A DNA stretch of 64,000 bases from a virus: positions 62,001 to 126,000 of the IMG/VR virus record IMGVR_UViG_3300035212_003113; one strand, 5' to 3'. A program made the position numbers and the translations under genes. Of this stretch, positions 1 to 64,000 are shown one piece after another (position 1 is the stretch's first letter; each line of letters begins with the position of its first letter). The notes under the pieces were generated by a model, which ran no database searches, was not told where the DNA came from, and worked only from the letters and a program-made list of their open reading frames with translations.

Positions 1-227
1 TAATCCTACTAAGTCCTCATGGTAAACATCCGAACTGCGAAATAGTTTTTACACTGCGAAAAGATGGATCTTTAATCTATAAAGACTACTACGAAAACGG
101 CATCTTCCACCGCGAAGACGGCCCAGCAGTAACTGTATATAGCGAGTGCGGTAATACTGCAGAAGAGCTTTTCTACTGTCAGGGAAAGCTGTTAAACAGA
201 AAGTGCTACAAGGATGAAGCTGAATAA
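1..227 (+). CDS. C-terminal part of a HRxDGPA-repeat protein (5' end outside window)
   Basis: An open frame enters from the left edge (first whole codon at 3) and ends at TAA 225-227, giving about 74 residues. It contains the motif 'YYENGIFHREDGPAV' (residues about 27-41 of the visible part), a repeat seen in many large-phage and giant-virus proteins of unknown function that resembles MORN-type strands. The same motif recurs in the next gene and at 13435-13812. The stop overlaps the start of the next gene, so the two are probably translationally coupled. Function unknown. Confidence 0.75.
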   Translation, partial: ILLSPHGKHPNCEIVFTLRKDGSLIYKDYYENGIFHREDGPAVTVYSECGNTAEELFYCQGKLLNRKCYKDEAE

Positions 228-528
228 AGCGGCGGTGATTGCCGGACTACCTGACGGCTGGGAGCTGCAATACGATGGCGATATCATTTTGTATCAGATG
301 GGAGACGCAGCAGTACAGCATGAATTCAGCGGCAACAACTTAATCAGTATTTCACATTTCCTAGAAGGAGAGCTGCACCGCGACCCTGTCAACGGGCCAG
401 CTTATATTTGGTGGGTCGGCGATCAGGTTTATGAGAAATACTTTTTTGCTGGACTGCCTGCTGCCAGTCCCGCTGGCCACTACGGCGTGGTAAAAAAAGA
501 TGACGGCAGCGTGCTACTTACTTACTAG
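214..528 (+). CDS. small HRxDGPA-motif protein
   Basis: 104 residues, ATG at 214 overlapping the previous stop by 14 bases. The centre carries 'GELHRDPVNGPAYIWW', a diverged copy of the HRxDGPA motif of the preceding gene, so the two look like tandem paralogues. Aromatic-rich beta-type sequence, no signal peptide or membrane segment. Followed 4 bases later by copy 1 of the two-hairpin element. Function not known. Confidence 0.7.
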   Translation: MKLNKAAVIAGLPDGWELQYDGDIILYQMGDAAVQHEFSGNNLISISHFLEGELHRDPVNGPAYIWWVGDQVYEKYFFAGLPAASPAGHYGVVKKDDGSVLLTY

Positions 529-532
529 AGCT

Positions 533-569
533 GGCCGGACCTAAAGACCGGTCGGGCCGATCCTGACGG
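533..569 (+). repeat. two-hairpin intergenic element, copy 1
   Basis: Contains CCTAAA (540-545) flanked by CCGG/CCGG arms with one A-A mismatch, then CCGATCCTGACGG, where CCG (557-559) can pair with CGG (567-569). It lies between the stop at 528 and the ATG at 577, with the ribosome site GGAG (568-571) at its 3' edge. One of 14 copies in the window. Confidence 0.75.
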
Positions 570-576
570 AGCGAAG

Positions 577-960
577 ATGCAAAAACTAGACGAGGTACTA
601 GACGCCTTGCGGGCAGAACGTGCCGATAACGACCGGCTTATCCGGGCGCTAGACAAGTCAGAGGCATATGCTGCCGACTGTGCACAGCAGTGTGGAGACC
701 TGGCAGAAGGCGTAGCGAAGGCACTAGGTATGGGCTATGTCCTTGTTGTGCCAGATGATGTCCGTATAATTGAGCGGGCAACCACTACTGTGACACAACT
801 GCGTAACGCTACCGCCCTACTCGCAGAGGCGCTAGGTCAACTAGAGACTCACTCCGGCTTTAGTGCTTATAGCAGAATTCATTCTATGGCCGGAGAAAAG
901 CTGGCCGCCCGTATACATTGCTTTCTCGGAGAACTAGATGCGAGCAGAATCAAGGACTGA
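577..960 (+). CDS. unknown protein, coiled-coil N-terminus
   Basis: 127 residues. The first 40 residues are charged and heptad-like ('LDEVLDALRAERADNDRLIRALD'-type pattern), predicting a coiled coil, followed by an Ala-rich helical tail. ATG at 577 has GGAGCG just upstream, provided by the 3' end of repeat copy 1. It overlaps the methyltransferase gene by 23 bases. No family recognised. Confidence 0.7.
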   Translation: MQKLDEVLDALRAERADNDRLIRALDKSEAYAADCAQQCGDLAEGVAKALGMGYVLVVPDDVRIIERATTTVTQLRNATALLAEALGQLETHSGFSAYSRIHSMAGEKLAARIHCFLGELDASRIKD

Positions 961-1456
961 GCGCTATCGACGCAAGCTGCCTACGGCAGACCTATTGCCC
1001 GTGGAGGTAACTAGCGTCAACTTCCGCTGCGAAGAGAATATCGCTTACCTCATCCGTGCAGCAGCTTGCTTTGGCGCATCAGCCGTAAATGTAATCGGCT
1101 CCTGTCCTCCTCCCGGATTACTGCGTGAACTTTCGGGCACTACTTCGGACTTAGTTACGATTCGTAATTTTTCCTCGCCTGGAGACTTCCTGCAATTCTG
1201 CCGCGACAACAATAGGAGAATTGTCTGCGCGGAGCTGGCAAATGATGCCACAAGCTTGCATGACTATGCCTTTGACCATAGCGCAATCACCTGTATTGTT
1301 ATTGGTCACGAGCAGCTGGGCGTTCCAGTTGACATCCTGCATCACGGCGACGTAGTGCAGATCCCAATGCCAGGCTTTGGCTACTCGCTTAATGCTGCTC
1401 AGTCCGGTAATATCATGCTTTACGAATATGCGAAACAGTTCGCGCGGAGTTGCTAA
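938..1456 (+). CDS. SpoU/TrmH-family RNA 2'-O-methyltransferase
   Basis: 172 residues, the minimal size of a SpoU (SPOUT) methyltransferase that transfers methyl from AdoMet to a ribose 2'-OH in tRNA or rRNA. Motif 1 is 'ENIAYLIRAAACFGA' (33-47). Motif 2 is 'VIGHEQLGVP' (121-130). Motif 3 is 'IPMPGFGYSLNAA' followed by 'NIMLYEYA' (142-165), which forms the trefoil knot that binds AdoMet. There is no RNA-binding extension, as in TrmL-type single-domain enzymes. It overlaps the next gene (TAATG) in an RNA-repair cluster, so a tRNA target is plausible but not shown. Confidence 0.9.
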   Translation: MRAESRTERYRRKLPTADLLPVEVTSVNFRCEENIAYLIRAAACFGASAVNVIGSCPPPGLLRELSGTTSDLVTIRNFSSPGDFLQFCRDNNRRIVCAELANDATSLHDYAFDHSAITCIVIGHEQLGVPVDILHHGDVVQIPMPGFGYSLNAAQSGNIMLYEYAKQFARSC

Positions 1457-2586
1457 TGGTTGGCTTTCATGAATCTCTCGCTGCAACACAAGCATATCTC
1501 CGCGAAGGAGGTTCGCTAGAAAGGTTTGAGAGCGAGCATGGTATTGCCGGCAAGAGCGACGGACAGCACCTCATTCTGGATTATGACCAGATCACTGTCA
1601 AGTGGACCGAGCCTTATGCCTATGCCTGTCGTGGCCTTGTGCTCGATGCGGTTACGTTTGACGTGATTGCTGCGCCAATCAAAAAGTTTTTCAACGCGGG
1701 CGAGCACTATGCAGATACTATCGACTGGAGTTCTGCCACGGTCTTTGAAAAGATTGATGGCACAATGGTCAACCGTTGGTGGAGTCCGCATACCGAACGT
1801 TTTGAATATAGTACCCGGTTTCAGTTGCCGGCTGGCCTAGAAAGCTCTGCCGTTAATTCCGGCATGATGAAGTGGGGCGATATGATTCGCCGATGCATGG
1901 CATCGCTTGACACGGCGTTTTTAGAGTCTCAGCCAAAGGACGAGACTTGGACTTTCGAGGTATGCTCGCCGCATAATATGGTTGTTGTGCGACATGCTGC
2001 TTTCTTTGCACGACTACTGGCAATCAAAAACATCCGATCTCTAGAAGAGAGGTCCGTTGCCACCAACCATTATGGTCCTAAGAACTATGCCTTTGCTAAT
2101 GCCGATGAAGTGGCTGCATTTGCAAATGCACATCCTGCTACAGAGCTAGAGGGCTTTGTAGTAGTGGACGCTGCTTTTAATCGCATAAAGATTAAGAGCG
2201 ATCAGTACGTTGCCCTCCACCGGGCCAAAGACGGCTTGCGTAGCGCCAATAATATTCTGCTGCTGGCTCGCTCAAATGACTACGAAGAAATCGTAGTACA
2301 TTTTCCTGAATACAAGGAAGACTTAGACGCAGCTACCGCCATTATCGAAGAGCTAGTTTCCAGGCACGAGGCAGCCTTCCAAAGGCACAGAGATGTGTCT
2401 TCTCAAAAAGATTTCGCAATTGCTATTGCCGCTGAGGGACTAGAGTGTACAGCGGCGCTGTTTTCTCTGCGAGCAGGCAAGGTTACCAGCATAGGGGCAG
2501 CTATTGCCGCGATGAATGAAACGGCTTTCTGCAAGTTGCTTAAACCAAGGCTTCTAGAAAAGATCGGCGCCAAGTACGCTGAATAA
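1456..2586 (+). CDS. T4 Rnl1-like ATP-dependent RNA ligase
   Basis: 376 residues, close to T4 RNA ligase 1 (374). The nucleotidyl-lysine motif I is 'FEKIDGTM' with the lysine at about residue 99. 'ACRGLVLD' (57-64) precedes it, motif III-like 'TFEVCSPHNMVVV' lies near 166-178, motif IV is 'EGFVVVD' and motif V 'RIKIKSDQYV' near 230-252. Rnl1 enzymes seal 5'-phosphate and 3'-OH ends, typically tRNA anticodon loops cut by host defence nucleases. The ATG at 1456 is preferred over TTG 1450 because GGAG (1446-1449) is well spaced and the start overlaps the upstream stop. Confidence 0.92.
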   Translation: MVGFHESLAATQAYLREGGSLERFESEHGIAGKSDGQHLILDYDQITVKWTEPYAYACRGLVLDAVTFDVIAAPIKKFFNAGEHYADTIDWSSATVFEKIDGTMVNRWWSPHTERFEYSTRFQLPAGLESSAVNSGMMKWGDMIRRCMASLDTAFLESQPKDETWTFEVCSPHNMVVVRHAAFFARLLAIKNIRSLEERSVATNHYGPKNYAFANADEVAAFANAHPATELEGFVVVDAAFNRIKIKSDQYVALHRAKDGLRSANNILLLARSNDYEEIVVHFPEYKEDLDAATAIIEELVSRHEAAFQRHRDVSSQKDFAIAIAAEGLECTAALFSLRAGKVTSIGAAIAAMNETAFCKLLKPRLLEKIGAKYAE

Positions 2587-2600
2587 GCGCTTCCGGGCGC

Positions 2601-2616
2601 CCCATATTCATATGGG
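2601..2616 (+). terminator. short hairpin after the RNA ligase gene
   Basis: CCCATA (2601-2606) and TATGGG (2611-2616) form a 6-bp stem with a TTCA loop. There is no T-run, so it may be only a weak terminator or mRNA 3'-end stabiliser before the gene at 2646. Confidence 0.35.
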
Positions 2617-2645
2617 CTTAATTCTGAAGTAAGACAGGAGGGACT

Positions 2646-2846
2646 ATGGCCGTAATAATACTTGATATCTCCCCTGCTAGCGTTCAGGTAATTCGAGACG
2701 GTTATATTGCTGAGGAATCAGCAAAGCCGCTGTCTCCCGATGATAGGGCGCTTCCAGCTCTGCAAATAGTAGAGCGGGGGCATGATAAAGCAATTCCTCT
2801 TACAGAAGATCAGATAGCAGAGCTGCATCGCAAATACCGACTATGA
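2646..2846 (+). CDS. small unknown protein
   Basis: 66 residues with a good ribosome site (CAGGAGGG, 2635-2642) before ATG 2646. The N-terminus reads as two beta strands ('VIILDIS', 'VQVIRDG') and the C-terminus as a helix ending 'AELHRKYRL'. No membrane segment or recognised family. It sits between the RNA ligase and the KEAD-motif gene. Confidence 0.7.
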   Translation: MAVIILDISPASVQVIRDGYIAEESAKPLSPDDRALPALQIVERGHDKAIPLTEDQIAELHRKYRL

Positions 2847-2864
2847 ATGCTCTAGGATAGCTCT

Positions 2865-3695
2865 ATGAAAAAGATATTAGATAGCCTTGTCGCGGCAGCT
2901 AATGCCGCTGATACTGCTGGCTTGGAAAAGCTAGCAAATGATATTGATGACCTAACGCTTTCCGTTATAGATGAAACTAAAAAATCTCCCGCTGCCAAGT
3001 TAAGCGAAATCCCTAACTGGGAAATGGGCGGAGGCTATAATAATATTATGGCCCTACTGAAAACAGCCAGCCCAGAAGAAATAGATTACTGGCGCAATTG
3101 GTATGCTAATGCTAGACAAGATGTGCAGGCATTGGCGGTTAAATATAACGAGCCTTTTGACCTAGTAGCAGCAACAGTAGCGGTACTAAGCCCTGGAAAC
3201 AATTGGAAATCTAATTTGCGGGCGGCAGAAAACCTATTGCTAGAGGTTCATGACGGCGGAAAGGGCGCGGTCGGCTCCGGCCCTAAGAAAGATAAATCAT
3301 ACGATACTTCTGACATACACAGGCAAATAGCTGAAGAAGAAGCGCCTGTTAATGTCAGATACCGCAATATTGCCGCTTATCCTGCCAATGCAGAGAAGGC
3401 TCGTAACATATTGATCACCGGAAACGTAGCTGATCATTTGACTGGGCCAAAAGTAACTATATTCTACGACAGCTTGGTACATCCCGAGCACGCTCGCGAT
3501 CATATGGTGCTTGATGGCCATGCCATAAACATTTGGCGCGGCGTTCGTGTTCCACTAAAAGGACTAAAGAGTCCTACTGATGCAGAACGAGCGGCAATGA
3601 TATCAGACTATAAGCGCGCTGCCGCAGATACTGGCCTAAGCGTACAGGAAGTTCAAGCAATTACCTGGTTTCTTTGGAAAACGGCGGAAGAATAA
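2865..3695 (+). CDS. KEAD-type N-terminal motif fused to a DUF7178-like domain
   Basis: 276 residues. The first 35 residues ('MKKILDSLVAAANAADTAGL' then 'EKLANDIDDL') match the N-termini of the proteins at 15052 and 38746: a two-helix module with pattern LxxxAxxxDxxGLxxxAxxxD. The rest contains 'AATVAVLSPGNNWKSNL' (about 106-122), 'GPKVTIFYDSLV' and 'MVLDGHAINIWRG' (about 190-225), which I associate with the phage family DUF7178. The 'K..NL..A' and 'LDGHA' spacing resembles a helix-hairpin-helix glycosylase fold, but catalytic assignment is not possible. The gene abuts the receiver-domain gene with no gap. Confidence 0.75.
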   Translation: MKKILDSLVAAANAADTAGLEKLANDIDDLTLSVIDETKKSPAAKLSEIPNWEMGGGYNNIMALLKTASPEEIDYWRNWYANARQDVQALAVKYNEPFDLVAATVAVLSPGNNWKSNLRAAENLLLEVHDGGKGAVGSGPKKDKSYDTSDIHRQIAEEEAPVNVRYRNIAAYPANAEKARNILITGNVADHLTGPKVTIFYDSLVHPEHARDHMVLDGHAINIWRGVRVPLKGLKSPTDAERAAMISDYKRAAADTGLSVQEVQAITWFLWKTAEE

Positions 3696-4073
3696 ATGAG
3701 ATTTCTTATACTGGATGACGATGCCTCTCGACACGAGGGCTTTGACTTCCTACTGCCCGGCCACAAAGTAGTTCATGCTTATAGCTATACCGATTTCGTT
3801 GCGGCTGCTAAATCACAAACATTTGATATTATTTGCCTTGATCATGATCTTGGAATAGAAGTAGATGGCGAGCAAATGATTGACAATGGCCAAGCTAGAG
3901 AACTAACTGGACAAGATGCAGCCCGCTGGCTTGTAGACAATCCTCAGCATTTTCCAGATAGCATTCTTGTGCATTCACACAATCCTGTCGGTGCTGCCGC
4001 CATTGCAGATATTCTGCGAGCGGTGCCCGGCAAGCGCGTAGTTGTCAGGCCCTATTCAGCACCTAGGAAGTAA
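3696..4073 (+). CDS. cyclic-phosphate-processing receiver-like (cREC) protein
   Basis: 125 residues in a receiver-like fold. The acidic cluster 'LILDDDASRH' is at 4-13, 'ICLDHDLG' at 46-53 and 'ILVHSHNPVGA' at 90-100. The LDHDLG and HSHNP signature marks the cyclic-phosphate-processing receiver family (PF20274-like), predicted to act on 2',3'-cyclic phosphate RNA ends, rather than a phospho-accepting response regulator. Lying between two RNA ligases it fits an end-healing role before ligation. ATG follows the previous stop directly. The activity is inferred from family and context. Confidence 0.8.
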   Translation: MRFLILDDDASRHEGFDFLLPGHKVVHAYSYTDFVAAAKSQTFDIICLDHDLGIEVDGEQMIDNGQARELTGQDAARWLVDNPQHFPDSILVHSHNPVGAAAIADILRAVPGKRVVVRPYSAPRK

Positions 4074-4074
4074 C

Positions 4075-4260
4075 ATGAATATCCGCGTTATTGCAGAGAA
4101 AGAGTTGCCTGATGGCTCCATGCAGCTCTCTGTCGAGATGGATGATGAAGCCGAGGCAACTATACTTGGGCTGTACAATGAGCAAGTACTGACCGAAGAA
4201 CTTGTGTCCCGATTTGTAATAGAAGCTATCGAGAACCATGTAGAAAAGAAAGGCAAGTAG
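4075..4260 (+). CDS. small unknown protein in the RNA repair cluster
   Basis: 61 residues starting at ATG 4075, one base after the upstream stop and preceded by AGGAAG (4065-4070). Beta-hairpin-like N-terminus ('RVIAEKELPDGSMQLSVEMD') then an acidic helix and a Lys-rich end. It resembles the many short acidic proteins that accompany phage ligases, but no family is recognised. Confidence 0.7.
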   Translation: MNIRVIAEKELPDGSMQLSVEMDDEAEATILGLYNEQVLTEELVSRFVIEAIENHVEKKGK

Positions 4261-4261
4261 C

Positions 4262-5299
4262 ATGAGAAAGCTTGCAAGCATTCAGCGGGTACTTGCGGTT
4301 GAGCCAATTGAAGGCGCAGATAAAATCGAAAAGATCAGCGTGCTAGGCTGGCAGCTAGTTGCAAAGCGTGGCGAGTTCTCTGCGGGCAATCTTTGCACTT
4401 ATTTTGAGCTCGACTCAGTGCCGCCAGATACAGAGCAATATGCTTTTCTCTGGTCTAAGCCGGGAGAGGTTATACCGCGACCGTCTGGTTGGAGGCTGCG
4501 CTCTAAACGCATGCGTGGCGTGCTTAGCCAGGGTCTTGCCCTGCCTATCTCCGTTCTGCCTGCCGGCTGCGAAGCGGTCGAAGGTCAGGACGTAACTGCT
4601 GCGCTAGGTGTAAGCAAGTGGGAGCCGGTTGTCTCTTCTTCTGCTAGAGAGATCGCGGGCGCCTTTCCGAAGCATCTATTTCCAAAGACAGACGAGCTAC
4701 GAGTACAAAGCGCGCCGGAGATCCTAGAAGAGCTGCGCGGAGTAGACTGCTATGCCGCAGTTAAACTAGACGGACAAAGCCTAAGTATTGCAAAGATTGC
4801 TGATGAGTCTGGCTCGCGGCTACTTGTATGCACCCGCAATTATTCTCTGAAAGATTTGCCTGACTCACCTCATTGGGAGGTCGCTCGTCGGCTTAATTTG
4901 ATTGAATTGCTACCAGCCGGCTTTGCGATACAAGGTGAGTTTTGCGGTCCTTCTATTCAGAGCAATCGACTAGCTCTTCGAGACAAGGCTTTTTATGCTT
5001 TCCAGGTATTCGACATCAGCAAGCAGCGCTATTTAGGTTACGATGAATTTGTACAGTTTTGCTCTGCCCGTAGTATCCCTACTGTGCCCGTAGAATGGAG
5101 AGGGGCACTTGACATAGACCTAGCAGGAGTGCTAGCTATGGCTGACGGCACTTATCAAGGCGGCCATCCAAGAGAGGGTCTTGTTATTAGGCCTGTTGCT
5201 GAGAGGATCAGCCCAGCGCTATCTGCTTATTGCGGCTCGCCCGCCCGTGCATCATTCAAGGTAATCAGCAACGCCTATCTACTAAAAATAGGCGAATGA
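4262..5299 (+). CDS. RNA ligase, DRB0094 type
   Basis: 345 residues. The N-terminal OB-like domain ('LASIQRVLAVEPIEGADKIE') is the typical start of the Deinococcus DRB0094/Rnl5 family and related viral ligases. The nucleotidyl transferase domain follows: motif I 'AVKLDGQS' with Lys168, 'VCTRN' near 190, 'GEFCGPSIQSNRL' near 226-238, motif IV 'EGLVIRP' near 305-312 and motif V 'SFKVIS' near 332. Family members seal nicks with an RNA 3'-OH in duplexes. It starts one base after the previous stop and shares an operon with an Rnl1-like ligase, so this phage carries two non-redundant ligases side by side. Confidence 0.92.
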   Translation: MRKLASIQRVLAVEPIEGADKIEKISVLGWQLVAKRGEFSAGNLCTYFELDSVPPDTEQYAFLWSKPGEVIPRPSGWRLRSKRMRGVLSQGLALPISVLPAGCEAVEGQDVTAALGVSKWEPVVSSSAREIAGAFPKHLFPKTDELRVQSAPEILEELRGVDCYAAVKLDGQSLSIAKIADESGSRLLVCTRNYSLKDLPDSPHWEVARRLNLIELLPAGFAIQGEFCGPSIQSNRLALRDKAFYAFQVFDISKQRYLGYDEFVQFCSARSIPTVPVEWRGALDIDLAGVLAMADGTYQGGHPREGLVIRPVAERISPALSAYCGSPARASFKVISNAYLLKIGE

Positions 5300-5302
5300 C
5301 TT

Positions 5303-5524
5303 ATGACTGAAGAAACACGCGCGCGCATAAAAGCATCCATAATTGACAAAGGCCTTGAAAAAGTAGTTAGTCGCAAGCTACTGGTATGGGCAGTTGCCAC
5401 GGTAGGCGTTCCACTAGGCTTTCTTAGCGGAGCAGAGTGGATGCAGCTTAGCATGGTATATATAGGCAGCCAGGCTGCCATGGACTTCGCTCTTAATTAT
5501 ACAAAGGCTCGCTCAGGGGGCTGA
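5303..5524 (+). CDS. small membrane protein
   Basis: 73 residues. A charged N-terminal helix (1-23) is followed by two hydrophobic stretches ('LLVWAVATVGVPLGFLSG' and 'MVYIGSQAAMDFAL'), suggesting a membrane hairpin. Its stop overlaps the next start (CTGATG). No family recognised; not clearly a holin. Confidence 0.65.
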   Translation: MTEETRARIKASIIDKGLEKVVSRKLLVWAVATVGVPLGFLSGAEWMQLSMVYIGSQAAMDFALNYTKARSGG

Positions 5525-5754
5525 TGTACATAACCCGCAGTGAGCAGAACGGTACAGATGAATTCTATACCCTGCGTGACGCACACGTAGCTGCTGACTG
5601 CGACCTCACTATCTGGAAGATAACAAAGCTGCTGATCACTGGCGAGTTGCTTGTTTTTATCCGTCTGCCCAGCGGTGAATGGGAACGAGTACACTGGGAC
5701 GCGGATCGCATTTCTGAAGAAATCAATCTACGACGAGAGGTAATAAAGCCATGA
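5524..5754 (+). CDS. small unknown protein
   Basis: 76 residues, ATG overlapping the preceding stop, and its own stop overlapping the next start (CCATGAG). A compact mixed alpha/beta sequence with 'LPSGEWERVHWDADRISEEI' near the C-terminus. Coupled on both sides, which supports translation, but the function is unknown. Confidence 0.7.
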   Translation: MYITRSEQNGTDEFYTLRDAHVAADCDLTIWKITKLLITGELLVFIRLPSGEWERVHWDADRISEEINLRREVIKP

Positions 5755-6323
5755 GTCCTGAGCTTGAGCAACAACTATTCCTAAAGTACAAACGCATATT
5801 CCAGACTCGGTGCGATTACTCTGGCACACCTGTTGCCCCGTCAGTCTACGCAATAGAGTGCAGAGATGGCTGGTATAACCTTATTGATCGGCTACTTTTT
5901 TCAATAAATGAGCACGTCAAGTCTGGCCGCAATCAGCGAGCACGTGACATGCGATATAATCGCGCGCTCAAGGCCGCACAGGCCGGTAACTTTCGATACC
6001 TCTATAACTACTTTCAGTTTGGAGTAAAAAGCTACAAAGTAGAGCCATGGGTTGTCGATAGAGCACACATGGAGCTACAGGCTGGCAAGATACGCGAACC
6101 GGCTCAACTGGTTAAGCAAGTCTATGTCATGCAGATAAAAGAGAAGTTTGGTACCCTGCGCTTTTACTATAACGGCGGAGACGAACAGGTAGCCGGCATG
6201 GTGGCTCTTGCAGAAGCAATGAGCGGCGTCATTTGCGAAGGCTGTGGGGCACCAGGCAGCAAGACCCGTAGCGGCTGGATTAGAGTGCTTTGCGACAACT
6301 GCAAACGCCAACCAAGTGTTTAG
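5751..6323 (+). CDS. conserved phage protein with C-terminal zinc finger
   Basis: 190 residues. The C-terminal half contains 'QIKEKFGTLRFYYNGGDEQ' (about 131-149) and then 'CEGCGAPG' and 'LCDNCK', a CxxC/CxxC zinc site. This KEKFGxLRFY plus zinc-finger arrangement is a widespread phage hypothetical family. It ends face-to-face with the minus-strand acyltransferase gene; their stops overlap by 2 bases. Confidence 0.8.
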   Translation: MSPELEQQLFLKYKRIFQTRCDYSGTPVAPSVYAIECRDGWYNLIDRLLFSINEHVKSGRNQRARDMRYNRALKAAQAGNFRYLYNYFQFGVKSYKVEPWVVDRAHMELQAGKIREPAQLVKQVYVMQIKEKFGTLRFYYNGGDEQVAGMVALAEAMSGVICEGCGAPGSKTRSGWIRVLCDNCKRQPSV

Positions 6324-7381
6324 TACCTGTATAGCTTAAATTGCGCTCGGCATGGATTGCCAGCAGCATATATAAAAGCGCGCTCTGTCGGCAAAAACAC
6401 AGTAGAAAATACCGTATGAGATTCGTTATCTCCGTGCCGACAAAGTCCGCCTAGGCCATGCGTACGCATCATTTGCAGTATCTGGGTAACGCCTATTTGC
6501 CCGCCAGCAGTCTTTATTTCTTCTATAGCTCGCTCCAGTCTGGCTCTTGAACCGGCAAGGGAGCTGCCTTCTCGCGCCTCTACTCCCGGTAAGAATATAA
6601 AGTGATTTGAATGAGCAGCTGCGCCCATGGGATGCGTAAGCTTAACAGACTTCCTAGCGCTGGCCTCCAAGCTCACTACTTCACCGGATGCGTCAGCAAT
6701 TATATTATTGAATGAGCTGGCACGATCTTCGTGTAGCAGTATTTTTTCTGCTTCTTCTATAGTCTGCGACCAGCATGCCTCTACGTAAAGAACCATACGC
6801 GGAACGCCGGGGCGAGTATCAGCTGCATCAATTTGATTGCCCGATATAACAATCCCCGCGCTATTTAAACCAATAGAGGGTCCGCCTCGGGTAAATACCA
6901 TGAAAAGACTTGGCAATCCCTTGATGCCAATCTTAAATAGGCGCGAACCTGCTCCCTCGCCTTCGTCGTTTGTATGCCCTATTATAGTTCCTGCGGCAGT
7001 GCGAATAACTATATCTGTACAGCCAGTATCTTTAAGGAGGCGGGCATCTACTGTGTCTGCAAACGTCAACTCCTCATACCACATGCAAAACGCTTCTTGA
7101 AAACTTATACCAGCACCCTCTGCTATGCCTAGTAACAGAGCGCAGGCACGGGGAGCTGCCCGCGTAGCAGAAGCTACTCCCACCTCTACCCACTCCGGAT
7201 ACTCGCGCATAAGTCGACCTATCTCGTGATCCTTGATTGACTGCCTAATCTGATCTCGGAGGGAGCGCCCTATGCTCCTGCCGGCCTTCTGTATGTTTTT
7301 GATCTTTTTGCTCATGTGCGCAGGAACTCCGGAAAAGCTTACATTGGCATCTGTTTGACTAGCTACTTGCAAATTATTCAT
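6320..7381 (-). CDS. C45-family acyltransferase/amidohydrolase
   Basis: 353 residues on the minus strand, alone among + genes. The signature 'DTGCTDIVIRTAAGTIIGHT' matches the autoproteolytic site of isopenicillin-N acyltransferase-like (peptidase C45, Ntn hydrolase) proteins, whose Cys becomes the N-terminal nucleophile. 'GPSIGLNSAGIVISGNQI', 'RPGVPRMVL', 'ASSFNNIIADASGEV' and 'HSNHFI' follow in family order. Members cleave or form amide bonds. ATG 7381 is chosen; TTG 7396 or ATG 7315 are possible. An isolated opposite-strand metabolic gene suggests late acquisition, perhaps for cell-envelope or signal-molecule modification. The substrate cannot be told. Confidence 0.85.
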   Translation of the reverse strand: MNNLQVASQTDANVSFSGVPAHMSKKIKNIQKAGRSIGRSLRDQIRQSIKDHEIGRLMREYPEWVEVGVASATRAAPRACALLLGIAEGAGISFQEAFCMWYEELTFADTVDARLLKDTGCTDIVIRTAAGTIIGHTNDEGEGAGSRLFKIGIKGLPSLFMVFTRGGPSIGLNSAGIVISGNQIDAADTRPGVPRMVLYVEACWSQTIEEAEKILLHEDRASSFNNIIADASGEVVSLEASARKSVKLTHPMGAAAHSNHFIFLPGVEAREGSSLAGSRARLERAIEEIKTAGGQIGVTQILQMMRTHGLGGLCRHGDNESHTVFSTVFLPTERAFIYAAGNPCRAQFKLYRY

Positions 7382-7419
7382 TTGCTGATTGCACAAGAAA
7401 TCGTTAATATTGTAGGTCG

Positions 7420-7459
7420 GGGCGGGCCTAAAGCCGGTGTCGCCCGATCCTGAAGGGCG
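7420..7459 (+). repeat. two-hairpin intergenic element, copy 2 (clear alternative pairing)
   Basis: Inner stem GGC (7425-7427)/GCC (7433-7435) with loop CTAAA. The strand CGCCC (7441-7445) can pair either upstream with GGGCG (7420-7424) or downstream with GGGCG (7455-7459), the latter enclosing GATCCTGAA. The two 5-bp pairings are mutually exclusive. It precedes the TTG start at 7483. Confidence 0.85.
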
Positions 7460-7482
7460 TAACCCGAACCGCCGGAGTAGTC

Positions 7483-7881
7483 TTGAAGATTTCCAGCTTT
7501 CCTGAAAACCGCGTTACGCTGATTAATGCAGCGCTGTCTGGCTTTTTTACTGGCAATTCCTTGCCACTAATTCAACTTGAAAAAGCACGGGCTAAGCGGC
7601 TTATCCATTGGTTTAATAAATACCTTGTTAATCCCCACTGGGATAATGCTAAGCTAATGGCGGCGGAGGATCATAACCTGAGGATTCGATGGACTCTCTG
7701 GGACTATAATAGCTCATGCAAAACATCAGTTCACAAAGATATCGACACCAGAGAAACGCTAGGGAATCTGGCCAACCATCGACTACCGCCTGCCGTTGTG
7801 CAAGAGGTTTCTGCTAGCAAATCGGTTGCAATCTATGTGTACCATTATTGGGATTATAAATCTTTTTTCTTTAAAGTATAG
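7483..7881 (+). CDS. unknown protein, TTG start
   Basis: 132 residues beginning MKISSFPENR from TTG 7483, with GGAG (7474-7477) upstream. No ATG lies near the expected start. Aromatic-rich C-terminus ('IYVYHYWDYKSFFFK'). No recognised domain. It is first in a + strand run after the minus-strand gene and is led by repeat copy 2. Confidence 0.65.
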   Translation: MKISSFPENRVTLINAALSGFFTGNSLPLIQLEKARAKRLIHWFNKYLVNPHWDNAKLMAAEDHNLRIRWTLWDYNSSCKTSVHKDIDTRETLGNLANHRLPPAVVQEVSASKSVAIYVYHYWDYKSFFFKV

Positions 7882-7883
7882 CC

Positions 7884-8138
7884 ATGAAACTTAGCTCTAT
7901 TGCGATATCGGAAGCAATAAGCGAAGGCGACTATGATGCGGTGTATGACCTCATCTGTAGCCACTTTCATCTACAGGTGCTGGATAGAATCTATATAGAT
8001 GTTTATCCGGCAATCGGTTATTCAAAATACGCTATCCTTTGGCAAGACGGCTACACATATTCCTGGAATTCTGCTGTCGGGTGGGAAGAGCCACGAGCCA
8101 CAGATACTCCAGATACAGAATTGCTGATAAGAACATGA
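7884..8138 (+). CDS. MKL small-protein family A, member 1
   Basis: 84 residues. N-terminal helix 'MKLSSIAISEAISEGDYDAV' then 'LICSHFHL', followed by beta strands and a Trp-rich end. Length, helix pattern and layout match the proteins at 9489, 12438, 14474 and 14758, so these five look like paralogues. Starts 3 bases after the previous stop and overlaps the next start (ACATGAG). Function unknown. Confidence 0.75.
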   Translation: MKLSSIAISEAISEGDYDAVYDLICSHFHLQVLDRIYIDVYPAIGYSKYAILWQDGYTYSWNSAVGWEEPRATDTPDTELLIRT

Positions 8139-8620
8139 GTCATCCCATTCAACCTCCTGCCTATATGCCGACTGAAGCAGAGCACGAGATCGCCTACCTG
8201 CGATGGTGCTTGCGCGAGATATGCGATAATCATCTGCTGCATATCAGCATGATTGACGACGGCTCGTTTTCTGGACTTGGCTCTTCGGGTAGATCACTGG
8301 CGCATGAACGCGATGCAGTGCTTAAGCGCTTGCTTAAAAAGCTATTCTCTATGCCCAGTGAAAATCCTGATGCAGAAACATGGGATGCGTTCTGGCCAAA
8401 GGCAGAGAGCGGCGTTTCTGGTCTAGCTGCATTCAAGGCAAAGCAAGAGCTGGCTCTTGCAGATTATCATTGCGGCGATTGCGTTGCAATGGCATGTAGT
8501 TGCGCCCGCTGCAATACAGAAGAGCTGTATCGAATTCCGTTGACAGCAAGATGGAGCAAGGCTGAAGGCTCTTCTCTTTATGCTGATTTTTTTAAAAATG
8601 TTCTTCATAAAAGGAGTTAG
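8135..8620 (+). CDS. unknown protein with Cys-rich segment
   Basis: 161 residues from ATG 8135, which overlaps the upstream stop by 4 bases. Helical first half ('AEHEIAYLRWCLREICDNH') and a 'HCGDCVAMACSCARC' segment near 115-130 that could bind a metal. No family recognised. Confidence 0.7.
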   Translation: MSHPIQPPAYMPTEAEHEIAYLRWCLREICDNHLLHISMIDDGSFSGLGSSGRSLAHERDAVLKRLLKKLFSMPSENPDAETWDAFWPKAESGVSGLAAFKAKQELALADYHCGDCVAMACSCARCNTEELYRIPLTARWSKAEGSSLYADFFKNVLHKRS

Positions 8621-8622
8621 CC

Positions 8623-9105
8623 ATGGGCAGCCATAGTTCATTTTGTCTTGATATCAGCTCCAGCGCAGGCATTAGTGATGCGGAGATTATCGCTTTTGGC
8701 AATAGCCTGCCCGACTTCAAAGGCGCAGATTTTGGCGGCTGGATGTGGCGACGTTTTTCGCCAGAGTCAAAGTGGCACGGCGGAGATGGTATCGCCCGTG
8801 AGATCTCAAAGAAGTTTACTGGCGTAGTCTTTCGACTGCGATGCCGCGGAGACTATCAGTACACTTCTTACTGGCTTGATGGCAATGAGCTGCCATTTGA
8901 GTGTGTATATGGCGATCCATTCCCTAGCAAGGCGCTGTTCAATAGAAGGCTAAAGCAAAAACGGGAAGCCGACTGCGTAGCGGCAGCAGCCCGGGAAGCG
9001 GCAGCCGCTAAGAAGAAAGCCGATAACGACGCTGCCGAGTTGCAGCGCCTGCGTGCCCGCACCGCAGAGATCGAGGCACGCCTCGCAGGAACTGCCAATG
9101 GATGA
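8623..9105 (+). CDS. unknown protein, globular N-terminus plus Ala/Lys coiled coil
   Basis: 160 residues with AAGGAG (8611-8616) before ATG 8623. Residues 1-110 are mixed with several Trp; residues 110-160 form a long Ala-Lys-Glu-Arg helix typical of a coiled coil. Overlaps the next gene by 8 bases. Function unknown. Confidence 0.7.
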   Translation: MGSHSSFCLDISSSAGISDAEIIAFGNSLPDFKGADFGGWMWRRFSPESKWHGGDGIAREISKKFTGVVFRLRCRGDYQYTSYWLDGNELPFECVYGDPFPSKALFNRRLKQKREADCVAAAAREAAAAKKKADNDAAELQRLRARTAEIEARLAGTANG

Positions 9106-9331
9106 CGCAGCAGAGCTGGATCGCAAAGCGCAGCTGATGCTAGGACTTATCGGCTTTACCGAAGGCATGAGCGATGCTGCAAAAACAGCCGCACTCCAGA
9201 GACTGGCCTTTAGTTACTTGCAATTCTATCTTGACTCTACCTGCCGTAATTTGCAGGGAGTGAAACCCGAGCACGACTATTCGTGCTTTGTGCTGCGCAG
9301 GGCTATGGAACTGCTTAAGCCAACGCTATAA
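9098..9331 (+). CDS. small helical unknown protein
   Basis: 77 residues, almost wholly helical ('AAELDRKAQLMLGLIGFTEG'). ATG 9098 lies inside the end of the previous gene, implying coupled translation. No membrane segment and no recognised family. Confidence 0.65.
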   Translation: MDDAAELDRKAQLMLGLIGFTEGMSDAAKTAALQRLAFSYLQFYLDSTCRNLQGVKPEHDYSCFVLRRAMELLKPTL

Positions 9332-9375
9332 ATAGAATGATTTGATCTGTCAATCATTGGGCTGCCGGAGAGCAA

Positions 9376-9492
9376 ATGTTTTATTTCCTGGGATGTTGCA
9401 TTATAATTGCCAGCTTGCCGCTGTGGGTAATAGCTGGTGCGCTAGCGGGAATTGCCGAAAGCCTTAAGCAGTACGGCCCTAGAGAGCTATGA
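9376..9492 (+). CDS. 38-residue membrane peptide
   Basis: Short gene starting MFYFLGCCIIIASLPLWV with one transmembrane helix over residues 2-26 and a charged tail. CCGGAGAG (9366-9373) is close upstream of ATG 9376, and the stop overlaps the next start (CTATGAAG). Ribosome site and coupling support it. Function unknown. Confidence 0.65.
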   Translation: MFYFLGCCIIIASLPLWVIAGALAGIAESLKQYGPREL

Positions 9493-9761
9493 AGCTCGAC
9501 AGCATCCTGATGCGCGAGGCATTCGAGACTGAGGACTGGGAGGTTGCTGTGCGCGCTTTGCAGTCAGTATTTGGCATTGACCTTGATGCCTGCGTTCTCT
9601 CGGTTCACAGAGATGTTGACCACTGTCCCGAGATAGTAGCATGCACCAAGACGAACGAGTACTGCTGGAGTATGTACAGCGGCTTTAAAGAATATTTGCA
9701 CACAAATAACCAGCCTTTTTCTATTGCTGTCTACGCCAACATCAAACCTTGGAAATTCTAG
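9489..9761 (+). CDS. MKL small-protein family A, member 2
   Basis: 90 residues. Starts 'MKLDSILMREAFETEDWEVA' then 'ALQSVFGIDLDA', the same helix-plus-'FG(I/L)' layout as the other family A members. Overlaps the preceding membrane peptide by 4 bases. Function unknown; tandem expansion suggests diversifying accessory proteins. Confidence 0.75.
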   Translation: MKLDSILMREAFETEDWEVAVRALQSVFGIDLDACVLSVHRDVDHCPEIVACTKTNEYCWSMYSGFKEYLHTNNQPFSIAVYANIKPWKF

Positions 9762-9768
9762 GAAGTTG

Positions 9769-9981
9769 ATGGAACCTTATTCCTGGGCTCATTCAATTGT
9801 AAAACAGATGACGGATCTACGTGCAGACGGTTCGCCATATGCTTTTGTCTACACGGTCTGTCCAGAGTGGACACAAATCCTGCGAGAGTTGCTTGCATCT
9901 TCAGGCATCGCTGAGGCGTGGATCCATTCTGATAATAGCTGCGTGATGGTACGTTTTCCAGAGAACGCTAAACACGCCTAG
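9769..9981 (+). CDS. small unknown protein
   Basis: 70 residues from ATG 9769 with GGAAG (9761-9765) upstream; the upstream in-frame ATG at 9724 lies in the previous gene and lacks a site. Helix 'WTQILRELLASSGIAEAWI' then a strand. Its final codons overlap the degenerate repeat copy 3. Confidence 0.65.
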   Translation: MEPYSWAHSIVKQMTDLRADGSPYAFVYTVCPEWTQILRELLASSGIAEAWIHSDNSCVMVRFPENAKHA

Positions 9982-10010
9982 CCTAAAACCGGCGCAGCCG
10001 GACAAAGCGG
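9974..10010 (+). repeat. two-hairpin element, degenerate copy 3
   Basis: Retains GCCTAAAACCGG (9981-9992) but lacks the GATCCTG half; only short GCC/GGC pairings remain. It sits in the expected place just before a start codon (10018). Probably a decayed copy. Confidence 0.5.
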
Positions 10011-10017
10011 AGTAGTT

Positions 10018-10569
10018 ATGCGTGGTCTTTTCGTAATCTTGTCCTTGTTTATATCGACCGCTTCCTTGGCGAGCAAATACATAGAGGATGCCTACCTAGG
10101 TGGCTACTCTGTGCCGTTTATTGGCGAAGTAGTTGACAGCGACAGGAAAGGTGATTTCATCCTAATGGATGATGCCGCTGCTTCTTATATAGAGTTACGA
10201 AAAGCAGCCAAGGCAGCAGGCTTTAATCTAATTCTTAATTCTGCTTATCGCAGTACTGCTGATCAACATAGAATGATGCGACAGCGGCGGCGCTGGGCTG
10301 CGCAGGTAGGCTATAGCATGCATCAAAGCGGAAGAGCAGTTGACATTGCTGGAACCCGCGTGCGCTGTCGAGCTAAGCGTCGGAGACTTTGCAAAAGCGC
10401 ATTATTCGCGTGGTTACAGGAAAATGCACCGGCATACGGCTGGCATAATTCTGCACCAAAGGAACCGTGGCACTGGTTGTTCTCTGGCACAGATACACAA
10501 ACAGCACTAAAAGGCTATGGGCGCGCTTTATGGCGCGGTCCACCGGGACAGCCAAATTGCAGTCGCTAG
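10018..10569 (+). CDS. secreted M15-family D-Ala-D-Ala carboxypeptidase/endolysin-like
   Basis: 183 residues. Residues 1-18 ('MRGLFVILSLFISTASLA') form a signal peptide. The zinc peptidase core follows: 'LNSAYRSTADQ' (74-84), 'SMHQSGRAVDI' (about 100-110, with the His and Asp ligands) and 'EPWHW' (near 152) with the third His. This is the VanY/M15 fold that cuts peptidoglycan stem peptides. A Sec-type signal on a phage lysin implies export independent of holin, or action in the periplasm. Preceded by degenerate element copy 3, followed by copy 4. Confidence 0.9.
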   Translation: MRGLFVILSLFISTASLASKYIEDAYLGGYSVPFIGEVVDSDRKGDFILMDDAAASYIELRKAAKAAGFNLILNSAYRSTADQHRMMRQRRRWAAQVGYSMHQSGRAVDIAGTRVRCRAKRRRLCKSALFAWLQENAPAYGWHNSAPKEPWHWLFSGTDTQTALKGYGRALWRGPPGQPNCSR

Positions 10570-10570
10570 A

Positions 10571-10613
10571 GGCGAACGGCCCTAAACCCGGTCTCGCCCG
10601 ATCCCGTGCGGCG
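10571..10613 (+). repeat. two-hairpin intergenic element, copy 4
   Basis: Contains CCCTAAACCCGG, then CGCCCGATCCCG. GGCGA (10571-10575) can pair with TCGCC (10594-10598), while CGCC (10595-10598) can instead pair with GGCG (10610-10613). Again the middle strand is shared. The gene at 10639 follows. Confidence 0.75.
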
Positions 10614-10638
10614 TTGGCGCCGCGCCAAAAGGAGAACT

Positions 10639-11040
10639 ATGTCGATTAGAAATTTTACTTTCGAGCATCCGATTGACGACGAGCTACAGCAGAGCGCTGC
10701 CGAGTCTCTAGCGCAACGCCTGACTGATAGGTGGAACCAGATTGATGAAGAGCTTGAGCACAAGTCTTGGCAAGCTCAAGACGACTACTATGCAGAGCGC
10801 GAGCAGGATTTTCTTGAAAGCATCCTGTCTGAGGCAGAGGATGATGAAGCAGGTCAGGCCGCAGTAAATGCCTATCTTGCGAGCAAGGCCCAGCGTGAGC
10901 TTTCTCTTCGTCTTGAGCAAGAGACTATCGAGGGCCAGTTGGCTCAGATTGGCGCGCGCATGATGCGCCCATACGAGCACTGGAACGAAGAGGAAGCATA
11001 CATAGAATATAACGAAAACCGATATTCCGAGAGGTACTGA
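10639..11040 (+). CDS. acidic coiled-coil protein
   Basis: 133 residues from ATG 10639, preceded by AAAAGGAG (10627-10634). Long Glu/Gln-rich helices ('RWNQIDEELEHKSWQAQDDY') suggest a coiled coil, with a Tyr/Glu-rich tail. Possibly structural or a DNA-mimic-like acidic protein, but no family is recognised. Confidence 0.7.
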   Translation: MSIRNFTFEHPIDDELQQSAAESLAQRLTDRWNQIDEELEHKSWQAQDDYYAEREQDFLESILSEAEDDEAGQAAVNAYLASKAQRELSLRLEQETIEGQLAQIGARMMRPYEHWNEEEAYIEYNENRYSERY

Positions 11041-11640
11041 ATGAGCTGTTATGAGTGGGAGCGGGGCACTATTCGCCTGCCTGCGCAAGACTATGTAGCA
11101 TTTCGCAAGAACATCATTGAGGCATGGAACTCTAGGCAACTAGATCTGCTGAACGCAGCAAGCACTTCTCTTCCCGTAATCCGGTCCGCTTGCGCTCGCA
11201 AGCGAGGCTGGGAGGCACAAGACATTGCGGAGAAGAACGCTGCTAATTACTGGAAAGATCCACATGAGTTGCTTGCTCTAATCATGAAGCGCGAGGGCGA
11301 TAAGCTGGTATTCTGCTCTCCCAAGAAGAAAGATATTGGGCTAAAGCCGATCTCCCGGGCATGTGTCCTGCATCTAGAAGATGCTAGCATCTCTTTTGTC
11401 GAGGAGGCGCGGTCAGTTACTTGGAGCGTACGGGAAAATAACCACGCCCGCGAACATGCTCGCGAACATCCGATTGCAAGGCGCTTCTTCGCACATCTGG
11501 AGCGTATCAACTGGGTCCGTGGCACAGGCGGGGTTATCGTTGGTAATGACGAATACAACAGGGACAATGAATGCGAAGGCGGGGGCGGTAACTACGTGAC
11601 CAGCAGATATGGTCCGCTGGGAAGCGCCTCGGCACGATAA
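11041..11640 (+). CDS. unknown protein
   Basis: 199 residues, starting directly after the upstream stop with GAGAGG (11028-11033). Contains basic regions ('SACARKRGWEAQD', 'CSPKKKD') and His/Arg-rich 'NNHAREHAREHP', and ends in Gly-rich sequence. No domain recognised. Its last base overlaps the next start (TAATG). Confidence 0.7.
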   Translation: MSCYEWERGTIRLPAQDYVAFRKNIIEAWNSRQLDLLNAASTSLPVIRSACARKRGWEAQDIAEKNAANYWKDPHELLALIMKREGDKLVFCSPKKKDIGLKPISRACVLHLEDASISFVEEARSVTWSVRENNHAREHAREHPIARRFFAHLERINWVRGTGGVIVGNDEYNRDNECEGGGGNYVTSRYGPLGSASAR

Positions 11641-12170
11641 TGCCAGTGCGCTGGCTTGATATAGGATCTGGACGCAATCCGGTATATTTTTCACTGCCAG
11701 ATTCTTTAACGGTAAACAAGCGTGGACCACGGTCTAAGAATTGGTTTACGGCGTCGTATGATCCAGATCCTCATATTTGGTCATCCGCCTCGGACCTACG
11801 ACTACCTCCCTGTTCGGTAGAAAACATATTGTTTCATTTTTCAGTCGGCATGAATAGAGAATCAGTAATTGATCCAGATCAGCTTGCTGAAACACTCCTA
11901 CACGGTTATGACTGGCTACTGCCTGGCGGCAGCGTACTAATCAGATCTCTGTTCCACGGCAGGAAGCGCTTTGATCCAGTACCCTTCTTCCGCTGTCTGC
12001 TTGCAGCAGGATTTAACAGTAATGCCATAGACCTCATAAAGTGCAGCGATATCGAGCTACTCCCCGAAGCTGCTCGGCAAATACTAATGTATTGCGAACA
12101 CCACGACTTATCAATGGCAGATAGCCAGTCTGCTTTTTTAATTGCGACAAAGGATTACCATGAGCAATAA
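11640..12170 (+). CDS. methyltransferase-like protein of unknown specificity
   Basis: 176 residues. 'VRWLDIGSGRNPVYF' (2-16) resembles a class I methyltransferase AdoMet loop (LDxGxG), and 'VENILFHFSVG' with 'LLHGYDWLLPGGSVLIRS' is like strands 4-5 with the post-motif 'LLPGG'. The fold is shorter than usual, so activity is uncertain. Overlaps both neighbours. Confidence 0.55.
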   Translation: MPVRWLDIGSGRNPVYFSLPDSLTVNKRGPRSKNWFTASYDPDPHIWSSASDLRLPPCSVENILFHFSVGMNRESVIDPDQLAETLLHGYDWLLPGGSVLIRSLFHGRKRFDPVPFFRCLLAAGFNSNAIDLIKCSDIELLPEAARQILMYCEHHDLSMADSQSAFLIATKDYHEQ

Positions 12171-12441
12171 CACTCCTCGAATTGCGCTGCGATTTGTTAC
12201 CGACCTGCTGCGCTCGTTTTATTCTACTTTTTATTCGGCTGGTAGCGGTTGGTTCATTGTAACCGTAACAGTAACCGTATGCTTGTATTTTGCTTCATCG
12301 AGTGGCAGTCCTGCTCTCGCCAACGCATTCAACTTGATTGTACTGCCGTGGCAGATCGCCTTTCTTATCTATGTTGTTGGCGCGGCACGAAAATTCTTTT
12401 CTGAGCGTTGGGCCGCTGCCCGCCGCAGCATTAGTAAGTGA
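12160..12441 (+). CDS. two-helix membrane protein
   Basis: 93 residues from ATG 12160 (AGGA at 12151-12154). Two hydrophobic stretches ('WFIVTVTVTVCLYFASS', about 28-44, and 'LIVLPWQIAFLIYVVGAA', about 56-74), with a basic C-terminus. Unknown function. Overlaps the next gene by 4 bases. Confidence 0.65.
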   Translation: MSNNTPRIALRFVTDLLRSFYSTFYSAGSGWFIVTVTVTVCLYFASSSGSPALANAFNLIVLPWQIAFLIYVVGAARKFFSERWAAARRSISK

Positions 12442-12701
12442 AGCTGTTTAAGTTGGCGGCACAAGGGGCCTTTGTTGCTGGCAACTATGATCTAGCAGTC
12501 CGCATCATATGCGATCAAATGGGGGCACGCCATCCAGAGGCTGCCCCTATGTTTTTTATAACATACGAAGCCCCGCGCATGTTAAAGATAGTGCTGGGCA
12601 AAGAGCGCCGCACATATTGCTTTGAAGCACGCAGCCTTGTATTAGAATGGTGGGAATGGGACGGCACTATCCATTCTTTCGATAGGATCTTAATAGAATG
12701 A
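12438..12701 (+). CDS. MKL small-protein family A, member 3 (GTG start)
   Basis: 87 residues starting 'MKLFKLAAQGAFVAGNYDLA' from GTG 12438, which overlaps the previous stop. The helix-turn and 'Y.F' strand layout matches family A. Stop overlaps the following ATG (AATGAA). Function unknown. Confidence 0.75.
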   Translation: MKLFKLAAQGAFVAGNYDLAVRIICDQMGARHPEAAPMFFITYEAPRMLKIVLGKERRTYCFEARSLVLEWWEWDGTIHSFDRILIE

Positions 12702-13126
12702 ATAGCGGATTTATTCTGGCGCTGACAGCTGCCTTGCTTTGGGGCGCAAGCTATACTCTTTCTGCCAAAGTTCTAAAAGGCGTAGAGCCGCTAGTGATGC
12801 TGCCTATAGCCAGTGTATTCCGGTTGCTATGGTTCACTTGCTTATTTGCACTATTTGCCAGAGACAAAATATCCCAGCTCAGCATGAAGTCAGTGGGACT
12901 AATTGGAATTGAAACATTTTTTTCGACAGCCGCTACGTTAGCTATTATGACAGCAATAACCCGTATTGGTGCCAGTCGCGCTTCGCTACTGGAAATCAGT
13001 TATCCAATTTTTGTGGTAGTACTGTCTGCGCTATTCATGCGAACGCCTATTACTGCAAATATGCTGATCGGTGGATTGATAGTGCTACTGGGCGTCGCAA
13101 TTATCTCTGGAGACTCACATGTCTGA
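12698..13126 (+). CDS. half-size DMT/EamA-like transporter
   Basis: 142 residues, about four to five transmembrane helices. 'FILALTAALLWGASYTLSAK' at the N-terminus and 'ASRASLLEISYPIFVVVLSA' near 100-120 are typical of EamA repeats of the drug/metabolite transporter superfamily. Only one five-helix repeat is present, as in small SMR-type proteins, which work as dimers. Rare in phages; the substrate cannot be predicted. Overlaps clpS by 8 bases. Confidence 0.8.
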   Translation: MNSGFILALTAALLWGASYTLSAKVLKGVEPLVMLPIASVFRLLWFTCLFALFARDKISQLSMKSVGLIGIETFFSTAATLAIMTAITRIGASRASLLEISYPIFVVVLSALFMRTPITANMLIGGLIVLLGVAIISGDSHV

Positions 13127-13421
13127 TTCAGGTACAAAAGACGCAACAGCAAGCAAGAATCGCGTAGAAGAGCCGCGCCGGTTTAAAGTTATTATTCTCA
13201 ATGATGATTTCACGCCATACGAGTTCGTAGTGGATATCTTGAAATCAGTTTTCCGAAAAGACCAGCAAGCGGCAAACGCAATCACTCTGCAAATTCATGC
13301 TAGTGGTTTTGGCCTTGCCGGAGTCTATACGCGAGACATTGCAGAGACGAAAGCTGGCGTCGCCGTTGATCGTGCACAGGCCGCTGGACACCCGCTCATT
13401 GTTCAGGCTGTTCCAGAATAA
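13119..13421 (+). CDS. clpS: ClpS-like adaptor of the ClpAP protease
   Basis: 100 residues, the usual ClpS length. 'VIILNDDFTPYEFVVDILKSVF' region (24-45) carries the NDD(F/Y)TP motif that forms the N-degron pocket and ClpA contact; 'HASGFGLAGVYTRDIAETK' (about 60-78) and C-terminal 'HPLIVQAV' complete the fold. ClpS delivers N-degron substrates to ClpAP. A phage copy could redirect host proteolysis or shield phage proteins. Confidence 0.9.
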   Translation: MSDSGTKDATASKNRVEEPRRFKVIILNDDFTPYEFVVDILKSVFRKDQQAANAITLQIHASGFGLAGVYTRDIAETKAGVAVDRAQAAGHPLIVQAVPE

Positions 13422-13434
13422 TGTAAAGCCTTAT

Positions 13435-13812
13435 GTGAAACTAGGTCTAGCCAAACTTATCCTAGGGCTGGATGCCTACTCTATAGATGGAGTAGGCTGG
13501 GGAATTATTTTTGCAACGGCCGAGGACAGGCGCGTCAAGATATCTTTCCGCGAACATAACTACTCTATGCGCTCCATAGAATATTATAATGGTTCAGGCG
13601 ACGCAGACCGTGATGCTGCGAACGGCCCAGCCAAAATTTACTATGATGCAGACGGCTCTGTTCTAGGCGAAGAATATTGGCGCAGCTCCTACCTGCACAG
13701 GCCGGCTTGCGATGGCCCTGCCGTAACACTATATGGCACAGACTATAGGCGAGAAGAATATTGGGAGAACGGCTTGCAGCTGTTTTCAGAACCCCTTTAC
13801 TCTAGAATATGA
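13435..13812 (+). CDS. HRxDGPA-motif protein (GTG start)
   Basis: 125 residues from GTG 13435, which gives an MKLGLAKLIL N-terminus; the in-frame ATG at 13297 lies within clpS and is unlikely. Contains three diverged repeats ('DAANGPAKIYYDADGSV', 'LHRPACDGPAVTLYG', 'EEYWENG'), the same family as the first two genes of the window. Overlaps the next start. Confidence 0.7.
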   Translation: MKLGLAKLILGLDAYSIDGVGWGIIFATAEDRRVKISFREHNYSMRSIEYYNGSGDADRDAANGPAKIYYDADGSVLGEEYWRSSYLHRPACDGPAVTLYGTDYRREEYWENGLQLFSEPLYSRI

Positions 13813-13988
13813 AGGCAATTATGTCTGCTATTTTGTTTTTGGCATTTCTAATTTTGCTTCCCAGCTCGATTGCAGCAGCTTTTAATATCGGCGAGATAGT
13901 CTTTAAAGTCGTTTCGTATGTTATTGGTGGCGCGCTATTTGCAGGCGCCGTATTACTTTTGGCGGCTGGCCTTCTAGGTCAATGGTGA
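13809..13988 (+). CDS. small membrane protein with two hydrophobic helices
   Basis: 59 residues from ATG 13809, overlapping the previous stop (ATATGAAG). Residues 6-24 are hydrophobic and could be a signal or first helix, and 34-58 are a second helix. Size and topology would suit a holin-like or accessory membrane protein, but there is no lysis cassette beside it. Confidence 0.65.
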   Translation: MKAIMSAILFLAFLILLPSSIAAAFNIGEIVFKVVSYVIGGALFAGAVLLLAAGLLGQW

Positions 13989-13991
13989 AAC

Positions 13992-14468
13992 ATGGCACTA
14001 ATTGAAAGCGTAGCTGTTACCGAGCCCAAAAATCCCGAGTCGGGGCACTTCCACGTACGCATTTGCCTTGGCATTAGCGAAGACTATGCCAGCCAAGCCT
14101 TGCCCCGCTTAATGAAGTGGCATCAAGCTTCTTGCGTAGATGATCCTAAGAAATACGAAGAAGAGATGACTAGGTCCAAGGTGGAGTTCGTCCCGCTAGC
14201 TAACTCAAATTTTTTCGAAATGAAGTTTATCGGAGAAGCTACTCAGAAGATTAAGACGACCTGGATTAGTGGTCTTGATGCACTGCATATGGATGACAGC
14301 AAGCGTCATTTAATTTTTTCTGAATACATACGGGATACCGTAGTTACCAGGGCGATTGTACAGGAGCTGCATCTCATTTCAACTACACCCCAGAAAAACG
14401 AAAACCTCGACCATCTAGTCGGCTCTGTCGAGCCACTGCTGGTCTGCCTATATATGCACTGGGATTGA
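13992..14468 (+). CDS. unknown protein
   Basis: 158 residues. Hydrophilic, mixed alpha/beta, with 'GHFHVRICLGISEDYASQAL' at the N-terminus. No domain, signal or membrane segment seen. Starts 3 bases after the small membrane gene. Confidence 0.65.
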   Translation: MALIESVAVTEPKNPESGHFHVRICLGISEDYASQALPRLMKWHQASCVDDPKKYEEEMTRSKVEFVPLANSNFFEMKFIGEATQKIKTTWISGLDALHMDDSKRHLIFSEYIRDTVVTRAIVQELHLISTTPQKNENLDHLVGSVEPLLVCLYMHWD

Positions 14469-14473
14469 ATAAT

Positions 14474-14755
14474 ATGAAACTTGAGATCGTAGATGCAATG
14501 CTAGCATTGCAGGCGCAAGACGCCCCTGCCTTAGCAAGTCGCATATTTTATCATTTCGGAGTACTGCCACTCGAACTAAAAACAGTAATCAGAGGCATAG
14601 TTACGCCTAGAGCGGGTGTGATTGTCGTACCAGACAAGTTCATGTCGTATGCCTTTGGCGAGCTAGTCGGACCAAACAAAAAGCACTGGGGTTTTAGTTG
14701 CTGGTCTTTTAGTGTGACAGACCCGCATGACTATCCATATCTTCTATTTACTTAG
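14474..14755 (+). CDS. MKL small-protein family A, member 4
   Basis: 93 residues from ATG 14474 ('MKLEIVDAMLALQAQDAPAL', then 'FYHFGVLPLELK'); TTG 14465 is an alternative start. Matches family A in helix pattern and C-terminal aromatic strands. The next gene, 2 bases on, is another member, so this is a tandem pair. Confidence 0.75.
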   Translation: MKLEIVDAMLALQAQDAPALASRIFYHFGVLPLELKTVIRGIVTPRAGVIVVPDKFMSYAFGELVGPNKKHWGFSCWSFSVTDPHDYPYLLFT

Positions 14756-14757
14756 AT

Positions 14758-15042
14758 ATGAAAATAGATGCTTTTCTTGCAGAGCAGGCTCTGGCCGAAA
14801 GAAATTGGACAGAAGTCGGGGCTCTTATAATAGGTTACTTTAAACTGGGCGACGTCCCATTTGAAATCAAATGTGAGGTGCCGCGAGGCAAGAGCGCCTG
14901 CAAAGCTGTTCTTGTATTGGTCAAAGAACACCGCAGCTATTCTTTCCTTACGACTGATTTTAGCAACAACAGCCCTACCTTTTTCCCCTGGGACTGGAAT
15001 GAGCCTCTTTCCAGAGATAGCAATTACCTACTAATCGTATAA
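14758..15042 (+). CDS. MKL small-protein family A, member 5
   Basis: 94 residues starting 'MKIDAFLAEQALAERNWTEV', then 'IIGYFKLGDVPFEIK', which aligns with 'IFYHFGVLPLELK' of the preceding gene. Clear tandem duplicates. Unknown function. Confidence 0.75.
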   Translation: MKIDAFLAEQALAERNWTEVGALIIGYFKLGDVPFEIKCEVPRGKSACKAVLVLVKEHRSYSFLTTDFSNNSPTFFPWDWNEPLSRDSNYLLIV

Positions 15043-15051
15043 AGAAAATTC

Positions 15052-15747
15052 ATGAAACGCATTCTTAAGAAACTGCTAAGCATCGCCTCTGATCTCGACT
15101 CTATTGGCCTGGACAAAGAGGCCGACGCGCTAGACAGCGTAGTAAATCAGCTGGCCGCAGACGACAATGATCTCTTGCCAGGTAATCAAGAGATGGCGCA
15201 GGTTCAGGCGGCTTTTAACAAATACGTTAGTATGGCAGGCGGTACCTTTACGGTAGAAGGCAGATCTTTTGAGGATGCCGTTCCAGTAAATGGCAAAGCG
15301 GGAGATCGCACTACGTGGACCGCCATCCAAGTACAATTTCCTGAATGGTTTGAGGACAGAGATTTTACCAAGCCGGTAGCCTTTAAAAACTACAGGCAGC
15401 TACTAGCCCTGATCGAAAAAGAAATTGCGGCCCTTGATGAAAAAACAGCAGAGGCCCAAACTGCGTTCGAGGCGAAAGCTTCCGAGGTATTGGAAGCTTG
15501 GGACAGCCTTGTTTCAGAACTTTATGATCCAAAAGATCAGGACAAGTATCGCGTAAAAGATATCGCCGATCTACAGTCCAAGCTAAATGCTCTGCCCGCT
15601 CAACGCGGACCTGCCGATGAATTGCATGAAAACGTGGGAGAGCTTGCTGTCAAGCTGAACACTGCTCTTGAGAATAAAGATGTTGACTTACTAGAGCAGA
15701 TAAATGTGACCCTAGGCGGAATGGAACTAGTAACAGAAGAGGATTAA
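15052..15747 (+). CDS. KEAD-motif protein, possible virion or core protein
   Basis: 231 residues. The N-terminal module 'MKRILKKLLSIASDLDSIGL' with 'DKEADALDSVV' is the best copy of the motif shared with 2865 and 38746. The middle has a beta-rich patch ('FTVEGRSFEDAVPVN') and the remainder is acidic and coiled ('LLALIEKEIAALDEKTAEAQ'). Such charged helical proteins with a common N-terminal tag recall internal head proteins of large myoviruses, which is inference. Followed by a hairpin. Confidence 0.7.
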   Translation: MKRILKKLLSIASDLDSIGLDKEADALDSVVNQLAADDNDLLPGNQEMAQVQAAFNKYVSMAGGTFTVEGRSFEDAVPVNGKAGDRTTWTAIQVQFPEWFEDRDFTKPVAFKNYRQLLALIEKEIAALDEKTAEAQTAFEAKASEVLEAWDSLVSELYDPKDQDKYRVKDIADLQSKLNALPAQRGPADELHENVGELAVKLNTALENKDVDLLEQINVTLGGMELVTEED

Positions 15748-15749
15748 AG

Positions 15750-15774
15750 AAGGCGCTACGGCGCCTTCGCCATT
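15750..15774 (+). terminator. probable terminator hairpin
   Basis: AAGGCGC (15750-15756) and GCGCCTT (15761-15767) form a perfect 7-bp stem with a TACG loop, followed by CGCCATTTT. The T-run is short and set off by four bases, so termination may be partial. It separates the KEAD-motif gene from the next gene. Confidence 0.55.
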
Positions 15775-15776
15775 TT

Positions 15777-16085
15777 ATGAACGAACCCGCTACTTCTGCG
15801 ACTGCACTAGCAACTGTTGAAAAAAAGCAAAATGCGCTACAGCGATGGCAAAAGCGTAATCGAATGCGACGTGATAGCAGTATGGCTTCGGATTTTATTC
15901 ACTGGGCGCACAGTTATTCACTGGGCATAGACAAAGAAGTTGCGATGCGGGCTGCCATTAGAGCAGGACCAGACGATTACCTGGCTGCCTTTGCGGGCCT
16001 GCTGATTTTCCCATTTTTTGGATTACCGCTTAATATCATCAAGCTTATTAAAAAAATGCATTCCAGGCTTTACTACGGAGAGTAA
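15777..16085 (+). CDS. unknown protein with one membrane segment
   Basis: 102 residues. Basic N-terminal half ('QRWQKRNRMRRDS') and a hydrophobic stretch 'FAGLLIFPFFGLPLNIIKLI' near 76-95. Begins 3 bases after the terminator T-run. Possibly a peripheral or single-pass membrane protein; family unknown. Confidence 0.6.
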   Translation: MNEPATSATALATVEKKQNALQRWQKRNRMRRDSSMASDFIHWAHSYSLGIDKEVAMRAAIRAGPDDYLAAFAGLLIFPFFGLPLNIIKLIKKMHSRLYYGE

Positions 16086-16103
16086 TTAAATCGTAAATAC
16101 TTG

Positions 16104-16535
16104 GTGAAACTCCAGGTAGCTGAGCTTTTATTTTGTGAAGACTTTTACCAAGTTTTGCTTTGGTTTGCAAAGTTTTACGAAATGAAGGTTCCGTCACCGG
16201 AGCATTTCTCAGAGATAATGTCTAATCCCGATATAATGACGATAGGCATATGGCTAGATTCTTGTGGTACGCTTGCTACTTTGAAATGGGATCGCCATAA
16301 TTACATAGCAGACTTTTTTCAGAAATGCGTAGAGCTGCCGCCTAGTGCCGAAAGTGCGGGTGAAATATTCGCCGCACTTGCAAAATATAAATACGGAATG
16401 CCACCTAGAATCACTCTTTGGACGACTACAACTATAACTACAAGCCTAGAGCTGAGCCTTGATCTCGCGCGCTTCCTAGAAGATCGCGGATTTTGCAGAG
16501 ACTTCTCAAACAACTGGGACTACTTTGGATCATGA
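16104..16535 (+). CDS. MKL small-protein family B, member 1 (GTG start)
   Basis: 143 residues from GTG 16104 (TTG 16101 possible). 'IMSNPDIMTIGIWLDS' (about 34-49) and 'PPRITLWTT' are shared with the next gene, where they read 'IMSNPDIQEAGIWIDL' and 'RPHITLWSS'. The two are tandem paralogues. Function unknown. Confidence 0.7.
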   Translation: MKLQVAELLFCEDFYQVLLWFAKFYEMKVPSPEHFSEIMSNPDIMTIGIWLDSCGTLATLKWDRHNYIADFFQKCVELPPSAESAGEIFAALAKYKYGMPPRITLWTTTTITTSLELSLDLARFLEDRGFCRDFSNNWDYFGS

Positions 16536-16954
16536 AGCTAAATGACCTAAGCGCGGCAATCGAGCTAAAGAATTGCCAAACAGGCCTAGACCTATGCGTT
16601 AAATGTGCAAATCTTTTTGGAATGCCGATGCCATCAAAAGAATGCATCAGCTGGATAATGTCTAATCCAGACATCCAAGAAGCAGGAATATGGATAGACT
16701 TGCCAGGAGACTCGTTTTGCCTTTATTTCAAGTATGAGCATTCAGCAGAGCCTCTTAACAAAACTCTGTCATTTTATACAAAGTTTGCTGGCCTTTGTCG
16801 CAAGGGTCGACCACACATTACCTTGTGGTCTAGTAAAGATGCAAACACTACATATCTAGATGATCGTGATTTTACAAGAGTAGATCGCACAAACTGGGAT
16901 TATGACGGCAGGGCAATTAATCATGCTCAAGCCTGTCATGGGCATAACAAATAA
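16532..16954 (+). CDS. MKL small-protein family B, member 2
   Basis: 140 residues from ATG 16532 (ATCATGAAG overlapping the previous stop). Same N-terminal helix, IMSNPDI box, IT-LW box and terminal 'NWDY' as its upstream neighbour. The C-terminus is longer by about 15 residues and overlaps the HNH gene. Confidence 0.7.
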   Translation: MKLNDLSAAIELKNCQTGLDLCVKCANLFGMPMPSKECISWIMSNPDIQEAGIWIDLPGDSFCLYFKYEHSAEPLNKTLSFYTKFAGLCRKGRPHITLWSSKDANTTYLDDRDFTRVDRTNWDYDGRAINHAQACHGHNK

Positions 16955-17324
16955 GATAACCGGCATTGCGAGAGAGACGGCAAAGAGCGTTCGGCGATCT
17001 GCTGGCTGGAGCAAAGTAAGAAAAGCGCACCTTGCGGCCAATCCGCGCTGCGCTGCTTGCGGCACAAAACGCCTGCTTCAAGTCCATCATATTAAGCCTT
17101 TTAAAGAGCAGCCCGAGCTAGAACTTGATCCGGCAAATTTAATAACGCTATGCTTACTTAGAGACTGCCATGTTGATATTGGACATGGTGGCCATTATAA
17201 GTTTTACTGTTCCGATGTGCGCGTCATTTGTGCATCTATTGTAGGCGGTCATCTTAGCCTTAAGCAAGGCAAAGAATTGGCCAAAAATATGCGGCGGCTG
17301 AACGATGGCCTGCTCAATACATAG
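16923..17324 (+). CDS. HNH endonuclease
   Basis: About 133 residues from ATG 16923 (ATG 16902 or 16938 also possible). The HNH core is 'RCAACGTKRLLQVHHIKPF' with a CxxC zinc knuckle and paired His, then 'NLITLCLLRDCHVDIGH' with the final catalytic His. Size fits a free-standing phage HNH enzyme, either a homing nuclease or a packaging/defence nuclease. Lies inside a run of small paralogue genes. Confidence 0.85.
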   Translation: MLKPVMGITNKITGIARETAKSVRRSAGWSKVRKAHLAANPRCAACGTKRLLQVHHIKPFKEQPELELDPANLITLCLLRDCHVDIGHGGHYKFYCSDVRVICASIVGGHLSLKQGKELAKNMRRLNDGLLNT

Positions 17325-17326
17325 TC

Positions 17327-17369
17327 CCCGCCGGGCCTAAAGCCGGGCTGGGCCGATCCTGAGGCGGGC
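17327..17369 (+). repeat. two-hairpin intergenic element, copy 5
   Basis: GGGCCTAAAGCCGGG followed by GGGCCGATCCTGAGG. CCGG arms surround the CTAAA loop, and CCCGCC (17327-17332) can pair with GGCGGG (17363-17368) to close the whole element. Precedes the gene at 17396. Confidence 0.75.
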
Positions 17370-17395
17370 ACCACCCGCACCAGAAAGGACACCCG

Positions 17396-17731
17396 ATGAA
17401 TACCTGCGAGAACTGTGATGCCGAGTATGACCGTCGCTCCCGTGCCAAAAAGCCCGGTCGAGCCACCATCTGTGACGAGTGCGCAGAAGAAGAAAGCGAT
17501 GTGCAGCGTTACACCGGCTTTACCGTCTATGGTCACAAGTGCGGCGCTACACTTCAGATTAACGCAGACCCTAAGCTGACACAGTATCTTATTGCTGCTA
17601 CCAAGCTAAAAAACAAAGGTTCAAACATGAATGATAATGCCATTCAATGTTCAAAGTACCGCAGCAAGACAAGCGGCGCTTGCGTAGTTACAGCAGATGC
17701 AACTGATTACAAGAACCGCTCAGGCATCTAA
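17396..17731 (+). CDS. zinc-ribbon-like small protein
   Basis: 111 residues with AGAAAGGA (17381-17388) upstream. 'CENCDAEYDRRS' and 'TICDECAEEE' form a CxxC-x16-CxxC zinc ribbon in the first 30 residues. The rest has no recognised fold. Possibly nucleic-acid or protein binding. Overlaps the next start by one base. Confidence 0.7.
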   Translation: MNTCENCDAEYDRRSRAKKPGRATICDECAEEESDVQRYTGFTVYGHKCGATLQINADPKLTQYLIAATKLKNKGSNMNDNAIQCSKYRSKTSGACVVTADATDYKNRSGI

Positions 17732-18147
17732 TGAAGCTGGAAGACGTATCGCTCAGGCTTGCAAACTCAGTAGAAGCAATAGACAGAATTCTTGTAGCTT
17801 CTCGAGAGCTTTATGGCAAACTACTGCCCGTAGACAGGCAGCGAGTAGCGAAGTACATAGTAGGTTGCAACCATCATAATGTCAAAATAGAGCGAGTACA
17901 ATTCCACGAGTCCTTCTACTGTAATCGCATATGGCCTGATCCAACCAAGTATATGCCAGATAGAGAATATATCTGGTCTATTCAGATAGTACTGATGACA
18001 AAAAAGAAAAAAGTACACTTGGTTTCGCTGCACTATCCTTATGACGCAGCAACAAATTCTTGCTTACCTGTGCAAGATTTGCAGCTCCTGAGACAACAGC
18101 GTGCTGCTGACTGGGTGCGTAAATGCGCCTCGCCAAGGCAGCCATGA
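17731..18147 (+). CDS. unknown protein, MKL start
   Basis: 138 residues beginning 'MKLEDVSLRLANSVEAIDRI'. Basic, with strands 'YIWSIQIVLMTKKKKVHLVS' in the middle. No recognised family. Stop overlaps the next ATG (CCATGAAG). Confidence 0.65.
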   Translation: MKLEDVSLRLANSVEAIDRILVASRELYGKLLPVDRQRVAKYIVGCNHHNVKIERVQFHESFYCNRIWPDPTKYMPDREYIWSIQIVLMTKKKKVHLVSLHYPYDAATNSCLPVQDLQLLRQQRAADWVRKCASPRQP

Positions 18148-18455
18148 AGTTAACTTGGGCTACAGATGCCTGGTACGCATGGCAAGATGGCAATAAAGCG
18201 CTGCTGTCTTCTTTAGTTTTGCAAAATATTGGCAAGCCGCTTTCTGCTAGAATCCCTTCAGTAAAATGGGGTTACGAGTCAAGCGCAAATCTTGACCATA
18301 TCTTTACAATGATAATGCTATCAAATGCTTGGTCTGTGTTTCGTGGCGAAACGCTAATACGTAGCATAGCCTGGGAATTTGACAGAAACGCAGGTCCGCC
18401 TGGCGTAGTACCATCGGTTTTACCATATCGACAGTTTATCATAATTAAGAATTAA
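18144..18455 (+). CDS. unknown protein, MKL start
   Basis: 103 residues from ATG 18144. N-terminal 'MKLTWATDAWYAWQDGNKAL' recalls family A, but the rest does not align convincingly. Two possible strands at the C-terminus. Function unknown. Confidence 0.65.
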   Translation: MKLTWATDAWYAWQDGNKALLSSLVLQNIGKPLSARIPSVKWGYESSANLDHIFTMIMLSNAWSVFRGETLIRSIAWEFDRNAGPPGVVPSVLPYRQFIIIKN

Positions 18456-18457
18456 CC

Positions 18458-18817
18458 ATGAAGTTCAAAGTTGGCGACACAGTCGTGATCATTAGCTCTC
18501 CAGCTATGGGTTATTATTTGACGTGGGAATCAGACATGGATGACCACTGCGGATGTAGCGGCGAAGTTATAAGCCTAGATTGGATGGATGATTATCCTAT
18601 TTATGCTGTGCGCTCGTGTTCAAGGTCTGGCCAAGAGAAAAGCTGGTGGTATCAAGAGTCATGGCTAAGCGCTGATCAAGGCTATTATTGGGGTTCTCCG
18701 CTAACTCGAGATGAGTACCAACGTCGAGGATTGGACGAACTCCGCAGAGAAGAACAATCTCTTAAGGCAAAGCAAGATGCTATTTTTAAAAAGATTTTTG
18801 ATGTGGATGACTCCTGA
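18458..18817 (+). CDS. unknown protein with SH3-like N-terminus
   Basis: 119 residues. 'MKFKVGDTVVII' with later 'GCSGEVISLD' and 'YAVRS' has the pattern of an SH3/KOW-like small barrel (residues 1-55), followed by a charged helix ('ELRREEQSLKAKQDAIFKKI'). Function unknown. Confidence 0.65.
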   Translation: MKFKVGDTVVIISSPAMGYYLTWESDMDDHCGCSGEVISLDWMDDYPIYAVRSCSRSGQEKSWWYQESWLSADQGYYWGSPLTRDEYQRRGLDELRREEQSLKAKQDAIFKKIFDVDDS

Positions 18818-19046
18818 CTTGCCGTCTATGCTAGACTCTAGATTACATGTACAACGATACTGGTATTCTTTAAGCGTAGACGGCAAAGCCCGAGCTGCCT
18901 CGGAATCAGAGGTAGTTGCCTTAAGTGGAATGTCAGCTAAAAAGCTGTCTGGATTGCAGTGCCCTGTCACATCAATTATAAACGGTAAACTCACCCGTAT
19001 TAAGCGGTACCCTTACTACTTAGTACCGGTATATACCGGTATTTAA
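18801..19046 (+). CDS. small basic unknown protein
   Basis: 81 residues from ATG 18801 (ATG 18807 also possible), overlapping the previous gene by 17 bases. Contains 'SEVVALSGMSAKKLSGLQ', a helix-turn-helix-like stretch. The last codons lie on an 18-bp perfect palindrome. Moderate support only. Confidence 0.55.
   Translation: MWMTPDLPSMLDSRLHVQRYWYSLSVDGKARAASESEVVALSGMSAKKLSGLQCPVTSIINGKLTRIKRYPYYLVPVYTGI
19024..19041. promoter_or_regulatory. 18-bp perfect palindrome
   Basis: TACCGGTATATACCGGTA is identical to its reverse complement and is built from two ACCGGT units. It covers the 3' end of the upstream gene and precedes a 75-base gap before the GTG at 19122. It could be a dimeric repressor operator or form a hairpin. 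There is no T-run right after it. Confidence 0.5.
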
Positions 19047-19121
19047 ACTTTCCTTCCGGTTGCGGCGGCAATTTTAATATCCCCGAGACCTTTTTTCCCA
19101 GACAATTAACCTGGAGCAGCA

Positions 19122-19784
19122 GTGCCAGATTACGGACCAGCTCGTAACTTCTTTAAGACAATTGATGCAGACACGGCAAACCGATACCGGGATTACTGGG
19201 AGTCGGTAGCACCCAAAAACGACTACGAGTCTTTCCAGCGATACCTGTTTGCATTTTGCAGCGTACACACTACCTTCAAAGGTAATGTGAATGGCTACCT
19301 TGCCATCAAGGATTATAATACTTGGGCCGACAATCACGACCGTCTTCTTGAGCTGCTAAAGGACAGCAAGGCTGGGCTACACAATAACCGAGCCAAGTAT
19401 ATCATGCAGTTTAGCAGACAGTACTGGGCAGACCCGCAGCGCTTCCGCTTCACTTCTAAAAAGAATCATGTTTCAAAGCGCAACGAGATTGCTGAGCGCA
19501 TTTCTGGCCTGGGCCTCGCTAAGGTGTCATTTGCCCTTGAAATGATTCATCCTAATTCTGCGCGTGTTGTCTGTGGCGACATTCATCAGTTGCGTTTCTA
19601 TGGCATGGAAGAGTGCCGTTATAAAAATGCGGCAGAAGTAAAGCAGTATCGTCTTATGGAGAATCACTGGGTAACTGGTGCCGCAAAAGCAGGAGTGTCG
19701 TCATATGTCGCACGCTGTATATTTTGGGACAAGCTGCAAGGCAAAGACGATTCCCGCTATTGGAGTTTTACTCTGGAGAGCTAG
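19122..19784 (+). CDS. unknown protein with a HhH-glycosylase-like motif (GTG start)
   Basis: 220 residues from GTG 19122 with CTGGAG (19111-19116) upstream. The centre reads 'ISGLGLAKVSFALEMIHP' then 'VVCGDIHQLRFYG' (about 127-160), the GxGxxKxxFxL and D-x-H spacing seen in helix-hairpin-helix DNA glycosylase-like folds and in the DUF7178-type gene at 2865. No catalytic Lys can be assigned, so the call is structural only. Confidence 0.65.
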   Translation: MPDYGPARNFFKTIDADTANRYRDYWESVAPKNDYESFQRYLFAFCSVHTTFKGNVNGYLAIKDYNTWADNHDRLLELLKDSKAGLHNNRAKYIMQFSRQYWADPQRFRFTSKKNHVSKRNEIAERISGLGLAKVSFALEMIHPNSARVVCGDIHQLRFYGMEECRYKNAAEVKQYRLMENHWVTGAAKAGVSSYVARCIFWDKLQGKDDSRYWSFTLES

Positions 19785-20291
19785 ATGAAAAAGATTGCAT
19801 GTATCGGTACCCGAGAGATCAGCGAGGAAATGCGCCGCAAACTTAGTCTGTTTGGCAAGATGATTGTCATGCGCGGCTACGAGTTGCATACCGGCAACGC
19901 TCTTGGTTCCGATGCTGCATTTGCTGAGGGCGGCAACAAGCTACCAGGTCAAGTCCATTTGCATTTGCCTTGGAGTAGCTATAATGCGGGATTAATCAAT
20001 CCCAGTAATGTTGTGCACACCTCTTATTCATCAGCTCTTGCTGAACTTGCGGCTGGCTGTCATCCTGCATGGAACGCTTGTTCACAGGGTACAAAAAAGA
20101 TGCTTACGCGAAATGCTAGCATTGTTTCGGTAGCTGACATCGTCGTATACCATGTTGACGAATCTAAGCTGGGTGGCGGTGGTACTGGCCATGGCGTCCG
20201 TATCGCATGTAATCTAAAAAAGCCGCAGCTGGCAATTACGGTAGATAGTACAATAGAGCAGATATATGAAGCATTCTTCAAGATTGAGTGA
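19785..20291 (+). CDS. SLOG-superfamily (LOG/DprA-like) nucleotide-binding protein
   Basis: 168 residues. 'IACIGTREISEEMRRKL' (4-20), 'LHTGNALGSDAAFAEGG' (34-50) and 'VVYHVDESKLGGGGTGHGVR' (about 130-150) match the Rossmann-like SLOG fold, with the GS/GGxGT phosphate-binding turns. Relatives bind or cleave nucleotides and some act in phage defence. Starts directly after the previous stop. Confidence 0.8.
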   Translation: MKKIACIGTREISEEMRRKLSLFGKMIVMRGYELHTGNALGSDAAFAEGGNKLPGQVHLHLPWSSYNAGLINPSNVVHTSYSSALAELAAGCHPAWNACSQGTKKMLTRNASIVSVADIVVYHVDESKLGGGGTGHGVRIACNLKKPQLAITVDSTIEQIYEAFFKIE

Positions 20292-20439
20292 TGCATTTCT
20301 TCTGGGATGTTTAGCAGTTATAGTGCTGCTTATGAACACGAGCGATCCTGGTAGCAATGTCTTCCTTGCAGTCATGTTGCTGCCATCTGCATTTGTATTC
20401 TGCTCTTTGATGGCGGAGACCTTCCTTGGCAAAGAATAG
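20284..20439 (+). CDS. 51-residue two-helix membrane protein (TTG start)
   Basis: Starts MSDAFLLGCLAVIVLLM from TTG 20284, inside the end of the SLOG gene. Two hydrophobic helices (about 4-17 and 26-43) and an acidic end. Overlaps the following gene by 14 bases. The tight packing supports it but no ribosome site is evident. Confidence 0.55.
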   Translation: MSDAFLLGCLAVIVLLMNTSDPGSNVFLAVMLLPSAFVFCSLMAETFLGKE

Positions 20440-21268
20440 CTTAGGCAAAATACTATGGGATATGGCTAAGCGCGGCGATGCCTTTTTGCTTAACACAAAA
20501 AAGGCTACGCAGGTTCTTGTGCCATATGGCAAGTATGCCGGTGCGTGGACATATGCAAAGTCTACCAGAACTTGTCGCTGGGCATTCACATTCCCAGCCG
20601 AATTGGCAGATAGCAAGGCGAAGGCATATGGCCCCAGTGGAAAGTCTAAGACTTTCCCTCTGCCGGATACAATTTATAGTTGGATGGGCGGCGGACATCC
20701 AGGAAAAATTCATGCTGCAAATAGGTCGCAACTAGCCTGGGCGGTTACAAAGTGGGCCGCATTCAATGCAAGCCGTTTGCGACCTATTTCGGAACTGCTC
20801 GCTTTAGTTGATAGTTCTATTGCCTTCTCTAGCTGGCAGGCCAAAGTGGGCTTGCGCTGGGCGCTGGCTTTCTCTATGCCAGATGCGCTGCGTGCAATGG
20901 CGGCAGACAGGGCGGATTTCATCCGCAAATTGGATTTCATTGGAAAGTCAGCAACCTTTATGCGGCACCTATCTCCATCCCGCCGCCAGCGGTTTGTTGC
21001 CAGATGCTTGCGTGGTGGACCAGAGTTTGCGGTACGCAAGGTGTTCCGCCGAGCAGATGCAGATTTAATTTCAAGTGTTTTTGAAGGCAATGCCTGGAAG
21101 TGCGAGCCTGGCTTGGCTCATGTATTTTTAGCGTCTGCCGAGAAAAACCAGACTTTGAATAAATTTGATTCGTTGTTGCATATGGCTCAAAGTGGATCTT
21201 CTAGAAAGATAAGCAGATTAAAAATCCACTTTGTAGATGAAGCTAATCACGGCGGCCCTAATACTTGA
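20426..21268 (+). CDS. unknown protein (TTG start)
   Basis: 280 residues from TTG 20426, with GGCGGAG (20412-20418) upstream. Strongly basic and helical: 'AKNSLGKILWDMAKRGDAFL', 'MRHLSPSRRQRFVARCLRGG'. No conserved nuclease or ATPase motif is seen. It overlaps the next gene by 32 bases. A DNA- or RNA-binding role is possible from charge only. Confidence 0.7.
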   Translation: MAKNSLGKILWDMAKRGDAFLLNTKKATQVLVPYGKYAGAWTYAKSTRTCRWAFTFPAELADSKAKAYGPSGKSKTFPLPDTIYSWMGGGHPGKIHAANRSQLAWAVTKWAAFNASRLRPISELLALVDSSIAFSSWQAKVGLRWALAFSMPDALRAMAADRADFIRKLDFIGKSATFMRHLSPSRRQRFVARCLRGGPEFAVRKVFRRADADLISSVFEGNAWKCEPGLAHVFLASAEKNQTLNKFDSLLHMAQSGSSRKISRLKIHFVDEANHGGPNT

Positions 21269-21635
21269 GCCTGATTTAAAGCGGCGTTTAATGCTTGCTC
21301 TGGAAATGACTGCGGCCGAAAGACATGGATGCGCGCGAGGAGAAGTGCTGCCAGCATATGTTGGCATGATAGAAAGCATTCTGCATGATAAGTTCCTAAC
21401 TAGAGGAAAGCTAGATTTCTGCCTAGGAGTACGTTCATTTAGGACGCTTAGGATTGGTCGCCTACCACATATAAGGGATCATTCAGATTTTTTCTGTAGC
21501 GATTACTCATCTGTGTTCTCTATAGGAGGATCTCCTACTTCTCCAAGTATACTTTCTGTTGTTTGTGGCGATGTAGTATATCTTTATCCGGATGAGACAA
21601 TGATGCTTGCGTATTCTACGTCGCTTGATGAGTAA
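21237..21635 (+). CDS. unknown protein, MKL start
   Basis: 132 residues, 'MKLITAALILEPDLKRRLML' then a mixed region rich in Ser and aromatic residues. No family recognised. Followed by a 164-base gap that holds repeat copy 6. Confidence 0.65.
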   Translation: MKLITAALILEPDLKRRLMLALEMTAAERHGCARGEVLPAYVGMIESILHDKFLTRGKLDFCLGVRSFRTLRIGRLPHIRDHSDFFCSDYSSVFSIGGSPTSPSILSVVCGDVVYLYPDETMMLAYSTSLDE

Positions 21636-21734
21636 AACATCCGCTGATAAGTCACAGATAGCTTTCCTAGATATTTTAGCGGGCAGTCGGCGACAGGTTC
21701 GGCTCCCACCATAAGACATGCAATAGCAGGTCGC

Positions 21735-21775
21735 GGCGGGCCTAAAGCCGGTGTCGGGCGATCCTGGTGCTCGCC
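21735..21775 (+). repeat. two-hairpin intergenic element, copy 6
   Basis: Inner stem GGC (21739-21741)/GCC (21747-21749) with CTAAA loop. Second stem GGCGA (21757-21761)/TCGCC (21771-21775) encloses the rest of GATCCTGG; here the arms are G/C-swapped relative to copy 2, a compensatory change. Followed by GGGAGACAG and ATG 21800. Confidence 0.8.
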
Positions 21776-21799
21776 GGAACCCGCATAGGGAGACAGAGA

Positions 21800-22201
21800 A
21801 TGAAGCTAGTAGATGCCGCAGCTCTGTATTTCCCAGAAATGCTGCGCACAATAGATGAAAATCTGTTCGTGCCCCGTACAGTTGTTGATGCTTGGTCATA
21901 CATGGTCCGCAATATAATGTATCAACCGATAAATTGTGGATGGGGCTACTTTGACGGCATGGAGTACAAACGGCCCTATGCTATATGCAATATTGAGCTT
22001 GCCGGAGATAAGCCGTCAGTATATCTACAAACAGATTATGCTGATGGTTGCGAGAAAACCCATTCATCTGACCCGGCATTTTGGTTTTACTACTACGAAG
22101 ATCGGCGTCTGCGGGCTGCCTTTGACGCAGATCCGCGCGCGCTACTATCCAATAACAGCAGATTTTTCTTTTGGAGAAAAGCTTATGTTGATCTGCCTTG
22201 A
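21800..22201 (+). CDS. unknown protein, MKL start
   Basis: 133 residues with AGGGAGA (21787-21793) before ATG 21800. 'MKLVDAAALYFPEMLRTIDE' helix, then Tyr/Trp-rich strands. No recognised family. Overlaps the next gene by 17 bases. Confidence 0.65.
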   Translation: MKLVDAAALYFPEMLRTIDENLFVPRTVVDAWSYMVRNIMYQPINCGWGYFDGMEYKRPYAICNIELAGDKPSVYLQTDYADGCEKTHSSDPAFWFYYYEDRRLRAAFDADPRALLSNNSRFFFWRKAYVDLP

Positions 22202-22376
22202 TGAAATTCAGGTTAGCTTTGACGACATCCCTCTTGGCACAGAGCTGGCAGAGTTAGGAGCATGGAGCGAATGCCGTCATTTGTTTAATCGTCCTAACGA
22301 AGCCGTTTACCGCATATGTAATAATTCACCAGTAAATGGTGAAGCTGGCGAACTGGACAGCAAGATTTGCGCCTAA
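22185..22376 (+). CDS. small unknown protein
   Basis: 63 residues from ATG 22185 with TTGGAGA (22170-22176) upstream; longer in-frame starts lie within the previous gene. 'MLICLDEIQVSFDDIPLGTE' start, acidic. Overlaps the following gene. Function unknown. Confidence 0.6.
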   Translation: MLICLDEIQVSFDDIPLGTELAELGAWSECRHLFNRPNEAVYRICNNSPVNGEAGELDSKICA

Positions 22377-22680
22377 GCAGCTAATAGCGCTTGATCCAAT
22401 TCTTCGTTTCCCGGATTTTCTAACAGAAGAAGATGCCATTCAGATACTGTCAACCGGAAACTCCATTTTCTGGGAGACGAGCCCGCCAGATATAAGTATA
22501 TTTTATTACGCGTACATAGATCTGGCCAGCGGACTTGTTTATTCTGATCGCAATATTAGTCCCAATTTTATATCGTTTCACTTTTCTGGCTTGGGAGATG
22601 ACAGACTACAGGAACTGAAAAAGCTATATCCCGAGCGAGTGGTGTTTGATTTCCTTTATGTTTCTATGGAGATAGGCTAG
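22339..22680 (+). CDS. unknown protein, MKL start (GTG)
   Basis: 113 residues from GTG 22339 ('MKLANWTARFAPKQLIALDP'); ATG 22336 is one codon upstream and equally possible. 'LDPILRFPDFL' resembles 'IDPLLRFSVR' of the gene at 61282, hinting at a distant relation. Its final base overlaps the next start. Confidence 0.65.
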   Translation: MKLANWTARFAPKQLIALDPILRFPDFLTEEDAIQILSTGNSIFWETSPPDISIFYYAYIDLASGLVYSDRNISPNFISFHFSGLGDDRLQELKKLYPERVVFDFLYVSMEIG

Positions 22681-22835
22681 TGGCAGACCGGTTGCTGTTG
22701 CTGGCGAAGTTCACGGTGCTTTGTCTTTGCTGCTGCACCGGATTACTGCCAAGCATAGGTGCCGAACTAATAAAAATTGCTGCGGGTCTTTTTGTGGCCA
22801 TCTGGCTAACGGAAGCGGTGAGGAAAGAACAATGA
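22680..22835 (+). CDS. 51-residue membrane protein (GTG start)
   Basis: Starts MADRLLLLAKFTVLCLCC from GTG 22680, overlapping the preceding stop (CTAGTGG). Two hydrophobic segments (5-23 and 29-45) with charged ends. Stop overlaps the next ATG (CAATGAAG). Unknown; the pattern resembles the small membrane peptides at 9376 and 20284. Confidence 0.6.
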   Translation: MADRLLLLAKFTVLCLCCCTGLLPSIGAELIKIAAGLFVAIWLTEAVRKEQ

Positions 22836-23143
22836 AGCTAGGATTTAAGCAAATCGTTCTATTCGGTGATCCAGACCTGTTAAGCGCTACTATAGAAAAT
22901 ACTGCCAATGTGCGTGTGCCACGGGCCATCATTGGTCGCTTCTATGAGGCCTGCGAAGCCACTTTATTCTATAGAACTTCTGAAGAATCCTGCGCCAGTA
23001 TTAACCGGGCAGGCGAAGTCAAAAAAAATATAATGTGGCCGCGCCATATCCCTGGCAACGCTTTTGTGATCGCATATAACAAGAGCACTGTCAACGTTTA
23101 CTTGGAAAAGGAAACCAAGGATGAATCCATCGCTTTTCTCTAG
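22832..23143 (+). CDS. unknown protein, MKL start
   Basis: 103 residues from ATG 22832 with GTGAGGAAAG (22818-22827) upstream. 'MKLGFKQIVLFGDPDLLSAT', then basic strands. No recognised family. Overlaps the next gene by 23 bases. Confidence 0.65.
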   Translation: MKLGFKQIVLFGDPDLLSATIENTANVRVPRAIIGRFYEACEATLFYRTSEESCASINRAGEVKKNIMWPRHIPGNAFVIAYNKSTVNVYLEKETKDESIAFL

Positions 23144-23762
23144 CCCAGAGATGCTCGCTGACATTAATGCTGGCACGGCATATCTACAGGGCCTGCACGA
23201 TGGGTTGTTCCCGGCGCCACCAGGTATTTCTCAGGAATGCATGACTGCTGCAATGAAGGTTTGGGTTGATAGCAGAAACCATCTGCTAAACAACATAAAA
23301 GCAGACTTCAAAGATATTGCTGCTGCCTCTGCCGCTGGCAAGCCAATTGCTTTACTGCGTGCAGCTCTTGCAACCAGAATTGAGGCTTATAACGGCGTAT
23401 ACCTGCCGCAATTCATGGAATCATTCGAGGCTGCTACAGGTGGCACTCCGCCTGAAGGCTGGCTATTTTCTCTGCCTCCCCGAGAGTGGAGGCGCGCAGC
23501 AAAAGCGAACATGTGCCTTAATCCCACCGACGATCCGCGGTGCCTGTTCGTGTCAAAGCCTTCATTTTACATGAGGGCACTAGATAATCTCCTTAGCATG
23601 GACCCTCATTCGGCATTGGTTTCAGCGCTATTTAACTCGTCCCTATTCCTGGTGGCACTTGCTGCCACCGGGCATCCACGAGCAATGAGCCTCTTGCTGG
23701 AGGCCATTTTCCTTGTAGTGACAGCTGTCGCATATCTTGGCCTGGCCAAGAGGAGTACTTAG
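23121..23762 (+). CDS. unknown protein with C-terminal membrane segment
   Basis: 213 residues with AAGGA upstream (23114-23119). Helical body rich in Ala and Pro, and a C-terminal hydrophobic stretch 'LEAIFLVVTAVAYLGLA' (about 193-209) preceded by another ('SSLFLVALAATGHP'), so it is likely tail-anchored in the membrane. Family unknown. Confidence 0.65.
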   Translation: MNPSLFSSPEMLADINAGTAYLQGLHDGLFPAPPGISQECMTAAMKVWVDSRNHLLNNIKADFKDIAAASAAGKPIALLRAALATRIEAYNGVYLPQFMESFEAATGGTPPEGWLFSLPPREWRRAAKANMCLNPTDDPRCLFVSKPSFYMRALDNLLSMDPHSALVSALFNSSLFLVALAATGHPRAMSLLLEAIFLVVTAVAYLGLAKRST

Positions 23763-23763
23763 A

Positions 23764-23976
23764 GTGAACAATGTAACTGCCAAGCACAGAATCTTTATCT
23801 CTGATGATAGCGGGCCAGGTCCTCTGTTTAAGACTGAATATGTTTTCGTGGCGGCAGAACCCGGGGATAGCGGCAGCATAATTGGACCTGAAGGGAGTGG
23901 GCTGCTTGTTGCATTCCATCGCACCAGACTCGTTGCCGTAGTACAAGAAGAAAGCATCTGCCGAGATGAAGCTTGA
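23764..23976 (+). CDS. small unknown protein (GTG start)
   Basis: 70 residues from GTG 23764, with GAGG and AGGAG (23747-23754) upstream. Beta-rich: 'HRIFISDDSGPGPLF', 'YVFVAAEPGDSGSIIG'. Overlaps the next MKL gene by 11 bases. Function unknown. Confidence 0.6.
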   Translation: MNNVTAKHRIFISDDSGPGPLFKTEYVFVAAEPGDSGSIIGPEGSGLLVAFHRTRLVAVVQEESICRDEA

Positions 23977-24439
23977 GTACTTTATCGAGAAACAGCGCAT
24001 AGTGCAGATAAATGCTGCGCTGCCAGCGGGCGCCCGCTGGCCAAGTCTTCATGCCGTACTAAACGCTTGCGATCAACAAATGCCAATGTTTTCGGAGCAT
24101 GAAAATAAAGAAGGTATTTTCATTGGTTGGGGATGGGCTTATCCACATGAAGGTGACGTAGACCGGTGGCTTTATCATCATACTATAACCTCTGCCTTCC
24201 GTGATGCCGGCCTGGATCGTTTTTTTGGATTCCACTATGATAGCGCAATCGAAGCAGTCCGCAGTGGAAAAATAAAGGCTACGCCTGTTTTTAGTGTGGG
24301 CAAGGTAGCAGAATCTGCCAAATTTGCACGCATACTGCGGAGTATAGGTGTGAAGGCGTATGTGAATATGCCACCACTAACGTCAGTCGAGCCATATGAG
24401 AGAAATAGTAATCACAGACATACACGGGTGCTACGATGA
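23966..24439 (+). CDS. unknown protein, MKL start
   Basis: 157 residues. 'MKLEYFIEKQRIVQINAALP', then 'GIFIGWGWAYPHEGDVDRWL' in the middle and 'AKFARILRSIGVKAYVNMP' near the end. Overlaps the phosphatase gene by 44 bases, which is long for this genome. Function unknown. Confidence 0.65.
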   Translation: MKLEYFIEKQRIVQINAALPAGARWPSLHAVLNACDQQMPMFSEHENKEGIFIGWGWAYPHEGDVDRWLYHHTITSAFRDAGLDRFFGFHYDSAIEAVRSGKIKATPVFSVGKVAESAKFARILRSIGVKAYVNMPPLTSVEPYERNSNHRHTRVLR

Positions 24440-25166
24440 GCTGAGGGCGCTTCTCAGCGAAGTTGACTTTGGCCCAGGCGACCTAATCATAGGCGCATCT
24501 GATTGCGTAGACAAAGGACCAGCATCTGCACAAGTAGTTAAGTATCTGCGACAGCTAGCTGATGCCGGACAACTAGTGCATATAAAAGGCAACCACGAAG
24601 TAAAGTTCCTTAAATTCGTTGCGCGCTATCGTAAAGATCCCGAGAGTGCAATGGAGCACAAAAGCAGCAGGGAAATGCTGCGAACACTAAGCTCACTAGG
24701 AGATGCCGACCTAGATTGGCTTTCTGAAGCCAAACTATGGCATCCTGTATCAGGATATCCGGGAATTGTGATGCATGCCGGTGTAGAGCCTGGGCTTAGG
24801 AGCTTGCCTACCACCGGCAAAGTAAAAGACAGCGAACTGGGTCATTTTAGCCAGATGATATACTGTCGCTATGTCCGTGCTGGCAAAATGGTTAGGCTGG
24901 GCGATGAAGACGACTCTTGCTCCTTTTGGGCCGACCAGTATGATGGCAGGTTTGGACACGTATTCTATGGCCATCAGCCATGGATGCAGCCAGTTCCCAG
25001 GTTAACGTCAAATACATCTGGCCTAGACCTAGGATGCGTAATGGGCGGCCGCCTAGCAGCTGCTGTTATAGAAGGAGGTAAGGTTCATTATGCCTCGGTG
25101 CCAGGGGCTGATTATGTGTCTGCCCGGCGCCAGAAAGAGAACAATGAAGACTTACCTATTTGCTGA
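24396..25166 (+). CDS. PPP-type serine/threonine phosphatase / diadenosine tetraphosphatase-like
   Basis: 256 residues. Metallophosphoesterase motifs occur in order: 'VITDIHGCYDEL' (5-16), 'GASDCVDKGP' (33-42; GDxVDRG-like with Ser-Asp instead of Gly-Asp), 'IKGNHE' (near 67-72), 'GIVMHAGVEPG' (near 127) and 'VFYGHQP' (near 190). This matches lambda-phosphatase-like and PrpE-like enzymes that use two metals to remove phosphates from proteins or nucleotides. Overlaps the exonuclease gene by 23 bases. Confidence 0.88.
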   Translation: MREIVITDIHGCYDELRALLSEVDFGPGDLIIGASDCVDKGPASAQVVKYLRQLADAGQLVHIKGNHEVKFLKFVARYRKDPESAMEHKSSREMLRTLSSLGDADLDWLSEAKLWHPVSGYPGIVMHAGVEPGLRSLPTTGKVKDSELGHFSQMIYCRYVRAGKMVRLGDEDDSCSFWADQYDGRFGHVFYGHQPWMQPVPRLTSNTSGLDLGCVMGGRLAAAVIEGGKVHYASVPGADYVSARRQKENNEDLPIC

Positions 25167-25689
25167 TATGGAATTCAGCGGCCTAGACATAGAGCTGCAC
25201 CGACCGCTAGAGATAGCTATAATTGCAACTGATAAGGCTTTTAAGTCTATCAAGACTTACTCATCAACGTTTTACTGGGAAGAGATTCAGTTTAACGAGT
25301 GGAGCGAAGAGCGGCATGCAGTATCAGGTCTACTAGACGATATATGTGACGGGCGGGATGCCGGTGACATCGATGCAGATTTGCTACGATTTTGCTCAGG
25401 CCTGAGCGGCGACTTAGTGCTAGCCGGCCAGTCTGTTCATGTGGATAGGAGCTGGATTGCGCGGTATTTGCCGCAGTTTGCAAAAAAGCTGAATCACAGA
25501 GTATTCGATCTAACTACAATAGACATGATGCTTGAAGACCGCGGATCATCTATCCGCAATCGCTCTAATGTGCATCGTGCTATGGCTGATGTTCGCGCAG
25601 CTGTAAAAAGTGCCCAGCATTATGCCGCAAGCATATCTTATTCGGCATCACTAAATGGGGTCAATATTGAATCGAGAGACAGCCTTTAA
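25144..25689 (+). CDS. oligoribonuclease-like DEDDh exonuclease
   Basis: 181 residues, the size of E. coli Orn. Exo I is 'FADMEFSGLDIELHRPLEIA' (Asp8, Glu10), Exo II 'GQSVHVDRSW' near 95-104, and Exo III 'HRAMADVRAAVKSAQHY' near 155-171 with the DEDDh His. Orn-type enzymes degrade 2- to 5-nt RNAs. ATG 25144 is chosen: it has AGAAAGAG nearby and places Exo I at the usual position. Confidence 0.88.
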   Translation: MKTYLFADMEFSGLDIELHRPLEIAIIATDKAFKSIKTYSSTFYWEEIQFNEWSEERHAVSGLLDDICDGRDAGDIDADLLRFCSGLSGDLVLAGQSVHVDRSWIARYLPQFAKKLNHRVFDLTTIDMMLEDRGSSIRNRSNVHRAMADVRAAVKSAQHYAASISYSASLNGVNIESRDSL

Positions 25690-25879
25690 AAAATCAGTAG
25701 TGAGCTTTCTTGCCGAAACCAAGAAAGACATAGGGCAGACTGCGGACTTACTAGGAGTAGATGCGCGTACGATAGCAAAGTGGATGAGCGGGGACGTAGT
25801 GCCGCATACTCTTTTGCAGCCATATATCATAGCAATCCTACAGGCTGAACGCGATTCTGCTAATAACAAAGCTACATAA
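25655..25879 (+). CDS. small helix-turn-helix protein
   Basis: 74 residues, overlapping the exonuclease by 35 bases. 'DIGQTADLLGVDARTIAKWM' (about 25-44) is a clear helix-turn-helix of the homeodomain/Xre type. Probably a regulator binding phage or host DNA. TTG 25667 is an alternative start. Confidence 0.7.
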   Translation: MGSILNRETAFKKSVVSFLAETKKDIGQTADLLGVDARTIAKWMSGDVVPHTLLQPYIIAILQAERDSANNKAT

Positions 25880-25912
25880 AGCATTATGTAATTATATATA
25901 AAAGGAGGGCCG

Positions 25913-26104
25913 ATGAGGAGCATCGACGATATAATTCGGCGCACTGCCATGCGCACCCTCGGTTTTCTAGTGAAGGATGCATGCGACCAGCAGCGTGCCC
26001 AGATAGAAGAAGTTGCCTCACTGGTTAATAGTGACGAGCAGCTCGACTACGAGGAGCTTGTTCGCAAGATTACCGCACTAAAGAAAAAGCGTAAGGAATG
26101 CTGA
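25913..26104 (+). CDS. small charged helical protein
   Basis: 63 residues with a strong ribosome site (AAAAGGAGGG, 25900-25909), after an AT-rich 33-base gap that could hold a promoter. Helical throughout and ends in a Lys run ('ALKKKRKEC'). Unknown function. Confidence 0.7.
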   Translation: MRSIDDIIRRTAMRTLGFLVKDACDQQRAQIEEVASLVNSDEQLDYEELVRKITALKKKRKEC

Positions 26105-26107
26105 GTA

Positions 26108-26509
26108 ATGAAACACCGTAACTGTCACTTGGCGATGCATTTAGTAGGCAATCGCGGGGCGGGAGTCCATAGCTCCAATTATGCCACACTGCGACACGAG
26201 CCTGCGCCAGAGTTCGGCGAACTAGCCGATGACGAGCTTCGAGAGCATGTGCTCTCCGAAATAGCAGCCCGTGAAGCGAAGGGCGCAACCCGTCATTATA
26301 GCACAAACTTCTTGGGCTTTGCCCGCAACAGCGACATCAACTATTGTCTTGACTCTCTTGTAGAGCAAGGGATTCTGCTTGTAAGCAGGGAATACAGATG
26401 TTCTAGCTGCGGAGCCGCAACAGTGACCAAGTCTCGTATAAATGCTATGCAAAGCGACTGCTGCGCCGCACCGCGTTACAGGATGACCTCAGAATTTTTC
26501 TCATCCTAG
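26108..26509 (+). CDS. zinc-ribbon protein with helical core
   Basis: 133 residues. A winged-helix-like centre ('DINYCLDSLVEQGILLVSRE') is followed by 'CSSCGAATVT' and 'SDCCAAPRYR', a four-Cys zinc ribbon at the C-terminus (about 98-125). Perhaps a small transcription or RNA-binding factor. Family not recognised. Confidence 0.65.
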   Translation: MKHRNCHLAMHLVGNRGAGVHSSNYATLRHEPAPEFGELADDELREHVLSEIAAREAKGATRHYSTNFLGFARNSDINYCLDSLVEQGILLVSREYRCSSCGAATVTKSRINAMQSDCCAAPRYRMTSEFFSS

Positions 26510-26522
26510 AAAGGCCCTATGT

Positions 26523-27716
26523 ATGCGCAAGGCTCTGGCTCTTTTACTCTTGATCGGCTGTTCTGAAGAAATACTAGTAGCGCAGGAAAAGTGCGGGGCG
26601 CCCTGCGCCGTTGTAGATGGCAGCCTACTGCTAAATGATGACGCACTAGAAGCTACTTGTAGGCCCGGCACGTCGGTCTGCGAGGGCGAGAGCGAGGTCA
26701 CCTGTCCTAATTATGTGCCGCCAACCCGAGAAGAGATTTGCGGTAGTTTTCCTGACGATGACTGCAACCCAGCGTCAAAAGAATCTGATATAGAGATTAT
26801 ACCTGGCTGGTACAGCAATACATGCGACAACACTGAGCTAGGCGTGTGTAAAAAATCATACATGATCTGCGTAAACGGCGAACTTGTATGCGACCACAGA
26901 CGCAAGGCCACTGAGGTCTGCGATTACGAACTCGAAGACGAGGATTGCGACGGCCTTGTCAATGAGGAAGATCCTGACATGGTATTTACCATACCGCTCT
27001 TCAGATATGATGGCGACATAAGCACAGCTAATGTTGGTGCCTGCAAAATCGGGGCAGCTCGTTGTATAGCTGGCGTTCAGAGGCACGAGGGCATGGTCCT
27101 GCCTCGAGCCGAAGAATGCGGCAATAATATTGATGACGATTGCGATGGCCTAACTGATGAGCGAGAAGGACAAGCTGATCCTCGGTCTTTCCTACTGCTA
27201 CTAGACTACAGTGGATCAATGTCTGACTACATAAGTAACGTAGAGAGTGCCCTCTGCGACTGGTCAGTAACGCGACCAGATGACTTCTTTGGCATTGGAG
27301 CATTTGGCGCATCCTACAACGGCAATACTTTTGAATACCTAGAGATCGTGCCATTTTCTCCTGCCGCAGATGCGTGCAGAGCAATGAGACGTGCAAATCC
27401 GCCCTCAAGTGGCTCTGAGTACGCTGCGCGAGCCGGTCTGATATTCCTTGAGGATAATCAGTGGCCAACCAGTGACCGGAGTGTTGTTATATTCTCGGAC
27501 GAAGAGCTGCAATACTACTCGACTACGGATGAAGCAAATTTCATAAACATGTGTGCAGAAAGCAGTGTCCAGCTTGGCATATACACGCTTCCTTCAGAAG
27601 AGTGGACGTATGATCCTATTGTAACAGGATGCAACGGCTGGGTAGAGTATCTTGGATCTAGACCTAGTATGATTGCCTCTCTAATTGCGCGCTTTGCCGG
27701 GCGCTGCACGCCATAG
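26523..27716 (+). CDS. lipoprotein with MopE-type Asp-rich repeats and a VWA domain
   Basis: 397 residues. A short type II signal ends in the lipobox 'LLIGC' (Cys13). Then come Cys-rich repeats of the MopE/putative metal-binding type: 'GSFPDDDCNPASKE', 'YELEDEDCDGLVNEED' and 'NNIDDDCDGLTDEREG' (between about 75 and 217). A VWA domain follows with a complete MIDAS start 'LLLLDYSGSMSDY' (about 223-235), ending 'IARFAGRCTP'. This architecture is common in Myxococcota and related bacteria and very rare in phages. It should sit on the outside of a membrane and bind Ca2+. Perhaps a superinfection or adhesion factor, or a host-derived cargo gene. Confidence 0.85.
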   Translation: MRKALALLLLIGCSEEILVAQEKCGAPCAVVDGSLLLNDDALEATCRPGTSVCEGESEVTCPNYVPPTREEICGSFPDDDCNPASKESDIEIIPGWYSNTCDNTELGVCKKSYMICVNGELVCDHRRKATEVCDYELEDEDCDGLVNEEDPDMVFTIPLFRYDGDISTANVGACKIGAARCIAGVQRHEGMVLPRAEECGNNIDDDCDGLTDEREGQADPRSFLLLLDYSGSMSDYISNVESALCDWSVTRPDDFFGIGAFGASYNGNTFEYLEIVPFSPAADACRAMRRANPPSSGSEYAARAGLIFLEDNQWPTSDRSVVIFSDEELQYYSTTDEANFINMCAESSVQLGIYTLPSEEWTYDPIVTGCNGWVEYLGSRPSMIASLIARFAGRCTP

Positions 27717-27725
27717 CAGGTCGGG

Positions 27726-27763
27726 GCGGGCCTAAAGCCCGCTCCGCCCGATCCGGTGGAGCG
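27726..27763 (+). repeat. two-hairpin intergenic element, copy 7
   Basis: Stem 1 is a perfect 6 bp, GCGGGC (27726-27731)/GCCCGC (27737-27742), around loop CTAAA. Stem 2 is CGCTCC (27740-27745)/GGAGCG (27758-27763) around GCCCGATCCGGT. The stems share three bases so both cannot form fully at once. Confidence 0.85.
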
Positions 27764-27793
27764 TCCGGCCCCCGCCGGAGAAAGGAAGTGCCC

Positions 27794-28123
27794 ATGACCG
27801 TTGAGCATAGCGACATTCGATATCAGCATTTTCATTGTGCAGAAACCGGCAGGCTGTGCCTGACGATTGCGTCAAAGACGCTAGAGAGCGGACGGATTCG
27901 TATAGCGGCTGCTATTGCAAGCAAGCGCGATGTACCAAGTCGCGCAGCCGGACGCAGGATCGCAGCAGGCAGACTTCTTAGCGTCAGATCAAAGTCGCTT
28001 GAACTTGACTTGGCCGAATTTCAGCAGATGGTCCGTGATCGGACTATTATCAAATTGTTCCCACATGCAGACGACTACGCACTATCTGCCCAGAAGTTTT
28101 TCAGAATCCTGAGTGGCAAATGA
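27794..28123 (+). CDS. unknown basic protein
   Basis: 109 residues from ATG 27794 with AAAGGAAG (27781-27788) seven bases upstream; GTG 27788 is too close to that site. 'LCLTIASKTLESGRIRIAAA' then a basic central part and a helix. No recognised fold. Overlaps the next gene. Confidence 0.65.
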   Translation: MTVEHSDIRYQHFHCAETGRLCLTIASKTLESGRIRIAAAIASKRDVPSRAAGRRIAAGRLLSVRSKSLELDLAEFQQMVRDRTIIKLFPHADDYALSAQKFFRILSGK

Positions 28124-28341
28124 TTAGACTGTTTCTTGCTTCTGCTTACTGGTCGCTATTTCTGTGGTGGAACGACTACCTTTCAAAGACAGAACCGCCA
28201 GGCGAGCTGATCGGCAGCATGATCTGTCTAACTGGCAGCATCTACTTGGTTTATTTCACAGGAATTGCTACAGCAGAGCTGTTCCTAGGTCCGGTACGGG
28301 ATTACTATGAGAATACTGCTACCGAACCTAGGAAAGACTAA
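28120..28341 (+). CDS. small membrane protein
   Basis: 73 residues. Two hydrophobic segments: 'LFLASAYWSLFLWW' (4-17) and 'LIGSMICLTGSIYLVYFTGIA' region (about 29-50), with an acidic tail. Start overlaps the upstream stop. Unknown. Confidence 0.65.
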   Translation: MIRLFLASAYWSLFLWWNDYLSKTEPPGELIGSMICLTGSIYLVYFTGIATAELFLGPVRDYYENTATEPRKD

Positions 28342-28342
28342 C

Positions 28343-28582
28343 GTGCACTGCTGGAAGGCAAGTCTTTCAAGTGGCTCTGCAAACGCAACCGTTTTCATCA
28401 TTGCGCGATCAAAAGCAGACGCCAAGAACTCCATTTTCAATCGGTTCCTGCGATTAGAGCCCGGCACAATAACCTGGGAAGGCGAACCAACATTCTGGAT
28501 CGTCATGAATGAGATTATTTCTGTAGAGCAGGAGCTACCTGATGAAGCTGGACGAAGCGGCAGCACTAATCAAGATCTCTGA
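28343..28582 (+). CDS. small unknown protein (GTG start)
   Basis: 79 residues from GTG 28343, with TAGGAAAG (28329-28336) six bases upstream. Mixed alpha/beta ('ATVFIIARSKADAKNSIFNR'), acidic C-terminus. Overlaps the next gene by 41 bases. Confidence 0.6.
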   Translation: MHCWKASLSSGSANATVFIIARSKADAKNSIFNRFLRLEPGTITWEGEPTFWIVMNEIISVEQELPDEAGRSGSTNQDL

Positions 28583-29033
28583 TCTGTCTTTTCTGAAAGA
28601 ACCGCACATGCAGTGCCTTGAGGCATTATTTGAGCATGCGGTCGACTGGCTGCTTCAAAATCCGCCAGGAATTTGTTGCCTAGACATAAGAGCATCACCA
28701 AGCTTCGACAACAGTCTTGATGCCAGCTTTTTTATTCTGGATGGTCGGGGCGACGCGGCGATTGCTCGCAGGCCACTGCGAAGTATGCACTTTCTTGAGC
28801 GGCGCTTTGCTGGAAAGCAAGTAGCATTTAACCTGATGCCTCTAGGTTCATGGTGCGGCGCAAATAGGTTTTCGTTTGACTGGATCAGTAGGAAACCGGA
28901 CGGGACGAAGCATGTCTCTCTTGTTTACCCAGGCTCTGTGATAGACTTCCCTTCGCTTGGCCTAAAGTTAGTTAATGAGTTTTTTGTTGAGGAGAATAAT
29001 AGTGGGAAAAGCAAAAGCACTGCAAGACTTTGA
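28542..29033 (+). CDS. unknown protein, MKL start
   Basis: 163 residues, 'MKLDEAAALIKISDLSFLKE', then strands with a WCGANRFSFDW patch. No recognised domain. Overlaps the DnaJ-zinc-finger gene by 32 bases. Confidence 0.65.
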   Translation: MKLDEAAALIKISDLSFLKEPHMQCLEALFEHAVDWLLQNPPGICCLDIRASPSFDNSLDASFFILDGRGDAAIARRPLRSMHFLERRFAGKQVAFNLMPLGSWCGANRFSFDWISRKPDGTKHVSLVYPGSVIDFPSLGLKLVNEFFVEENNSGKSKSTARL

Positions 29034-29685
29034 TGCAGAGGTAACCCGTATCGACAACGAGTTGCTCTCTCTTGGATCAGAGGCAATCGAGCTGGTATTT
29101 CGTTTTATCTCAGAAGACATCCATGCCTGGATCGAGAACGGTGGTTGTCTGCATTGTAACGGAACTGGCATCTGTAGGCCGTGGGGCAACAAAGCCCATT
29201 CTCAGGACAGCATCCTCTGTCCGCACTGTGATGGTCGCAGTGTGCGCTACTCCCTGGCTTTTGCAGCAAGCTCACAGCCGACAAGCTCTTATTTTCCGGA
29301 AGTTGATTACGCGCTGCTTGACGCAGTGCGCGGCTTGGGTCTTGATGCTAGTTATCCTATGTTTTGGACAGAGACCAGAATTACCGCCAAAGCCAAGATA
29401 GACAACAAAACTGCCAAGCTCAAGAAGACCAGGCAAGATATTCTGTACGAGAAACAGGACGCTTTATATAAGCAGAGCATTGCCGTGGCAGAAGCAGCTG
29501 TCGCTGTGCCGCCCTCCAATGGCGAAATGCCAGATCTGCATGGCGTAAGTCTGAAGCAAATTAACTACGGCGTAGTCTGCCGCAGGGCCGCGATTGAAGG
29601 CGGCAAGGTAACCCAAGAAGACGCTGCTAAGATTACAAGCGCCGTACACTGGATCGAGAACTACAAAGGTCTAGTACGGCGCTGA
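29002..29685 (+). CDS. protein with DnaJ-like CxxCxGxG zinc motif (GTG start)
   Basis: 227 residues from GTG 29002 with GAGGAG (28989-28994) upstream. A coiled N-terminus is followed by 'CLHCNGTGIC' (about 49-58) and 'CPHCDGRS' (about 73-80), two half-sites of a DnaJ-type zinc finger. A basic coiled coil ('AKIDNKTAKLKKTRQDILYE') comes later. There is no J-domain. Function unknown, perhaps protein or nucleic acid binding. Confidence 0.75.
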   Translation: MGKAKALQDFDAEVTRIDNELLSLGSEAIELVFRFISEDIHAWIENGGCLHCNGTGICRPWGNKAHSQDSILCPHCDGRSVRYSLAFAASSQPTSSYFPEVDYALLDAVRGLGLDASYPMFWTETRITAKAKIDNKTAKLKKTRQDILYEKQDALYKQSIAVAEAAVAVPPSNGEMPDLHGVSLKQINYGVVCRRAAIEGGKVTQEDAAKITSAVHWIENYKGLVRR

Positions 29686-29728
29686 CAGATGCTGCAATGG
29701 CGAATGGTTCGTTGTTGCACTACAAACA

Positions 29729-29750
29729 AAATCCGCTGGTCACCGGATTT
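29729..29750. promoter_or_regulatory. 7-bp dyad in a 98-base gap
   Basis: AAATCCG (29729-29735) and CGGATTT (29744-29750) flank CTGGTCAC. It lies between the stop at 29685 and the start at 29784, where a terminator or operator would be expected. No T-run follows. Confidence 0.4.
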
Positions 29751-29783
29751 CACCAACAAAGCTGACTAAAAGGATAGATACAA

Positions 29784-30188
29784 ATGGCTAAGAAGAATAC
29801 GTCCCGTTCACAGTCCCGTTCAACCACTGCCGATAAGGGCGCGCGTCGTACCCGTACTGCGAGCGGCTTCGATTCTCGACGCACGCTTGGACCAGTAGCT
29901 ACGCTGCTCCTTCGCTCACTCGCTGTACGAGATCGCTCGCTACAGGAGCTTGCAACCGTTCATCCTCGTGCTCGTCGTTCACTGCGCTCGCTCATTGATC
30001 GCGGCCTTGTTCTCGAGCGCACGATTGCCGACGGTGAGGTGCGGTTTGCTCTTTCTACCGATGCCCGTCGCTCGCTTGTACCGGCACTGCGTCGTGCCCG
30101 TGCCACTGACGGCGTTGCGGTAGTAGTAACGGGCGTGGCGCTGCGCGATACCCGTCGTTCGCGTCGTTCGCTTACCTTTAAGCAGTGA
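29784..30188 (+). CDS. Arg-rich winged-helix protein
   Basis: 134 residues with AAAAGGA upstream. A basic disordered start ('MAKKNTSRSQSRSTTADKGA') leads into 'VATLLLRSLAVRDRSLQELA' and 'LRSLIDRGLVLERTIADGEV', a winged-helix pattern (about 38-95). Roughly 20% Arg. Codon use is unusually rich in CGT/CGC repeats compared with its neighbours. Likely an abundant DNA-binding protein. Confidence 0.7.
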   Translation: MAKKNTSRSQSRSTTADKGARRTRTASGFDSRRTLGPVATLLLRSLAVRDRSLQELATVHPRARRSLRSLIDRGLVLERTIADGEVRFALSTDARRSLVPALRRARATDGVAVVVTGVALRDTRRSRRSLTFKQ

Positions 30189-30194
30189 TGGTCA

Positions 30195-30235
30195 GGTGGG
30201 GCCGGGCCTAAACCCGGCCCCGCCCGATCCGGTGG
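30195..30235 (+). repeat. two-hairpin intergenic element, copy 8
   Basis: Longest stem 1: GGGGCCGGG (30198-30206) pairs perfectly with CCCGGCCCC (30213-30221) around CCTAAA, extendable by wobble and two G-C pairs. GATCCGG follows but a second stem is weak. ATG 30254 follows with ACGGAGG. Confidence 0.85.
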
Positions 30236-30253
30236 TGCAGGAACGGAGGTCGC

Positions 30254-30823
30254 ATGTTTAACGCCATTATGCGCTGTCACTATGCACATATTTCGTCACA
30301 GATGCCTCCGCGGATTAGGCTGCGCACAGCCTATCACGAGGCGGGGCATGGGTACTTCATGTCCCGCTCGCCTCTTTGGAAGAACGTAAGACTCAGTCTT
30401 AATGCCGGCGGTGGTCTCACACGAGGCGCCTACAACAAGCGTGAGTCGTTCTCAGACGCTGAAGCCGGCTGGCTGATTACCAGAATGACTATTGCCGGAG
30501 CTGCCGCAGAGCAGTATTTTTTCGGCAACTATTCCAGGGCCGGTGCAGCACGAGATGTTGAAAATGCTATTGAGCTAATCTCTGGCAGGGAGTCAATCCT
30601 TCATGACTATATTGAGTCAGAATTCCTGCCTATGTCTCTGACCGCTATATCGGCAGCCGTTCCGCAAAGCACGTCGCCGCGTACCCAGGGCATCTTGGGA
30701 GGCGCATTGATTTCAGTAGCCAGAGACATTGTCCGGGATGCAGACAAAATCCGCAGGTTGGGGAAGCTGCTTTATAACAAGTCGTATCTCAGTGATCGCG
30801 AAGTGCGAGCAGCACTGGAGTAG
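30254..30823 (+). CDS. stand-alone FtsH-type (M41) metallopeptidase domain
   Basis: 189 residues, with GGAGG (30243-30247) upstream. 'RTAYHEAGHGYF' (24-35) has the HEAGH zinc motif, and 'IAGAAAEQYFFGNYSRAGAA' then 'RDVENAIELI' (near 77-105) match the FtsH segment carrying the third zinc ligand (Asp). The AAA ATPase and membrane helices of FtsH are missing. It may use a host ATPase, or act unaided on unfolded peptides. Followed by tiny membrane peptides. Confidence 0.85.
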   Translation: MFNAIMRCHYAHISSQMPPRIRLRTAYHEAGHGYFMSRSPLWKNVRLSLNAGGGLTRGAYNKRESFSDAEAGWLITRMTIAGAAAEQYFFGNYSRAGAARDVENAIELISGRESILHDYIESEFLPMSLTAISAAVPQSTSPRTQGILGGALISVARDIVRDADKIRRLGKLLYNKSYLSDREVRAALE

Positions 30824-30824
30824 T

Positions 30825-30899
30825 ATGAAAGATATTTGCCAGATACTGCTGATCGGAGCCGTCGCACTAGTCGCACTTTTCTTGCTGGCGGAGTGCTAG
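30825..30899 (+). CDS. 24-residue membrane peptide
   Basis: ATG 30825 to TAG 30899; 'MKDICQILLIGAVALVALFL' is almost all one hydrophobic helix. It starts 1 base after the M41 peptidase stop, with GGAG at 30818-30821 a few bases before the start, and its stop overlaps the next GTG. Tentative because of its length. Confidence 0.45.
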   Translation: MKDICQILLIGAVALVALFLLAEC

Positions 30900-31006
30900 T
30901 GATAGATCGTTTACTGCGCGGCACATATCACTGTTTTCTAGTAGGTCTTGTCTTGTATGCCGCTGTACTCAATATAAAAAGACCAAGGACGCGAAATGTA
31001 CGCTAA
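30899..31006 (+). CDS. 35-residue membrane peptide (GTG start)
   Basis: GTG 30899 overlaps the previous stop (CTAGTGA); GGCGGAG (30888-30893) is upstream. 'YHCFLVGLVLYAAVLNI' forms one hydrophobic helix and the C-terminus is basic. Overlaps the next start in a different frame. Tentative. Confidence 0.45.
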   Translation: MIDRLLRGTYHCFLVGLVLYAAVLNIKRPRTRNVR

Positions 31007-31178
31007 ATACGCAAAACTGCTATTGAGCAAGAATCCCTTCATAGTAGTAGCGCTATCTGGCCTGCTACTGTTCTCGTTGTGTGGCACATGCGACGATGAA
31101 GATGACGATGAAGATGAAGAAGACGATCCCGCCGGCAATCCATGCGAAGGCGCCGTAGGCTGCGAACCAATTGACTGA
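30996..31178 (+). CDS. small acidic lipoprotein or membrane protein
   Basis: 60 residues. Basic start 'MYAKYAKLLLSKN', hydrophobic 'PFIVVALSGLLLFSLCG' (about 14-30), then an uninterrupted Asp/Glu tract (about 33-44) and Cys residues. 'LFSLC' could be a lipobox. The acidic run could bind divalent metal. Function unknown. Confidence 0.6.
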   Translation: MYAKYAKLLLSKNPFIVVALSGLLLFSLCGTCDDEDDDEDEEDDPAGNPCEGAVGCEPID

Positions 31179-31188
31179 GGAGCTTATC

Positions 31189-31434
31189 TTGGAAGACTAC
31201 TGCATCGAGGTCTGGTTGCGCGGCAAGAAAGCCGTCAGCTACATTGGCCATCCAGAAGACATTCTTTCCAGCACAGATCCAGATCTTGTAGACTGGTATA
31301 CGCAAACAGCTGCAACACGCAAGTGGTCGATGTTCTGCGAAACATTTGATTCTCGCAAATGCAGCTCTGGTACCATGTCGCATCTCTCTGGCACAATTCG
31401 TATTTCACATAGGAAGCAAAATGACAACGTTTGA
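31189..31434 (+). CDS. small unknown protein (TTG start)
   Basis: 81 residues from TTG 31189, chosen because GAGGAG (31177-31182) is six bases upstream; TTG 31171 is an alternative. 'CIEVWLRGKKAVSYIGHPED' start. No recognised domain. Overlaps the trigger factor gene by 14 bases. Confidence 0.6.
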   Translation: MEDYCIEVWLRGKKAVSYIGHPEDILSSTDPDLVDWYTQTAATRKWSMFCETFDSRKCSSGTMSHLSGTIRISHRKQNDNV

Positions 31435-32743
31435 TCTTCGCAGCGACGAAACAACTCACCGCGTCCATGTAAAGGTGGACGCTGCTGATGTGAAGACGGC
31501 CATGGAAGAGGCTGCGCGGGGGTTGCAGGCAGTAATGGCCTTGCCTCCTCATCCGAAGGGTTCTGTCCCTATTGAGATTATTCTGAATAAGTTCTCTAGC
31601 CAGTTCCGCTCTGGCGTCACTGAGAAGCTTGTTCGCAAGGCAACTGGCGAAGCAGTATATTCGCTCGGTCTTCGTAGCGGCGCAGATCCGCAGCTAGACG
31701 AGCAGTATCGCATCTCTCCTGCAAAGCGTTGGCTCGGTGCATTTGCTGATGACGGCGGACTGGAGTTCTCGGTTAGTTGGCCAAGGCCACCTGCCGTAGA
31801 AATCCGTGATTATATTGGTATCTCTGTAGAGGTAGCACAGGGCGACAGGGAAGCTGCCATTGAAGGCCAGCTGCAAATCCTGCGTCTACAGACTAGCAGC
31901 AACAAGCTGGTAGAGCGTCCAGCAACAGCCGAAGATGTGCTTGTAGTTGACCTTGAAGGTACTGATGGCGAAGGTAATCTTCTGCACGGCGCACGGTTCA
32001 CAGACTTTGTTTTCCGCCCTAAGATGCGTGGCGGGCGAGGGTTCAGTGACAAGCTAGATCAGCTTGCCGTTGGTCGGTCGGCAGGAGAGAGCTTCTCGTT
32101 TGAAGAGAACTACCCTGACAACCACCATGACAAATATCTGCGCGGACAAAAAGTAACTTTTGCCTGTACCGTGCGGGAGGTTCGGGAATCAGTTGTGCCC
32201 GAGATCAATGACGAGTTTGCAAAGACAGCAGGATACGCTGATCTTGCAGAACTACGTGAAGCGGTGGGCAGGGAGTGGGATGCTGGCAATGAAGTAAACA
32301 TTGCCACTGCCAAGCGCAAGCAAGTTCGTAAAAAGATTGTAGAGGCGAATCCGCTGCCGGTAGACGAGGCAGTGCTCGCAGACTATTGTGGTGCTGCGGC
32401 AGAGCAATTTGGAGTAAAGTTCGAGGATTTACTTAAGGCTCCCGAGACAGCGGAGATTGCTGAGTCTATCCGTGCTGATCAGCGCGAAGTAATTATCTAC
32501 AATGAAATCCTTGATCGTGTATTTGACAGCCACGCACAGCAGCTGTTGCTGAAGGAAGCTGACATCTTGAAGTACGCCGCGGCCGAGGCACAGCACGGAG
32601 TAACAGCAGAAGAAGAGATTGCCGCAAAGCGTTCAAAGCCTGCTGCCTATTCCTCCTGGCTCCAGCGTTCTCAACGCCAGAAAGTAGCCGACTGGATTGT
32701 AGATCAGGCGGTTGTAACAAAGGTTCCTGGCAAGGAGGATTGA
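31421..32743 (+). CDS. tig: trigger factor-like chaperone/peptidyl-prolyl isomerase
   Basis: 440 residues, the full length of bacterial trigger factor. Order: N-terminal domain (1-145), FKBP-type PPIase domain (about 155-245, with 'ATAEDVLVVDLEGTDGEG' and 'LRGQKVTFACTVREVRES'), and helical C-terminal arms ('EINDEFAKTAGYADLAELRE' onward). The ribosome-docking loop, normally GFRxGKxP, reads 'KFSSQFRSGVTEKLV', so L23 binding is doubtful. AGGAAG precedes ATG 31421. Perhaps a phage-specific folding factor rather than a copy of the host's ribosome-bound one. Confidence 0.92.
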   Translation: MTTFDLRSDETTHRVHVKVDAADVKTAMEEAARGLQAVMALPPHPKGSVPIEIILNKFSSQFRSGVTEKLVRKATGEAVYSLGLRSGADPQLDEQYRISPAKRWLGAFADDGGLEFSVSWPRPPAVEIRDYIGISVEVAQGDREAAIEGQLQILRLQTSSNKLVERPATAEDVLVVDLEGTDGEGNLLHGARFTDFVFRPKMRGGRGFSDKLDQLAVGRSAGESFSFEENYPDNHHDKYLRGQKVTFACTVREVRESVVPEINDEFAKTAGYADLAELREAVGREWDAGNEVNIATAKRKQVRKKIVEANPLPVDEAVLADYCGAAAEQFGVKFEDLLKAPETAEIAESIRADQREVIIYNEILDRVFDSHAQQLLLKEADILKYAAAEAQHGVTAEEEIAAKRSKPAAYSSWLQRSQRQKVADWIVDQAVVTKVPGKED

Positions 32744-32763
32744 GCTGGATCGCAGCTCCAATT

Positions 32764-32910
32764 ATGAGTTCATACGTAATCATAGGCGCTGCGACAGCTT
32801 GCTGGCTAGCTGCCTCTAATAAAGACGGCAGCTTCGGCCCATTGGAAGCAATTATAGTGATAGCGGTATGGCCGGCTGTGCTGGGCGGTATTGCAGTAGG
32901 TGCCAAGTGA
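32764..32910 (+). CDS. 48-residue membrane protein
   Basis: Starts MSSYVIIGAATACWLAA from ATG 32764, with two hydrophobic helices (3-17 and 28-45). In-frame TTG 32740 sits only one base after AAGGAGG (32732-32738), so the true start is unsure. Stop overlaps the GTG of the DHH gene. Confidence 0.55.
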   Translation: MSSYVIIGAATACWLAASNKDGSFGPLEAIIVIAVWPAVLGGIAVGAK

Positions 32911-33719
32911 ATACGTGTATTTTTCATGCAAACTGCCCAGACGGAATAATGAGCGCGATAGTCGCTTCGCTTGCTCATCCTGGTATACGCCTGCATGCTG
33001 CTTCTGATCGGCTCAACCCGCCACCGCGAGAACTGATTGACGGCAAAGAAGTATTGATCGCAGACTTTAGCTATCCGCTATCTGTCATGCAAGATATTGC
33101 CTCGCGAGCCGCTAGTGTAGTTCTGCTCGATCATCATGCCAGCGCAGAGAAGGCGCTCAAGCATCTGCCGTATTGTGTTTTTGATCAAAACAAGTCTGGC
33201 GCCCAGGTATGCTGGGACTTCTTTTTTCCTGGTCAAACACAGCCGATATTGTTGCAGGCAGTTGGCGAAGCGGACCGAGGGCTGTGTGAGCTGCCATTTA
33301 CTCGTGATGTAATGACTCTTGCAGAGGTGCTGCCGTTTGAGACTGAGGCATGGTTAGACCTCGCCATTAGACTTGAAAACAACATGGAAGAAGAGCTTGC
33401 TGGAGCAGGAGCTGTTGCAGCCTGGCGTTCTGCTAAAATCGACCGATTGCTTGGTAAATCATTTCTTACCGAGATAGGCGGACATATTGTTCCAGCCATA
33501 AATTCATGTGATTTTAAATCAGAGCTAGGGCGACGCCTGGCAGTGAAAAATCCGTTTGCTGCGGTATTTAGCGGCTCAGACGGCAAATGGTATATTAGTC
33601 TGCGCTCTTCAAATGCAGGTCTTGATGTATCAGAGATAGCAGAGAGTCACGGTGGTGGTGGTCATAGAAATGCTGCGGCCTTTGTATCTGATCGCGCCCC
33701 CAAGAATCTAGAGGAATAG
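32907..33719 (+). CDS. DHH/DHHA1 phosphoesterase
   Basis: 270 residues from GTG 32907 (AAGTGA overlap). 'CIFHANCPDGIMSA' (4-17), 'VLIADFSYP' (near 47), 'VVLLDHHASAEKAL' (near 73-86) and C-terminal 'SEIAESHGGGGHRNAAAF' form the DHH motifs and the GGGH DHHA1 substrate loop. Family members hydrolyse nano-RNA, pAp, cyclic dinucleotides or ssDNA. With the Orn-like exonuclease at 25144 and the Nudix gene beside it, a role in nucleotide or second-messenger turnover is likely. Confidence 0.88.
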   Translation: MNTCIFHANCPDGIMSAIVASLAHPGIRLHAASDRLNPPPRELIDGKEVLIADFSYPLSVMQDIASRAASVVLLDHHASAEKALKHLPYCVFDQNKSGAQVCWDFFFPGQTQPILLQAVGEADRGLCELPFTRDVMTLAEVLPFETEAWLDLAIRLENNMEEELAGAGAVAAWRSAKIDRLLGKSFLTEIGGHIVPAINSCDFKSELGRRLAVKNPFAAVFSGSDGKWYISLRSSNAGLDVSEIAESHGGGGHRNAAAFVSDRAPKNLEE

Positions 33720-33720
33720 C

Positions 33721-34206
33721 ATGAGTAATACGATGTTGCGATACATTGAGCAGCGCAGTGCGGCAGAAGCTTTTCGTTGGGGCTTCTCCAGTATGGAGAC
33801 AGAATTGAAAAAAAAGAACAGCTTTTCCGTATTCGATTTTCCACCTGGTAGCGCTGCGGTCGTTGTTATCGAGCAGGATGGACAGCTGCTTGCAGTCAGT
33901 CGCCGCGATAATCACGCAGACCTCGGGCTGCCCGGCGGCAAGATTGAGCCCGGAGAATCGCCAATCACTGCCGCTTGCAGGGAGGCCGTAGAGGAGCTGG
34001 AAGCTACTGTCTGCAACCTAATGCTGGCAAGCATTGCTGCTGTCAATGGTATTGCTGTTTTTATTTACCGGGCAGAGCTAATTGGCGACTTGACGGAGCG
34101 TATCAACAGCGAGGGTGCGCGCGTTTGCTGGACCAGTCCACATACCATTTGCAAGGGCAGTTTTGGTAAATTCAATAAGCAATACGTCCTCCCACTTCTT
34201 GCTTGA
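33721..34206 (+). CDS. Nudix hydrolase
   Basis: 161 residues starting 1 base after the DHH stop. The Nudix box 'GGKIEPGESPITAACREAVEELEA' pattern starts at residue 72 (G-x5-E-x7-REV-x-EE-x). It hydrolyses a nucleoside diphosphate linked to another moiety. The N-terminal 35 residues are an extra helix. Substrate cannot be predicted. Confidence 0.88.
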   Translation: MSNTMLRYIEQRSAAEAFRWGFSSMETELKKKNSFSVFDFPPGSAAVVVIEQDGQLLAVSRRDNHADLGLPGGKIEPGESPITAACREAVEELEATVCNLMLASIAAVNGIAVFIYRAELIGDLTERINSEGARVCWTSPHTICKGSFGKFNKQYVLPLLA

Positions 34207-34212
34207 CAGGCC

Positions 34213-34251
34213 ACCCCGGCCCTAAAGCCGGGGTCCGCCGATCCTGAGCGG
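34213..34251 (+). repeat. two-hairpin intergenic element, copy 9
   Basis: Stem 1 CCCCGGC (34214-34220)/GCCGGGG (34227-34233) with CCTAAA loop, perfect 7 bp plus a closing A-T pair. Stem 2 CCGC (34235-34238)/GCGG (34248-34251) with loop CGATCCTGA. Both hairpins can form together here. The MoxR gene at 34274 follows. Confidence 0.88.
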
Positions 34252-34273
34252 CGACGCCCACAACGGAGTAAAG

Positions 34274-35548
34274 ATGCTAACTGAAAAACTTCTAGATGAC
34301 TGGATTCGTACATCGCAGAATGTACTCCTTGTCGGCCCGCATGGCATTGGCAAGACCGAGCAAGTACTGGCTGCTATGAAGCGCAACGGCATTAAGTATG
34401 CCTACTTCTCTGCCTCTACCATGGACCCGTTCGTTGACTTCGTTGGTGTGCCACGGGTAGTCGAAGATAAGACCGGCCGCTGGCTAGACTTTGTACGTCC
34501 AAAGATTTTTGCAAACAATGATGTGCAAGTGATCATCGTTGACGAGTTCAATCGTGCTCCCAAGAAGGTGCGCAATGCACTAATGGAAGCAATCCAGTTT
34601 AAGTCGATCAATGGCGTGCCGATGCCCAATCTAAAGATGATCTGGGCCATGGTCAATCCTCATGATGACGAGGATACCTACGACGTTGATCGCCTGGACC
34701 CAGCTCAGGAAGACCGCTTTCAAATCAAGGTTGTCCTGCCTAATGGCCCATCTCTCAAGTACTTCCGCGATAACTACGGAGTGCTTGGCGAGATAGCGCA
34801 CCGTTGGTGGAATAAGATTGATGAGAAGATGCGTAAGAGCAGCATTGTTTCTCCCCGGCGCCTAGAATACGCGCTACAGGCGTATCAAGCGGGCCTTGAT
34901 ATTGATTACGTTCTGCCCAAAGAAGTTAACGTAAAGGATCTTAAGACCGAGCTCAATAAGTCAGGACTTATGTCGCGGCTGCCTGCTCTCAAGAAGTTGG
35001 GCGTAGAGGATCTGCGCAAGGAGATTCAGGGCAACGGCAATCTGCGTGACCTGGTCATGCAGGAGATCCTTGAGACTAAGTTCCCGGTAGAGTTGGTCGC
35101 TGCCATGAGTGACGAGGAAATCGTCAACAAGTGCAGCAAGCCTGGTGTTCGCACGTTTATTTGCGAACGGATCAGCGAAGGCGATCCACGCTTCACTTCT
35201 ATGGCAGAGGGCGTAGCAAAGACGCCTCCTAGCAAGGCCGCTGACAAAGAGCTGGCCGAGGCCATTAAGGCTTTTGCCACTGCGCTTGAAAAGGCCAAGC
35301 TAGCGCGCCAGCGCAAGATTACGGCAGAAGCCCGCAAGCAGAATGCAGGCGCCGAAGCGCTTAAGCGCCAGCTAGGAGTTCTTTTCCAGCCTACCATTAC
35401 TCGGGAAGAGATTGTTGCTCTGCTTGAGCCCCATAAGAAAGACATCTCTGCTGACCCGGTAATGAAGGATCTGATCCTGCGCGCTACGCAGGTGGCCGTC
35501 AATCGCGAACTAATTAGCGAGGTCGCACGGTCGCTCTCGCTTATCTGA
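34274..35548 (+). CDS. MoxR-type AAA+ ATPase
   Basis: 424 residues. Walker A 'VGPHGIGKTE' (20-29), Walker B 'VIIVDEFNRAP' (86-96), sensor 1 'IWAMVNPHDD' (near 125-134) and an arginine-finger region 'PAQEDRFQIKV'. MoxR ATPases work with a VWA partner to remodel protein complexes, and that partner is the next gene. Led by repeat copy 9, with CAACGGAG as ribosome site. The C-terminal third is a charged helical extension unlike bacterial MoxR. Confidence 0.9.
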   Translation: MLTEKLLDDWIRTSQNVLLVGPHGIGKTEQVLAAMKRNGIKYAYFSASTMDPFVDFVGVPRVVEDKTGRWLDFVRPKIFANNDVQVIIVDEFNRAPKKVRNALMEAIQFKSINGVPMPNLKMIWAMVNPHDDEDTYDVDRLDPAQEDRFQIKVVLPNGPSLKYFRDNYGVLGEIAHRWWNKIDEKMRKSSIVSPRRLEYALQAYQAGLDIDYVLPKEVNVKDLKTELNKSGLMSRLPALKKLGVEDLRKEIQGNGNLRDLVMQEILETKFPVELVAAMSDEEIVNKCSKPGVRTFICERISEGDPRFTSMAEGVAKTPPSKAADKELAEAIKAFATALEKAKLARQRKITAEARKQNAGAEALKRQLGVLFQPTITREEIVALLEPHKKDISADPVMKDLILRATQVAVNRELISEVARSLSLI

Positions 35549-35561
35549 CAGGAGCTTGCCC

Positions 35562-36857
35562 ATGGAAGAAGTATTTTCGGATGACGAGTGGAACTCGCTG
35601 GCCAAGAGGCTAGAGGATTTTCACTCGGTTTTTTCAAAGTTCTGGTCCATGGGCAAGCCGACTGTTACTCGCGACATCCCTACTTGCGCGGTAGCATTTG
35701 ACAAGGCCGGGCAGCAGATCATGTGGTCTGTTAATCCTGACTTCTGGGAAACGCTTTCAGACGATGGCAAGCTGTTTGCAATTGCGCACGAGTGTATGCA
35801 TGTTGTTTTTAGCCATGGCGTGCGCAGTACCGAAATGCTTAAGAACATAGATCCTCAGATCATTAACGTTGCGATGGATATCGCAGTCAACTCTCATCTT
35901 GAGAGTCACTATGGTTTCGAGCGCGCGGCAGTAGAGCCGCCCGGCGTGCGCTATATTTGGTTAGACGAGGTACTGCCCGGAGAACAAGCTGGACGAGCTT
36001 TTGAGTACTATGTAGAGGCTCTGCTAAAAGACAATCCGCAGTGCCAGTCAAAGAGTGGCGACGGAGATCCTACGACTGTTGATGATCACGGCGGACTAGG
36101 CGACTTTACGGGCGGCGATCTAGCTGATATGCTAAAGCGCACGCTTGACTCTGGTACTACAGAAGACCTAGCAGATATGGCCCAAGATGACGCCAGCGAT
36201 GATATGAAGAAGAAAGCCGCTGCTGTTAGCAAAGGCATTAAGCCCGGCAACAATCCTGGCAATACTGTGCTCGAGATTACTTCTGCTAAATATCTGCGTC
36301 GCAAGCCAAAGTGGGAGACTGTTGTCAAGAAATGGTCGATGCGAGCACTAGAGGAATATGCAGAAGTTCCTAGCTGGACGCAGCCTTCGCGCAGGCTTGA
36401 TCCCAATATGATGGGTGACTGTATCTTGCCTTCTCCCGGCGAGCAGGAAGGCGACGGAAAGAACAGGATTCGTGTATCGTTTTTTCTGGATACAAGCGGT
36501 AGCTGTATTAGCTATGCCACCAGGTTTTTTCGTGCAGCTGGTACCCTGGATCCACGCAAGTTTGACATCAAGCTATACTGCTTCGATACCAGAGTTTATG
36601 ACACAGATCTAAAGAGCGCCAAAGTCTATGGTGGCGGTGGTACTGCTTTCTCTATTATCGAGAGACGGATTCAAAAAGAAATGGCTGACAAGAGCACTTG
36701 CTATCCCGATGCAGTCTGGGTACTGAGTGATGGTTATGGCGATACTGTTCGACCAGAAAAGCCAAAGCGCTGGCACTGGTTCCTGACAGAGGGCGGCTCA
36801 CGCGACTACGGCATCCATCCCGAGTCCAATGTCCATCATCTTAAGAATTTTGAGTGA
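35562..36857 (+). CDS. DUF2201-type metallopeptidase-like/VWA protein
   Basis: 431 residues from ATG 35562 with CAGGAG (35550-35555). The N-terminal domain has 'FAIAHECMHVVFSHG' (72-86), the HExxH zincin-like motif of DUF2201_N, with 'VAMDIAVNSHL' after it. The C-terminal domain is VWA-like, 'RVSFFLDTSGSCISY' (near 305) with a DxSxS MIDAS. DUF2201 proteins are regularly encoded next to MoxR ATPases. Together they form a predicted chaperone-like remodelling pair also seen in large phages. Confidence 0.88.
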   Translation: MEEVFSDDEWNSLAKRLEDFHSVFSKFWSMGKPTVTRDIPTCAVAFDKAGQQIMWSVNPDFWETLSDDGKLFAIAHECMHVVFSHGVRSTEMLKNIDPQIINVAMDIAVNSHLESHYGFERAAVEPPGVRYIWLDEVLPGEQAGRAFEYYVEALLKDNPQCQSKSGDGDPTTVDDHGGLGDFTGGDLADMLKRTLDSGTTEDLADMAQDDASDDMKKKAAAVSKGIKPGNNPGNTVLEITSAKYLRRKPKWETVVKKWSMRALEEYAEVPSWTQPSRRLDPNMMGDCILPSPGEQEGDGKNRIRVSFFLDTSGSCISYATRFFRAAGTLDPRKFDIKLYCFDTRVYDTDLKSAKVYGGGGTAFSIIERRIQKEMADKSTCYPDAVWVLSDGYGDTVRPEKPKRWHWFLTEGGSRDYGIHPESNVHHLKNFE

Positions 36858-36860
36858 AGT

Positions 36861-37607
36861 ATGACCTGGAATTCAGACGCAGAAGGCGCAGGGGCACGGA
36901 CATTTCGAAACAGCTTTGTTGCCAGGTTTGATGGCAAAGGCTTCTCTCGTCTTGTTCGGTCTCCTGAATTTGTTGCCCCTTTTGACAATAGCATCTGTCA
37001 AAGCATGCACGCAGCAACCGACTGCATAATCAAGCATCTTACTCCTGACTTTGTGTATCAAGTTTCGGACGAGATAAGTGCTTTTTTTATAGCACGTCCA
37101 GAGGCCGGATCTCAGCTGCCGTTTGGCGGCAAAGAATCCAAGGTATGCAGTATTGGTGCTTCGGCGGCAGGCACCGCATTTTCTCTCGCGCTAGGCAAAT
37201 CCGCGCTGTTTGATGGGCGAGCATTCGACTGCACAGCAGATCAAATGCCTGATTATCTTGCTTCCCGGCTGAAGTCTGGCTTCAAGAATAGTGTTAGTCA
37301 GCTAGCCGGCGAGCACTTTTCTGCCAAGTCTCTGCATTGCAGGAACAGCGCGGAAAAGCTACAGATGCTTGCAGACGCGGGAATAGATTACAATGGCATG
37401 CCCGAAGACTTTAAATATGGGCGAATTTGGTATAAGGAAAAGCAGCAGGTCTGGAGCGATGTTGCAGGCGAGCATATTCAGCGCAGTCGCTGGACCAGTA
37501 CCGCGCTATACTCGCAGCTGAGTCAAGCGGCCTTCTCCGAGTTAAAGCGAACTATATCTGAATTGGATGGGCGGGCCGGGCCTAAAGTCGACCCCGCCCG
37601 ATCCTGA
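36861..37607 (+). CDS. Thg1-like 3'-5' RNA polymerase (tRNA-His guanylyltransferase family)
   Basis: 248 residues. 'FVARFDGKGFSRL' (19-31, metal Asp24), 'VYQVSDEISAFF' (65-76, Asp70-Glu71) and 'DYNGMPEDFKYGRIWY' in the C-terminal half are Thg1 signatures. Thg1-like proteins add nucleotides in the 3'-5' direction and can repair 5'-truncated tRNAs. The last 13 codons are translated from repeat copy 10 and the stop TGA is in its GATCCTGA loop, so the original C-terminus may have been lost. Confidence 0.85.
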   Translation: MTWNSDAEGAGARTFRNSFVARFDGKGFSRLVRSPEFVAPFDNSICQSMHAATDCIIKHLTPDFVYQVSDEISAFFIARPEAGSQLPFGGKESKVCSIGASAAGTAFSLALGKSALFDGRAFDCTADQMPDYLASRLKSGFKNSVSQLAGEHFSAKSLHCRNSAEKLQMLADAGIDYNGMPEDFKYGRIWYKEKQQVWSDVAGEHIQRSRWTSTALYSQLSQAAFSELKRTISELDGRAGPKVDPARS

Positions 37608-37618
37608 ACTACGGGCGG
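37569..37618 (+). repeat. two-hairpin intergenic element, copy 10 (shared-strand fold, overlaps Thg1)
   Basis: GGGCGGG (37569-37575) pairs perfectly with CCCGCCC (37593-37599) around an inner GGC-CTAAA-GTC hairpin (one G-U). The same strand CCGCCCG (37594-37600) pairs perfectly with CGGGCGG (37612-37618). Two 7-bp mutually exclusive stems in one copy are the best case for a switch. Confidence 0.88.
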
Positions 37619-37691
37619 CGCGGCCAGCCACCGGGGTTGCACAGTAATTCTGCTTGTGCAGCCAGCAGAGGCCTTGTTTAATAGGAATAAA

Positions 37692-37865
37692 ATGAAGACA
37701 TCTTATCTTCGTGGTATGCAGTTTCATGAGCTTAAGCGTCTGGAGAAGGAGCTCTTTGCGGAGCTGCGCAATGCTGATCCAGGCCATCTGTCCGCTATCC
37801 AGCGGGATATTGCATGGGCGCAGAAGGCTCTGCAAGAGAAGCTTGAAGACGTAAAGCGTACCTGA
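37692..37865 (+). CDS. small coiled-coil protein
   Basis: 57 residues from ATG 37692 with ATAGGAATAA upstream. 'FHELKRLEKELFAELRNADP' and 'QRDIAWAQKALQEKLEDVKR' form two amphipathic helices, probably a helical hairpin dimer. Function unknown. Confidence 0.65.
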   Translation: MKTSYLRGMQFHELKRLEKELFAELRNADPGHLSAIQRDIAWAQKALQEKLEDVKRT

Positions 37866-37869
37866 GACA

Positions 37870-37943
37870 AGGGGGCTTGTTGCATGTCAAATACCGGACA
37901 CCCAGCTTGGCAGCTAGCATATCTAGTTGGCAACAAGCCCCCT
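37870..37943 (+). promoter_or_regulatory. SD-sequestering long hairpin at the start of the next gene
   Basis: AGGGGGCTTGTTGC (37870-37883, ending right before ATG 37884 and including the ribosome-site purines) is perfectly complementary over 14 bases to GCAACAAGCCCCCT at 37930-37943 inside the coding region. A local 5-bp hairpin ACAAG/CTTGT competes for the same bases. Confidence 0.7.
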
Positions 37944-38441
37944 GCTTTTGGAATTGCATTAGAAGCAGGCATATACTCGGTAACTTATGGAGAACCAGAA
38001 TGCCTGCTCTTTTGCAAAAATCTAGGCGATGATCGCCTTATCCTCAAAGCTCTGCGGGATGCTGCCGACAAAAATGGTCCTGTGCTGTTTTGCACCGACT
38101 TTCTTATAACAGATCGCGGCAGCTATCCAGAGTATTTTCTGCCATCGCTGGCTGTATCAGGCTGGCGGCCAGGCAGAGTACGTGATGAAATTATAGAGAA
38201 TATGGCACGTATGTGGCCCGGCAGGCGCCTGTATACGTATCGCACACCCGATCACGAACAGATATATGTAGATGTGATCGCAGACTACTCGCGCGACAGA
38301 GCCGACTGGGTTAGAGTTATTGATGCCCTAGAATATGGCGGCATGGCACATTCACCCTGGCTAAAATATGTGCGGACTAGTCATCGCTCGTTGATAGACT
38401 GGACTCGCAACCCCAAGCTTAAAGATTGGATAACCCTTTGA
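37884..38441 (+). CDS. unknown protein behind a sequestered ribosome site
   Basis: 185 residues. 'FGIALEAGIYSVTYGEPECL' and 'GGMAHSPWLKYVRTSHRSLI' are notable segments, with basic C-terminus. No domain recognised. Its ribosome site and the bases up to the ATG can be locked in a 14-bp stem with codons 16-20, suggesting post-transcriptional control. Confidence 0.7.
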   Translation: MSNTGHPAWQLAYLVGNKPPAFGIALEAGIYSVTYGEPECLLFCKNLGDDRLILKALRDAADKNGPVLFCTDFLITDRGSYPEYFLPSLAVSGWRPGRVRDEIIENMARMWPGRRLYTYRTPDHEQIYVDVIADYSRDRADWVRVIDALEYGGMAHSPWLKYVRTSHRSLIDWTRNPKLKDWITL

Positions 38442-38602
38442 GATCTCGCTTTACAAGAGTTAATACAACGCTTTGGGTTGCCATTATAAAGAGTTTTGCA
38501 CCAAAGAGGGATATACCTCCGGTGGTGTTTCTGGGTAAAAAGAAGAAGAATAGGTTGAAGAATAATGAGCAGCCTGCTGAAAAAGCTACGCAAGTTTTGT
38601 GA
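38438..38602 (+). CDS. small basic protein (TTG start)
   Basis: 54 residues from TTG 38438, overlapping the upstream stop. A hydrophobic-basic stretch 'RVNTTLWVAIIKSFAPKRDI' then a Lys/Asn-rich run ('GKKKKNRLKNNEQ'). No clear ribosome site. Tentative small gene in an otherwise empty 300-base stretch. Confidence 0.45.
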   Translation: MRSRFTRVNTTLWVAIIKSFAPKRDIPPVVFLGKKKKNRLKNNEQPAEKATQVL

Positions 38603-38717
38603 AAAACTAAATAAAAATGACGAAGTTCCGCGGTCTTACGAGATAGTCAGGGTAAGTACGAATATCCCTAGCACAAGAATGTTTGTCCTAGTCGCTACTA
38701 ATAAGCCTAAAATTTGA
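38565..38717 (+). CDS. small basic protein
   Basis: 50 residues from ATG 38565, with AGGTTGAAG (38552-38560) upstream. 'MSSLLKKLRKFCEKLNKNDE' amphipathic helix then two strands. Overlaps the preceding small gene by 38 bases in another frame; at least one is likely real. Confidence 0.45.
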   Translation: MSSLLKKLRKFCEKLNKNDEVPRSYEIVRVSTNIPSTRMFVLVATNKPKI

Positions 38718-38745
38718 GGCAATATTTACTATCTCAGAGGTAAAA

Positions 38746-39519
38746 ATGAAGGAAATCCTTAATAAGCTTGCTGCATTGGCAGACGAAGCAGACACCGCCG
38801 GCCACGCCGAAGTAGCCAATCAGATTGACGGAATAATCAAGACTTTTGCAGCAGATGGCGGAGACCCTGAAGCCGTTGCTCCAATGATCAAAGATTTTGA
38901 AGCGCCACCCGTCTTTGTGCCTAACAGAGGCATAATGTTCATCAGAAAGTACGAAGAGTACAAGAAACTATCTGATGAGGATAAGAAGAAGTTCTTGGCA
39001 GCAAATCCCGACTTCGTTAAAGACAAAGGCCATCTTGTTCCTCCAACTTCTAAAGAAGTAGATGACGCCTTTAAATCAGTTGTCAAAACGAAGGTTTATC
39101 AGGATGCGAACAAGGCTCCATCAGTAAAAGATCAGCACGAGAAAGCTCGTCAGCAGATGGAGCAGATTGCAAAGCTCTATACTGATATAGGTCGGCCAGC
39201 TCCATTTACTGTCCCGGCTTCTGGCCAGGCAACTGGTCAGCAGATTCTGGACTTCTTAAATAAGGCCGGTAAAGGCGGGCCGCTTGCAAGCTGGAGTGAT
39301 ATGTTTGCGCGCCTAAATGAAATCAAGGGCGATGCGCATCTATTCGCCCTTGATATGAAGAAGGATCCATTTGGCAAGGATTCTACCACTATGGTTGCCG
39401 ATAATGAGTTTAAGTCGCTGCCGCCTGACTATTTCAAAGCGAAAGCCCCTGGAGAAATGGATTTCTTGCCAGGAGAGGTAGAGGGCAAAGGGCCGCCAAA
39501 GCCCCCGCGCGGAATGTGA
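38746..39519 (+). CDS. KEAD-motif protein, possible virion or core protein
   Basis: 257 residues. 'MKEILNKLAALADEADTAGH' then 'AEVANQIDGIIKTFA' is the third copy of the N-terminal module. The body is Lys/Asp/Pro-rich and partly disordered, with helical blocks ('DQHEKARQQMEQIAKLYTDI') and a Pro/Gly tail. Followed directly by the strongest terminator in the window, so the unit is probably separately and strongly transcribed. An internal virion role is inferred. Confidence 0.7.
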   Translation: MKEILNKLAALADEADTAGHAEVANQIDGIIKTFAADGGDPEAVAPMIKDFEAPPVFVPNRGIMFIRKYEEYKKLSDEDKKKFLAANPDFVKDKGHLVPPTSKEVDDAFKSVVKTKVYQDANKAPSVKDQHEKARQQMEQIAKLYTDIGRPAPFTVPASGQATGQQILDFLNKAGKGGPLASWSDMFARLNEIKGDAHLFALDMKKDPFGKDSTTMVADNEFKSLPPDYFKAKAPGEMDFLPGEVEGKGPPKPPRGM

Positions 39520-39520
39520 A

Positions 39521-39548
39521 AAAAAGAGCGCTGCAAGGCGCTCTTTTT
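39521..39548. terminator. bidirectional intrinsic terminator
   Basis: AAAAAGAGCGC (39521-39531) and GCGCTCTTTTT (39538-39548) form a perfect 11-bp stem with a TGCAAG loop. The A and T runs give a U-tract on both strands. It serves the + gene ending at 39519 and the convergent - gene ending at 39547. Confidence 0.9.
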
Positions 39549-40194
39549 ATTTGGGCAGCATTTGTACCAGCAGGTCGCCCACTTGTGGGCGATATGCCTC
39601 AAGGGCTCGCTTGCCCCGCAACTGACTGGCATTCAGTACATAAAGCTTGATGCCGGCATCCTTGGCCATGCGCGTTTTACGAGCATCATTCCTAAGAGTC
39701 TTTATGAACTTGCCCCAGTCGCCACGTACCGGATAGTAGTGGTAAGCGCCGTGGATCTCAATGCCGAGCTTTAGCTGAGGGAAATAGATGTCGATCTCAG
39801 CTCCGATAGCACTGTTATCGCCGAACAGAACTTCGATCCCAGGAAACTGCTCCTTAATAAATTCCTCTAGCTGAGTCTCTAATATAGAGCGGGTATTGAA
39901 TTTCTTGCCTACGTAGTTTGACCAGATCGTCCCGCACTCTGGCGAGCAAAAGATATTGCCGCTCTTGGACTTGCGGTGCTCAGACATCAGTCGCGTCACA
40001 GGCTTATTGCAGATCTTGCAAGGCATAGTGATCCGGCGCTGATAATTCAGGACACGGCAATCCCGTGAACAAAACAGCTTTTTAGTTAAACCGTTGCGCA
40101 GCTTCCACAATGCAGAATGACGAGGCACAAAAGAAATGTGACACTGAGAGCATTCCTGAGCTTCCGCCGCTGATTTAAACAGCACAAAATCCAT
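39547..40194 (-). CDS. zinc-finger Vsr/EDxHD-like endonuclease (free-standing homing type)
   Basis: 215 residues on the minus strand; ATG 40194 has GGAAAG seven bases upstream (GTG 40239 possible). Two or three CxxC zinc sites come first ('CSQCHISF', 'CKICNKP', 'CSPECGTIW'). A PD-(D/E)xK-like domain follows: 'SAIGAEIDIYFPQLKLGIEI' then 'IKTLRNDARKTRMAKDAGIK', the Vsr-fold pattern of phage homing endonucleases. Opposite orientation and a flanking terminator suggest insertion between 38746 and 40249. Confidence 0.8.
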   Translation of the reverse strand: MDFVLFKSAAEAQECSQCHISFVPRHSALWKLRNGLTKKLFCSRDCRVLNYQRRITMPCKICNKPVTRLMSEHRKSKSGNIFCSPECGTIWSNYVGKKFNTRSILETQLEEFIKEQFPGIEVLFGDNSAIGAEIDIYFPQLKLGIEIHGAYHYYPVRGDWGKFIKTLRNDARKTRMAKDAGIKLYVLNASQLRGKRALEAYRPQVGDLLVQMLPK

Positions 40195-40248
40195 ACGTTC
40201 TTTCCAGTTTATTGCTAGCCTGACCCTACCCCTTACCACGGATAACCC

Positions 40249-40953
40249 ATGAGCAAGTATACCTCTAACATCCTCAAAATCCTTGACAATGGCGATCTCC
40301 CCGAGGGCTTGCGGGCCTCTAGCCCTGCCAAGATTTCTCTAAAGAAAAACAATGCATTCGCCATTCCTGCTGGCAAAGCTTTTGCCTGCATTGGCGAAAC
40401 CGAGGTCTGTGCCAGCAAGTGCTATGCCAAAAAGGGCAACCATACCTGGCCAGCGGTACAGAATCTGCTTGCCAAGAATTGGGCGCTACTCCGGCACTTC
40501 GAGAGCAACGGGGACAATGAAGGCGCTGTTCGTGCGCTGCTCGCTATCATCCCAGAAAAGCAGCAGTTGTTCCGCATCCACGAATCCGGCGACTTCTTTT
40601 CACAGTGGTATGTAGATGTGTGGGCTGAGGCAATTGCTGCGCGCCCCAATACGCAATTCTGGTTCTACACTCGCTCGTTTAATCTAAATTTCTCTGCAAT
40701 GAAGAGTCTGCCAAATGTCACTTGTTGGGCCAGCACGGACTCAGCTAACAGCGAAGCCGCCACGGCTTTTGTTGCCGCGCACACTTTCTTCCGTCATGCA
40801 TACGGCCCGATCAACAAAGGCGAAGACAAGCCTGATAATTCATTCTTCTGCCCTGCGACGGTGGGCAAGCTGGAAACGGCAGGTGCGTGCGAGAAGTGCC
40901 GTCTGTGCACTGATAATCGCACGACCCGCCACGTTGCATTCCGAGCACACTGA
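40249..40953 (+). CDS. GP88-family phage protein
   Basis: 234 residues. 'GETEVCASKCYAKKG' (about 49-63), 'LFRIHESGDFFSQWYVDVW' (near 107-125), 'FWFYTRSFNLN' (near 138) and terminal 'CEKCRLC' are hallmarks of the family of mycobacteriophage L5 gp88, with conserved Cys clusters. Biochemical function is unknown; an Fe-S or zinc centre is plausible. The start lies just before the minus-strand nuclease start region, so both may be expressed from the same gap. Confidence 0.82.
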   Translation: MSKYTSNILKILDNGDLPEGLRASSPAKISLKKNNAFAIPAGKAFACIGETEVCASKCYAKKGNHTWPAVQNLLAKNWALLRHFESNGDNEGAVRALLAIIPEKQQLFRIHESGDFFSQWYVDVWAEAIAARPNTQFWFYTRSFNLNFSAMKSLPNVTCWASTDSANSEAATAFVAAHTFFRHAYGPINKGEDKPDNSFFCPATVGKLETAGACEKCRLCTDNRTTRHVAFRAH

Positions 40954-41280
40954 ATGAAGCTGTGGCTGGCAGAGCTAATCGAAAGCATAACGCAGAGTTG
41001 TAACCGCAAGCCGACAAGGCTCAATATTTCACTGGACCCGAAGCATGTTCGCGAAGCTATTGTATGGCTAAATGATGATGGCAGTCCTTTTGCCAAATAT
41101 TACTGCGCACTGCGCAAACTAAAGACATACTCAAGCGACGCGACTCATGAAACGCTGTTTTATGATTCTGGTCAAATAGCACAAATAACTCAAACCGCCC
41201 CCGGCACGATGACTACCGAGTGTTTTGATCGTGATGGGAATCCTGTACACTTTGCAGATTTTAATGAACTGAGGACTTGA
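40954..41280 (+). CDS. unknown protein, MKL start
   Basis: 108 residues starting directly after the GP88 stop. 'MKLWLAELIESITQSCNRKP' helix, basic middle, and a C-terminal 'CFDRDGNPVHFADF' strand pair. No family recognised. It lies just ahead of rIIA. Confidence 0.65.
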   Translation: MKLWLAELIESITQSCNRKPTRLNISLDPKHVREAIVWLNDDGSPFAKYYCALRKLKTYSSDATHETLFYDSGQIAQITQTAPGTMTTECFDRDGNPVHFADFNELRT

Positions 41281-41284
41281 CAAA

Positions 41285-43417
41285 ATGAAGCAAGATAGCA
41301 ATGGTTTCGATGTAGAGCGCAACGGCAACTTTAACTCCTCAAAGTTCGGCATCAAGAGTGCGTCAGATATGGTGCACATCTTTTCCGTGCTCCGTAGCAA
41401 GCTTTATTCTGACAAGGTGCTCGCGGTTTGCCGCGAGTATGCTACCAACGCTTGCGATGCGCATATTGACGCTGGCATCCCTGATCAGCCTATTCGCATC
41501 ACGCTGCCCAATCACAATGATCTGTTCTTCCGGGTTCGTGACTTCGGCAAAGGTTTGGACGAGGAGGGTATCCGCGAAGTCTATTGCATGTATGGCGCTT
41601 CAACAAAGCGCAACTCGAATGCATTCAATGGTCAGATGGGATTCGGTAGCAAGTCGGCATTCGCTTACACGGACTTCTGGCAGATCAATTCACACTGCAA
41701 CGGCACGAAGATCTCCTACAGCGTTTTTCTGGACGAGAGCGGTCTCGGCGAAGTTAGCGAGCTGGCTCGTGAGCCGACGCTAGAGACCGGTGTCGAGATT
41801 GTTATTCCGGTAGATTCATCCGACGTAGGCGACTTCCATAGTCGCGCCCGCGATCTATATCGCTGGTTTCGCATCAAACCGGAGATTATTGGAGCCCAGG
41901 TCAGCATTGAGCAGCCGACTATTTCTATTGATCTTGGTGACGTAAAGATCATAAAAGATCGCCAATCTGATCCGATGGCCATCATGGGCAACGTTGGCTA
42001 TCCCGTAGATATCTCAAAGATGCTTTTTGATCAGTACGATACAAAAGGAAATGTTAATCGCCTGAATCAGCAGGACAGCGAATGGCTGCGTTGGCGCTGT
42101 TCTAACCTTGTCATGCATTTTGAGATTGGCGAGCTACAGATGGCCGCCAGCCGCGAAGCCCTGGAATACAAGGACTCTACTACTAAGGCCATCATCCGCA
42201 AGCTGACTGGCGTGCGTGATCGCGCAAATGCCAAGGTAAATGCCGCTGTGCTCGCAGAGACAAATCTTAAGGCAGCTCTGCGCAAGGCGAATGAGCTACA
42301 GTATATCTCGAACAGTGGTATCGAGAGCATCGTATCTAGTGACAAGATCATCTGGCAGGGCAAGACGTGGGAAGCTCGGCCATGCATTGATGATCATTGC
42401 TTTGCCTCTGTTATCGAGGTATATCGTTCTGGCAGCCGTTTCGCCGCTCGTCCCATGGATGTGCTGAGTAAGGAGCGCATCAACCCTCTGAACAATTTCA
42501 TCGTGCTCATGGACACTGACCGTGCTGTTTGCGTGTCACGCGCAAAGTACCTTGCGGCGCAGACGCGCGCTAGCGTAACTATTCTTGTGCCAGCACCTAC
42601 CAAGGTAGATGGCGCCAAGAAGTGGATGGAGAATAATATCAATGGCGATCTGTTCGTGCTTGCTAGCCAGTGCGAAGATCCTGAGATCGCCGACTCTACC
42701 GAAGACGAAGACAAGCCACTTGTTCGCGCTCGGCGTGCTCCTACGAAGGTAGACGCGGCCAAGCGAGCCGCTATCTATCTGACGCCTGTTCGCAACTCTT
42801 TTGACCGTTCGGCCAAAAGCAAGAACTGGAATACAGTAGAGTTCGACGCCAACAGGCTAAATCTTATTATCCAGATCGAGAGTTTCGCACCAAAAGGTTT
42901 TGGAGATAATCCTGAGCCGCGCAATCTCGCAGCGGACTTTGATCACCTGGTTACAGCCGGTGTTCTTCCAGTAAACGCATGCCTGCTTGGCGTGCGCACC
43001 GCAGATCTGGATAAGGCTAAGGAAGACGGCTGCCTTCTGCTGTCGGACGTATTGCGCGAGGCTGGTACGCGGTTTCAGGAGCAGGCCGGCCTATTCGATT
43101 CAATCAACATGTCTGGCGAGCAAAAGCGCATAATGGTCTTTGCCAAGAAGGCCGGCGCTCCAATGTTCTTCGACCCAGAGACAACAGAAGGCAGCGCTGC
43201 TTCGAAAAAGCTAGGCATTCTTCTATCGTCTCGCCTGGGTCGTAGCCTTGGCATCGGTCGAGGCGAGTACATTTCTGACGTTCCAAAAGAGACTTATATT
43301 GCTATCCTCGAGACATTCCCGATGCTGCGACTTGTCAATATGTGGGATTTGGCTCGTGGCGGCCACGAGCCAACAGTAGTAAATTACATGAAAACAGTTC
43401 TTGCTGCGGGTAATTGA
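41285..43417 (+). CDS. rIIA: rIIA-like membrane-associated protein
   Basis: 710 residues, similar to T4 rIIA (725). A GHKL-ATPase-like N-terminus is present: 'CREYATNACDAHIDAG' (43-58), 'FRVRDFGKGLDEEGIREVY' (near 78-96) and 'NGQMGFGSKSAFAY' (near 112-125). In T4, rIIA with rIIB counters lambda RexAB-type exclusion. The middle holds repeated 'PTKVDGAKK/PTKVDAAKR' segments. Followed 3 bases on by rIIB, as in T4. Confidence 0.9.
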   Translation: MKQDSNGFDVERNGNFNSSKFGIKSASDMVHIFSVLRSKLYSDKVLAVCREYATNACDAHIDAGIPDQPIRITLPNHNDLFFRVRDFGKGLDEEGIREVYCMYGASTKRNSNAFNGQMGFGSKSAFAYTDFWQINSHCNGTKISYSVFLDESGLGEVSELAREPTLETGVEIVIPVDSSDVGDFHSRARDLYRWFRIKPEIIGAQVSIEQPTISIDLGDVKIIKDRQSDPMAIMGNVGYPVDISKMLFDQYDTKGNVNRLNQQDSEWLRWRCSNLVMHFEIGELQMAASREALEYKDSTTKAIIRKLTGVRDRANAKVNAAVLAETNLKAALRKANELQYISNSGIESIVSSDKIIWQGKTWEARPCIDDHCFASVIEVYRSGSRFAARPMDVLSKERINPLNNFIVLMDTDRAVCVSRAKYLAAQTRASVTILVPAPTKVDGAKKWMENNINGDLFVLASQCEDPEIADSTEDEDKPLVRARRAPTKVDAAKRAAIYLTPVRNSFDRSAKSKNWNTVEFDANRLNLIIQIESFAPKGFGDNPEPRNLAADFDHLVTAGVLPVNACLLGVRTADLDKAKEDGCLLLSDVLREAGTRFQEQAGLFDSINMSGEQKRIMVFAKKAGAPMFFDPETTEGSAASKKLGILLSSRLGRSLGIGRGEYISDVPKETYIAILETFPMLRLVNMWDLARGGHEPTVVNYMKTVLAAGN

Positions 43418-43419
43418 AA

Positions 43420-44166
43420 ATGCTTTCACATATCGTTTCCAACTCAGGCATAACCGTTGTCTTTGACGACGGTCCAAAGATGCTGCACAAGAGTTCTGCC
43501 AGATACCAGGAAGCTCTTGATGCCCTTAAAAGCAGTGACATCTCAACGCTTAGAGAGATAATGGATCCGCGAGGAGCCATTAAGAAATACTCTAATAATG
43601 AGCTTAGCTTTGAAGAAGACGGCAGCCTTTCATTTGAAGGGCTGCGCCTTGGCAGCAAGCTAGAGTCGCTTCTCAAGTCATGCATGAGTCGAGGTCTTCC
43701 CTGGGAAGTAATAGCTCGATTCGCTACCAACTGCCTTGCAAATCCATCTACACGGGCACATAGCGAGATCGAGTCGCTGCTAAGTATCGAAAATCTGCCT
43801 ATTACGGAAGATGGATGTTTCTTAGCGTATAAGCTTGCAACAGTGGATGGCCTTGATGCGGATCACGGAATCTTTGATTGCTCGCCAGGCAAAACAGTTG
43901 AGTACCCGAGAAACAAAATCTCTAGGCATTCCAAGAAAGGTCCAGAGCGCGGATTGTCGGCTGGTGGCAAGGCTTATACCAACTCTGGATTTGTTGGCAA
44001 AACACTAGTGGTGAAGATAAATCCTGCTGATGTAATTGGCGTATATATGCATCCGTATAGGGAAGCAGTAGTATGCCGGTTCTCTGTGGTAAAAGAAGGC
44101 GCTCTAGACTTCGCGTCTGATATCGTAGACTCTACCACTTTAGAGCCGCTGCGGCAAGTGAAGTAA
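43420..44166 (+). CDS. rIIB: rIIB-like protein
   Basis: 248 residues from ATG 43420 (TTG 43414 overlaps the rIIA stop). 'LPITEDGCFLAYKLA' (near 123-137), 'DCSPGKTVEYPRNKI' and 'KINPADVIGVYMHPYREAVV' follow the T4 rIIB C-terminal pattern. T4 rIIB is longer (312), so the N-terminal region is reduced. Partner of rIIA. Followed by repeat copy 11. Confidence 0.88.
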   Translation: MLSHIVSNSGITVVFDDGPKMLHKSSARYQEALDALKSSDISTLREIMDPRGAIKKYSNNELSFEEDGSLSFEGLRLGSKLESLLKSCMSRGLPWEVIARFATNCLANPSTRAHSEIESLLSIENLPITEDGCFLAYKLATVDGLDADHGIFDCSPGKTVEYPRNKISRHSKKGPERGLSAGGKAYTNSGFVGKTLVVKINPADVIGVYMHPYREAVVCRFSVVKEGALDFASDIVDSTTLEPLRQVK

Positions 44167-44171
44167 CAGGA

Positions 44172-44212
44172 GGCGGCCGGCCTAAAACCGGCCGCCCCCG
44201 ATCCTGCTGGGC
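44172..44212 (+). repeat. two-hairpin intergenic element, copy 11
   Basis: Perfect 9-bp stem GGCGGCCGG (44172-44180)/CCGGCCGCC (44188-44196) with a CCTAAAA loop. GCCC (44194-44197) can alternatively pair with GGGC (44209-44212) around CCGATCCTGCT. The stem sequence differs at most positions from copy 8 but is fully paired. Confidence 0.88.
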
Positions 44213-44229
44213 ACAGCCCGGAGTGACAA

Positions 44230-44721
44230 TTGCAAAGAGTACCACTTTTGATGAGACTATCTGCTTTCTTTTCTCATGCCAAAAATCCTAAGTTTTGGGA
44301 AGAAGCAGAGAGAGCGCACCTGCTTATCTCTAGGCTAAATAATGGGATTTGCTCTAATTCGCTTACGCACCAATTTCTTAAAAAGGCAGCAACCGATATA
44401 GAAGATAGAGTTGCATTCAACGCTTCTCCCGTATGCTGCTATCTTTATGGTGCGTGGTCAGCTCTATCTGAGCAAACAAAGAATCACACTGAGTCTGGTT
44501 ATGAACCAGACGATAGGTATCTGCTGTCACTTGAGAGCGCCAATGATCATATCTTCTGGCGGGTAATGCCATATTTAAATTCAACTGACTTCAACAAAAC
44601 GCTTGACCTGTTTCCTGTTATCTATAACAATGTCAGCGCTACATTTGCTTCAGGCAATGCCTGTCACATAGACATGGATGATCTAATTGTTAAAAAGTTT
44701 AGCGAAATGCCGGGTATGTAA
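44230..44721 (+). CDS. unknown helical protein (TTG start)
   Basis: 163 residues from TTG 44230, with CGGAG (44219-44223) upstream; ATG 44251 is possible. Helical, with 'WEEAERAHLLISRLNNGICS' and Cys pair 'CCYLYGAW'. No domain recognised. Overlaps the next gene by one base. Confidence 0.65.
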   Translation: MQRVPLLMRLSAFFSHAKNPKFWEEAERAHLLISRLNNGICSNSLTHQFLKKAATDIEDRVAFNASPVCCYLYGAWSALSEQTKNHTESGYEPDDRYLLSLESANDHIFWRVMPYLNSTDFNKTLDLFPVIYNNVSATFASGNACHIDMDDLIVKKFSEMPGM

Positions 44722-45050
44722 TGAAGCTGCATGAAATGCATTTAATCCACTCTCTTATGGAGACACACGAGCTGTCTAACCATATTAGCTCTGAAAAACT
44801 AAATGGGCAGCGAGTGCATGTTATTACCGGACCCGGACGCATGATTATGCTAACAAAGCATCCACACCATTTTCATATATCTATGAACTATGATTCACGT
44901 CCTGTTAATGTAGAGCTGGATCTTAATCTTAATCTAGTGTCGCTAGATACTGGCAAATGGTCTCTTTCTGATGAAGACCTGATTCTTCGCAAAGATTTTG
45001 AGGAAAAAGTTAAGAGCTGGCTGCCTGCCGGACTAGGTTTTGGAAAATAA
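44721..45050 (+). CDS. unknown protein, MKL start
   Basis: 109 residues. 'MKLHEMHLIHSLMETHELSN' is a His/Met-rich helix, followed by beta strands ('VNVELDLNLNLVSLDTGKWS'). Unknown function. Followed by a 132-base gap with no gene that I can support; it holds only a weak GC-rich dyad near 45092-45112. Confidence 0.65.
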   Translation: MKLHEMHLIHSLMETHELSNHISSEKLNGQRVHVITGPGRMIMLTKHPHHFHISMNYDSRPVNVELDLNLNLVSLDTGKWSLSDEDLILRKDFEEKVKSWLPAGLGFGK

Positions 45051-45182
45051 CGCTTAATAATTTACCCATAATAGTTTCCCAGTCTAGGAGCCGAGCGCGC
45101 AGCGCCCGGCAATTAAATCGGCTAAGTTGACTGCAATCGGCACAAGTAGGCCAATATAAATCGCTAACAGGTCAATATTCTC

Positions 45183-45653
45183 ATGAAGAAATATAACGCA
45201 TTTGCATACTGCACATTTCCTGCTGAAATAGAGAGCGCATTTCCGCGGTTTGGACGTATTCTTAATGACGACTTTACCCGTCCGCATGCCTCTCTTGTCT
45301 ATATACCAGGGCTTAGCGCAAGTGAAGTTGGCAAAGTCGCCGCTGCCGTAGAGATGCTGGCAAAACGTTTGCAGCCATTTCAGATATCATTTGGAGACAC
45401 TAAGTGCTTCGAGTCAAACAGTGATAGCGTTCCATGGTATGTAGAAGTAAAGGGCGAAGGTTTCCTGCGATTGCGGGAGGCGTTGCTTTCCGTCATTGAT
45501 TCGCTCGATGTCGAAATAAATGAGAAATTTGACAGCTTTGTTCCACATGCCACGCTACAATACATGAAGCCAGGCGAGAGTTATGAGGGCAAATCGCCGT
45601 CAGGCGATTGCACCATAAGTGATGTTCACTTTGCCTTCAAAGAAGCAGAGTAG
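45183..45653 (+). CDS. 2H phosphoesterase (2'-5' RNA ligase/cyclic phosphodiesterase family)
   Basis: 156 residues with the two HxT/S motifs 'PHASLVYI' (about 34-41) and 'PHATLQYM' (about 121-128), spaced as in the 2H superfamily. T4 NrdC.1, bacterial ThpR and related enzymes cut 2',3'-cyclic or 2'-5' linkages. With two RNA ligases and a cREC protein elsewhere in the window, a role in RNA end processing or in defusing oligoadenylate-type signals is plausible. Confidence 0.85.
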   Translation: MKKYNAFAYCTFPAEIESAFPRFGRILNDDFTRPHASLVYIPGLSASEVGKVAAAVEMLAKRLQPFQISFGDTKCFESNSDSVPWYVEVKGEGFLRLREALLSVIDSLDVEINEKFDSFVPHATLQYMKPGESYEGKSPSGDCTISDVHFAFKEAE

Positions 45654-45698
45654 GCGGCGCCGGCCCTAAAGTCGGACCCGCCCGATCCGGTAGAGCGG
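45653..45698 (+). repeat. two-hairpin intergenic element, copy 12
   Basis: Stem 1 CCGGC (45660-45664)/GTCGG (45671-45675) with CCTAAA loop (one G-U). Stem 2 CCGC (45678-45681)/GCGG (45695-45698), while CCGCC (45678-45682) could instead pair with GGCGG (45653-45657). GATCCGG variant in the loop. Confidence 0.82.
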
Positions 45699-45756
45699 AC
45701 GGGGTGCCCGGCACCGGATCGCAAGTCTTTTTATAGCAACCAGCAACGGAGTAGCC

Positions 45757-45993
45757 ATGGAAATGATCTCGATCCCGCAGCGCTTTATCGTTTACCAGAA
45801 TGCAGACCCGGATGTGATCGACGAGTTCACAGTAGTTTATCCGGATGGAGCAGTATTCCTTTTCGACTCACAGGAACCGCATCGACCGCGTTTTCTGTGT
45901 TCTTATAAACACTTCACAAAGGACGAAGAAGATGTATTGATTAATTCTGTGCCAGAGTCGTTACTTGAGGCAATGATCAATCAGGAGATCTGA
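45757..45993 (+). CDS. small unknown protein
   Basis: 78 residues with AACGGAG (45744-45750) before ATG 45757, in a longer leader (about 60 bases) after the element than usual. Acidic, beta-rich ('DEFTVVYPDGAVFLFDSQEP'). Function unknown. Confidence 0.7.
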   Translation: MEMISIPQRFIVYQNADPDVIDEFTVVYPDGAVFLFDSQEPHRPRFLCSYKHFTKDEEDVLINSVPESLLEAMINQEI

Positions 45994-45997
45994 AAAG

Positions 45998-46306
45998 TTG
46001 GAACAGCAGAAATTATCAGCATTGCAACAGCTACAAGCAAAGGCGAAGGCAGCTGGAAGAGCTGCTGTCGTCTCTTCAGAAAACTTTGACGGGCTGGAGG
46101 ATGACGCAAATCAATTCATTCAGCTTGTTCATCAGGCAGCCGATGAAGGATTGTGGGAGATTGATCTCACATTTGATAATCGGTCTGCTACTTATTTAAA
46201 TCGGATAGCAGAAAAGGTTAAAGACGTCCTGTTTGATGTCTTTATCCTGGTAGACGCAGGCAGTCGCAAGATCCAGGCTTCCTGGAAATCTAGCAACGAA
46301 GTTTAA
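45998..46306 (+). CDS. small unknown protein (TTG start)
   Basis: 102 residues from TTG 45998; GGAG (45983-45986) is the likely ribosome site. 'EQQKLSALQQLQAKAKAAGR' coiled N-terminus then 'QLVHQAADEGLWEIDLTFDN'. No recognised family. Confidence 0.65.
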   Translation: MEQQKLSALQQLQAKAKAAGRAAVVSSENFDGLEDDANQFIQLVHQAADEGLWEIDLTFDNRSATYLNRIAEKVKDVLFDVFILVDAGSRKIQASWKSSNEV

Positions 46307-46323
46307 GCCATTTTGGCAGAAAG

Positions 46324-46686
46324 ATGCATACCATGTCGAATACTTTTGATACGAACTATGACCGTACCGTTGTTGTTACCGTAGATGACCTTGTCAAGGA
46401 GAGTGGCAAGCCAGCGCTTCTTGTGAACAAGGCTCTTAAGGATGCTGGATTGCAGTCGGTTGGTACGGTGCGTACTGGCCGCGTAGGCAAGCCCCCGCGC
46501 CTTTTTGACCGTGATCAGTTTCTGCGGGCAATTGCCGCATACGAGGAGCAGCGTACTACGCTTCGTGCTGCTCGTGCCTCTGCTGCTGTTCGCACGGCGC
46601 CAAAAGTTACTGTAAACACAGTACCACCGCCGGCGAATGATGATTCGTCAACTGCCTCATCCGAGGCCGTTGTTTTTGGTGAGTGA
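46324..46686 (+). CDS. putative DNA-binding protein with disordered tail
   Basis: 120 residues (ATG 46333 also possible). 'VTVDDLVKESGKPALLVNKA' then 'GKPPRLFDRDQFLRAIAAYE' (about 19-75) reads as a small winged helix or MerR-like DNA-binding domain, followed by an Ala/Pro/Ser-rich tail. Likely abundant, since codon use is biased to frequent codons. Function inferred. Confidence 0.6.
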   Translation: MHTMSNTFDTNYDRTVVVTVDDLVKESGKPALLVNKALKDAGLQSVGTVRTGRVGKPPRLFDRDQFLRAIAAYEEQRTTLRAARASAAVRTAPKVTVNTVPPPANDDSSTASSEAVVFGE

Positions 46687-46708
46687 ATAAAAGGAATAAG
46701 GAAAAAAC

Positions 46709-46993
46709 ATGAATAAGAAAGTTGTTGCCGCTGTTGTTGCTGTTCTTGTTGCCGTTCTCGGTCTCGTCAAGGTCTTCTCGGGCTCGGATGAGGCTGCTGC
46801 CGCTGCCGTAACGGAGGCCGCTGCCGCCGTTGTTGGCGAGGGTGAGGGCGAAGCTGCCGCTACCGTTACCACGGATTCGGCTGCTCCTGTTGGTGCCGCT
46901 GCTGCTACGGCTGCTACGGCTGCTACGGCCGCTACGGCCGCTACCACGGCTGCCCCAGCCACGGCGCCCGCTGCTGATGCAGCTGCCAAGTGA
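46709..46993 (+). CDS. single-pass membrane protein with Ala/Thr repeat tail
   Basis: 94 residues with AAGGAATAAGG upstream. 'KKVVAAVVAVLVAVLGLVKV' (3-22) is a membrane helix or signal anchor. The remainder is Ala-rich with five AAT-type tripeptides from a 9-base tandem repeat. Low complexity; may be a surface-exposed linker. Function unknown. Confidence 0.6.
   Translation: MNKKVVAAVVAVLVAVLGLVKVFSGSDEAAAAAVTEAAAAVVGEGEGEAAATVTTDSAAPVGAAAATAATAATAATAATTAAPATAPAADAAAK
46904..46948 (+). repeat. 9-base tandem repeat inside the Ala/Thr-rich gene
   Basis: The unit GCTGCTACG (later GCCGCTACG) is repeated about five times in frame, encoding Ala-Ala-Thr. Copies differ only at third positions. Slippage here would alter repeat number without changing frame. 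Confidence 0.75.
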
Positions 46994-46999
46994 AAAAAT

Positions 47000-47016
47000 A
47001 GGGCTATGCCCTCTTT
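47000..47016 (+). terminator. weak terminator-like hairpin
   Basis: AGGGC (47000-47004)/GCCCT (47008-47012) with a TAT loop, preceded by an A-rich run and followed by CTTT. Short stem, so probably leaky. Confidence 0.45.
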
Positions 47017-47029
47017 ACTCCGTGTAAGC

Positions 47030-47076
47030 GGAGGATATAATCCTCCTAGCGGCGAAGAGCCGGAACTAGGAGGATT
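47030..47076 (+). promoter_or_regulatory. candidate RNA thermometer / SD switch of the hsp20 gene
   Basis: AATCCTCCTAG (47039-47049) pairs perfectly over 11 bases with CTAGGAGGATT (47066-47076), which contains the ribosome site AGGAGG for ATG 47078. The loop holds a small CGGC/GCCG hairpin. The same anti-SD strand can pair with GGAGGAT (47030-47036) to form a 7-bp hairpin that frees the ribosome site. Confidence 0.75.
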
Positions 47077-47077
47077 T

Positions 47078-47377
47078 ATGTTTGATACGCTATCTCTATT
47101 TGATTCAATCTATTTTGTAGAAGAGGCCGATGGGCATACTATTATACACATTCCCATGCCAGGAGCTACAAAAGAGGACGTAGACATTGACGCTGAGCCT
47201 ACAAGGCTAGAGGTCAAAGTAAACACAGATAAGAAGCTGCCGTTCCTAAAGCAACGACGCTGGCGATTTACCCATAGACTGGGTAACCCAGAGGTTTCTG
47301 CAAAAGTAAATAACGGCGTTCTAGAGATTCGTATGTGCGAAGTAGGCCGTTCACGCTACCGCGTAGAGGTGGCATAG
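47078..47377 (+). CDS. small heat shock protein (Hsp20/alpha-crystallin)
   Basis: 99 residues from ATG 47078, with AGGAGG (47068-47073) directly upstream; the longer in-frame start at 47006 would translate the leader hairpin. 'IIHIPMPGATKEDVDI' (about 22-37) and 'VSAKVNNGVLEIRM' (about 77-90, the conserved A-x-x-x-NGVL box) define the alpha-crystallin domain. It lacks most of the usual N-terminal arm, so it may form small oligomers. Heat shock genes are classic RNA-thermometer targets. Confidence 0.85.
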   Translation: MFDTLSLFDSIYFVEEADGHTIIHIPMPGATKEDVDIDAEPTRLEVKVNTDKKLPFLKQRRWRFTHRLGNPEVSAKVNNGVLEIRMCEVGRSRYRVEVA

Positions 47378-47386
47378 CGAGGATAA

Positions 47387-48313
47387 ATGCTAGGAGTATG
47401 CTGCCAGTGGTTGAATGTCGTTCCTACAAAAACTGGTGAAAAATATGTTAACGCCCTAGGTGAACGCGCGCTTCAACTAGGGCGTTACTCTTCTGGCGCA
47501 TATACGCCGGAACACATAGCTGATGTATGGCTCGGTAATGTAAAAGGTTTGGCCAACATTATACCTACGGTACGCAGCGCCGGCGTAGGTATGTTTAGAG
47601 TGGGCAGCACGCTGCTGCCGCTCTTTGATAAGATCGCAGAGAGCCCGCTTAAAGGCCTGGTCGCAGATGCGGAGTCAGAACTGCGCAAGGTAGGCGCCCT
47701 CACTAACGGTATGAGGCTGACCACTCACCCCGGTCAATTCGTAGTAATTAGCTCGGATTCTGATACGGTCGTAGCTAACTCTGTTCGTGAGCTAGAGTAT
47801 CACGCATTTATCATGGACTCTCTAGGGTGCGCCGCAACGCCGCGGTTTGCAATAAATATTCATGGTGGCAAGCGAGATCGCGGAGATCGCTTGGTTGCTT
47901 CAATTAAGTCTCTGCCTAATTCAGTCCGATCCCGCCTTACGCTAGAGAATGACGAGAATTGCTGGTCTGTCGCTAACCTGCTGCCGATTTCTGAGCAAAC
48001 CGGCGTTCCGATTGTCTTCGACTCTCATCATCATCCATTTAATGATGGCGGTCTAACCGGCGAGGCAGCAATGCTTGCTGCCGCAAGTACGTGGCCAAGC
48101 GACATAAGACCGCTACAACACCTTAGTAATACAGAGCCCGGCTTTGAAGGCGGCTCATTTACAGAGCGCCGACAGCATAGCTGGGCAATTCATTATGTAC
48201 CGGATTATCAGCGAGACTTCTATCTAGCCGGTAAATCGGACATAGAGATGGAGTGCAAAGGCAAGAATCTAGGCTTTATTCCGTATGTAGATGCCCTCGG
48301 CATCTATTTATGA
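47387..48313 (+). CDS. uvsE: UV damage endonuclease (UVDE)
   Basis: 308 residues, the length of bacterial UvsE. Conserved metal-ligand motifs occur in order: 'MRLTTHPGQFVVISS' (near 109), 'FAINIHGGKRDRG' (near 157), 'LTLENDENCW' (near 184), 'IVFDSHHHPF' (near 206) and 'DIEMECKGK' (near 285). UVDE nicks 5' to UV photoproducts in an alternative excision repair path. GAGGATAA precedes the ATG. Uncommon in phages. Confidence 0.93.
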   Translation: MLGVCCQWLNVVPTKTGEKYVNALGERALQLGRYSSGAYTPEHIADVWLGNVKGLANIIPTVRSAGVGMFRVGSTLLPLFDKIAESPLKGLVADAESELRKVGALTNGMRLTTHPGQFVVISSDSDTVVANSVRELEYHAFIMDSLGCAATPRFAINIHGGKRDRGDRLVASIKSLPNSVRSRLTLENDENCWSVANLLPISEQTGVPIVFDSHHHPFNDGGLTGEAAMLAAASTWPSDIRPLQHLSNTEPGFEGGSFTERRQHSWAIHYVPDYQRDFYLAGKSDIEMECKGKNLGFIPYVDALGIYL

Positions 48314-48708
48314 AATTAAGCGATTTTGTATTTAGGAATAAACACTTCTTCATCGACATGTTTGTCGATCCTTCCAATACAAAATCGCTTAAAGCGGTAG
48401 TAGATGACCTCAATGTATACAAATGGGGTATAGCTGAGCCAGGAGCTAGCGGCAGGATAATCCTGTCTTGCTCCAGTAATGGCGAGATACAGAAGTCTGC
48501 TACTCTAGCAGTACTACCCGAACAGCTAACGGTATTTTTCGCCTTCCTGCCAGAAGGCGATTACTGCCGGTCTGACTTTGATGGCTTAGATTATATAATA
48601 GACGTCTGGAGCGAAGGCTCTACCTTCTTTCGCTGCGGAGGTCTTGAGGTGGTAGTTTACCAGCAAGATTCGTTAGTCGAATTGATCAAGGCAGCCAACG
48701 AAGGTTGA
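48310..48708 (+). CDS. unknown protein, MKL start
   Basis: 132 residues from ATG 48310, overlapping the UVDE stop (TTATGA). 'MKLSDFVFRNKHFFIDMFVD', then alternating strands. Convergent with the minus gene, whose end it overlaps by 36 bases. Function unknown. Confidence 0.65.
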   Translation: MKLSDFVFRNKHFFIDMFVDPSNTKSLKAVVDDLNVYKWGIAEPGASGRIILSCSSNGEIQKSATLAVLPEQLTVFFAFLPEGDYCRSDFDGLDYIIDVWSEGSTFFRCGGLEVVVYQQDSLVELIKAANEG

Positions 48709-49179
48709 ATCCTCGTAGCGCCGAATCTTCTTAATGATATTGCGTATGCGACCCGGTCGCTTAAGTACATTAGCCGCCAAGTCAAAGCGATTTAATATGT
48801 ATTCGTATATGTCTTTGACGCTACCGTTCGGCAACACAAAGCCTTCGTCGCAGAAATCGGCCATGATAATCTGCTTCTTCCCTTTGTTCGGCCAGCTGCA
48901 TATCTCGCAGAACAACAGCTTGCTGGCGCTATTTTGAAAGCAGCGTATTATTCGGCGATTGTTTACCCAGATCTCGGCTACCATGATGCGAGGCCCTTCT
49001 AGCTGCACTTCGCCATCTAACCAGTAGTTATAGCCAACGAACTTGCTGATAAAAGATTGGCCAGTGCCCAACTTAGCGACATTTAGTCTTATACCGAGGC
49101 TCTGCAATTTCACAACTAACTCGATTTCGATGCCTGGATTTCTGTGCTCTTTGCCACTTGCTGTAATGCTTCTGCACAA
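48673..49179 (-). CDS. unknown minus-strand protein
   Basis: 168 residues filling the gap between 48708 and the topoisomerase gene, where no + frame is convincing. 'YNYWLDGEVQLEGPRIMVAE' (strands), 'CFQNSASKLLFCEIC' (possible metal site) and 'YEYILNRFDLAANVLKRPGR' helix give a normal globular composition. No family recognised. Start codon not certain. Confidence 0.6.
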   Translation of the reverse strand: MCRSITASGKEHRNPGIEIELVVKLQSLGIRLNVAKLGTGQSFISKFVGYNYWLDGEVQLEGPRIMVAEIWVNNRRIIRCFQNSASKLLFCEICSWPNKGKKQIIMADFCDEGFVLPNGSVKDIYEYILNRFDLAANVLKRPGRIRNIIKKIRRYEDSTFVGCLDQFD

Positions 49180-49197
49180 GAATCTCGAGGGAATTAG

Positions 49198-51042
49198 ATG
49201 ACCAAGACTAAAGAGTACACTTCCAACTCAATCCAAGTGCTGGACGATATTGCGCATATTCGCCTGCGTCCCGGCCTTTATGTGGGCGGTGCAAATGCTA
49301 CCGGTCACTTTATTATCCTGAAGGAAATCATTGACAATGCTATTGACGAGGCTATCGCCGGCCATGCGACAAGGGTGCACGTAAAGATTTCTGACGACGG
49401 CAGGAGCGCCGAGGTATTTGATAATGGTCGCGGCATTCCACATGAGAAGCACCCCAAGACCGGACTAAGTACGCTGGCGACCGTATTTGGCACTGCCAAG
49501 TCAGGCGGCAAGTTTGACAACGACACTTATGGGACCTCAGTCGGTACACACGGCGTTGGCTCGACCGCTACAAATGCTCTTTCGAAATCTTTTTATGCAG
49601 AGTCTTACCGTGGCAAGAAGTCTGCTAGCGTCTCGTTTGTACGTGGCAAAATGGTCGGCAAGGACGCAGTAATCTCGGACAACAAGACAAAAGAGAAGCG
49701 CGGCACCCTGGTGCGCTTTACTCCGGATTACGAAGAGGTATTCAAAGACGTATCTGCTTTTAACATGGTCGAGATTGAAGCTCGCCTATCAGACGCAGCC
49801 AACCTGCTGCCTAAGACAAAGATAACTCTTGAGTTCGGCGGAGCCTCAAAAGACTTTAAGTGTGCGGGAGTAGCGGGAATCCTTGGAGTTACCGGGGCAT
49901 ATTCTGCTGACTTCGACATTGAAGTAGAGGTTGGTGGCGATAAAAAGACTGCGGGCGTTTCAATTGCTTGGTGCTGGGGCAGCGAAGGCCGCGCAGTGTC
50001 GCTTGTTAACCTTAGTCGCACATCTGATGGAGGTCAGCACGCTTCTGGCTGGGAATCAGCAATTAGCGATTTCTTGTTGGAGCGCTGCAAGAACAAATGC
50101 TCTTCAAAAGAAATCCTTGATACCCTGCAGTACGCAGTGCATGTCAGCCACCCAAATCCGCAGTTCTCTTCGCAGACAAAAGAAAAGCTGATAAACAAGG
50201 GACTAGGCAAGGCTATCAGCGAGGCCGCTGTGCCACAGCTTAAGAGCTGGGCTCGCAGGAATACTGCCGCAGTTGATGCGCTATTGCAGTCAGCTATTGC
50301 AGCATATGAGGCGCGCCAGGCGCAGAAAGACCTGAAAGCTGCGCTAAAGGATCTGAAGACAACCCGCCGCAACAGCCGAGGCATCCTGCCCGATAAGCTG
50401 TTCGAAGCCGACTGCAAGCCGTATATGCGCGAGCTATACCTAGTGGAAGGCGACAGCGCTGCCGGCTCAGCAGTCAAGGGTCGTGACGCAGGGCACCAGG
50501 AGATCCTGCCACTAAAGGGCAAGATCCTGAACGTATTCAAGGCTTCCGAGGCGGAGGCAATTGCTAATGACGAAATCGCTGCAATTGTTGCTTCTGTAGG
50601 CGGAGGCTTTGGTGCCAGGTTTAATATGGCTGATGTGCGAATCGGCAAGGTTATCATCCTGTCTGATTCTGATCACGACGGCCATCACATTAGCAGTCTT
50701 ATCGTAGGTCTTTTTGCCAAGTACATGCCGGGCCTTCTGGAGAAAGGCATGATCTATACCGTAGATGCTCCACTTTACAAAGCTTCGTTGCCTGGCACGC
50801 GCACTCGCTGGTTCGGACATACGATGGACGATATTAAAGCAAAGGCTGGCAAGCAGTTCTCCAAGTGTGATGTTACGCGCCTCAAAGGTCACGGCGAGGC
50901 TAATCCAGATGAAGTTGCCGAATACGCCATGGGGAGCACAAGAAAACTTATTCAGCTGTCCTGGAAGGCTGCGGATGTAGAAGAGATTGTGAGAGTAATG
51001 GGCGATGACATCGCCGGCCGCAAAGAACTACTGGGAATCTGA
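49198..51042 (+). CDS. type II topoisomerase ATPase/TOPRIM subunit (GyrB/ParE-like)
   Basis: 614 residues. GHKL ATPase: 'LRPGLYVGGANATG' (23-36), 'EIIDNAIDEAIAGH' (43-56), 'DNGRGIPHEKHPKTG' (near 75-89) and 'GTHGVGSTATNALS' (near 118-131). TOPRIM: 'LYLVEGDSAAGSAVKGRD' (near 415-432) and 'VIILSDSDHDGHHI' (near 485-498; DSDHDG for the usual DADVDG). Length is that of ParE. Encodes the ATP-hydrolysing half of the phage topoisomerase; ends in ATGA overlap with its partner. Confidence 0.95.
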   Translation: MTKTKEYTSNSIQVLDDIAHIRLRPGLYVGGANATGHFIILKEIIDNAIDEAIAGHATRVHVKISDDGRSAEVFDNGRGIPHEKHPKTGLSTLATVFGTAKSGGKFDNDTYGTSVGTHGVGSTATNALSKSFYAESYRGKKSASVSFVRGKMVGKDAVISDNKTKEKRGTLVRFTPDYEEVFKDVSAFNMVEIEARLSDAANLLPKTKITLEFGGASKDFKCAGVAGILGVTGAYSADFDIEVEVGGDKKTAGVSIAWCWGSEGRAVSLVNLSRTSDGGQHASGWESAISDFLLERCKNKCSSKEILDTLQYAVHVSHPNPQFSSQTKEKLINKGLGKAISEAAVPQLKSWARRNTAAVDALLQSAIAAYEARQAQKDLKAALKDLKTTRRNSRGILPDKLFEADCKPYMRELYLVEGDSAAGSAVKGRDAGHQEILPLKGKILNVFKASEAEAIANDEIAAIVASVGGGFGARFNMADVRIGKVIILSDSDHDGHHISSLIVGLFAKYMPGLLEKGMIYTVDAPLYKASLPGTRTRWFGHTMDDIKAKAGKQFSKCDVTRLKGHGEANPDEVAEYAMGSTRKLIQLSWKAADVEEIVRVMGDDIAGRKELLGI

Positions 51043-52490
51043 TGATATCAAAAAAACAAAAAACGCCGCCTCAGGCATCTGTTGTAGTAGGACAATCTGC
51101 TGTAGAGTTCGTACGCCGAGCAATGAAGCACTACGGCGACGAGGTCATTCAGAACCGCGCGCTACCCCGCCTAGAGGATGGTCTAAAGCCGATTCAGAGA
51201 CTGCTGCTATGGAGCTGCGTAGACCTTAGCACTACTAGGTTTATCAAGTCTGCCAAGATCACCGGGCATTGCATTGCATCGTATTCGCCACACGGCGAGA
51301 TTGCTGCATACGGATCGCTGGTTGGTATGGTAAACGAGCGGCACCCGCTAGTCGAAGGCCAAGGCAACTTTGGCGGCGCTACCACCGAAGCAGCCAGCGC
51401 TCGATACACAGAGAGCCGAATCCACCCACTAGCTCGTCGCCTGATAACAGATTTACCTGACATGGCAGTAGTTCCTTATGAAAAGAACTACGATGACACT
51501 AAGGATCAGCCTCGCTATCTGCCAGGCCTCCTGCCAATGCTACTGCTAAATTCTAGCACCGGCATTGCAATGGCAATCACCAGCAAATTCCCTGGGTTCT
51601 CGATCCTAGAGGTTGCTGCCGCTGTACTAGAATATCTGGCGAATGGCAATGAGAAAAAGGCTGCCAGGCATATTAAGGCTCCTGATGGCAACATCTGCAA
51701 CCTGCTGTCTACAAAAGAGGAGGTTGCCGAACTACTTGCAACAGGATGCGGCCAGCTGCTGTACGAATGCAAGTACCACCTGGATAAAAAAGGCGACCGC
51801 AAGCTCATCGTAATCACCGGCTATGCTCCAGAGTTTAGCGTTTCTGGTTTTCTTGCCAAGTGCGGAGAGCTACAGGACTCAGGAATAATCGAAGCAACGC
51901 GCAATGAGACTTCAGGTGCCAATGGCGACAGAATCGTTATAGAATATCGCTCTGACGAAGCGTATGAGAAAGTACGCAAGCTACTTCGCAAAAAAGTTAG
52001 CTACCGAATGAATTGCCTGTATGAGGACGGCGGTTCGCTGATTCCAAAGCAAGTAGGTGTTGCCGACGTAATCAGGGATTGGGTAGCGGTTCGGCGCAAG
52101 ACGGTTGCAGCTACGCTAGCGGCGTCGCTTAAGCGGCAAGACGAAGAGATCAAGCGAGAAGCTGCCAAGCTGAATGCTTGCCTAAATCTAGAGGCAGTAT
52201 TTGCTGCACTACGGGCTGAAGGCGATTTTAGGCAAAATTTGCAGAAGCTTGCCGGGCTAGACGACTTCGAGGCAGGCATAGTTTGCGAGATGCGCGTAGA
52301 GGCGCTAAAGAAAGCAAGTGCAGAAGCACTACGCAATAAAATAACAGATATGCAGACTGCGCGCGCAACAACGGTCACAGATCTCAGCAATGTCGATGCC
52401 TATTTAATCCGTCAGATAAAGGCATTCATGAGCTGGTTGAAAGCGGAATACCCCGACCTGTTGCTGCGAAAAACGGTCTGGGAAGTATGA
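51042..52490 (+). CDS. type II topoisomerase breakage-reunion subunit (GyrA/ParC-like)
   Basis: 482 residues. 'NRALPRLEDGLKPIQRLLLW' (about 37-56) and the catalytic Tyr in 'ASARYTESRIHPLA' (about 124-137) are clear, as is 'GFSILEVAAAVLEYLANG' near 185. It stops after the coiled-coil, lacking the beta-pinwheel C-terminal domain of GyrA/ParC, like T4 gp52. So the enzyme should relax or decatenate DNA rather than introduce supercoils. Last bases overlap the next ATG. Confidence 0.94.
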   Translation: MISKKQKTPPQASVVVGQSAVEFVRRAMKHYGDEVIQNRALPRLEDGLKPIQRLLLWSCVDLSTTRFIKSAKITGHCIASYSPHGEIAAYGSLVGMVNERHPLVEGQGNFGGATTEAASARYTESRIHPLARRLITDLPDMAVVPYEKNYDDTKDQPRYLPGLLPMLLLNSSTGIAMAITSKFPGFSILEVAAAVLEYLANGNEKKAARHIKAPDGNICNLLSTKEEVAELLATGCGQLLYECKYHLDKKGDRKLIVITGYAPEFSVSGFLAKCGELQDSGIIEATRNETSGANGDRIVIEYRSDEAYEKVRKLLRKKVSYRMNCLYEDGGSLIPKQVGVADVIRDWVAVRRKTVAATLAASLKRQDEEIKREAAKLNACLNLEAVFAALRAEGDFRQNLQKLAGLDDFEAGIVCEMRVEALKKASAEALRNKITDMQTARATTVTDLSNVDAYLIRQIKAFMSWLKAEYPDLLLRKTVWEV

Positions 52491-52873
52491 TGAAGCTGGT
52501 GCAGTGGGTAATCATGTATGATCACGACTCGCTACTGAGTCTCGACTCACGATTACCCATTCACCCGCAACACAGCAGAGTTCTAGATATCATGACAGTT
52601 TGCGACTGGATAATAGATCTGGACATGAAGTCAGGCTGCGGAGCATGGATATGTCTTCGCGGCCTTTTTTGTGGCAAGGGCTTTTCACGCGATGCGGACG
52701 ATATAGACTCAATACTCCATAGAATTGGTAATTCTGTAAAACCATTTCTAGAGATTTCTCCAAGTGATTCGCTGGATGCTACCTGTGTTCATCAGCTATC
52801 CAGCCTGGGTTTTGTAACTGAAAATAACTGTGGCCTACAGGTCATGCGGTGGTACAAAGATGAAGATTGTTGA
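52487..52873 (+). CDS. MKL small-protein family C, member 1
   Basis: 128 residues, ATG 52487 or 52490 (the latter gives MKLVQW). 'DSLLSLDSRLPIHPQHSRVL' (about 13-32) aligns with 'DTVVNSLQDFPVHPKINDVV' of the next gene. The pair look like tandem paralogues. Function unknown. Confidence 0.7.
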   Translation: MMKLVQWVIMYDHDSLLSLDSRLPIHPQHSRVLDIMTVCDWIIDLDMKSGCGAWICLRGLFCGKGFSRDADDIDSILHRIGNSVKPFLEISPSDSLDATCVHQLSSLGFVTENNCGLQVMRWYKDEDC

Positions 52874-53186
52874 GTGGTTTCTGAGCAAAGACATCGACAC
52901 TGTTGTCAATAGCCTTCAGGACTTCCCCGTTCATCCAAAGATCAATGACGTTGTCGAGTACTCTAGGAAGAACAATATCGGCATCCAGGTCCGCACAAAA
53001 GATGATCTGATGGTCCTGGGATTGTCTCCTTCGCTTGTTCGACCTGCCTGGCTGGCAGAGAGTATGTTTAATTTTTCGTTTGCCGGCTGCCGTATTATTG
53101 CCACGGTTTATTCCGAAGAACACCAGTCAAAGTTCCGGGCATGGGGATTTAAAGAAAAAGGCCGAACCTTTACCTATACCGGCTGA
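52860..53186 (+). CDS. MKL small-protein family C, member 2
   Basis: 108 residues from ATG 52860, overlapping the previous stop by 14 bases. 'MKIVEWFLSKDIDTVVNSLQ' then 'DFPVHPK', 'NNIGIQVRTKDDLMVLGLSP' and an 'FKEKGRTF' end. Paralogue of the preceding gene. Function unknown. Confidence 0.7.
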   Translation: MKIVEWFLSKDIDTVVNSLQDFPVHPKINDVVEYSRKNNIGIQVRTKDDLMVLGLSPSLVRPAWLAESMFNFSFAGCRIIATVYSEEHQSKFRAWGFKEKGRTFTYTG

Positions 53187-53223
53187 GTCAATTAATAAGT
53201 GGGCAGTTTTAGACGAGGTTCTG

Positions 53224-53460
53224 ATGCACGACTTCTGCCAGCAAATTGCCCCATGTGATATCAAAGCTGGTCAGACCATCTTAATAAAGTGCCCAAGAAT
53301 TAAAGAGATTTTCCGCGGCGACACTGACCAAATGATAGGTACAGTCTCCGCAGTGTTTGACGCTGGTGGCACGGTTGGCGTTCAAGTAGATATTTCCAAT
53401 AGAAATCAATGGTGGCGCTGGATACCCTCAATTGATGGCGGCGAAGCATTTGTCAAGTGA
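53224..53460 (+). CDS. small unknown protein
   Basis: 78 residues from ATG 53224, with GAGG (53214-53217) upstream. 'IKAGQTILIKCPRIKEIFRG' and 'IGTVSAVFDAGGTVGVQVDI' suggest a small beta-barrel. Followed by repeat copy 13. Confidence 0.6.
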   Translation: MHDFCQQIAPCDIKAGQTILIKCPRIKEIFRGDTDQMIGTVSAVFDAGGTVGVQVDISNRNQWWRWIPSIDGGEAFVK

Positions 53461-53469
53461 CTGCTCGCC

Positions 53470-53508
53470 CCGGCCCTAAAGCCGGTGCCGCCCGATCCTG
53501 TTGGGCAC
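53470..53508 (+). repeat. two-hairpin intergenic element, copy 13
   Basis: Stem 1 CCGGC (53470-53474)/GCCGG (53481-53485) with CCTAAA loop. Stem 2 GTGCC (53485-53489)/GGCAC (53504-53508) encloses GCCCGATCCTGTT. ATG 53541 follows with GAAAGGA. Confidence 0.85.
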
Positions 53509-53540
53509 AAGGCGAACCCACAGCAGAAAGGATTTTGAAG

Positions 53541-53930
53541 ATGAACCACGGAGAGAAGACAGCTAGCGAGGCAGTTTCTGGAGTCATGGCCGAATTGGCC
53601 GTAAAGGACGGCCAGCTGCGAGCAGCTTTCGTTATTCGCGACAAGCAGAACCCGTACAATGAGCCAACCACTCTTCGCGTAATGACGCTCGAAGATGTAA
53701 AGGCTTTCGTGGATGCCGTTCCAGACCAAGTTCACTATCTGGCTCTGTCAAAAGACGACAACCAGAAGCTTGTCAAGCTGAGCCTAAGCTCGCGTTCACA
53801 CAAGTACAACGTCCACTGTGGTCAAACTAATCACATGGGATATCTATTCGACAAGACTCTTTTCGTTCGCCTAGAAGAAGAAATCGGCAACGAATTGATG
53901 CCGGATCTGCTCGTTTTCTTGAGCAACTGA
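53541..53930 (+). CDS. unknown protein
   Basis: 129 residues with GAAAGGA (53526-53532) upstream. 'LRAAFVIRDKQNPYNEPTTL' and 'LVKLSLSSRSHKYNVHCGQT' strands, C-terminal helix 'EEEIGNELMPDLLVFLSN'. Frequent-codon bias suggests good expression. No family recognised. Confidence 0.7.
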   Translation: MNHGEKTASEAVSGVMAELAVKDGQLRAAFVIRDKQNPYNEPTTLRVMTLEDVKAFVDAVPDQVHYLALSKDDNQKLVKLSLSSRSHKYNVHCGQTNHMGYLFDKTLFVRLEEEIGNELMPDLLVFLSN

Positions 53931-53945
53931 AGTAAGGGGGTTATT

Positions 53946-54260
53946 ATGATCAGTAGCGCTGAACAGCAATTTGTTATAAAACTGCAAGACGAAGAAGAAC
54001 TAGAGCGCCGGTATTTGCTAGATGTTCTAGCTCACAAGCGCCTTGAGAATGTCCAGAAATCCGGCGCGGTACTCGCTCCAGATCGCATTCTTGAGGCAGT
54101 AACGGTACTTGGAGAAGACTGCCGCCTGGAGTTCCGTGATGGTATGTGGAACATTGACCTTGGCGGAGCAGATACCAAGAAAAAGGTTAAGATCAGAGCT
54201 GAACGGCAGCATATTGCTCTCGCCAAAGCAATGATCATCTATGTCCGCAAATACCTTTGA
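53946..54260 (+). CDS. small charged unknown protein
   Basis: 104 residues, with AAGGGGG (53933-53939) upstream. Helical N-terminus ('FVIKLQDEEELERRYLLDVL'), central strands, basic end. Overlaps the HNH gene by 20 bases. Function unknown. Confidence 0.65.
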   Translation: MISSAEQQFVIKLQDEEELERRYLLDVLAHKRLENVQKSGAVLAPDRILEAVTVLGEDCRLEFRDGMWNIDLGGADTKKKVKIRAERQHIALAKAMIIYVRKYL

Positions 54261-54729
54261 TTTCCTAGACCATTGCGGTCCGCAGCTAGTTCCTAGCTCA
54301 GCTTGGAACTCGAATCTGCGCGCAATACTGAGCGCAGCCGAATGGCGAGATCTTAGAGAGCGGGTATTTGCAAAACACGGCAAACAATGCGCTTACTGTG
54401 GATCCAGGCCGCGCTCACTAGACTGCCATGAAATCTGGTCGTACTGCATAGAAGATGGTCAAGCAGCGGGCAGACAGAGCCTTGTTAAAATTCAACCTCT
54501 GTGTAAAGCCTGTCACATGGTGTGTCATATTGGATTCTGGTCGATGCAAGGCAAGTATGAACAAGTGCTTGCGCATATGATGCGCGTCAGAGGGATAAGT
54601 CGTGCAGCAGCTGTCGACGAAGTAGATGCAGCTTTTGCTACTTTTGAATTACTGAGCCGCTTTGAATGGATACTCGACATAGGGGCGGTAAGCTTCTATG
54701 CAGATGAAACTCAAAAAATTCTTCCCTAG
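54241..54729 (+). CDS. HNH-type nuclease-like protein
   Basis: 162 residues. 'HGKQCAYCGSRPRSLDCHEI' (about 46-65) and 'KIQPLCKACHMVCHIGFWSM' (about 83-102) give the two zinc CxxC pairs and the HxI/H residues of an HNH domain, here with Cys-His-Glu rather than His-His before the loop. Activity is therefore uncertain. A C-terminal helical domain follows. Confidence 0.75.
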   Translation: MSANTFDFLDHCGPQLVPSSAWNSNLRAILSAAEWRDLRERVFAKHGKQCAYCGSRPRSLDCHEIWSYCIEDGQAAGRQSLVKIQPLCKACHMVCHIGFWSMQGKYEQVLAHMMRVRGISRAAAVDEVDAAFATFELLSRFEWILDIGAVSFYADETQKILP

Positions 54730-55159
54730 GCACGATCTAGATTTCCTGCTGGATTCTATTTTCGGCTGCCCCGAACCCAGACGCTTGATAGACATTGCCC
54801 GCAGCGCCAGTAGCCGCCTTGATTTTCCGCTATTTCAAGCGAGCATAGGCCAGGGCGATACCCCGTTTATTGTCGGCGACAACCCGCTTACAAGCGTGCA
54901 CATGATCACATGGTTCAGGCAAAGCGCCGCCAAAGAGCGAATAGTCACAGGATATCCTACCGCACACCCATTGTCAAGCTATTATCTGGGCTTATGGTAT
55001 GCCTACGGATGGAGGCGTCCAGATAGCGAGATGCAGCGCATGCTAGATGACTTAAGTAGTATTGGACAAATTCACACAAGAAACAGCTGGGCCTGGATAA
55101 TAATAGACCCGGGCACAACCTTTGATCTAGGAGTTTTTTATGCAGTTTTCGGAGAATAA
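54704..55159 (+). CDS. unknown protein, MKL start
   Basis: 151 residues from ATG 54704 ('MKLKKFFPRHDLDFLLDSIF'); ATG 54698 possible. 'FIVGDNPLTSVHMITWFRQS' and 'HPLSSYYLGLWYAYGWRRPD' are distinctive but unassigned. Overlaps neighbours on both sides. Confidence 0.65.
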   Translation: MKLKKFFPRHDLDFLLDSIFGCPEPRRLIDIARSASSRLDFPLFQASIGQGDTPFIVGDNPLTSVHMITWFRQSAAKERIVTGYPTAHPLSSYYLGLWYAYGWRRPDSEMQRMLDDLSSIGQIHTRNSWAWIIIDPGTTFDLGVFYAVFGE

Positions 55160-55628
55160 GCCACAGAACAACGGCTGCTATGCCGTCAAGTACGACGGAA
55201 TTGTTTGGGCCTCGTTTAGGAAAGAGGCGTTGATGCAGTATTTTCACGACGTAGAGAATATTGAGCAAGCCTCCAAGTTCTTTGAAGCACAGCCGGTTTT
55301 TGACGAGAGCAATCCTTTGGCTGATCCACTAGACCGACGGGATCTGCGCGCAGGCGAGAAACACCTAAAATATCTCGTATGCGACCGAACGGCACTAGAG
55401 TTCCAGCTAACATGCGCCGCCCGATCAGACGCACTAGGAATCGTAGCTTCTGAGATCTGCAATATTCTTGTTAATCGAGAAGAGGCGGCAGAGCTACTAG
55501 GTGTCCTGCGAGCGGATACGTTAGCAGTCGCAGCAGAAGACGACTGGTATCAAAAGAATGGCGAGCGGTCACATGTCATGTTTGAAGAGACGTGCAAGGC
55601 CGCCGGCAAAGAACTAGGCAAGTGTTGA
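55140..55628 (+). CDS. unknown protein
   Basis: 162 residues. 'GCYAVKYDGIVWASFRKEAL' N-terminus, acidic helices, and 'SEICNILVNREEAAELLGVL' near 105-124. Overlaps the previous gene by 20 bases and abuts the next. Function unknown. Confidence 0.65.
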   Translation: MQFSENKPQNNGCYAVKYDGIVWASFRKEALMQYFHDVENIEQASKFFEAQPVFDESNPLADPLDRRDLRAGEKHLKYLVCDRTALEFQLTCAARSDALGIVASEICNILVNREEAAELLGVLRADTLAVAAEDDWYQKNGERSHVMFEETCKAAGKELGKC

Positions 55629-63131: not shown

Positions 63132-64000
63132 TTGAAACCACTCAAAGAGCATTATCCATTTCCTGCCTTTCGCCCTGGCGTAGAGGAGCTGCTTGACGCG
63201 CTAGACAGCAGCGAGCAAAAGAAATACTTTATTATACGCGGCAGAACAGGGTCAGGCAAAAGCGCAATTTCAGTTGCACTTTCGCGAAAGTACGAAGCAC
63301 ACATCCTAACTGCCACTAAGCTCCTACAGGACCAGTATTCAGGCACTCCTGTATTCAATGCGGAGTTCGTGCTCAAAGGCAAGAGCAATTATTCTTGTAC
63401 TATTTCTGGCGGCAGCATGTCTGATGCGCCATGTGGTAGCAGGAAGCTGCTTCAGCTAGGTAAGGCAAAATACAGCTTGCCGGAGAATACGCAGGCCGAG
63501 TTGCGACAGGCATGTGCCAAAAATAACAGGTGCGAGTATTACCAGAAAAAGTATGCACTGCCGCATACAGCTGGCGGGATCCTGAACTATGACCTGGCAT
63601 TTTCTAGCGCCTTTACCGGAAAAGCTATTATCCTTGACGAAGCACATAACTTCATCGACAAGGTGCTGGACTTCTATTCTCTAGAGATTCCTGTAAAACG
63701 CATCGTCTCGCTGCTTAAAATAAAAGACCTGCCAAATCAAACCAATTACGCTGACTGGCTAAAGCGTGTTCGCGGTGCTGCGGCTATCCGTGCCGAAGTA
63801 TCATCTGATGCAAAAACAATCGAGCAGTGTAAGCAGATCGCAGACCGAGTATCTGCCATTCTACAGGAGGCGCGCCTGCCAGGCGACTTCTATGTAGACT
63901 CAGAAAACGAAAAGGTGCAGATTAAACCAATCTATCCGCATAGCATTGCGCATAAATTTTTGTCGCGCTTTGAAAAGATCTTTTTTCTTTCAGCCACAAT
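63132..64000 (+). CDS. DinG/XPD-family helicase, N-terminal part (runs off the window)
   Basis: Open from TTG 63132 to the window edge (about 290 residues seen). Walker A 'IIRGRTGSGKSAIS' (34-47), four-cysteine iron-sulfur region ('NYSCTISGG', 'DAPCGSRK', 'QACAKNNRCEYY', about 94-141), DEAH box 'AIILDEAHNFID' (about 164-175) and 'FFLSAT' at the end. Together these define an Fe-S superfamily 2 helicase (5'-3') of the XPD/DinG type. AAGG (63121-63124) is the ribosome site. Confidence 0.9.
   Translation, partial: MKPLKEHYPFPAFRPGVEELLDALDSSEQKKYFIIRGRTGSGKSAISVALSRKYEAHILTATKLLQDQYSGTPVFNAEFVLKGKSNYSCTISGGSMSDAPCGSRKLLQLGKAKYSLPENTQAELRQACAKNNRCEYYQKKYALPHTAGGILNYDLAFSSAFTGKAIILDEAHNFIDKVLDFYSLEIPVKRIVSLLKIKDLPNQTNYADWLKRVRGAAAIRAEVSSDAKTIEQCKQIADRVSAILQEARLPGDFYVDSENEKVQIKPIYPHSIAHKFLSRFEKIFFLSAT

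Follow-up and report, generated by a model that had tools for sequence, protein, structure and literature searches.

Described RNA repair systems closest to the cluster

Linkages between cREC and RNA ligase genes in jumbo phages were reported by Iyer et al. 2021 (PMC7824862), and published neighbourhoods contain a sirtuin, a T4-like tRNA ligase, cREC, a nucleotide kinase, MazG and a calcineurin (PMC9503650). In 2021-2022 cREC was proposed, as a prediction only, to process RNA ends in connection with ligases (PMC7824862, PMC9503650); the activity of no member has been measured, the family is uncharacterised, and its authors propose both RNA ends and NAD/ADPr-derived cyclic nucleotides as substrates (PMC9503650).

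The cluster described here (positions 938-5299) belongs to a giant bacterial virus represented by an IMG/VR phage record of 371,675 bp, of which a stretch of 64,000 nucleotides, hereafter the window, was analysed. As in the published sets (PMC7824862, PMC9503650), a cREC gene of a large phage lies beside RNA ligase genes and its product is predicted to clear 2',3'-cyclic ends; the genome likewise encodes a kinase and a calcineurin phosphatase. Unlike these sets, the cluster combines two ligase families with a SpoU methyltransferase and a DUF7178 protein while the kinases lie far off in the genome and, in contrast to the published V5/Mydo sets, no SIR2 gene was found in the phage genome. The phage shares an Rnl1-type ligase and a Pnk-type 5' kinase with the tRNA repair system of T4 (Pnk/Rnl1; pseT, rnlA), although its kinase, unlike T4 Pnk, has no HAD 3'-phosphatase domain, and the 3' step would fall to cREC, a Swiss-army-knife (SAK) HAD phosphatase, a 2H phosphoesterase or a calcineurin-like phosphatase. 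In common with bacterial Pnkp/Hen1, a 5' kinase, a metallophosphatase, a ligase and a 2'-O-methyltransferase are present in one genome and one ligase gene adjoins the methyltransferase gene; unlike Pnkp/Hen1, the phage enzymes are unfused, the methyltransferase is of the SpoU/TrmH type rather than Hen1, and the ligases are of the Rnl1 and Rnl5 types. The second ligase resembles the Rnl5 ligases of Deinococcus (DRB0094) and Naegleria gruberi in having an OB domain and a nucleotidyltransferase domain, and differs from them in its phage setting with DUF7178 and cREC and in scoring under the TIGR02306 cut-off. We lean towards reading the cluster as a phage module for nucleic-acid repair in which broken RNA is healed and sealed, with cREC most likely working on the 3' side.

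Gene content of the RNA repair cluster

The cluster comprises the following genes and open reading frames:

938-1456, + strand: SpoU/TrmH-type 2'-O-ribose RNA methyltransferase (SPOUT; PF00588, E=1.7e-19)
1456-2586, + strand: Rnl1-type RNA ligase (phrog_562, 2e-40; PF09511, 5e-8)
2646-2846, + strand: small ORF, 66 aa, without Pfam or PHROG matches
2865-3695, + strand: DUF7178 protein, predicted Ogg2-like HhH glycosylase fold (PF23802, 4e-29)
3696-4073, + strand: cREC (cyclic-phosphate-processing receiver) protein (PF20274, 7e-16)
4075-4260, + strand: small ORF, 61 aa, between the cREC and Rnl5-type ligase genes, without family matches
4262-5299, + strand: Rnl5/DRB0094-type RNA ligase, OB domain plus nucleotidyltransferase (PF21189, 5e-28; PF09414, 1e-26; phrog_968, 7e-60; TIGR02306, 2e-43)

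Profile searches recovered, at the same positions, the four genes that the initial annotation had named (SpoU, Rnl1-like ligase, cREC and DRB0094-type ligase). The SpoU protein scored 70.7 bits against PF00588 (cut-off 29.7) and carries SPOUT motifs; its matches in the PDB were TrmH-family structures (5kzk, 2e-9; 1v2x, 2e-6), with which NIAYLIRAA, GHEQLGVP and SLNAA align. Its stop codon overlaps the ATG of the Rnl1-type ligase gene at position 1456 (TAATG), a pairing with no counterpart in the other viral loci, where no phage SpoU relative was seen beside ligases. The ligase exceeded the cut-off of the T4 Rnl1 family profile PF09511 (33.4 bits, cut-off 28.3) and matched T4 Rnl1 (2c5u, 2e-6), with the motifs KxDG, EGFV (EGxV) and KIKSDxYV (KxK) aligned, and scored 56.6 bits against the T4 RnlA equivalog model TIGR02308, whose cut-off is 242. 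Judged by its sequence, it is an Rnl1-like ligase and not a T4 RnlA equivalog.

Both domains of the Rnl5-type ligase scored above their cut-offs (PF21189, 97.9 bits; PF09414, 94.6 bits), and the protein fell 2.6 bits short of the equivalog model TIGR02306 (148.5 bits, cut-off 151.15). It aligned over nearly its full length with the RNA ligase of Naegleria gruberi (5cot, 7e-51), including KLDG, QGE and REGLV. The Naegleria enzyme seals nicks in duplexes.

The cREC protein

With 59.1 bits against PF20274 (cut-off 27), the cREC protein belongs to this family, and it is the only copy in the 371,675-bp record. Alignments showed D7, D8, D49, H50, D51, T71, G72, H93, S94, N96 and G99 to be present, leaving the active site intact, and the acidic and HSxN residues are kept across highly divergent members. 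The structural model (pLDDT 84.4) has a receiver fold (best Foldseek E 1.2e-5). These features support cREC as a putative RNA-repair-associated protein with intact active-site residues.

A receiver is a signalling fold, and cREC might instead have no catalytic activity and serve as a receiver-like sensor or a regulatory subunit: by binding RNA ends or cyclic nucleotides it would recruit the ligase or control its activity. This role would fit a genome that encodes other healing enzymes, and the lysine at the end of the last strand of true receivers, which is not conserved in the few alignment rows reaching that point, also speaks for it; the retention of the acidic and H-S-x-N residues in very divergent members is more as expected for catalysis, and a histidine kinase partner was not seen. 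We consider such a purely regulatory function quite improbable.

Recurrence of cREC with kinases and ligases in viruses

Hundreds of viral contigs encode cREC, in many cases next to genes for RNA kinases and ligases. When a single cREC or Rnl1 protein served as the query, scans of viral contigs gave no matches, and alignment queries were needed. Among 80 cREC-anchored viral loci, 29 had an Rnl1, Rnl5 or Pnk-type kinase gene within 8 kb, and among 80 Rnl1-anchored viral loci a stand-alone Pnk-type kinase (128-184 aa) was present in 74 and cREC in 48. In 46 of these 48 loci cREC lay downstream of Rnl1 on the same strand, in 41 cases with overlapping reading frames and in five at a distance of about 0.8-1.1 kb. 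Clustering of the Rnl1 loci at 80% Rnl1 identity yielded 41 clusters, with the kinase in 36 and cREC in 20, so that about half of the Rnl1 clusters had no cREC nearby. The kinase-Rnl1-cREC operon is thus a recurrent arrangement; the RNA-end prediction for cREC is already published, and its context in Rnl1-anchored viral loci is new and strengthens that prediction.

The second substrate proposed by the cREC family authors (PMC9503650) has genomic support of its own: in Aeromonas phages cREC adjoins an NMN adenylyltransferase gene, and Serratia phage BF encodes a fusion of cREC with Nudix next to Sir2 and NAMPT, both being settings of NAD metabolism. cREC could accordingly be a counter-signalling enzyme for small NAD/ADPr-derived cyclic nucleotides, its proximity to ligases being incidental. 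The probes used detected no NAD genes in the 80 cREC-anchored loci, where RNA ligases and kinases were frequent, and no SIR2 gene was found in this phage; we regard the explanation as improbable.

A match above cut-off to the HAD_PNKP domain occurred in none of the 48 records of Rnl1 loci with cREC and in two of the 32 Rnl1 loci without local cREC, one of which has cREC elsewhere. As HAD_PNKP is rare also where cREC is locally missing, the 0/48 is no significant sign of displacement, and mutual exclusion of cREC and HAD_PNKP was considered and is not claimed. An anti-correlation between cREC and a nearby calcineurin phosphatase (6/48 versus 13/32, p=0.007) was likewise dropped, the p-value being 0.23 with clusters at 70% identity.

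If cREC heals RNA ends, a signalling receiver fold would have become a repair enzyme, and the widespread phage operon of stand-alone kinase, Rnl1 and cREC would be an identifiable counter to tRNA-cutting defences. Such operons are compact and easily assayed test cases, better suited than the window, and make the 2021-2022 prediction directly testable.

Other candidate end-processing enzymes encoded by the phage

Four further genes for putative end-processing or RNA-related enzymes lie in the window:

24396-25166, + strand: calcineurin-like phosphatase (ApaH/PrpE/Pnkp-phosphatase-like), candidate accessory end-healing enzyme (PF00149, 1e-11)
25090-25689, + strand: DEDD 3'-5' exonuclease, oligoribonuclease-like (PF00929, 7e-8; NF003765, 5e-22, below cut-off)
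36861-37607, + strand: Thg1-like 3'-5' polymerase (PF04446, 1e-16; phrog_4717, 6e-32)
45183-45653, + strand: 2H phosphoesterase (PF13563, 2.5e-9)

Family matches bore out the 2H, Thg1 and Orn-like genes of the initial annotation, which had listed neither the calcineurin-like phosphatase gene nor, within the cluster, the DUF7178 gene and the small ORFs. The calcineurin-like phosphatase gene overlaps the Orn-like gene, and its product also matched NF001204 (2e-22) and the bacterial Pnkp model TIGR04075 (4e-16), both below cut-off. As an opener of cyclic phosphates, the 2H enzyme competes with cREC in the same genome.

Searches of the whole genome ran family by family and over four stretches. The earlier statement that no Pnk is visible proved wrong: two stand-alone Pnk-type 5' kinases are encoded outside the window (G000:354224, PF13671 60 bits; G000:4179, 56.5 bits; both over the cut-off), with phrog_505 matches of 4e-12 and 8e-12 and 30-41% identity to the operon kinases of other viruses, and what is missing is the fused T4-type arrangement, the HAD_PNKP 3'-phosphatase domain (PF25109) having no match in the phage record. 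A weak candidate for a SAK HAD phosphatase (G000:27087-27599) contains the motif DFDGVLN and aligned with 138 of 139 positions of PF18143 at 20.3 bits, below the cut-off of 27.5. The initial annotation had suggested that cREC may replace the end-healing step and had held that a Pnk or phosphatase gene elsewhere, combined with a cREC inactive on RNA ends, would speak against this; genes of the former kind are present as the two kinases, the weak SAK HAD candidate and the calcineurin-like phosphatase of the window. The association of cREC with RNA repair and its intact residues agree with the suggestion, but end healing cannot simply be taken as the work of cREC alone, because these other candidates are encoded in the genome.

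We infer the following division of labour. Before ligation, cREC would open or remove the 2',3'-cyclic phosphate that metal-independent nucleases leave behind, or the phosphate resulting from it; a stand-alone Pnk-type kinase, whose gene lies elsewhere in the genome, would supply the 5' phosphate, and SAK-type HAD, 2H or calcineurin phosphatases may take part in the 3' work. Single-stranded breaks, such as those in cleaved anticodon loops, would next be sealed by Rnl1 and duplex nicks by the Rnl5-type ligase, while SpoU may mark RNA by 2'-O-methylation. tRNA is the presumed substrate, and counter-defence the presumed role, of the module.

The DUF7178 protein and a possible link to duplex nicks

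The stop codon of the DUF7178 gene abuts the cREC start codon (TAAATG), and GPK...LDGHA is invariant among 10 DUF7178 homologues. The DUF7178 model (pLDDT 75.5) matched SsOgg and MjOgg with a VIA-align Z of 10, the next unrelated fold reaching 4.5; the superposition on SsOgg covered 169 aligned residues at an rmsd of 4.1, the model being mostly helical, for which middling Z values are common. Sequence comparison of DUF7178 with solved structures returned only noise, and no solved Ogg was matched. DUF7178, the Rnl5-type ligase and cREC also occur within 2.7 kb in one other virus (L023), which carries a 2H-like gene and a kinase as well, in a gene order different from that of the window and with identities of 45, 41 and 32-33% across the triad.

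These data bear on a different partition of the cluster, in which DUF7178, cREC and Rnl5 form a separate base-excision or strand-break repair unit and Rnl1 and SpoU an independent tRNA-directed one. An Ogg2-like glycosylase/lyase would remove damaged bases and leave blocked 3' ends, cREC would clean these and Rnl5 would close ribonucleotide-containing duplex nicks. The abutting genes, the predicted Ogg2-like fold and the invariant motif, the reappearance of the triad in L023 and the closeness of the window ligase to a duplex-nick sealer all fit this partition; against it, the triad is confined to two viruses (cREC in 1 of 14 other DUF7178 loci, DUF7178 in 0 of 80 cREC loci), DUF7178 is frequently embedded in large multidomain phage proteins, and the glycosylase assignment comes from a fold match on a mostly helical model with no solved Ogg matched by sequence. 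Two independent units are in our view unlikely, and we keep to the reading of a module for healing and sealing RNA breaks, with the Rnl5-type ligase and its Ogg-like neighbour pointing partly to duplex nicks.

More speculatively, cREC could represent a new class of 3'-end healing enzyme built on the receiver fold, which would replace the Pnk HAD domain in the kinase-Rnl1-cREC operons of many phages and would here join an Ogg-like glycosylase and an RNA ligase that seals nicks, so that damaged RNA or RNA/DNA is excised and sealed in one combined pathway; we give this extended scheme only a small chance of being correct. No tRNA genes lie within the 64-kb window, and the whole genome carries five (Thr, Met, Ser, Leu and Gln).

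Gene cluster of the window

The virus record comprises 371,675 bp, of which the window covers bases 62,001-126,000, and the following genes are found, in this order, on the plus strand between 938 and 5299:

SpoU methyltransferase (+)
Rnl1-type ligase (+)
66-aa ORF (+)
DUF7178 protein (+)
3696-4073 (+), cyclic-phosphate-processing receiver protein (cREC, PF20274)
61-aa ORF (+)
Rnl5/DRB0094-type ligase (+)

Packing is dense, with a TAATG common to SpoU and Rnl1 and a TAAATG joining DUF7178 to cREC. The motifs of the Rnl1-type ligase align with T4 Rnl1, those of the Rnl5-type ligase with the Naegleria gruberi RNA ligase and those of SpoU with TrmH-family enzymes. The 2H, Thg1 and Orn-like genes, remote from the cluster, were likewise borne out; with families, motifs and remote genes all verified, the gene list of the initial annotation is correct, DUF7178 and a calcineurin-like phosphatase (24396-25166) having been overlooked.

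All residues that six divergent phage members share without variation are retained in the cREC protein (including D7, D8, D49, H50, D51, T71, G72, H93, S94, N96 and G99), as are the positions invariant among 34 members. Modelling (pLDDT 84.4) gives it the fold of a receiver, response regulators being matched by Foldseek at E 1.2e-5. Its competence is predicted, a fold and motif result and not an activity. Since the same genome encodes a 2H protein, the two would either differ in substrate or serve as mutual backups.

cRec was named by Iyer et al. 2021, who predicted cyclic-phosphate processing and described operonic links to RNA ligases (PMC7824862); neighbourhoods with sirtuin, T4-like tRNA ligase, cREC, nucleotide kinase and calcineurin have also been described, cREC being stated to be experimentally uncharacterised (PMC9503650). 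Because both papers already describe cREC-ligase linkage, the kind of system is known, and what is new in the window is that SpoU and an Ogg-like protein accompany ligases of two families. Unlike in the published sirtuin neighbourhoods, no SIR2 was found in the virus record.

The Ogg-like partner is DUF7178, whose predicted model resembles Ogg2 8-oxoguanine glycosylases (Z=10), with 38 rows of HhH glycosylases preceding the first unrelated fold (Z 4.5). Its GPK...LDGHA pattern, invariant in ten homologues, would fit by position the Lys and Asp of the Ogg2 family. In the viral contig L023, genes for a 2H-like protein, DUF7178, Rnl5 and cREC lie within 5.6 kb, with a kinase ~4.3 kb further. As neither cREC nor Rnl5 was near DUF7178 in the other 13 DUF7178 loci (0/13), the triad is rare, with two occurrences seen. 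The 2H-like protein of L023 (7067-7468) matches the cyclic phosphodiesterase domain of fungal tRNA ligase below cut-off (PF08302, E=0.002). DUF7178 also occurs as a domain of multidomain proteins in phage reading frames of ~880-2040 aa (loci L204, L210, L213, L214 and L031, Virus Rctr197k).

cREC and Rnl1 loci in other viruses

An alignment search of viral contigs yielded at least 298 cREC relatives, of which 80 were kept; Rnl1, Rnl5 or a Pnk-type kinase lay within 8 kb of cREC in 29 of these 80 loci. Because the second anchor, an Rnl1 alignment, was made mainly from operons of cREC loci, its fractions describe one Rnl1 branch and not all Rnl1: a stand-alone kinase in 74/80 loci and cREC in 48/80, or 36/41 and 20/41, respectively, after clustering Rnl1 at 80% identity. 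The window Rnl1 is distant from this branch (~21-25% identity over long alignments). Where present, cREC lay 3' of Rnl1, in the same orientation, in 46/48 loci, with overlapping frames in 41, and upstream in 2/48. The T4-type Pnk 3'-phosphatase domain (HAD_PNKP) exceeded the cut-off in 0/48 cREC-bearing Rnl1 records, many of them fragments, and in 2/32 Rnl1 loci without local cREC, a difference that is not meaningful by itself. A small conserved ORF was often found 3' of cREC, and directly 3' of Rnl1 in eight cREC-less loci. In many kinase-Rnl1-cREC operons this ORF has ~105-140 aa (e.g. L120 7571-7912 and L138 7007-7405), and the members scanned had no Pfam or PHROG match.

Candidate end-healing enzymes in the genome

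The initial annotation had seen no T4 Pnk and had proposed that cREC may replace the end-healing step. The fused T4 form is indeed missing, PF25109 having no match anywhere in the virus record; the absence of Pnk function is not clear, given two stand-alone kinases (G000:4179 and 354224, in coordinates of the whole record) that exceed the AAA_33 cut-off, match the T4 Pnk PHROG (~1e-11 to 1e-12) and share 30-41% identity with operon kinases of other viruses. Moreover, a 170-aa protein (G000:27087-27599, N-terminus MTPLLLLDFDGVLNA) gives a full-length match to the Swiss-army-knife RNA-repair HAD domain, below the cut-off (20.3 bits, cut-off 27.5), and the window calcineurin protein has ApaH as best match, followed by the phosphatase module of bacterial Pnkp. 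Given the kinases, the HAD candidate and the calcineurin protein, the idea that cREC must take over the whole step falls; cREC may still have a part in it. In the most likely mechanism, cREC would resolve the 3' cyclic phosphate, a kinase would supply the 5' phosphate, Rnl1 would seal loops and Rnl5 duplex nicks. The analysis established the gene content, the motifs, the fold and the recurring operons; we infer the chemistry, substrate and counter-defence role.

Repeated element and other genes

In L201 (G000:340001-360000), a stretch of 60-67% GC (~10795-19786), which also contains the second kinase, carries 19 copies of CCTAAARAC-N(5-18)-GATCCTG, which stand before most of its genes. A single exact copy occurs in the window (540-565; chance 0.00), just 5' of the ORF at 577, the leading ORF of the cluster. 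The element resembles a promoter or a signal for processing; alternatively, the stretch looks like a GC-rich island of foreign origin. Other genes of the window were:

6320-7396 (-), acyl-CoA:6-aminopenicillanic acid acyltransferase (AAT, NTN hydrolase) domain protein (PF03417, 5e-14)
31346-32743, trigger factor N-terminal domain protein (PF05697, 2e-14)
34274-36857, AAA_3 (MoxR-like) ATPase, then DUF2201 putative metallopeptidase, directly 5' of the Thg1-like gene
47387-48313, UvdE UV-endonuclease (PF03851, 7e-49)
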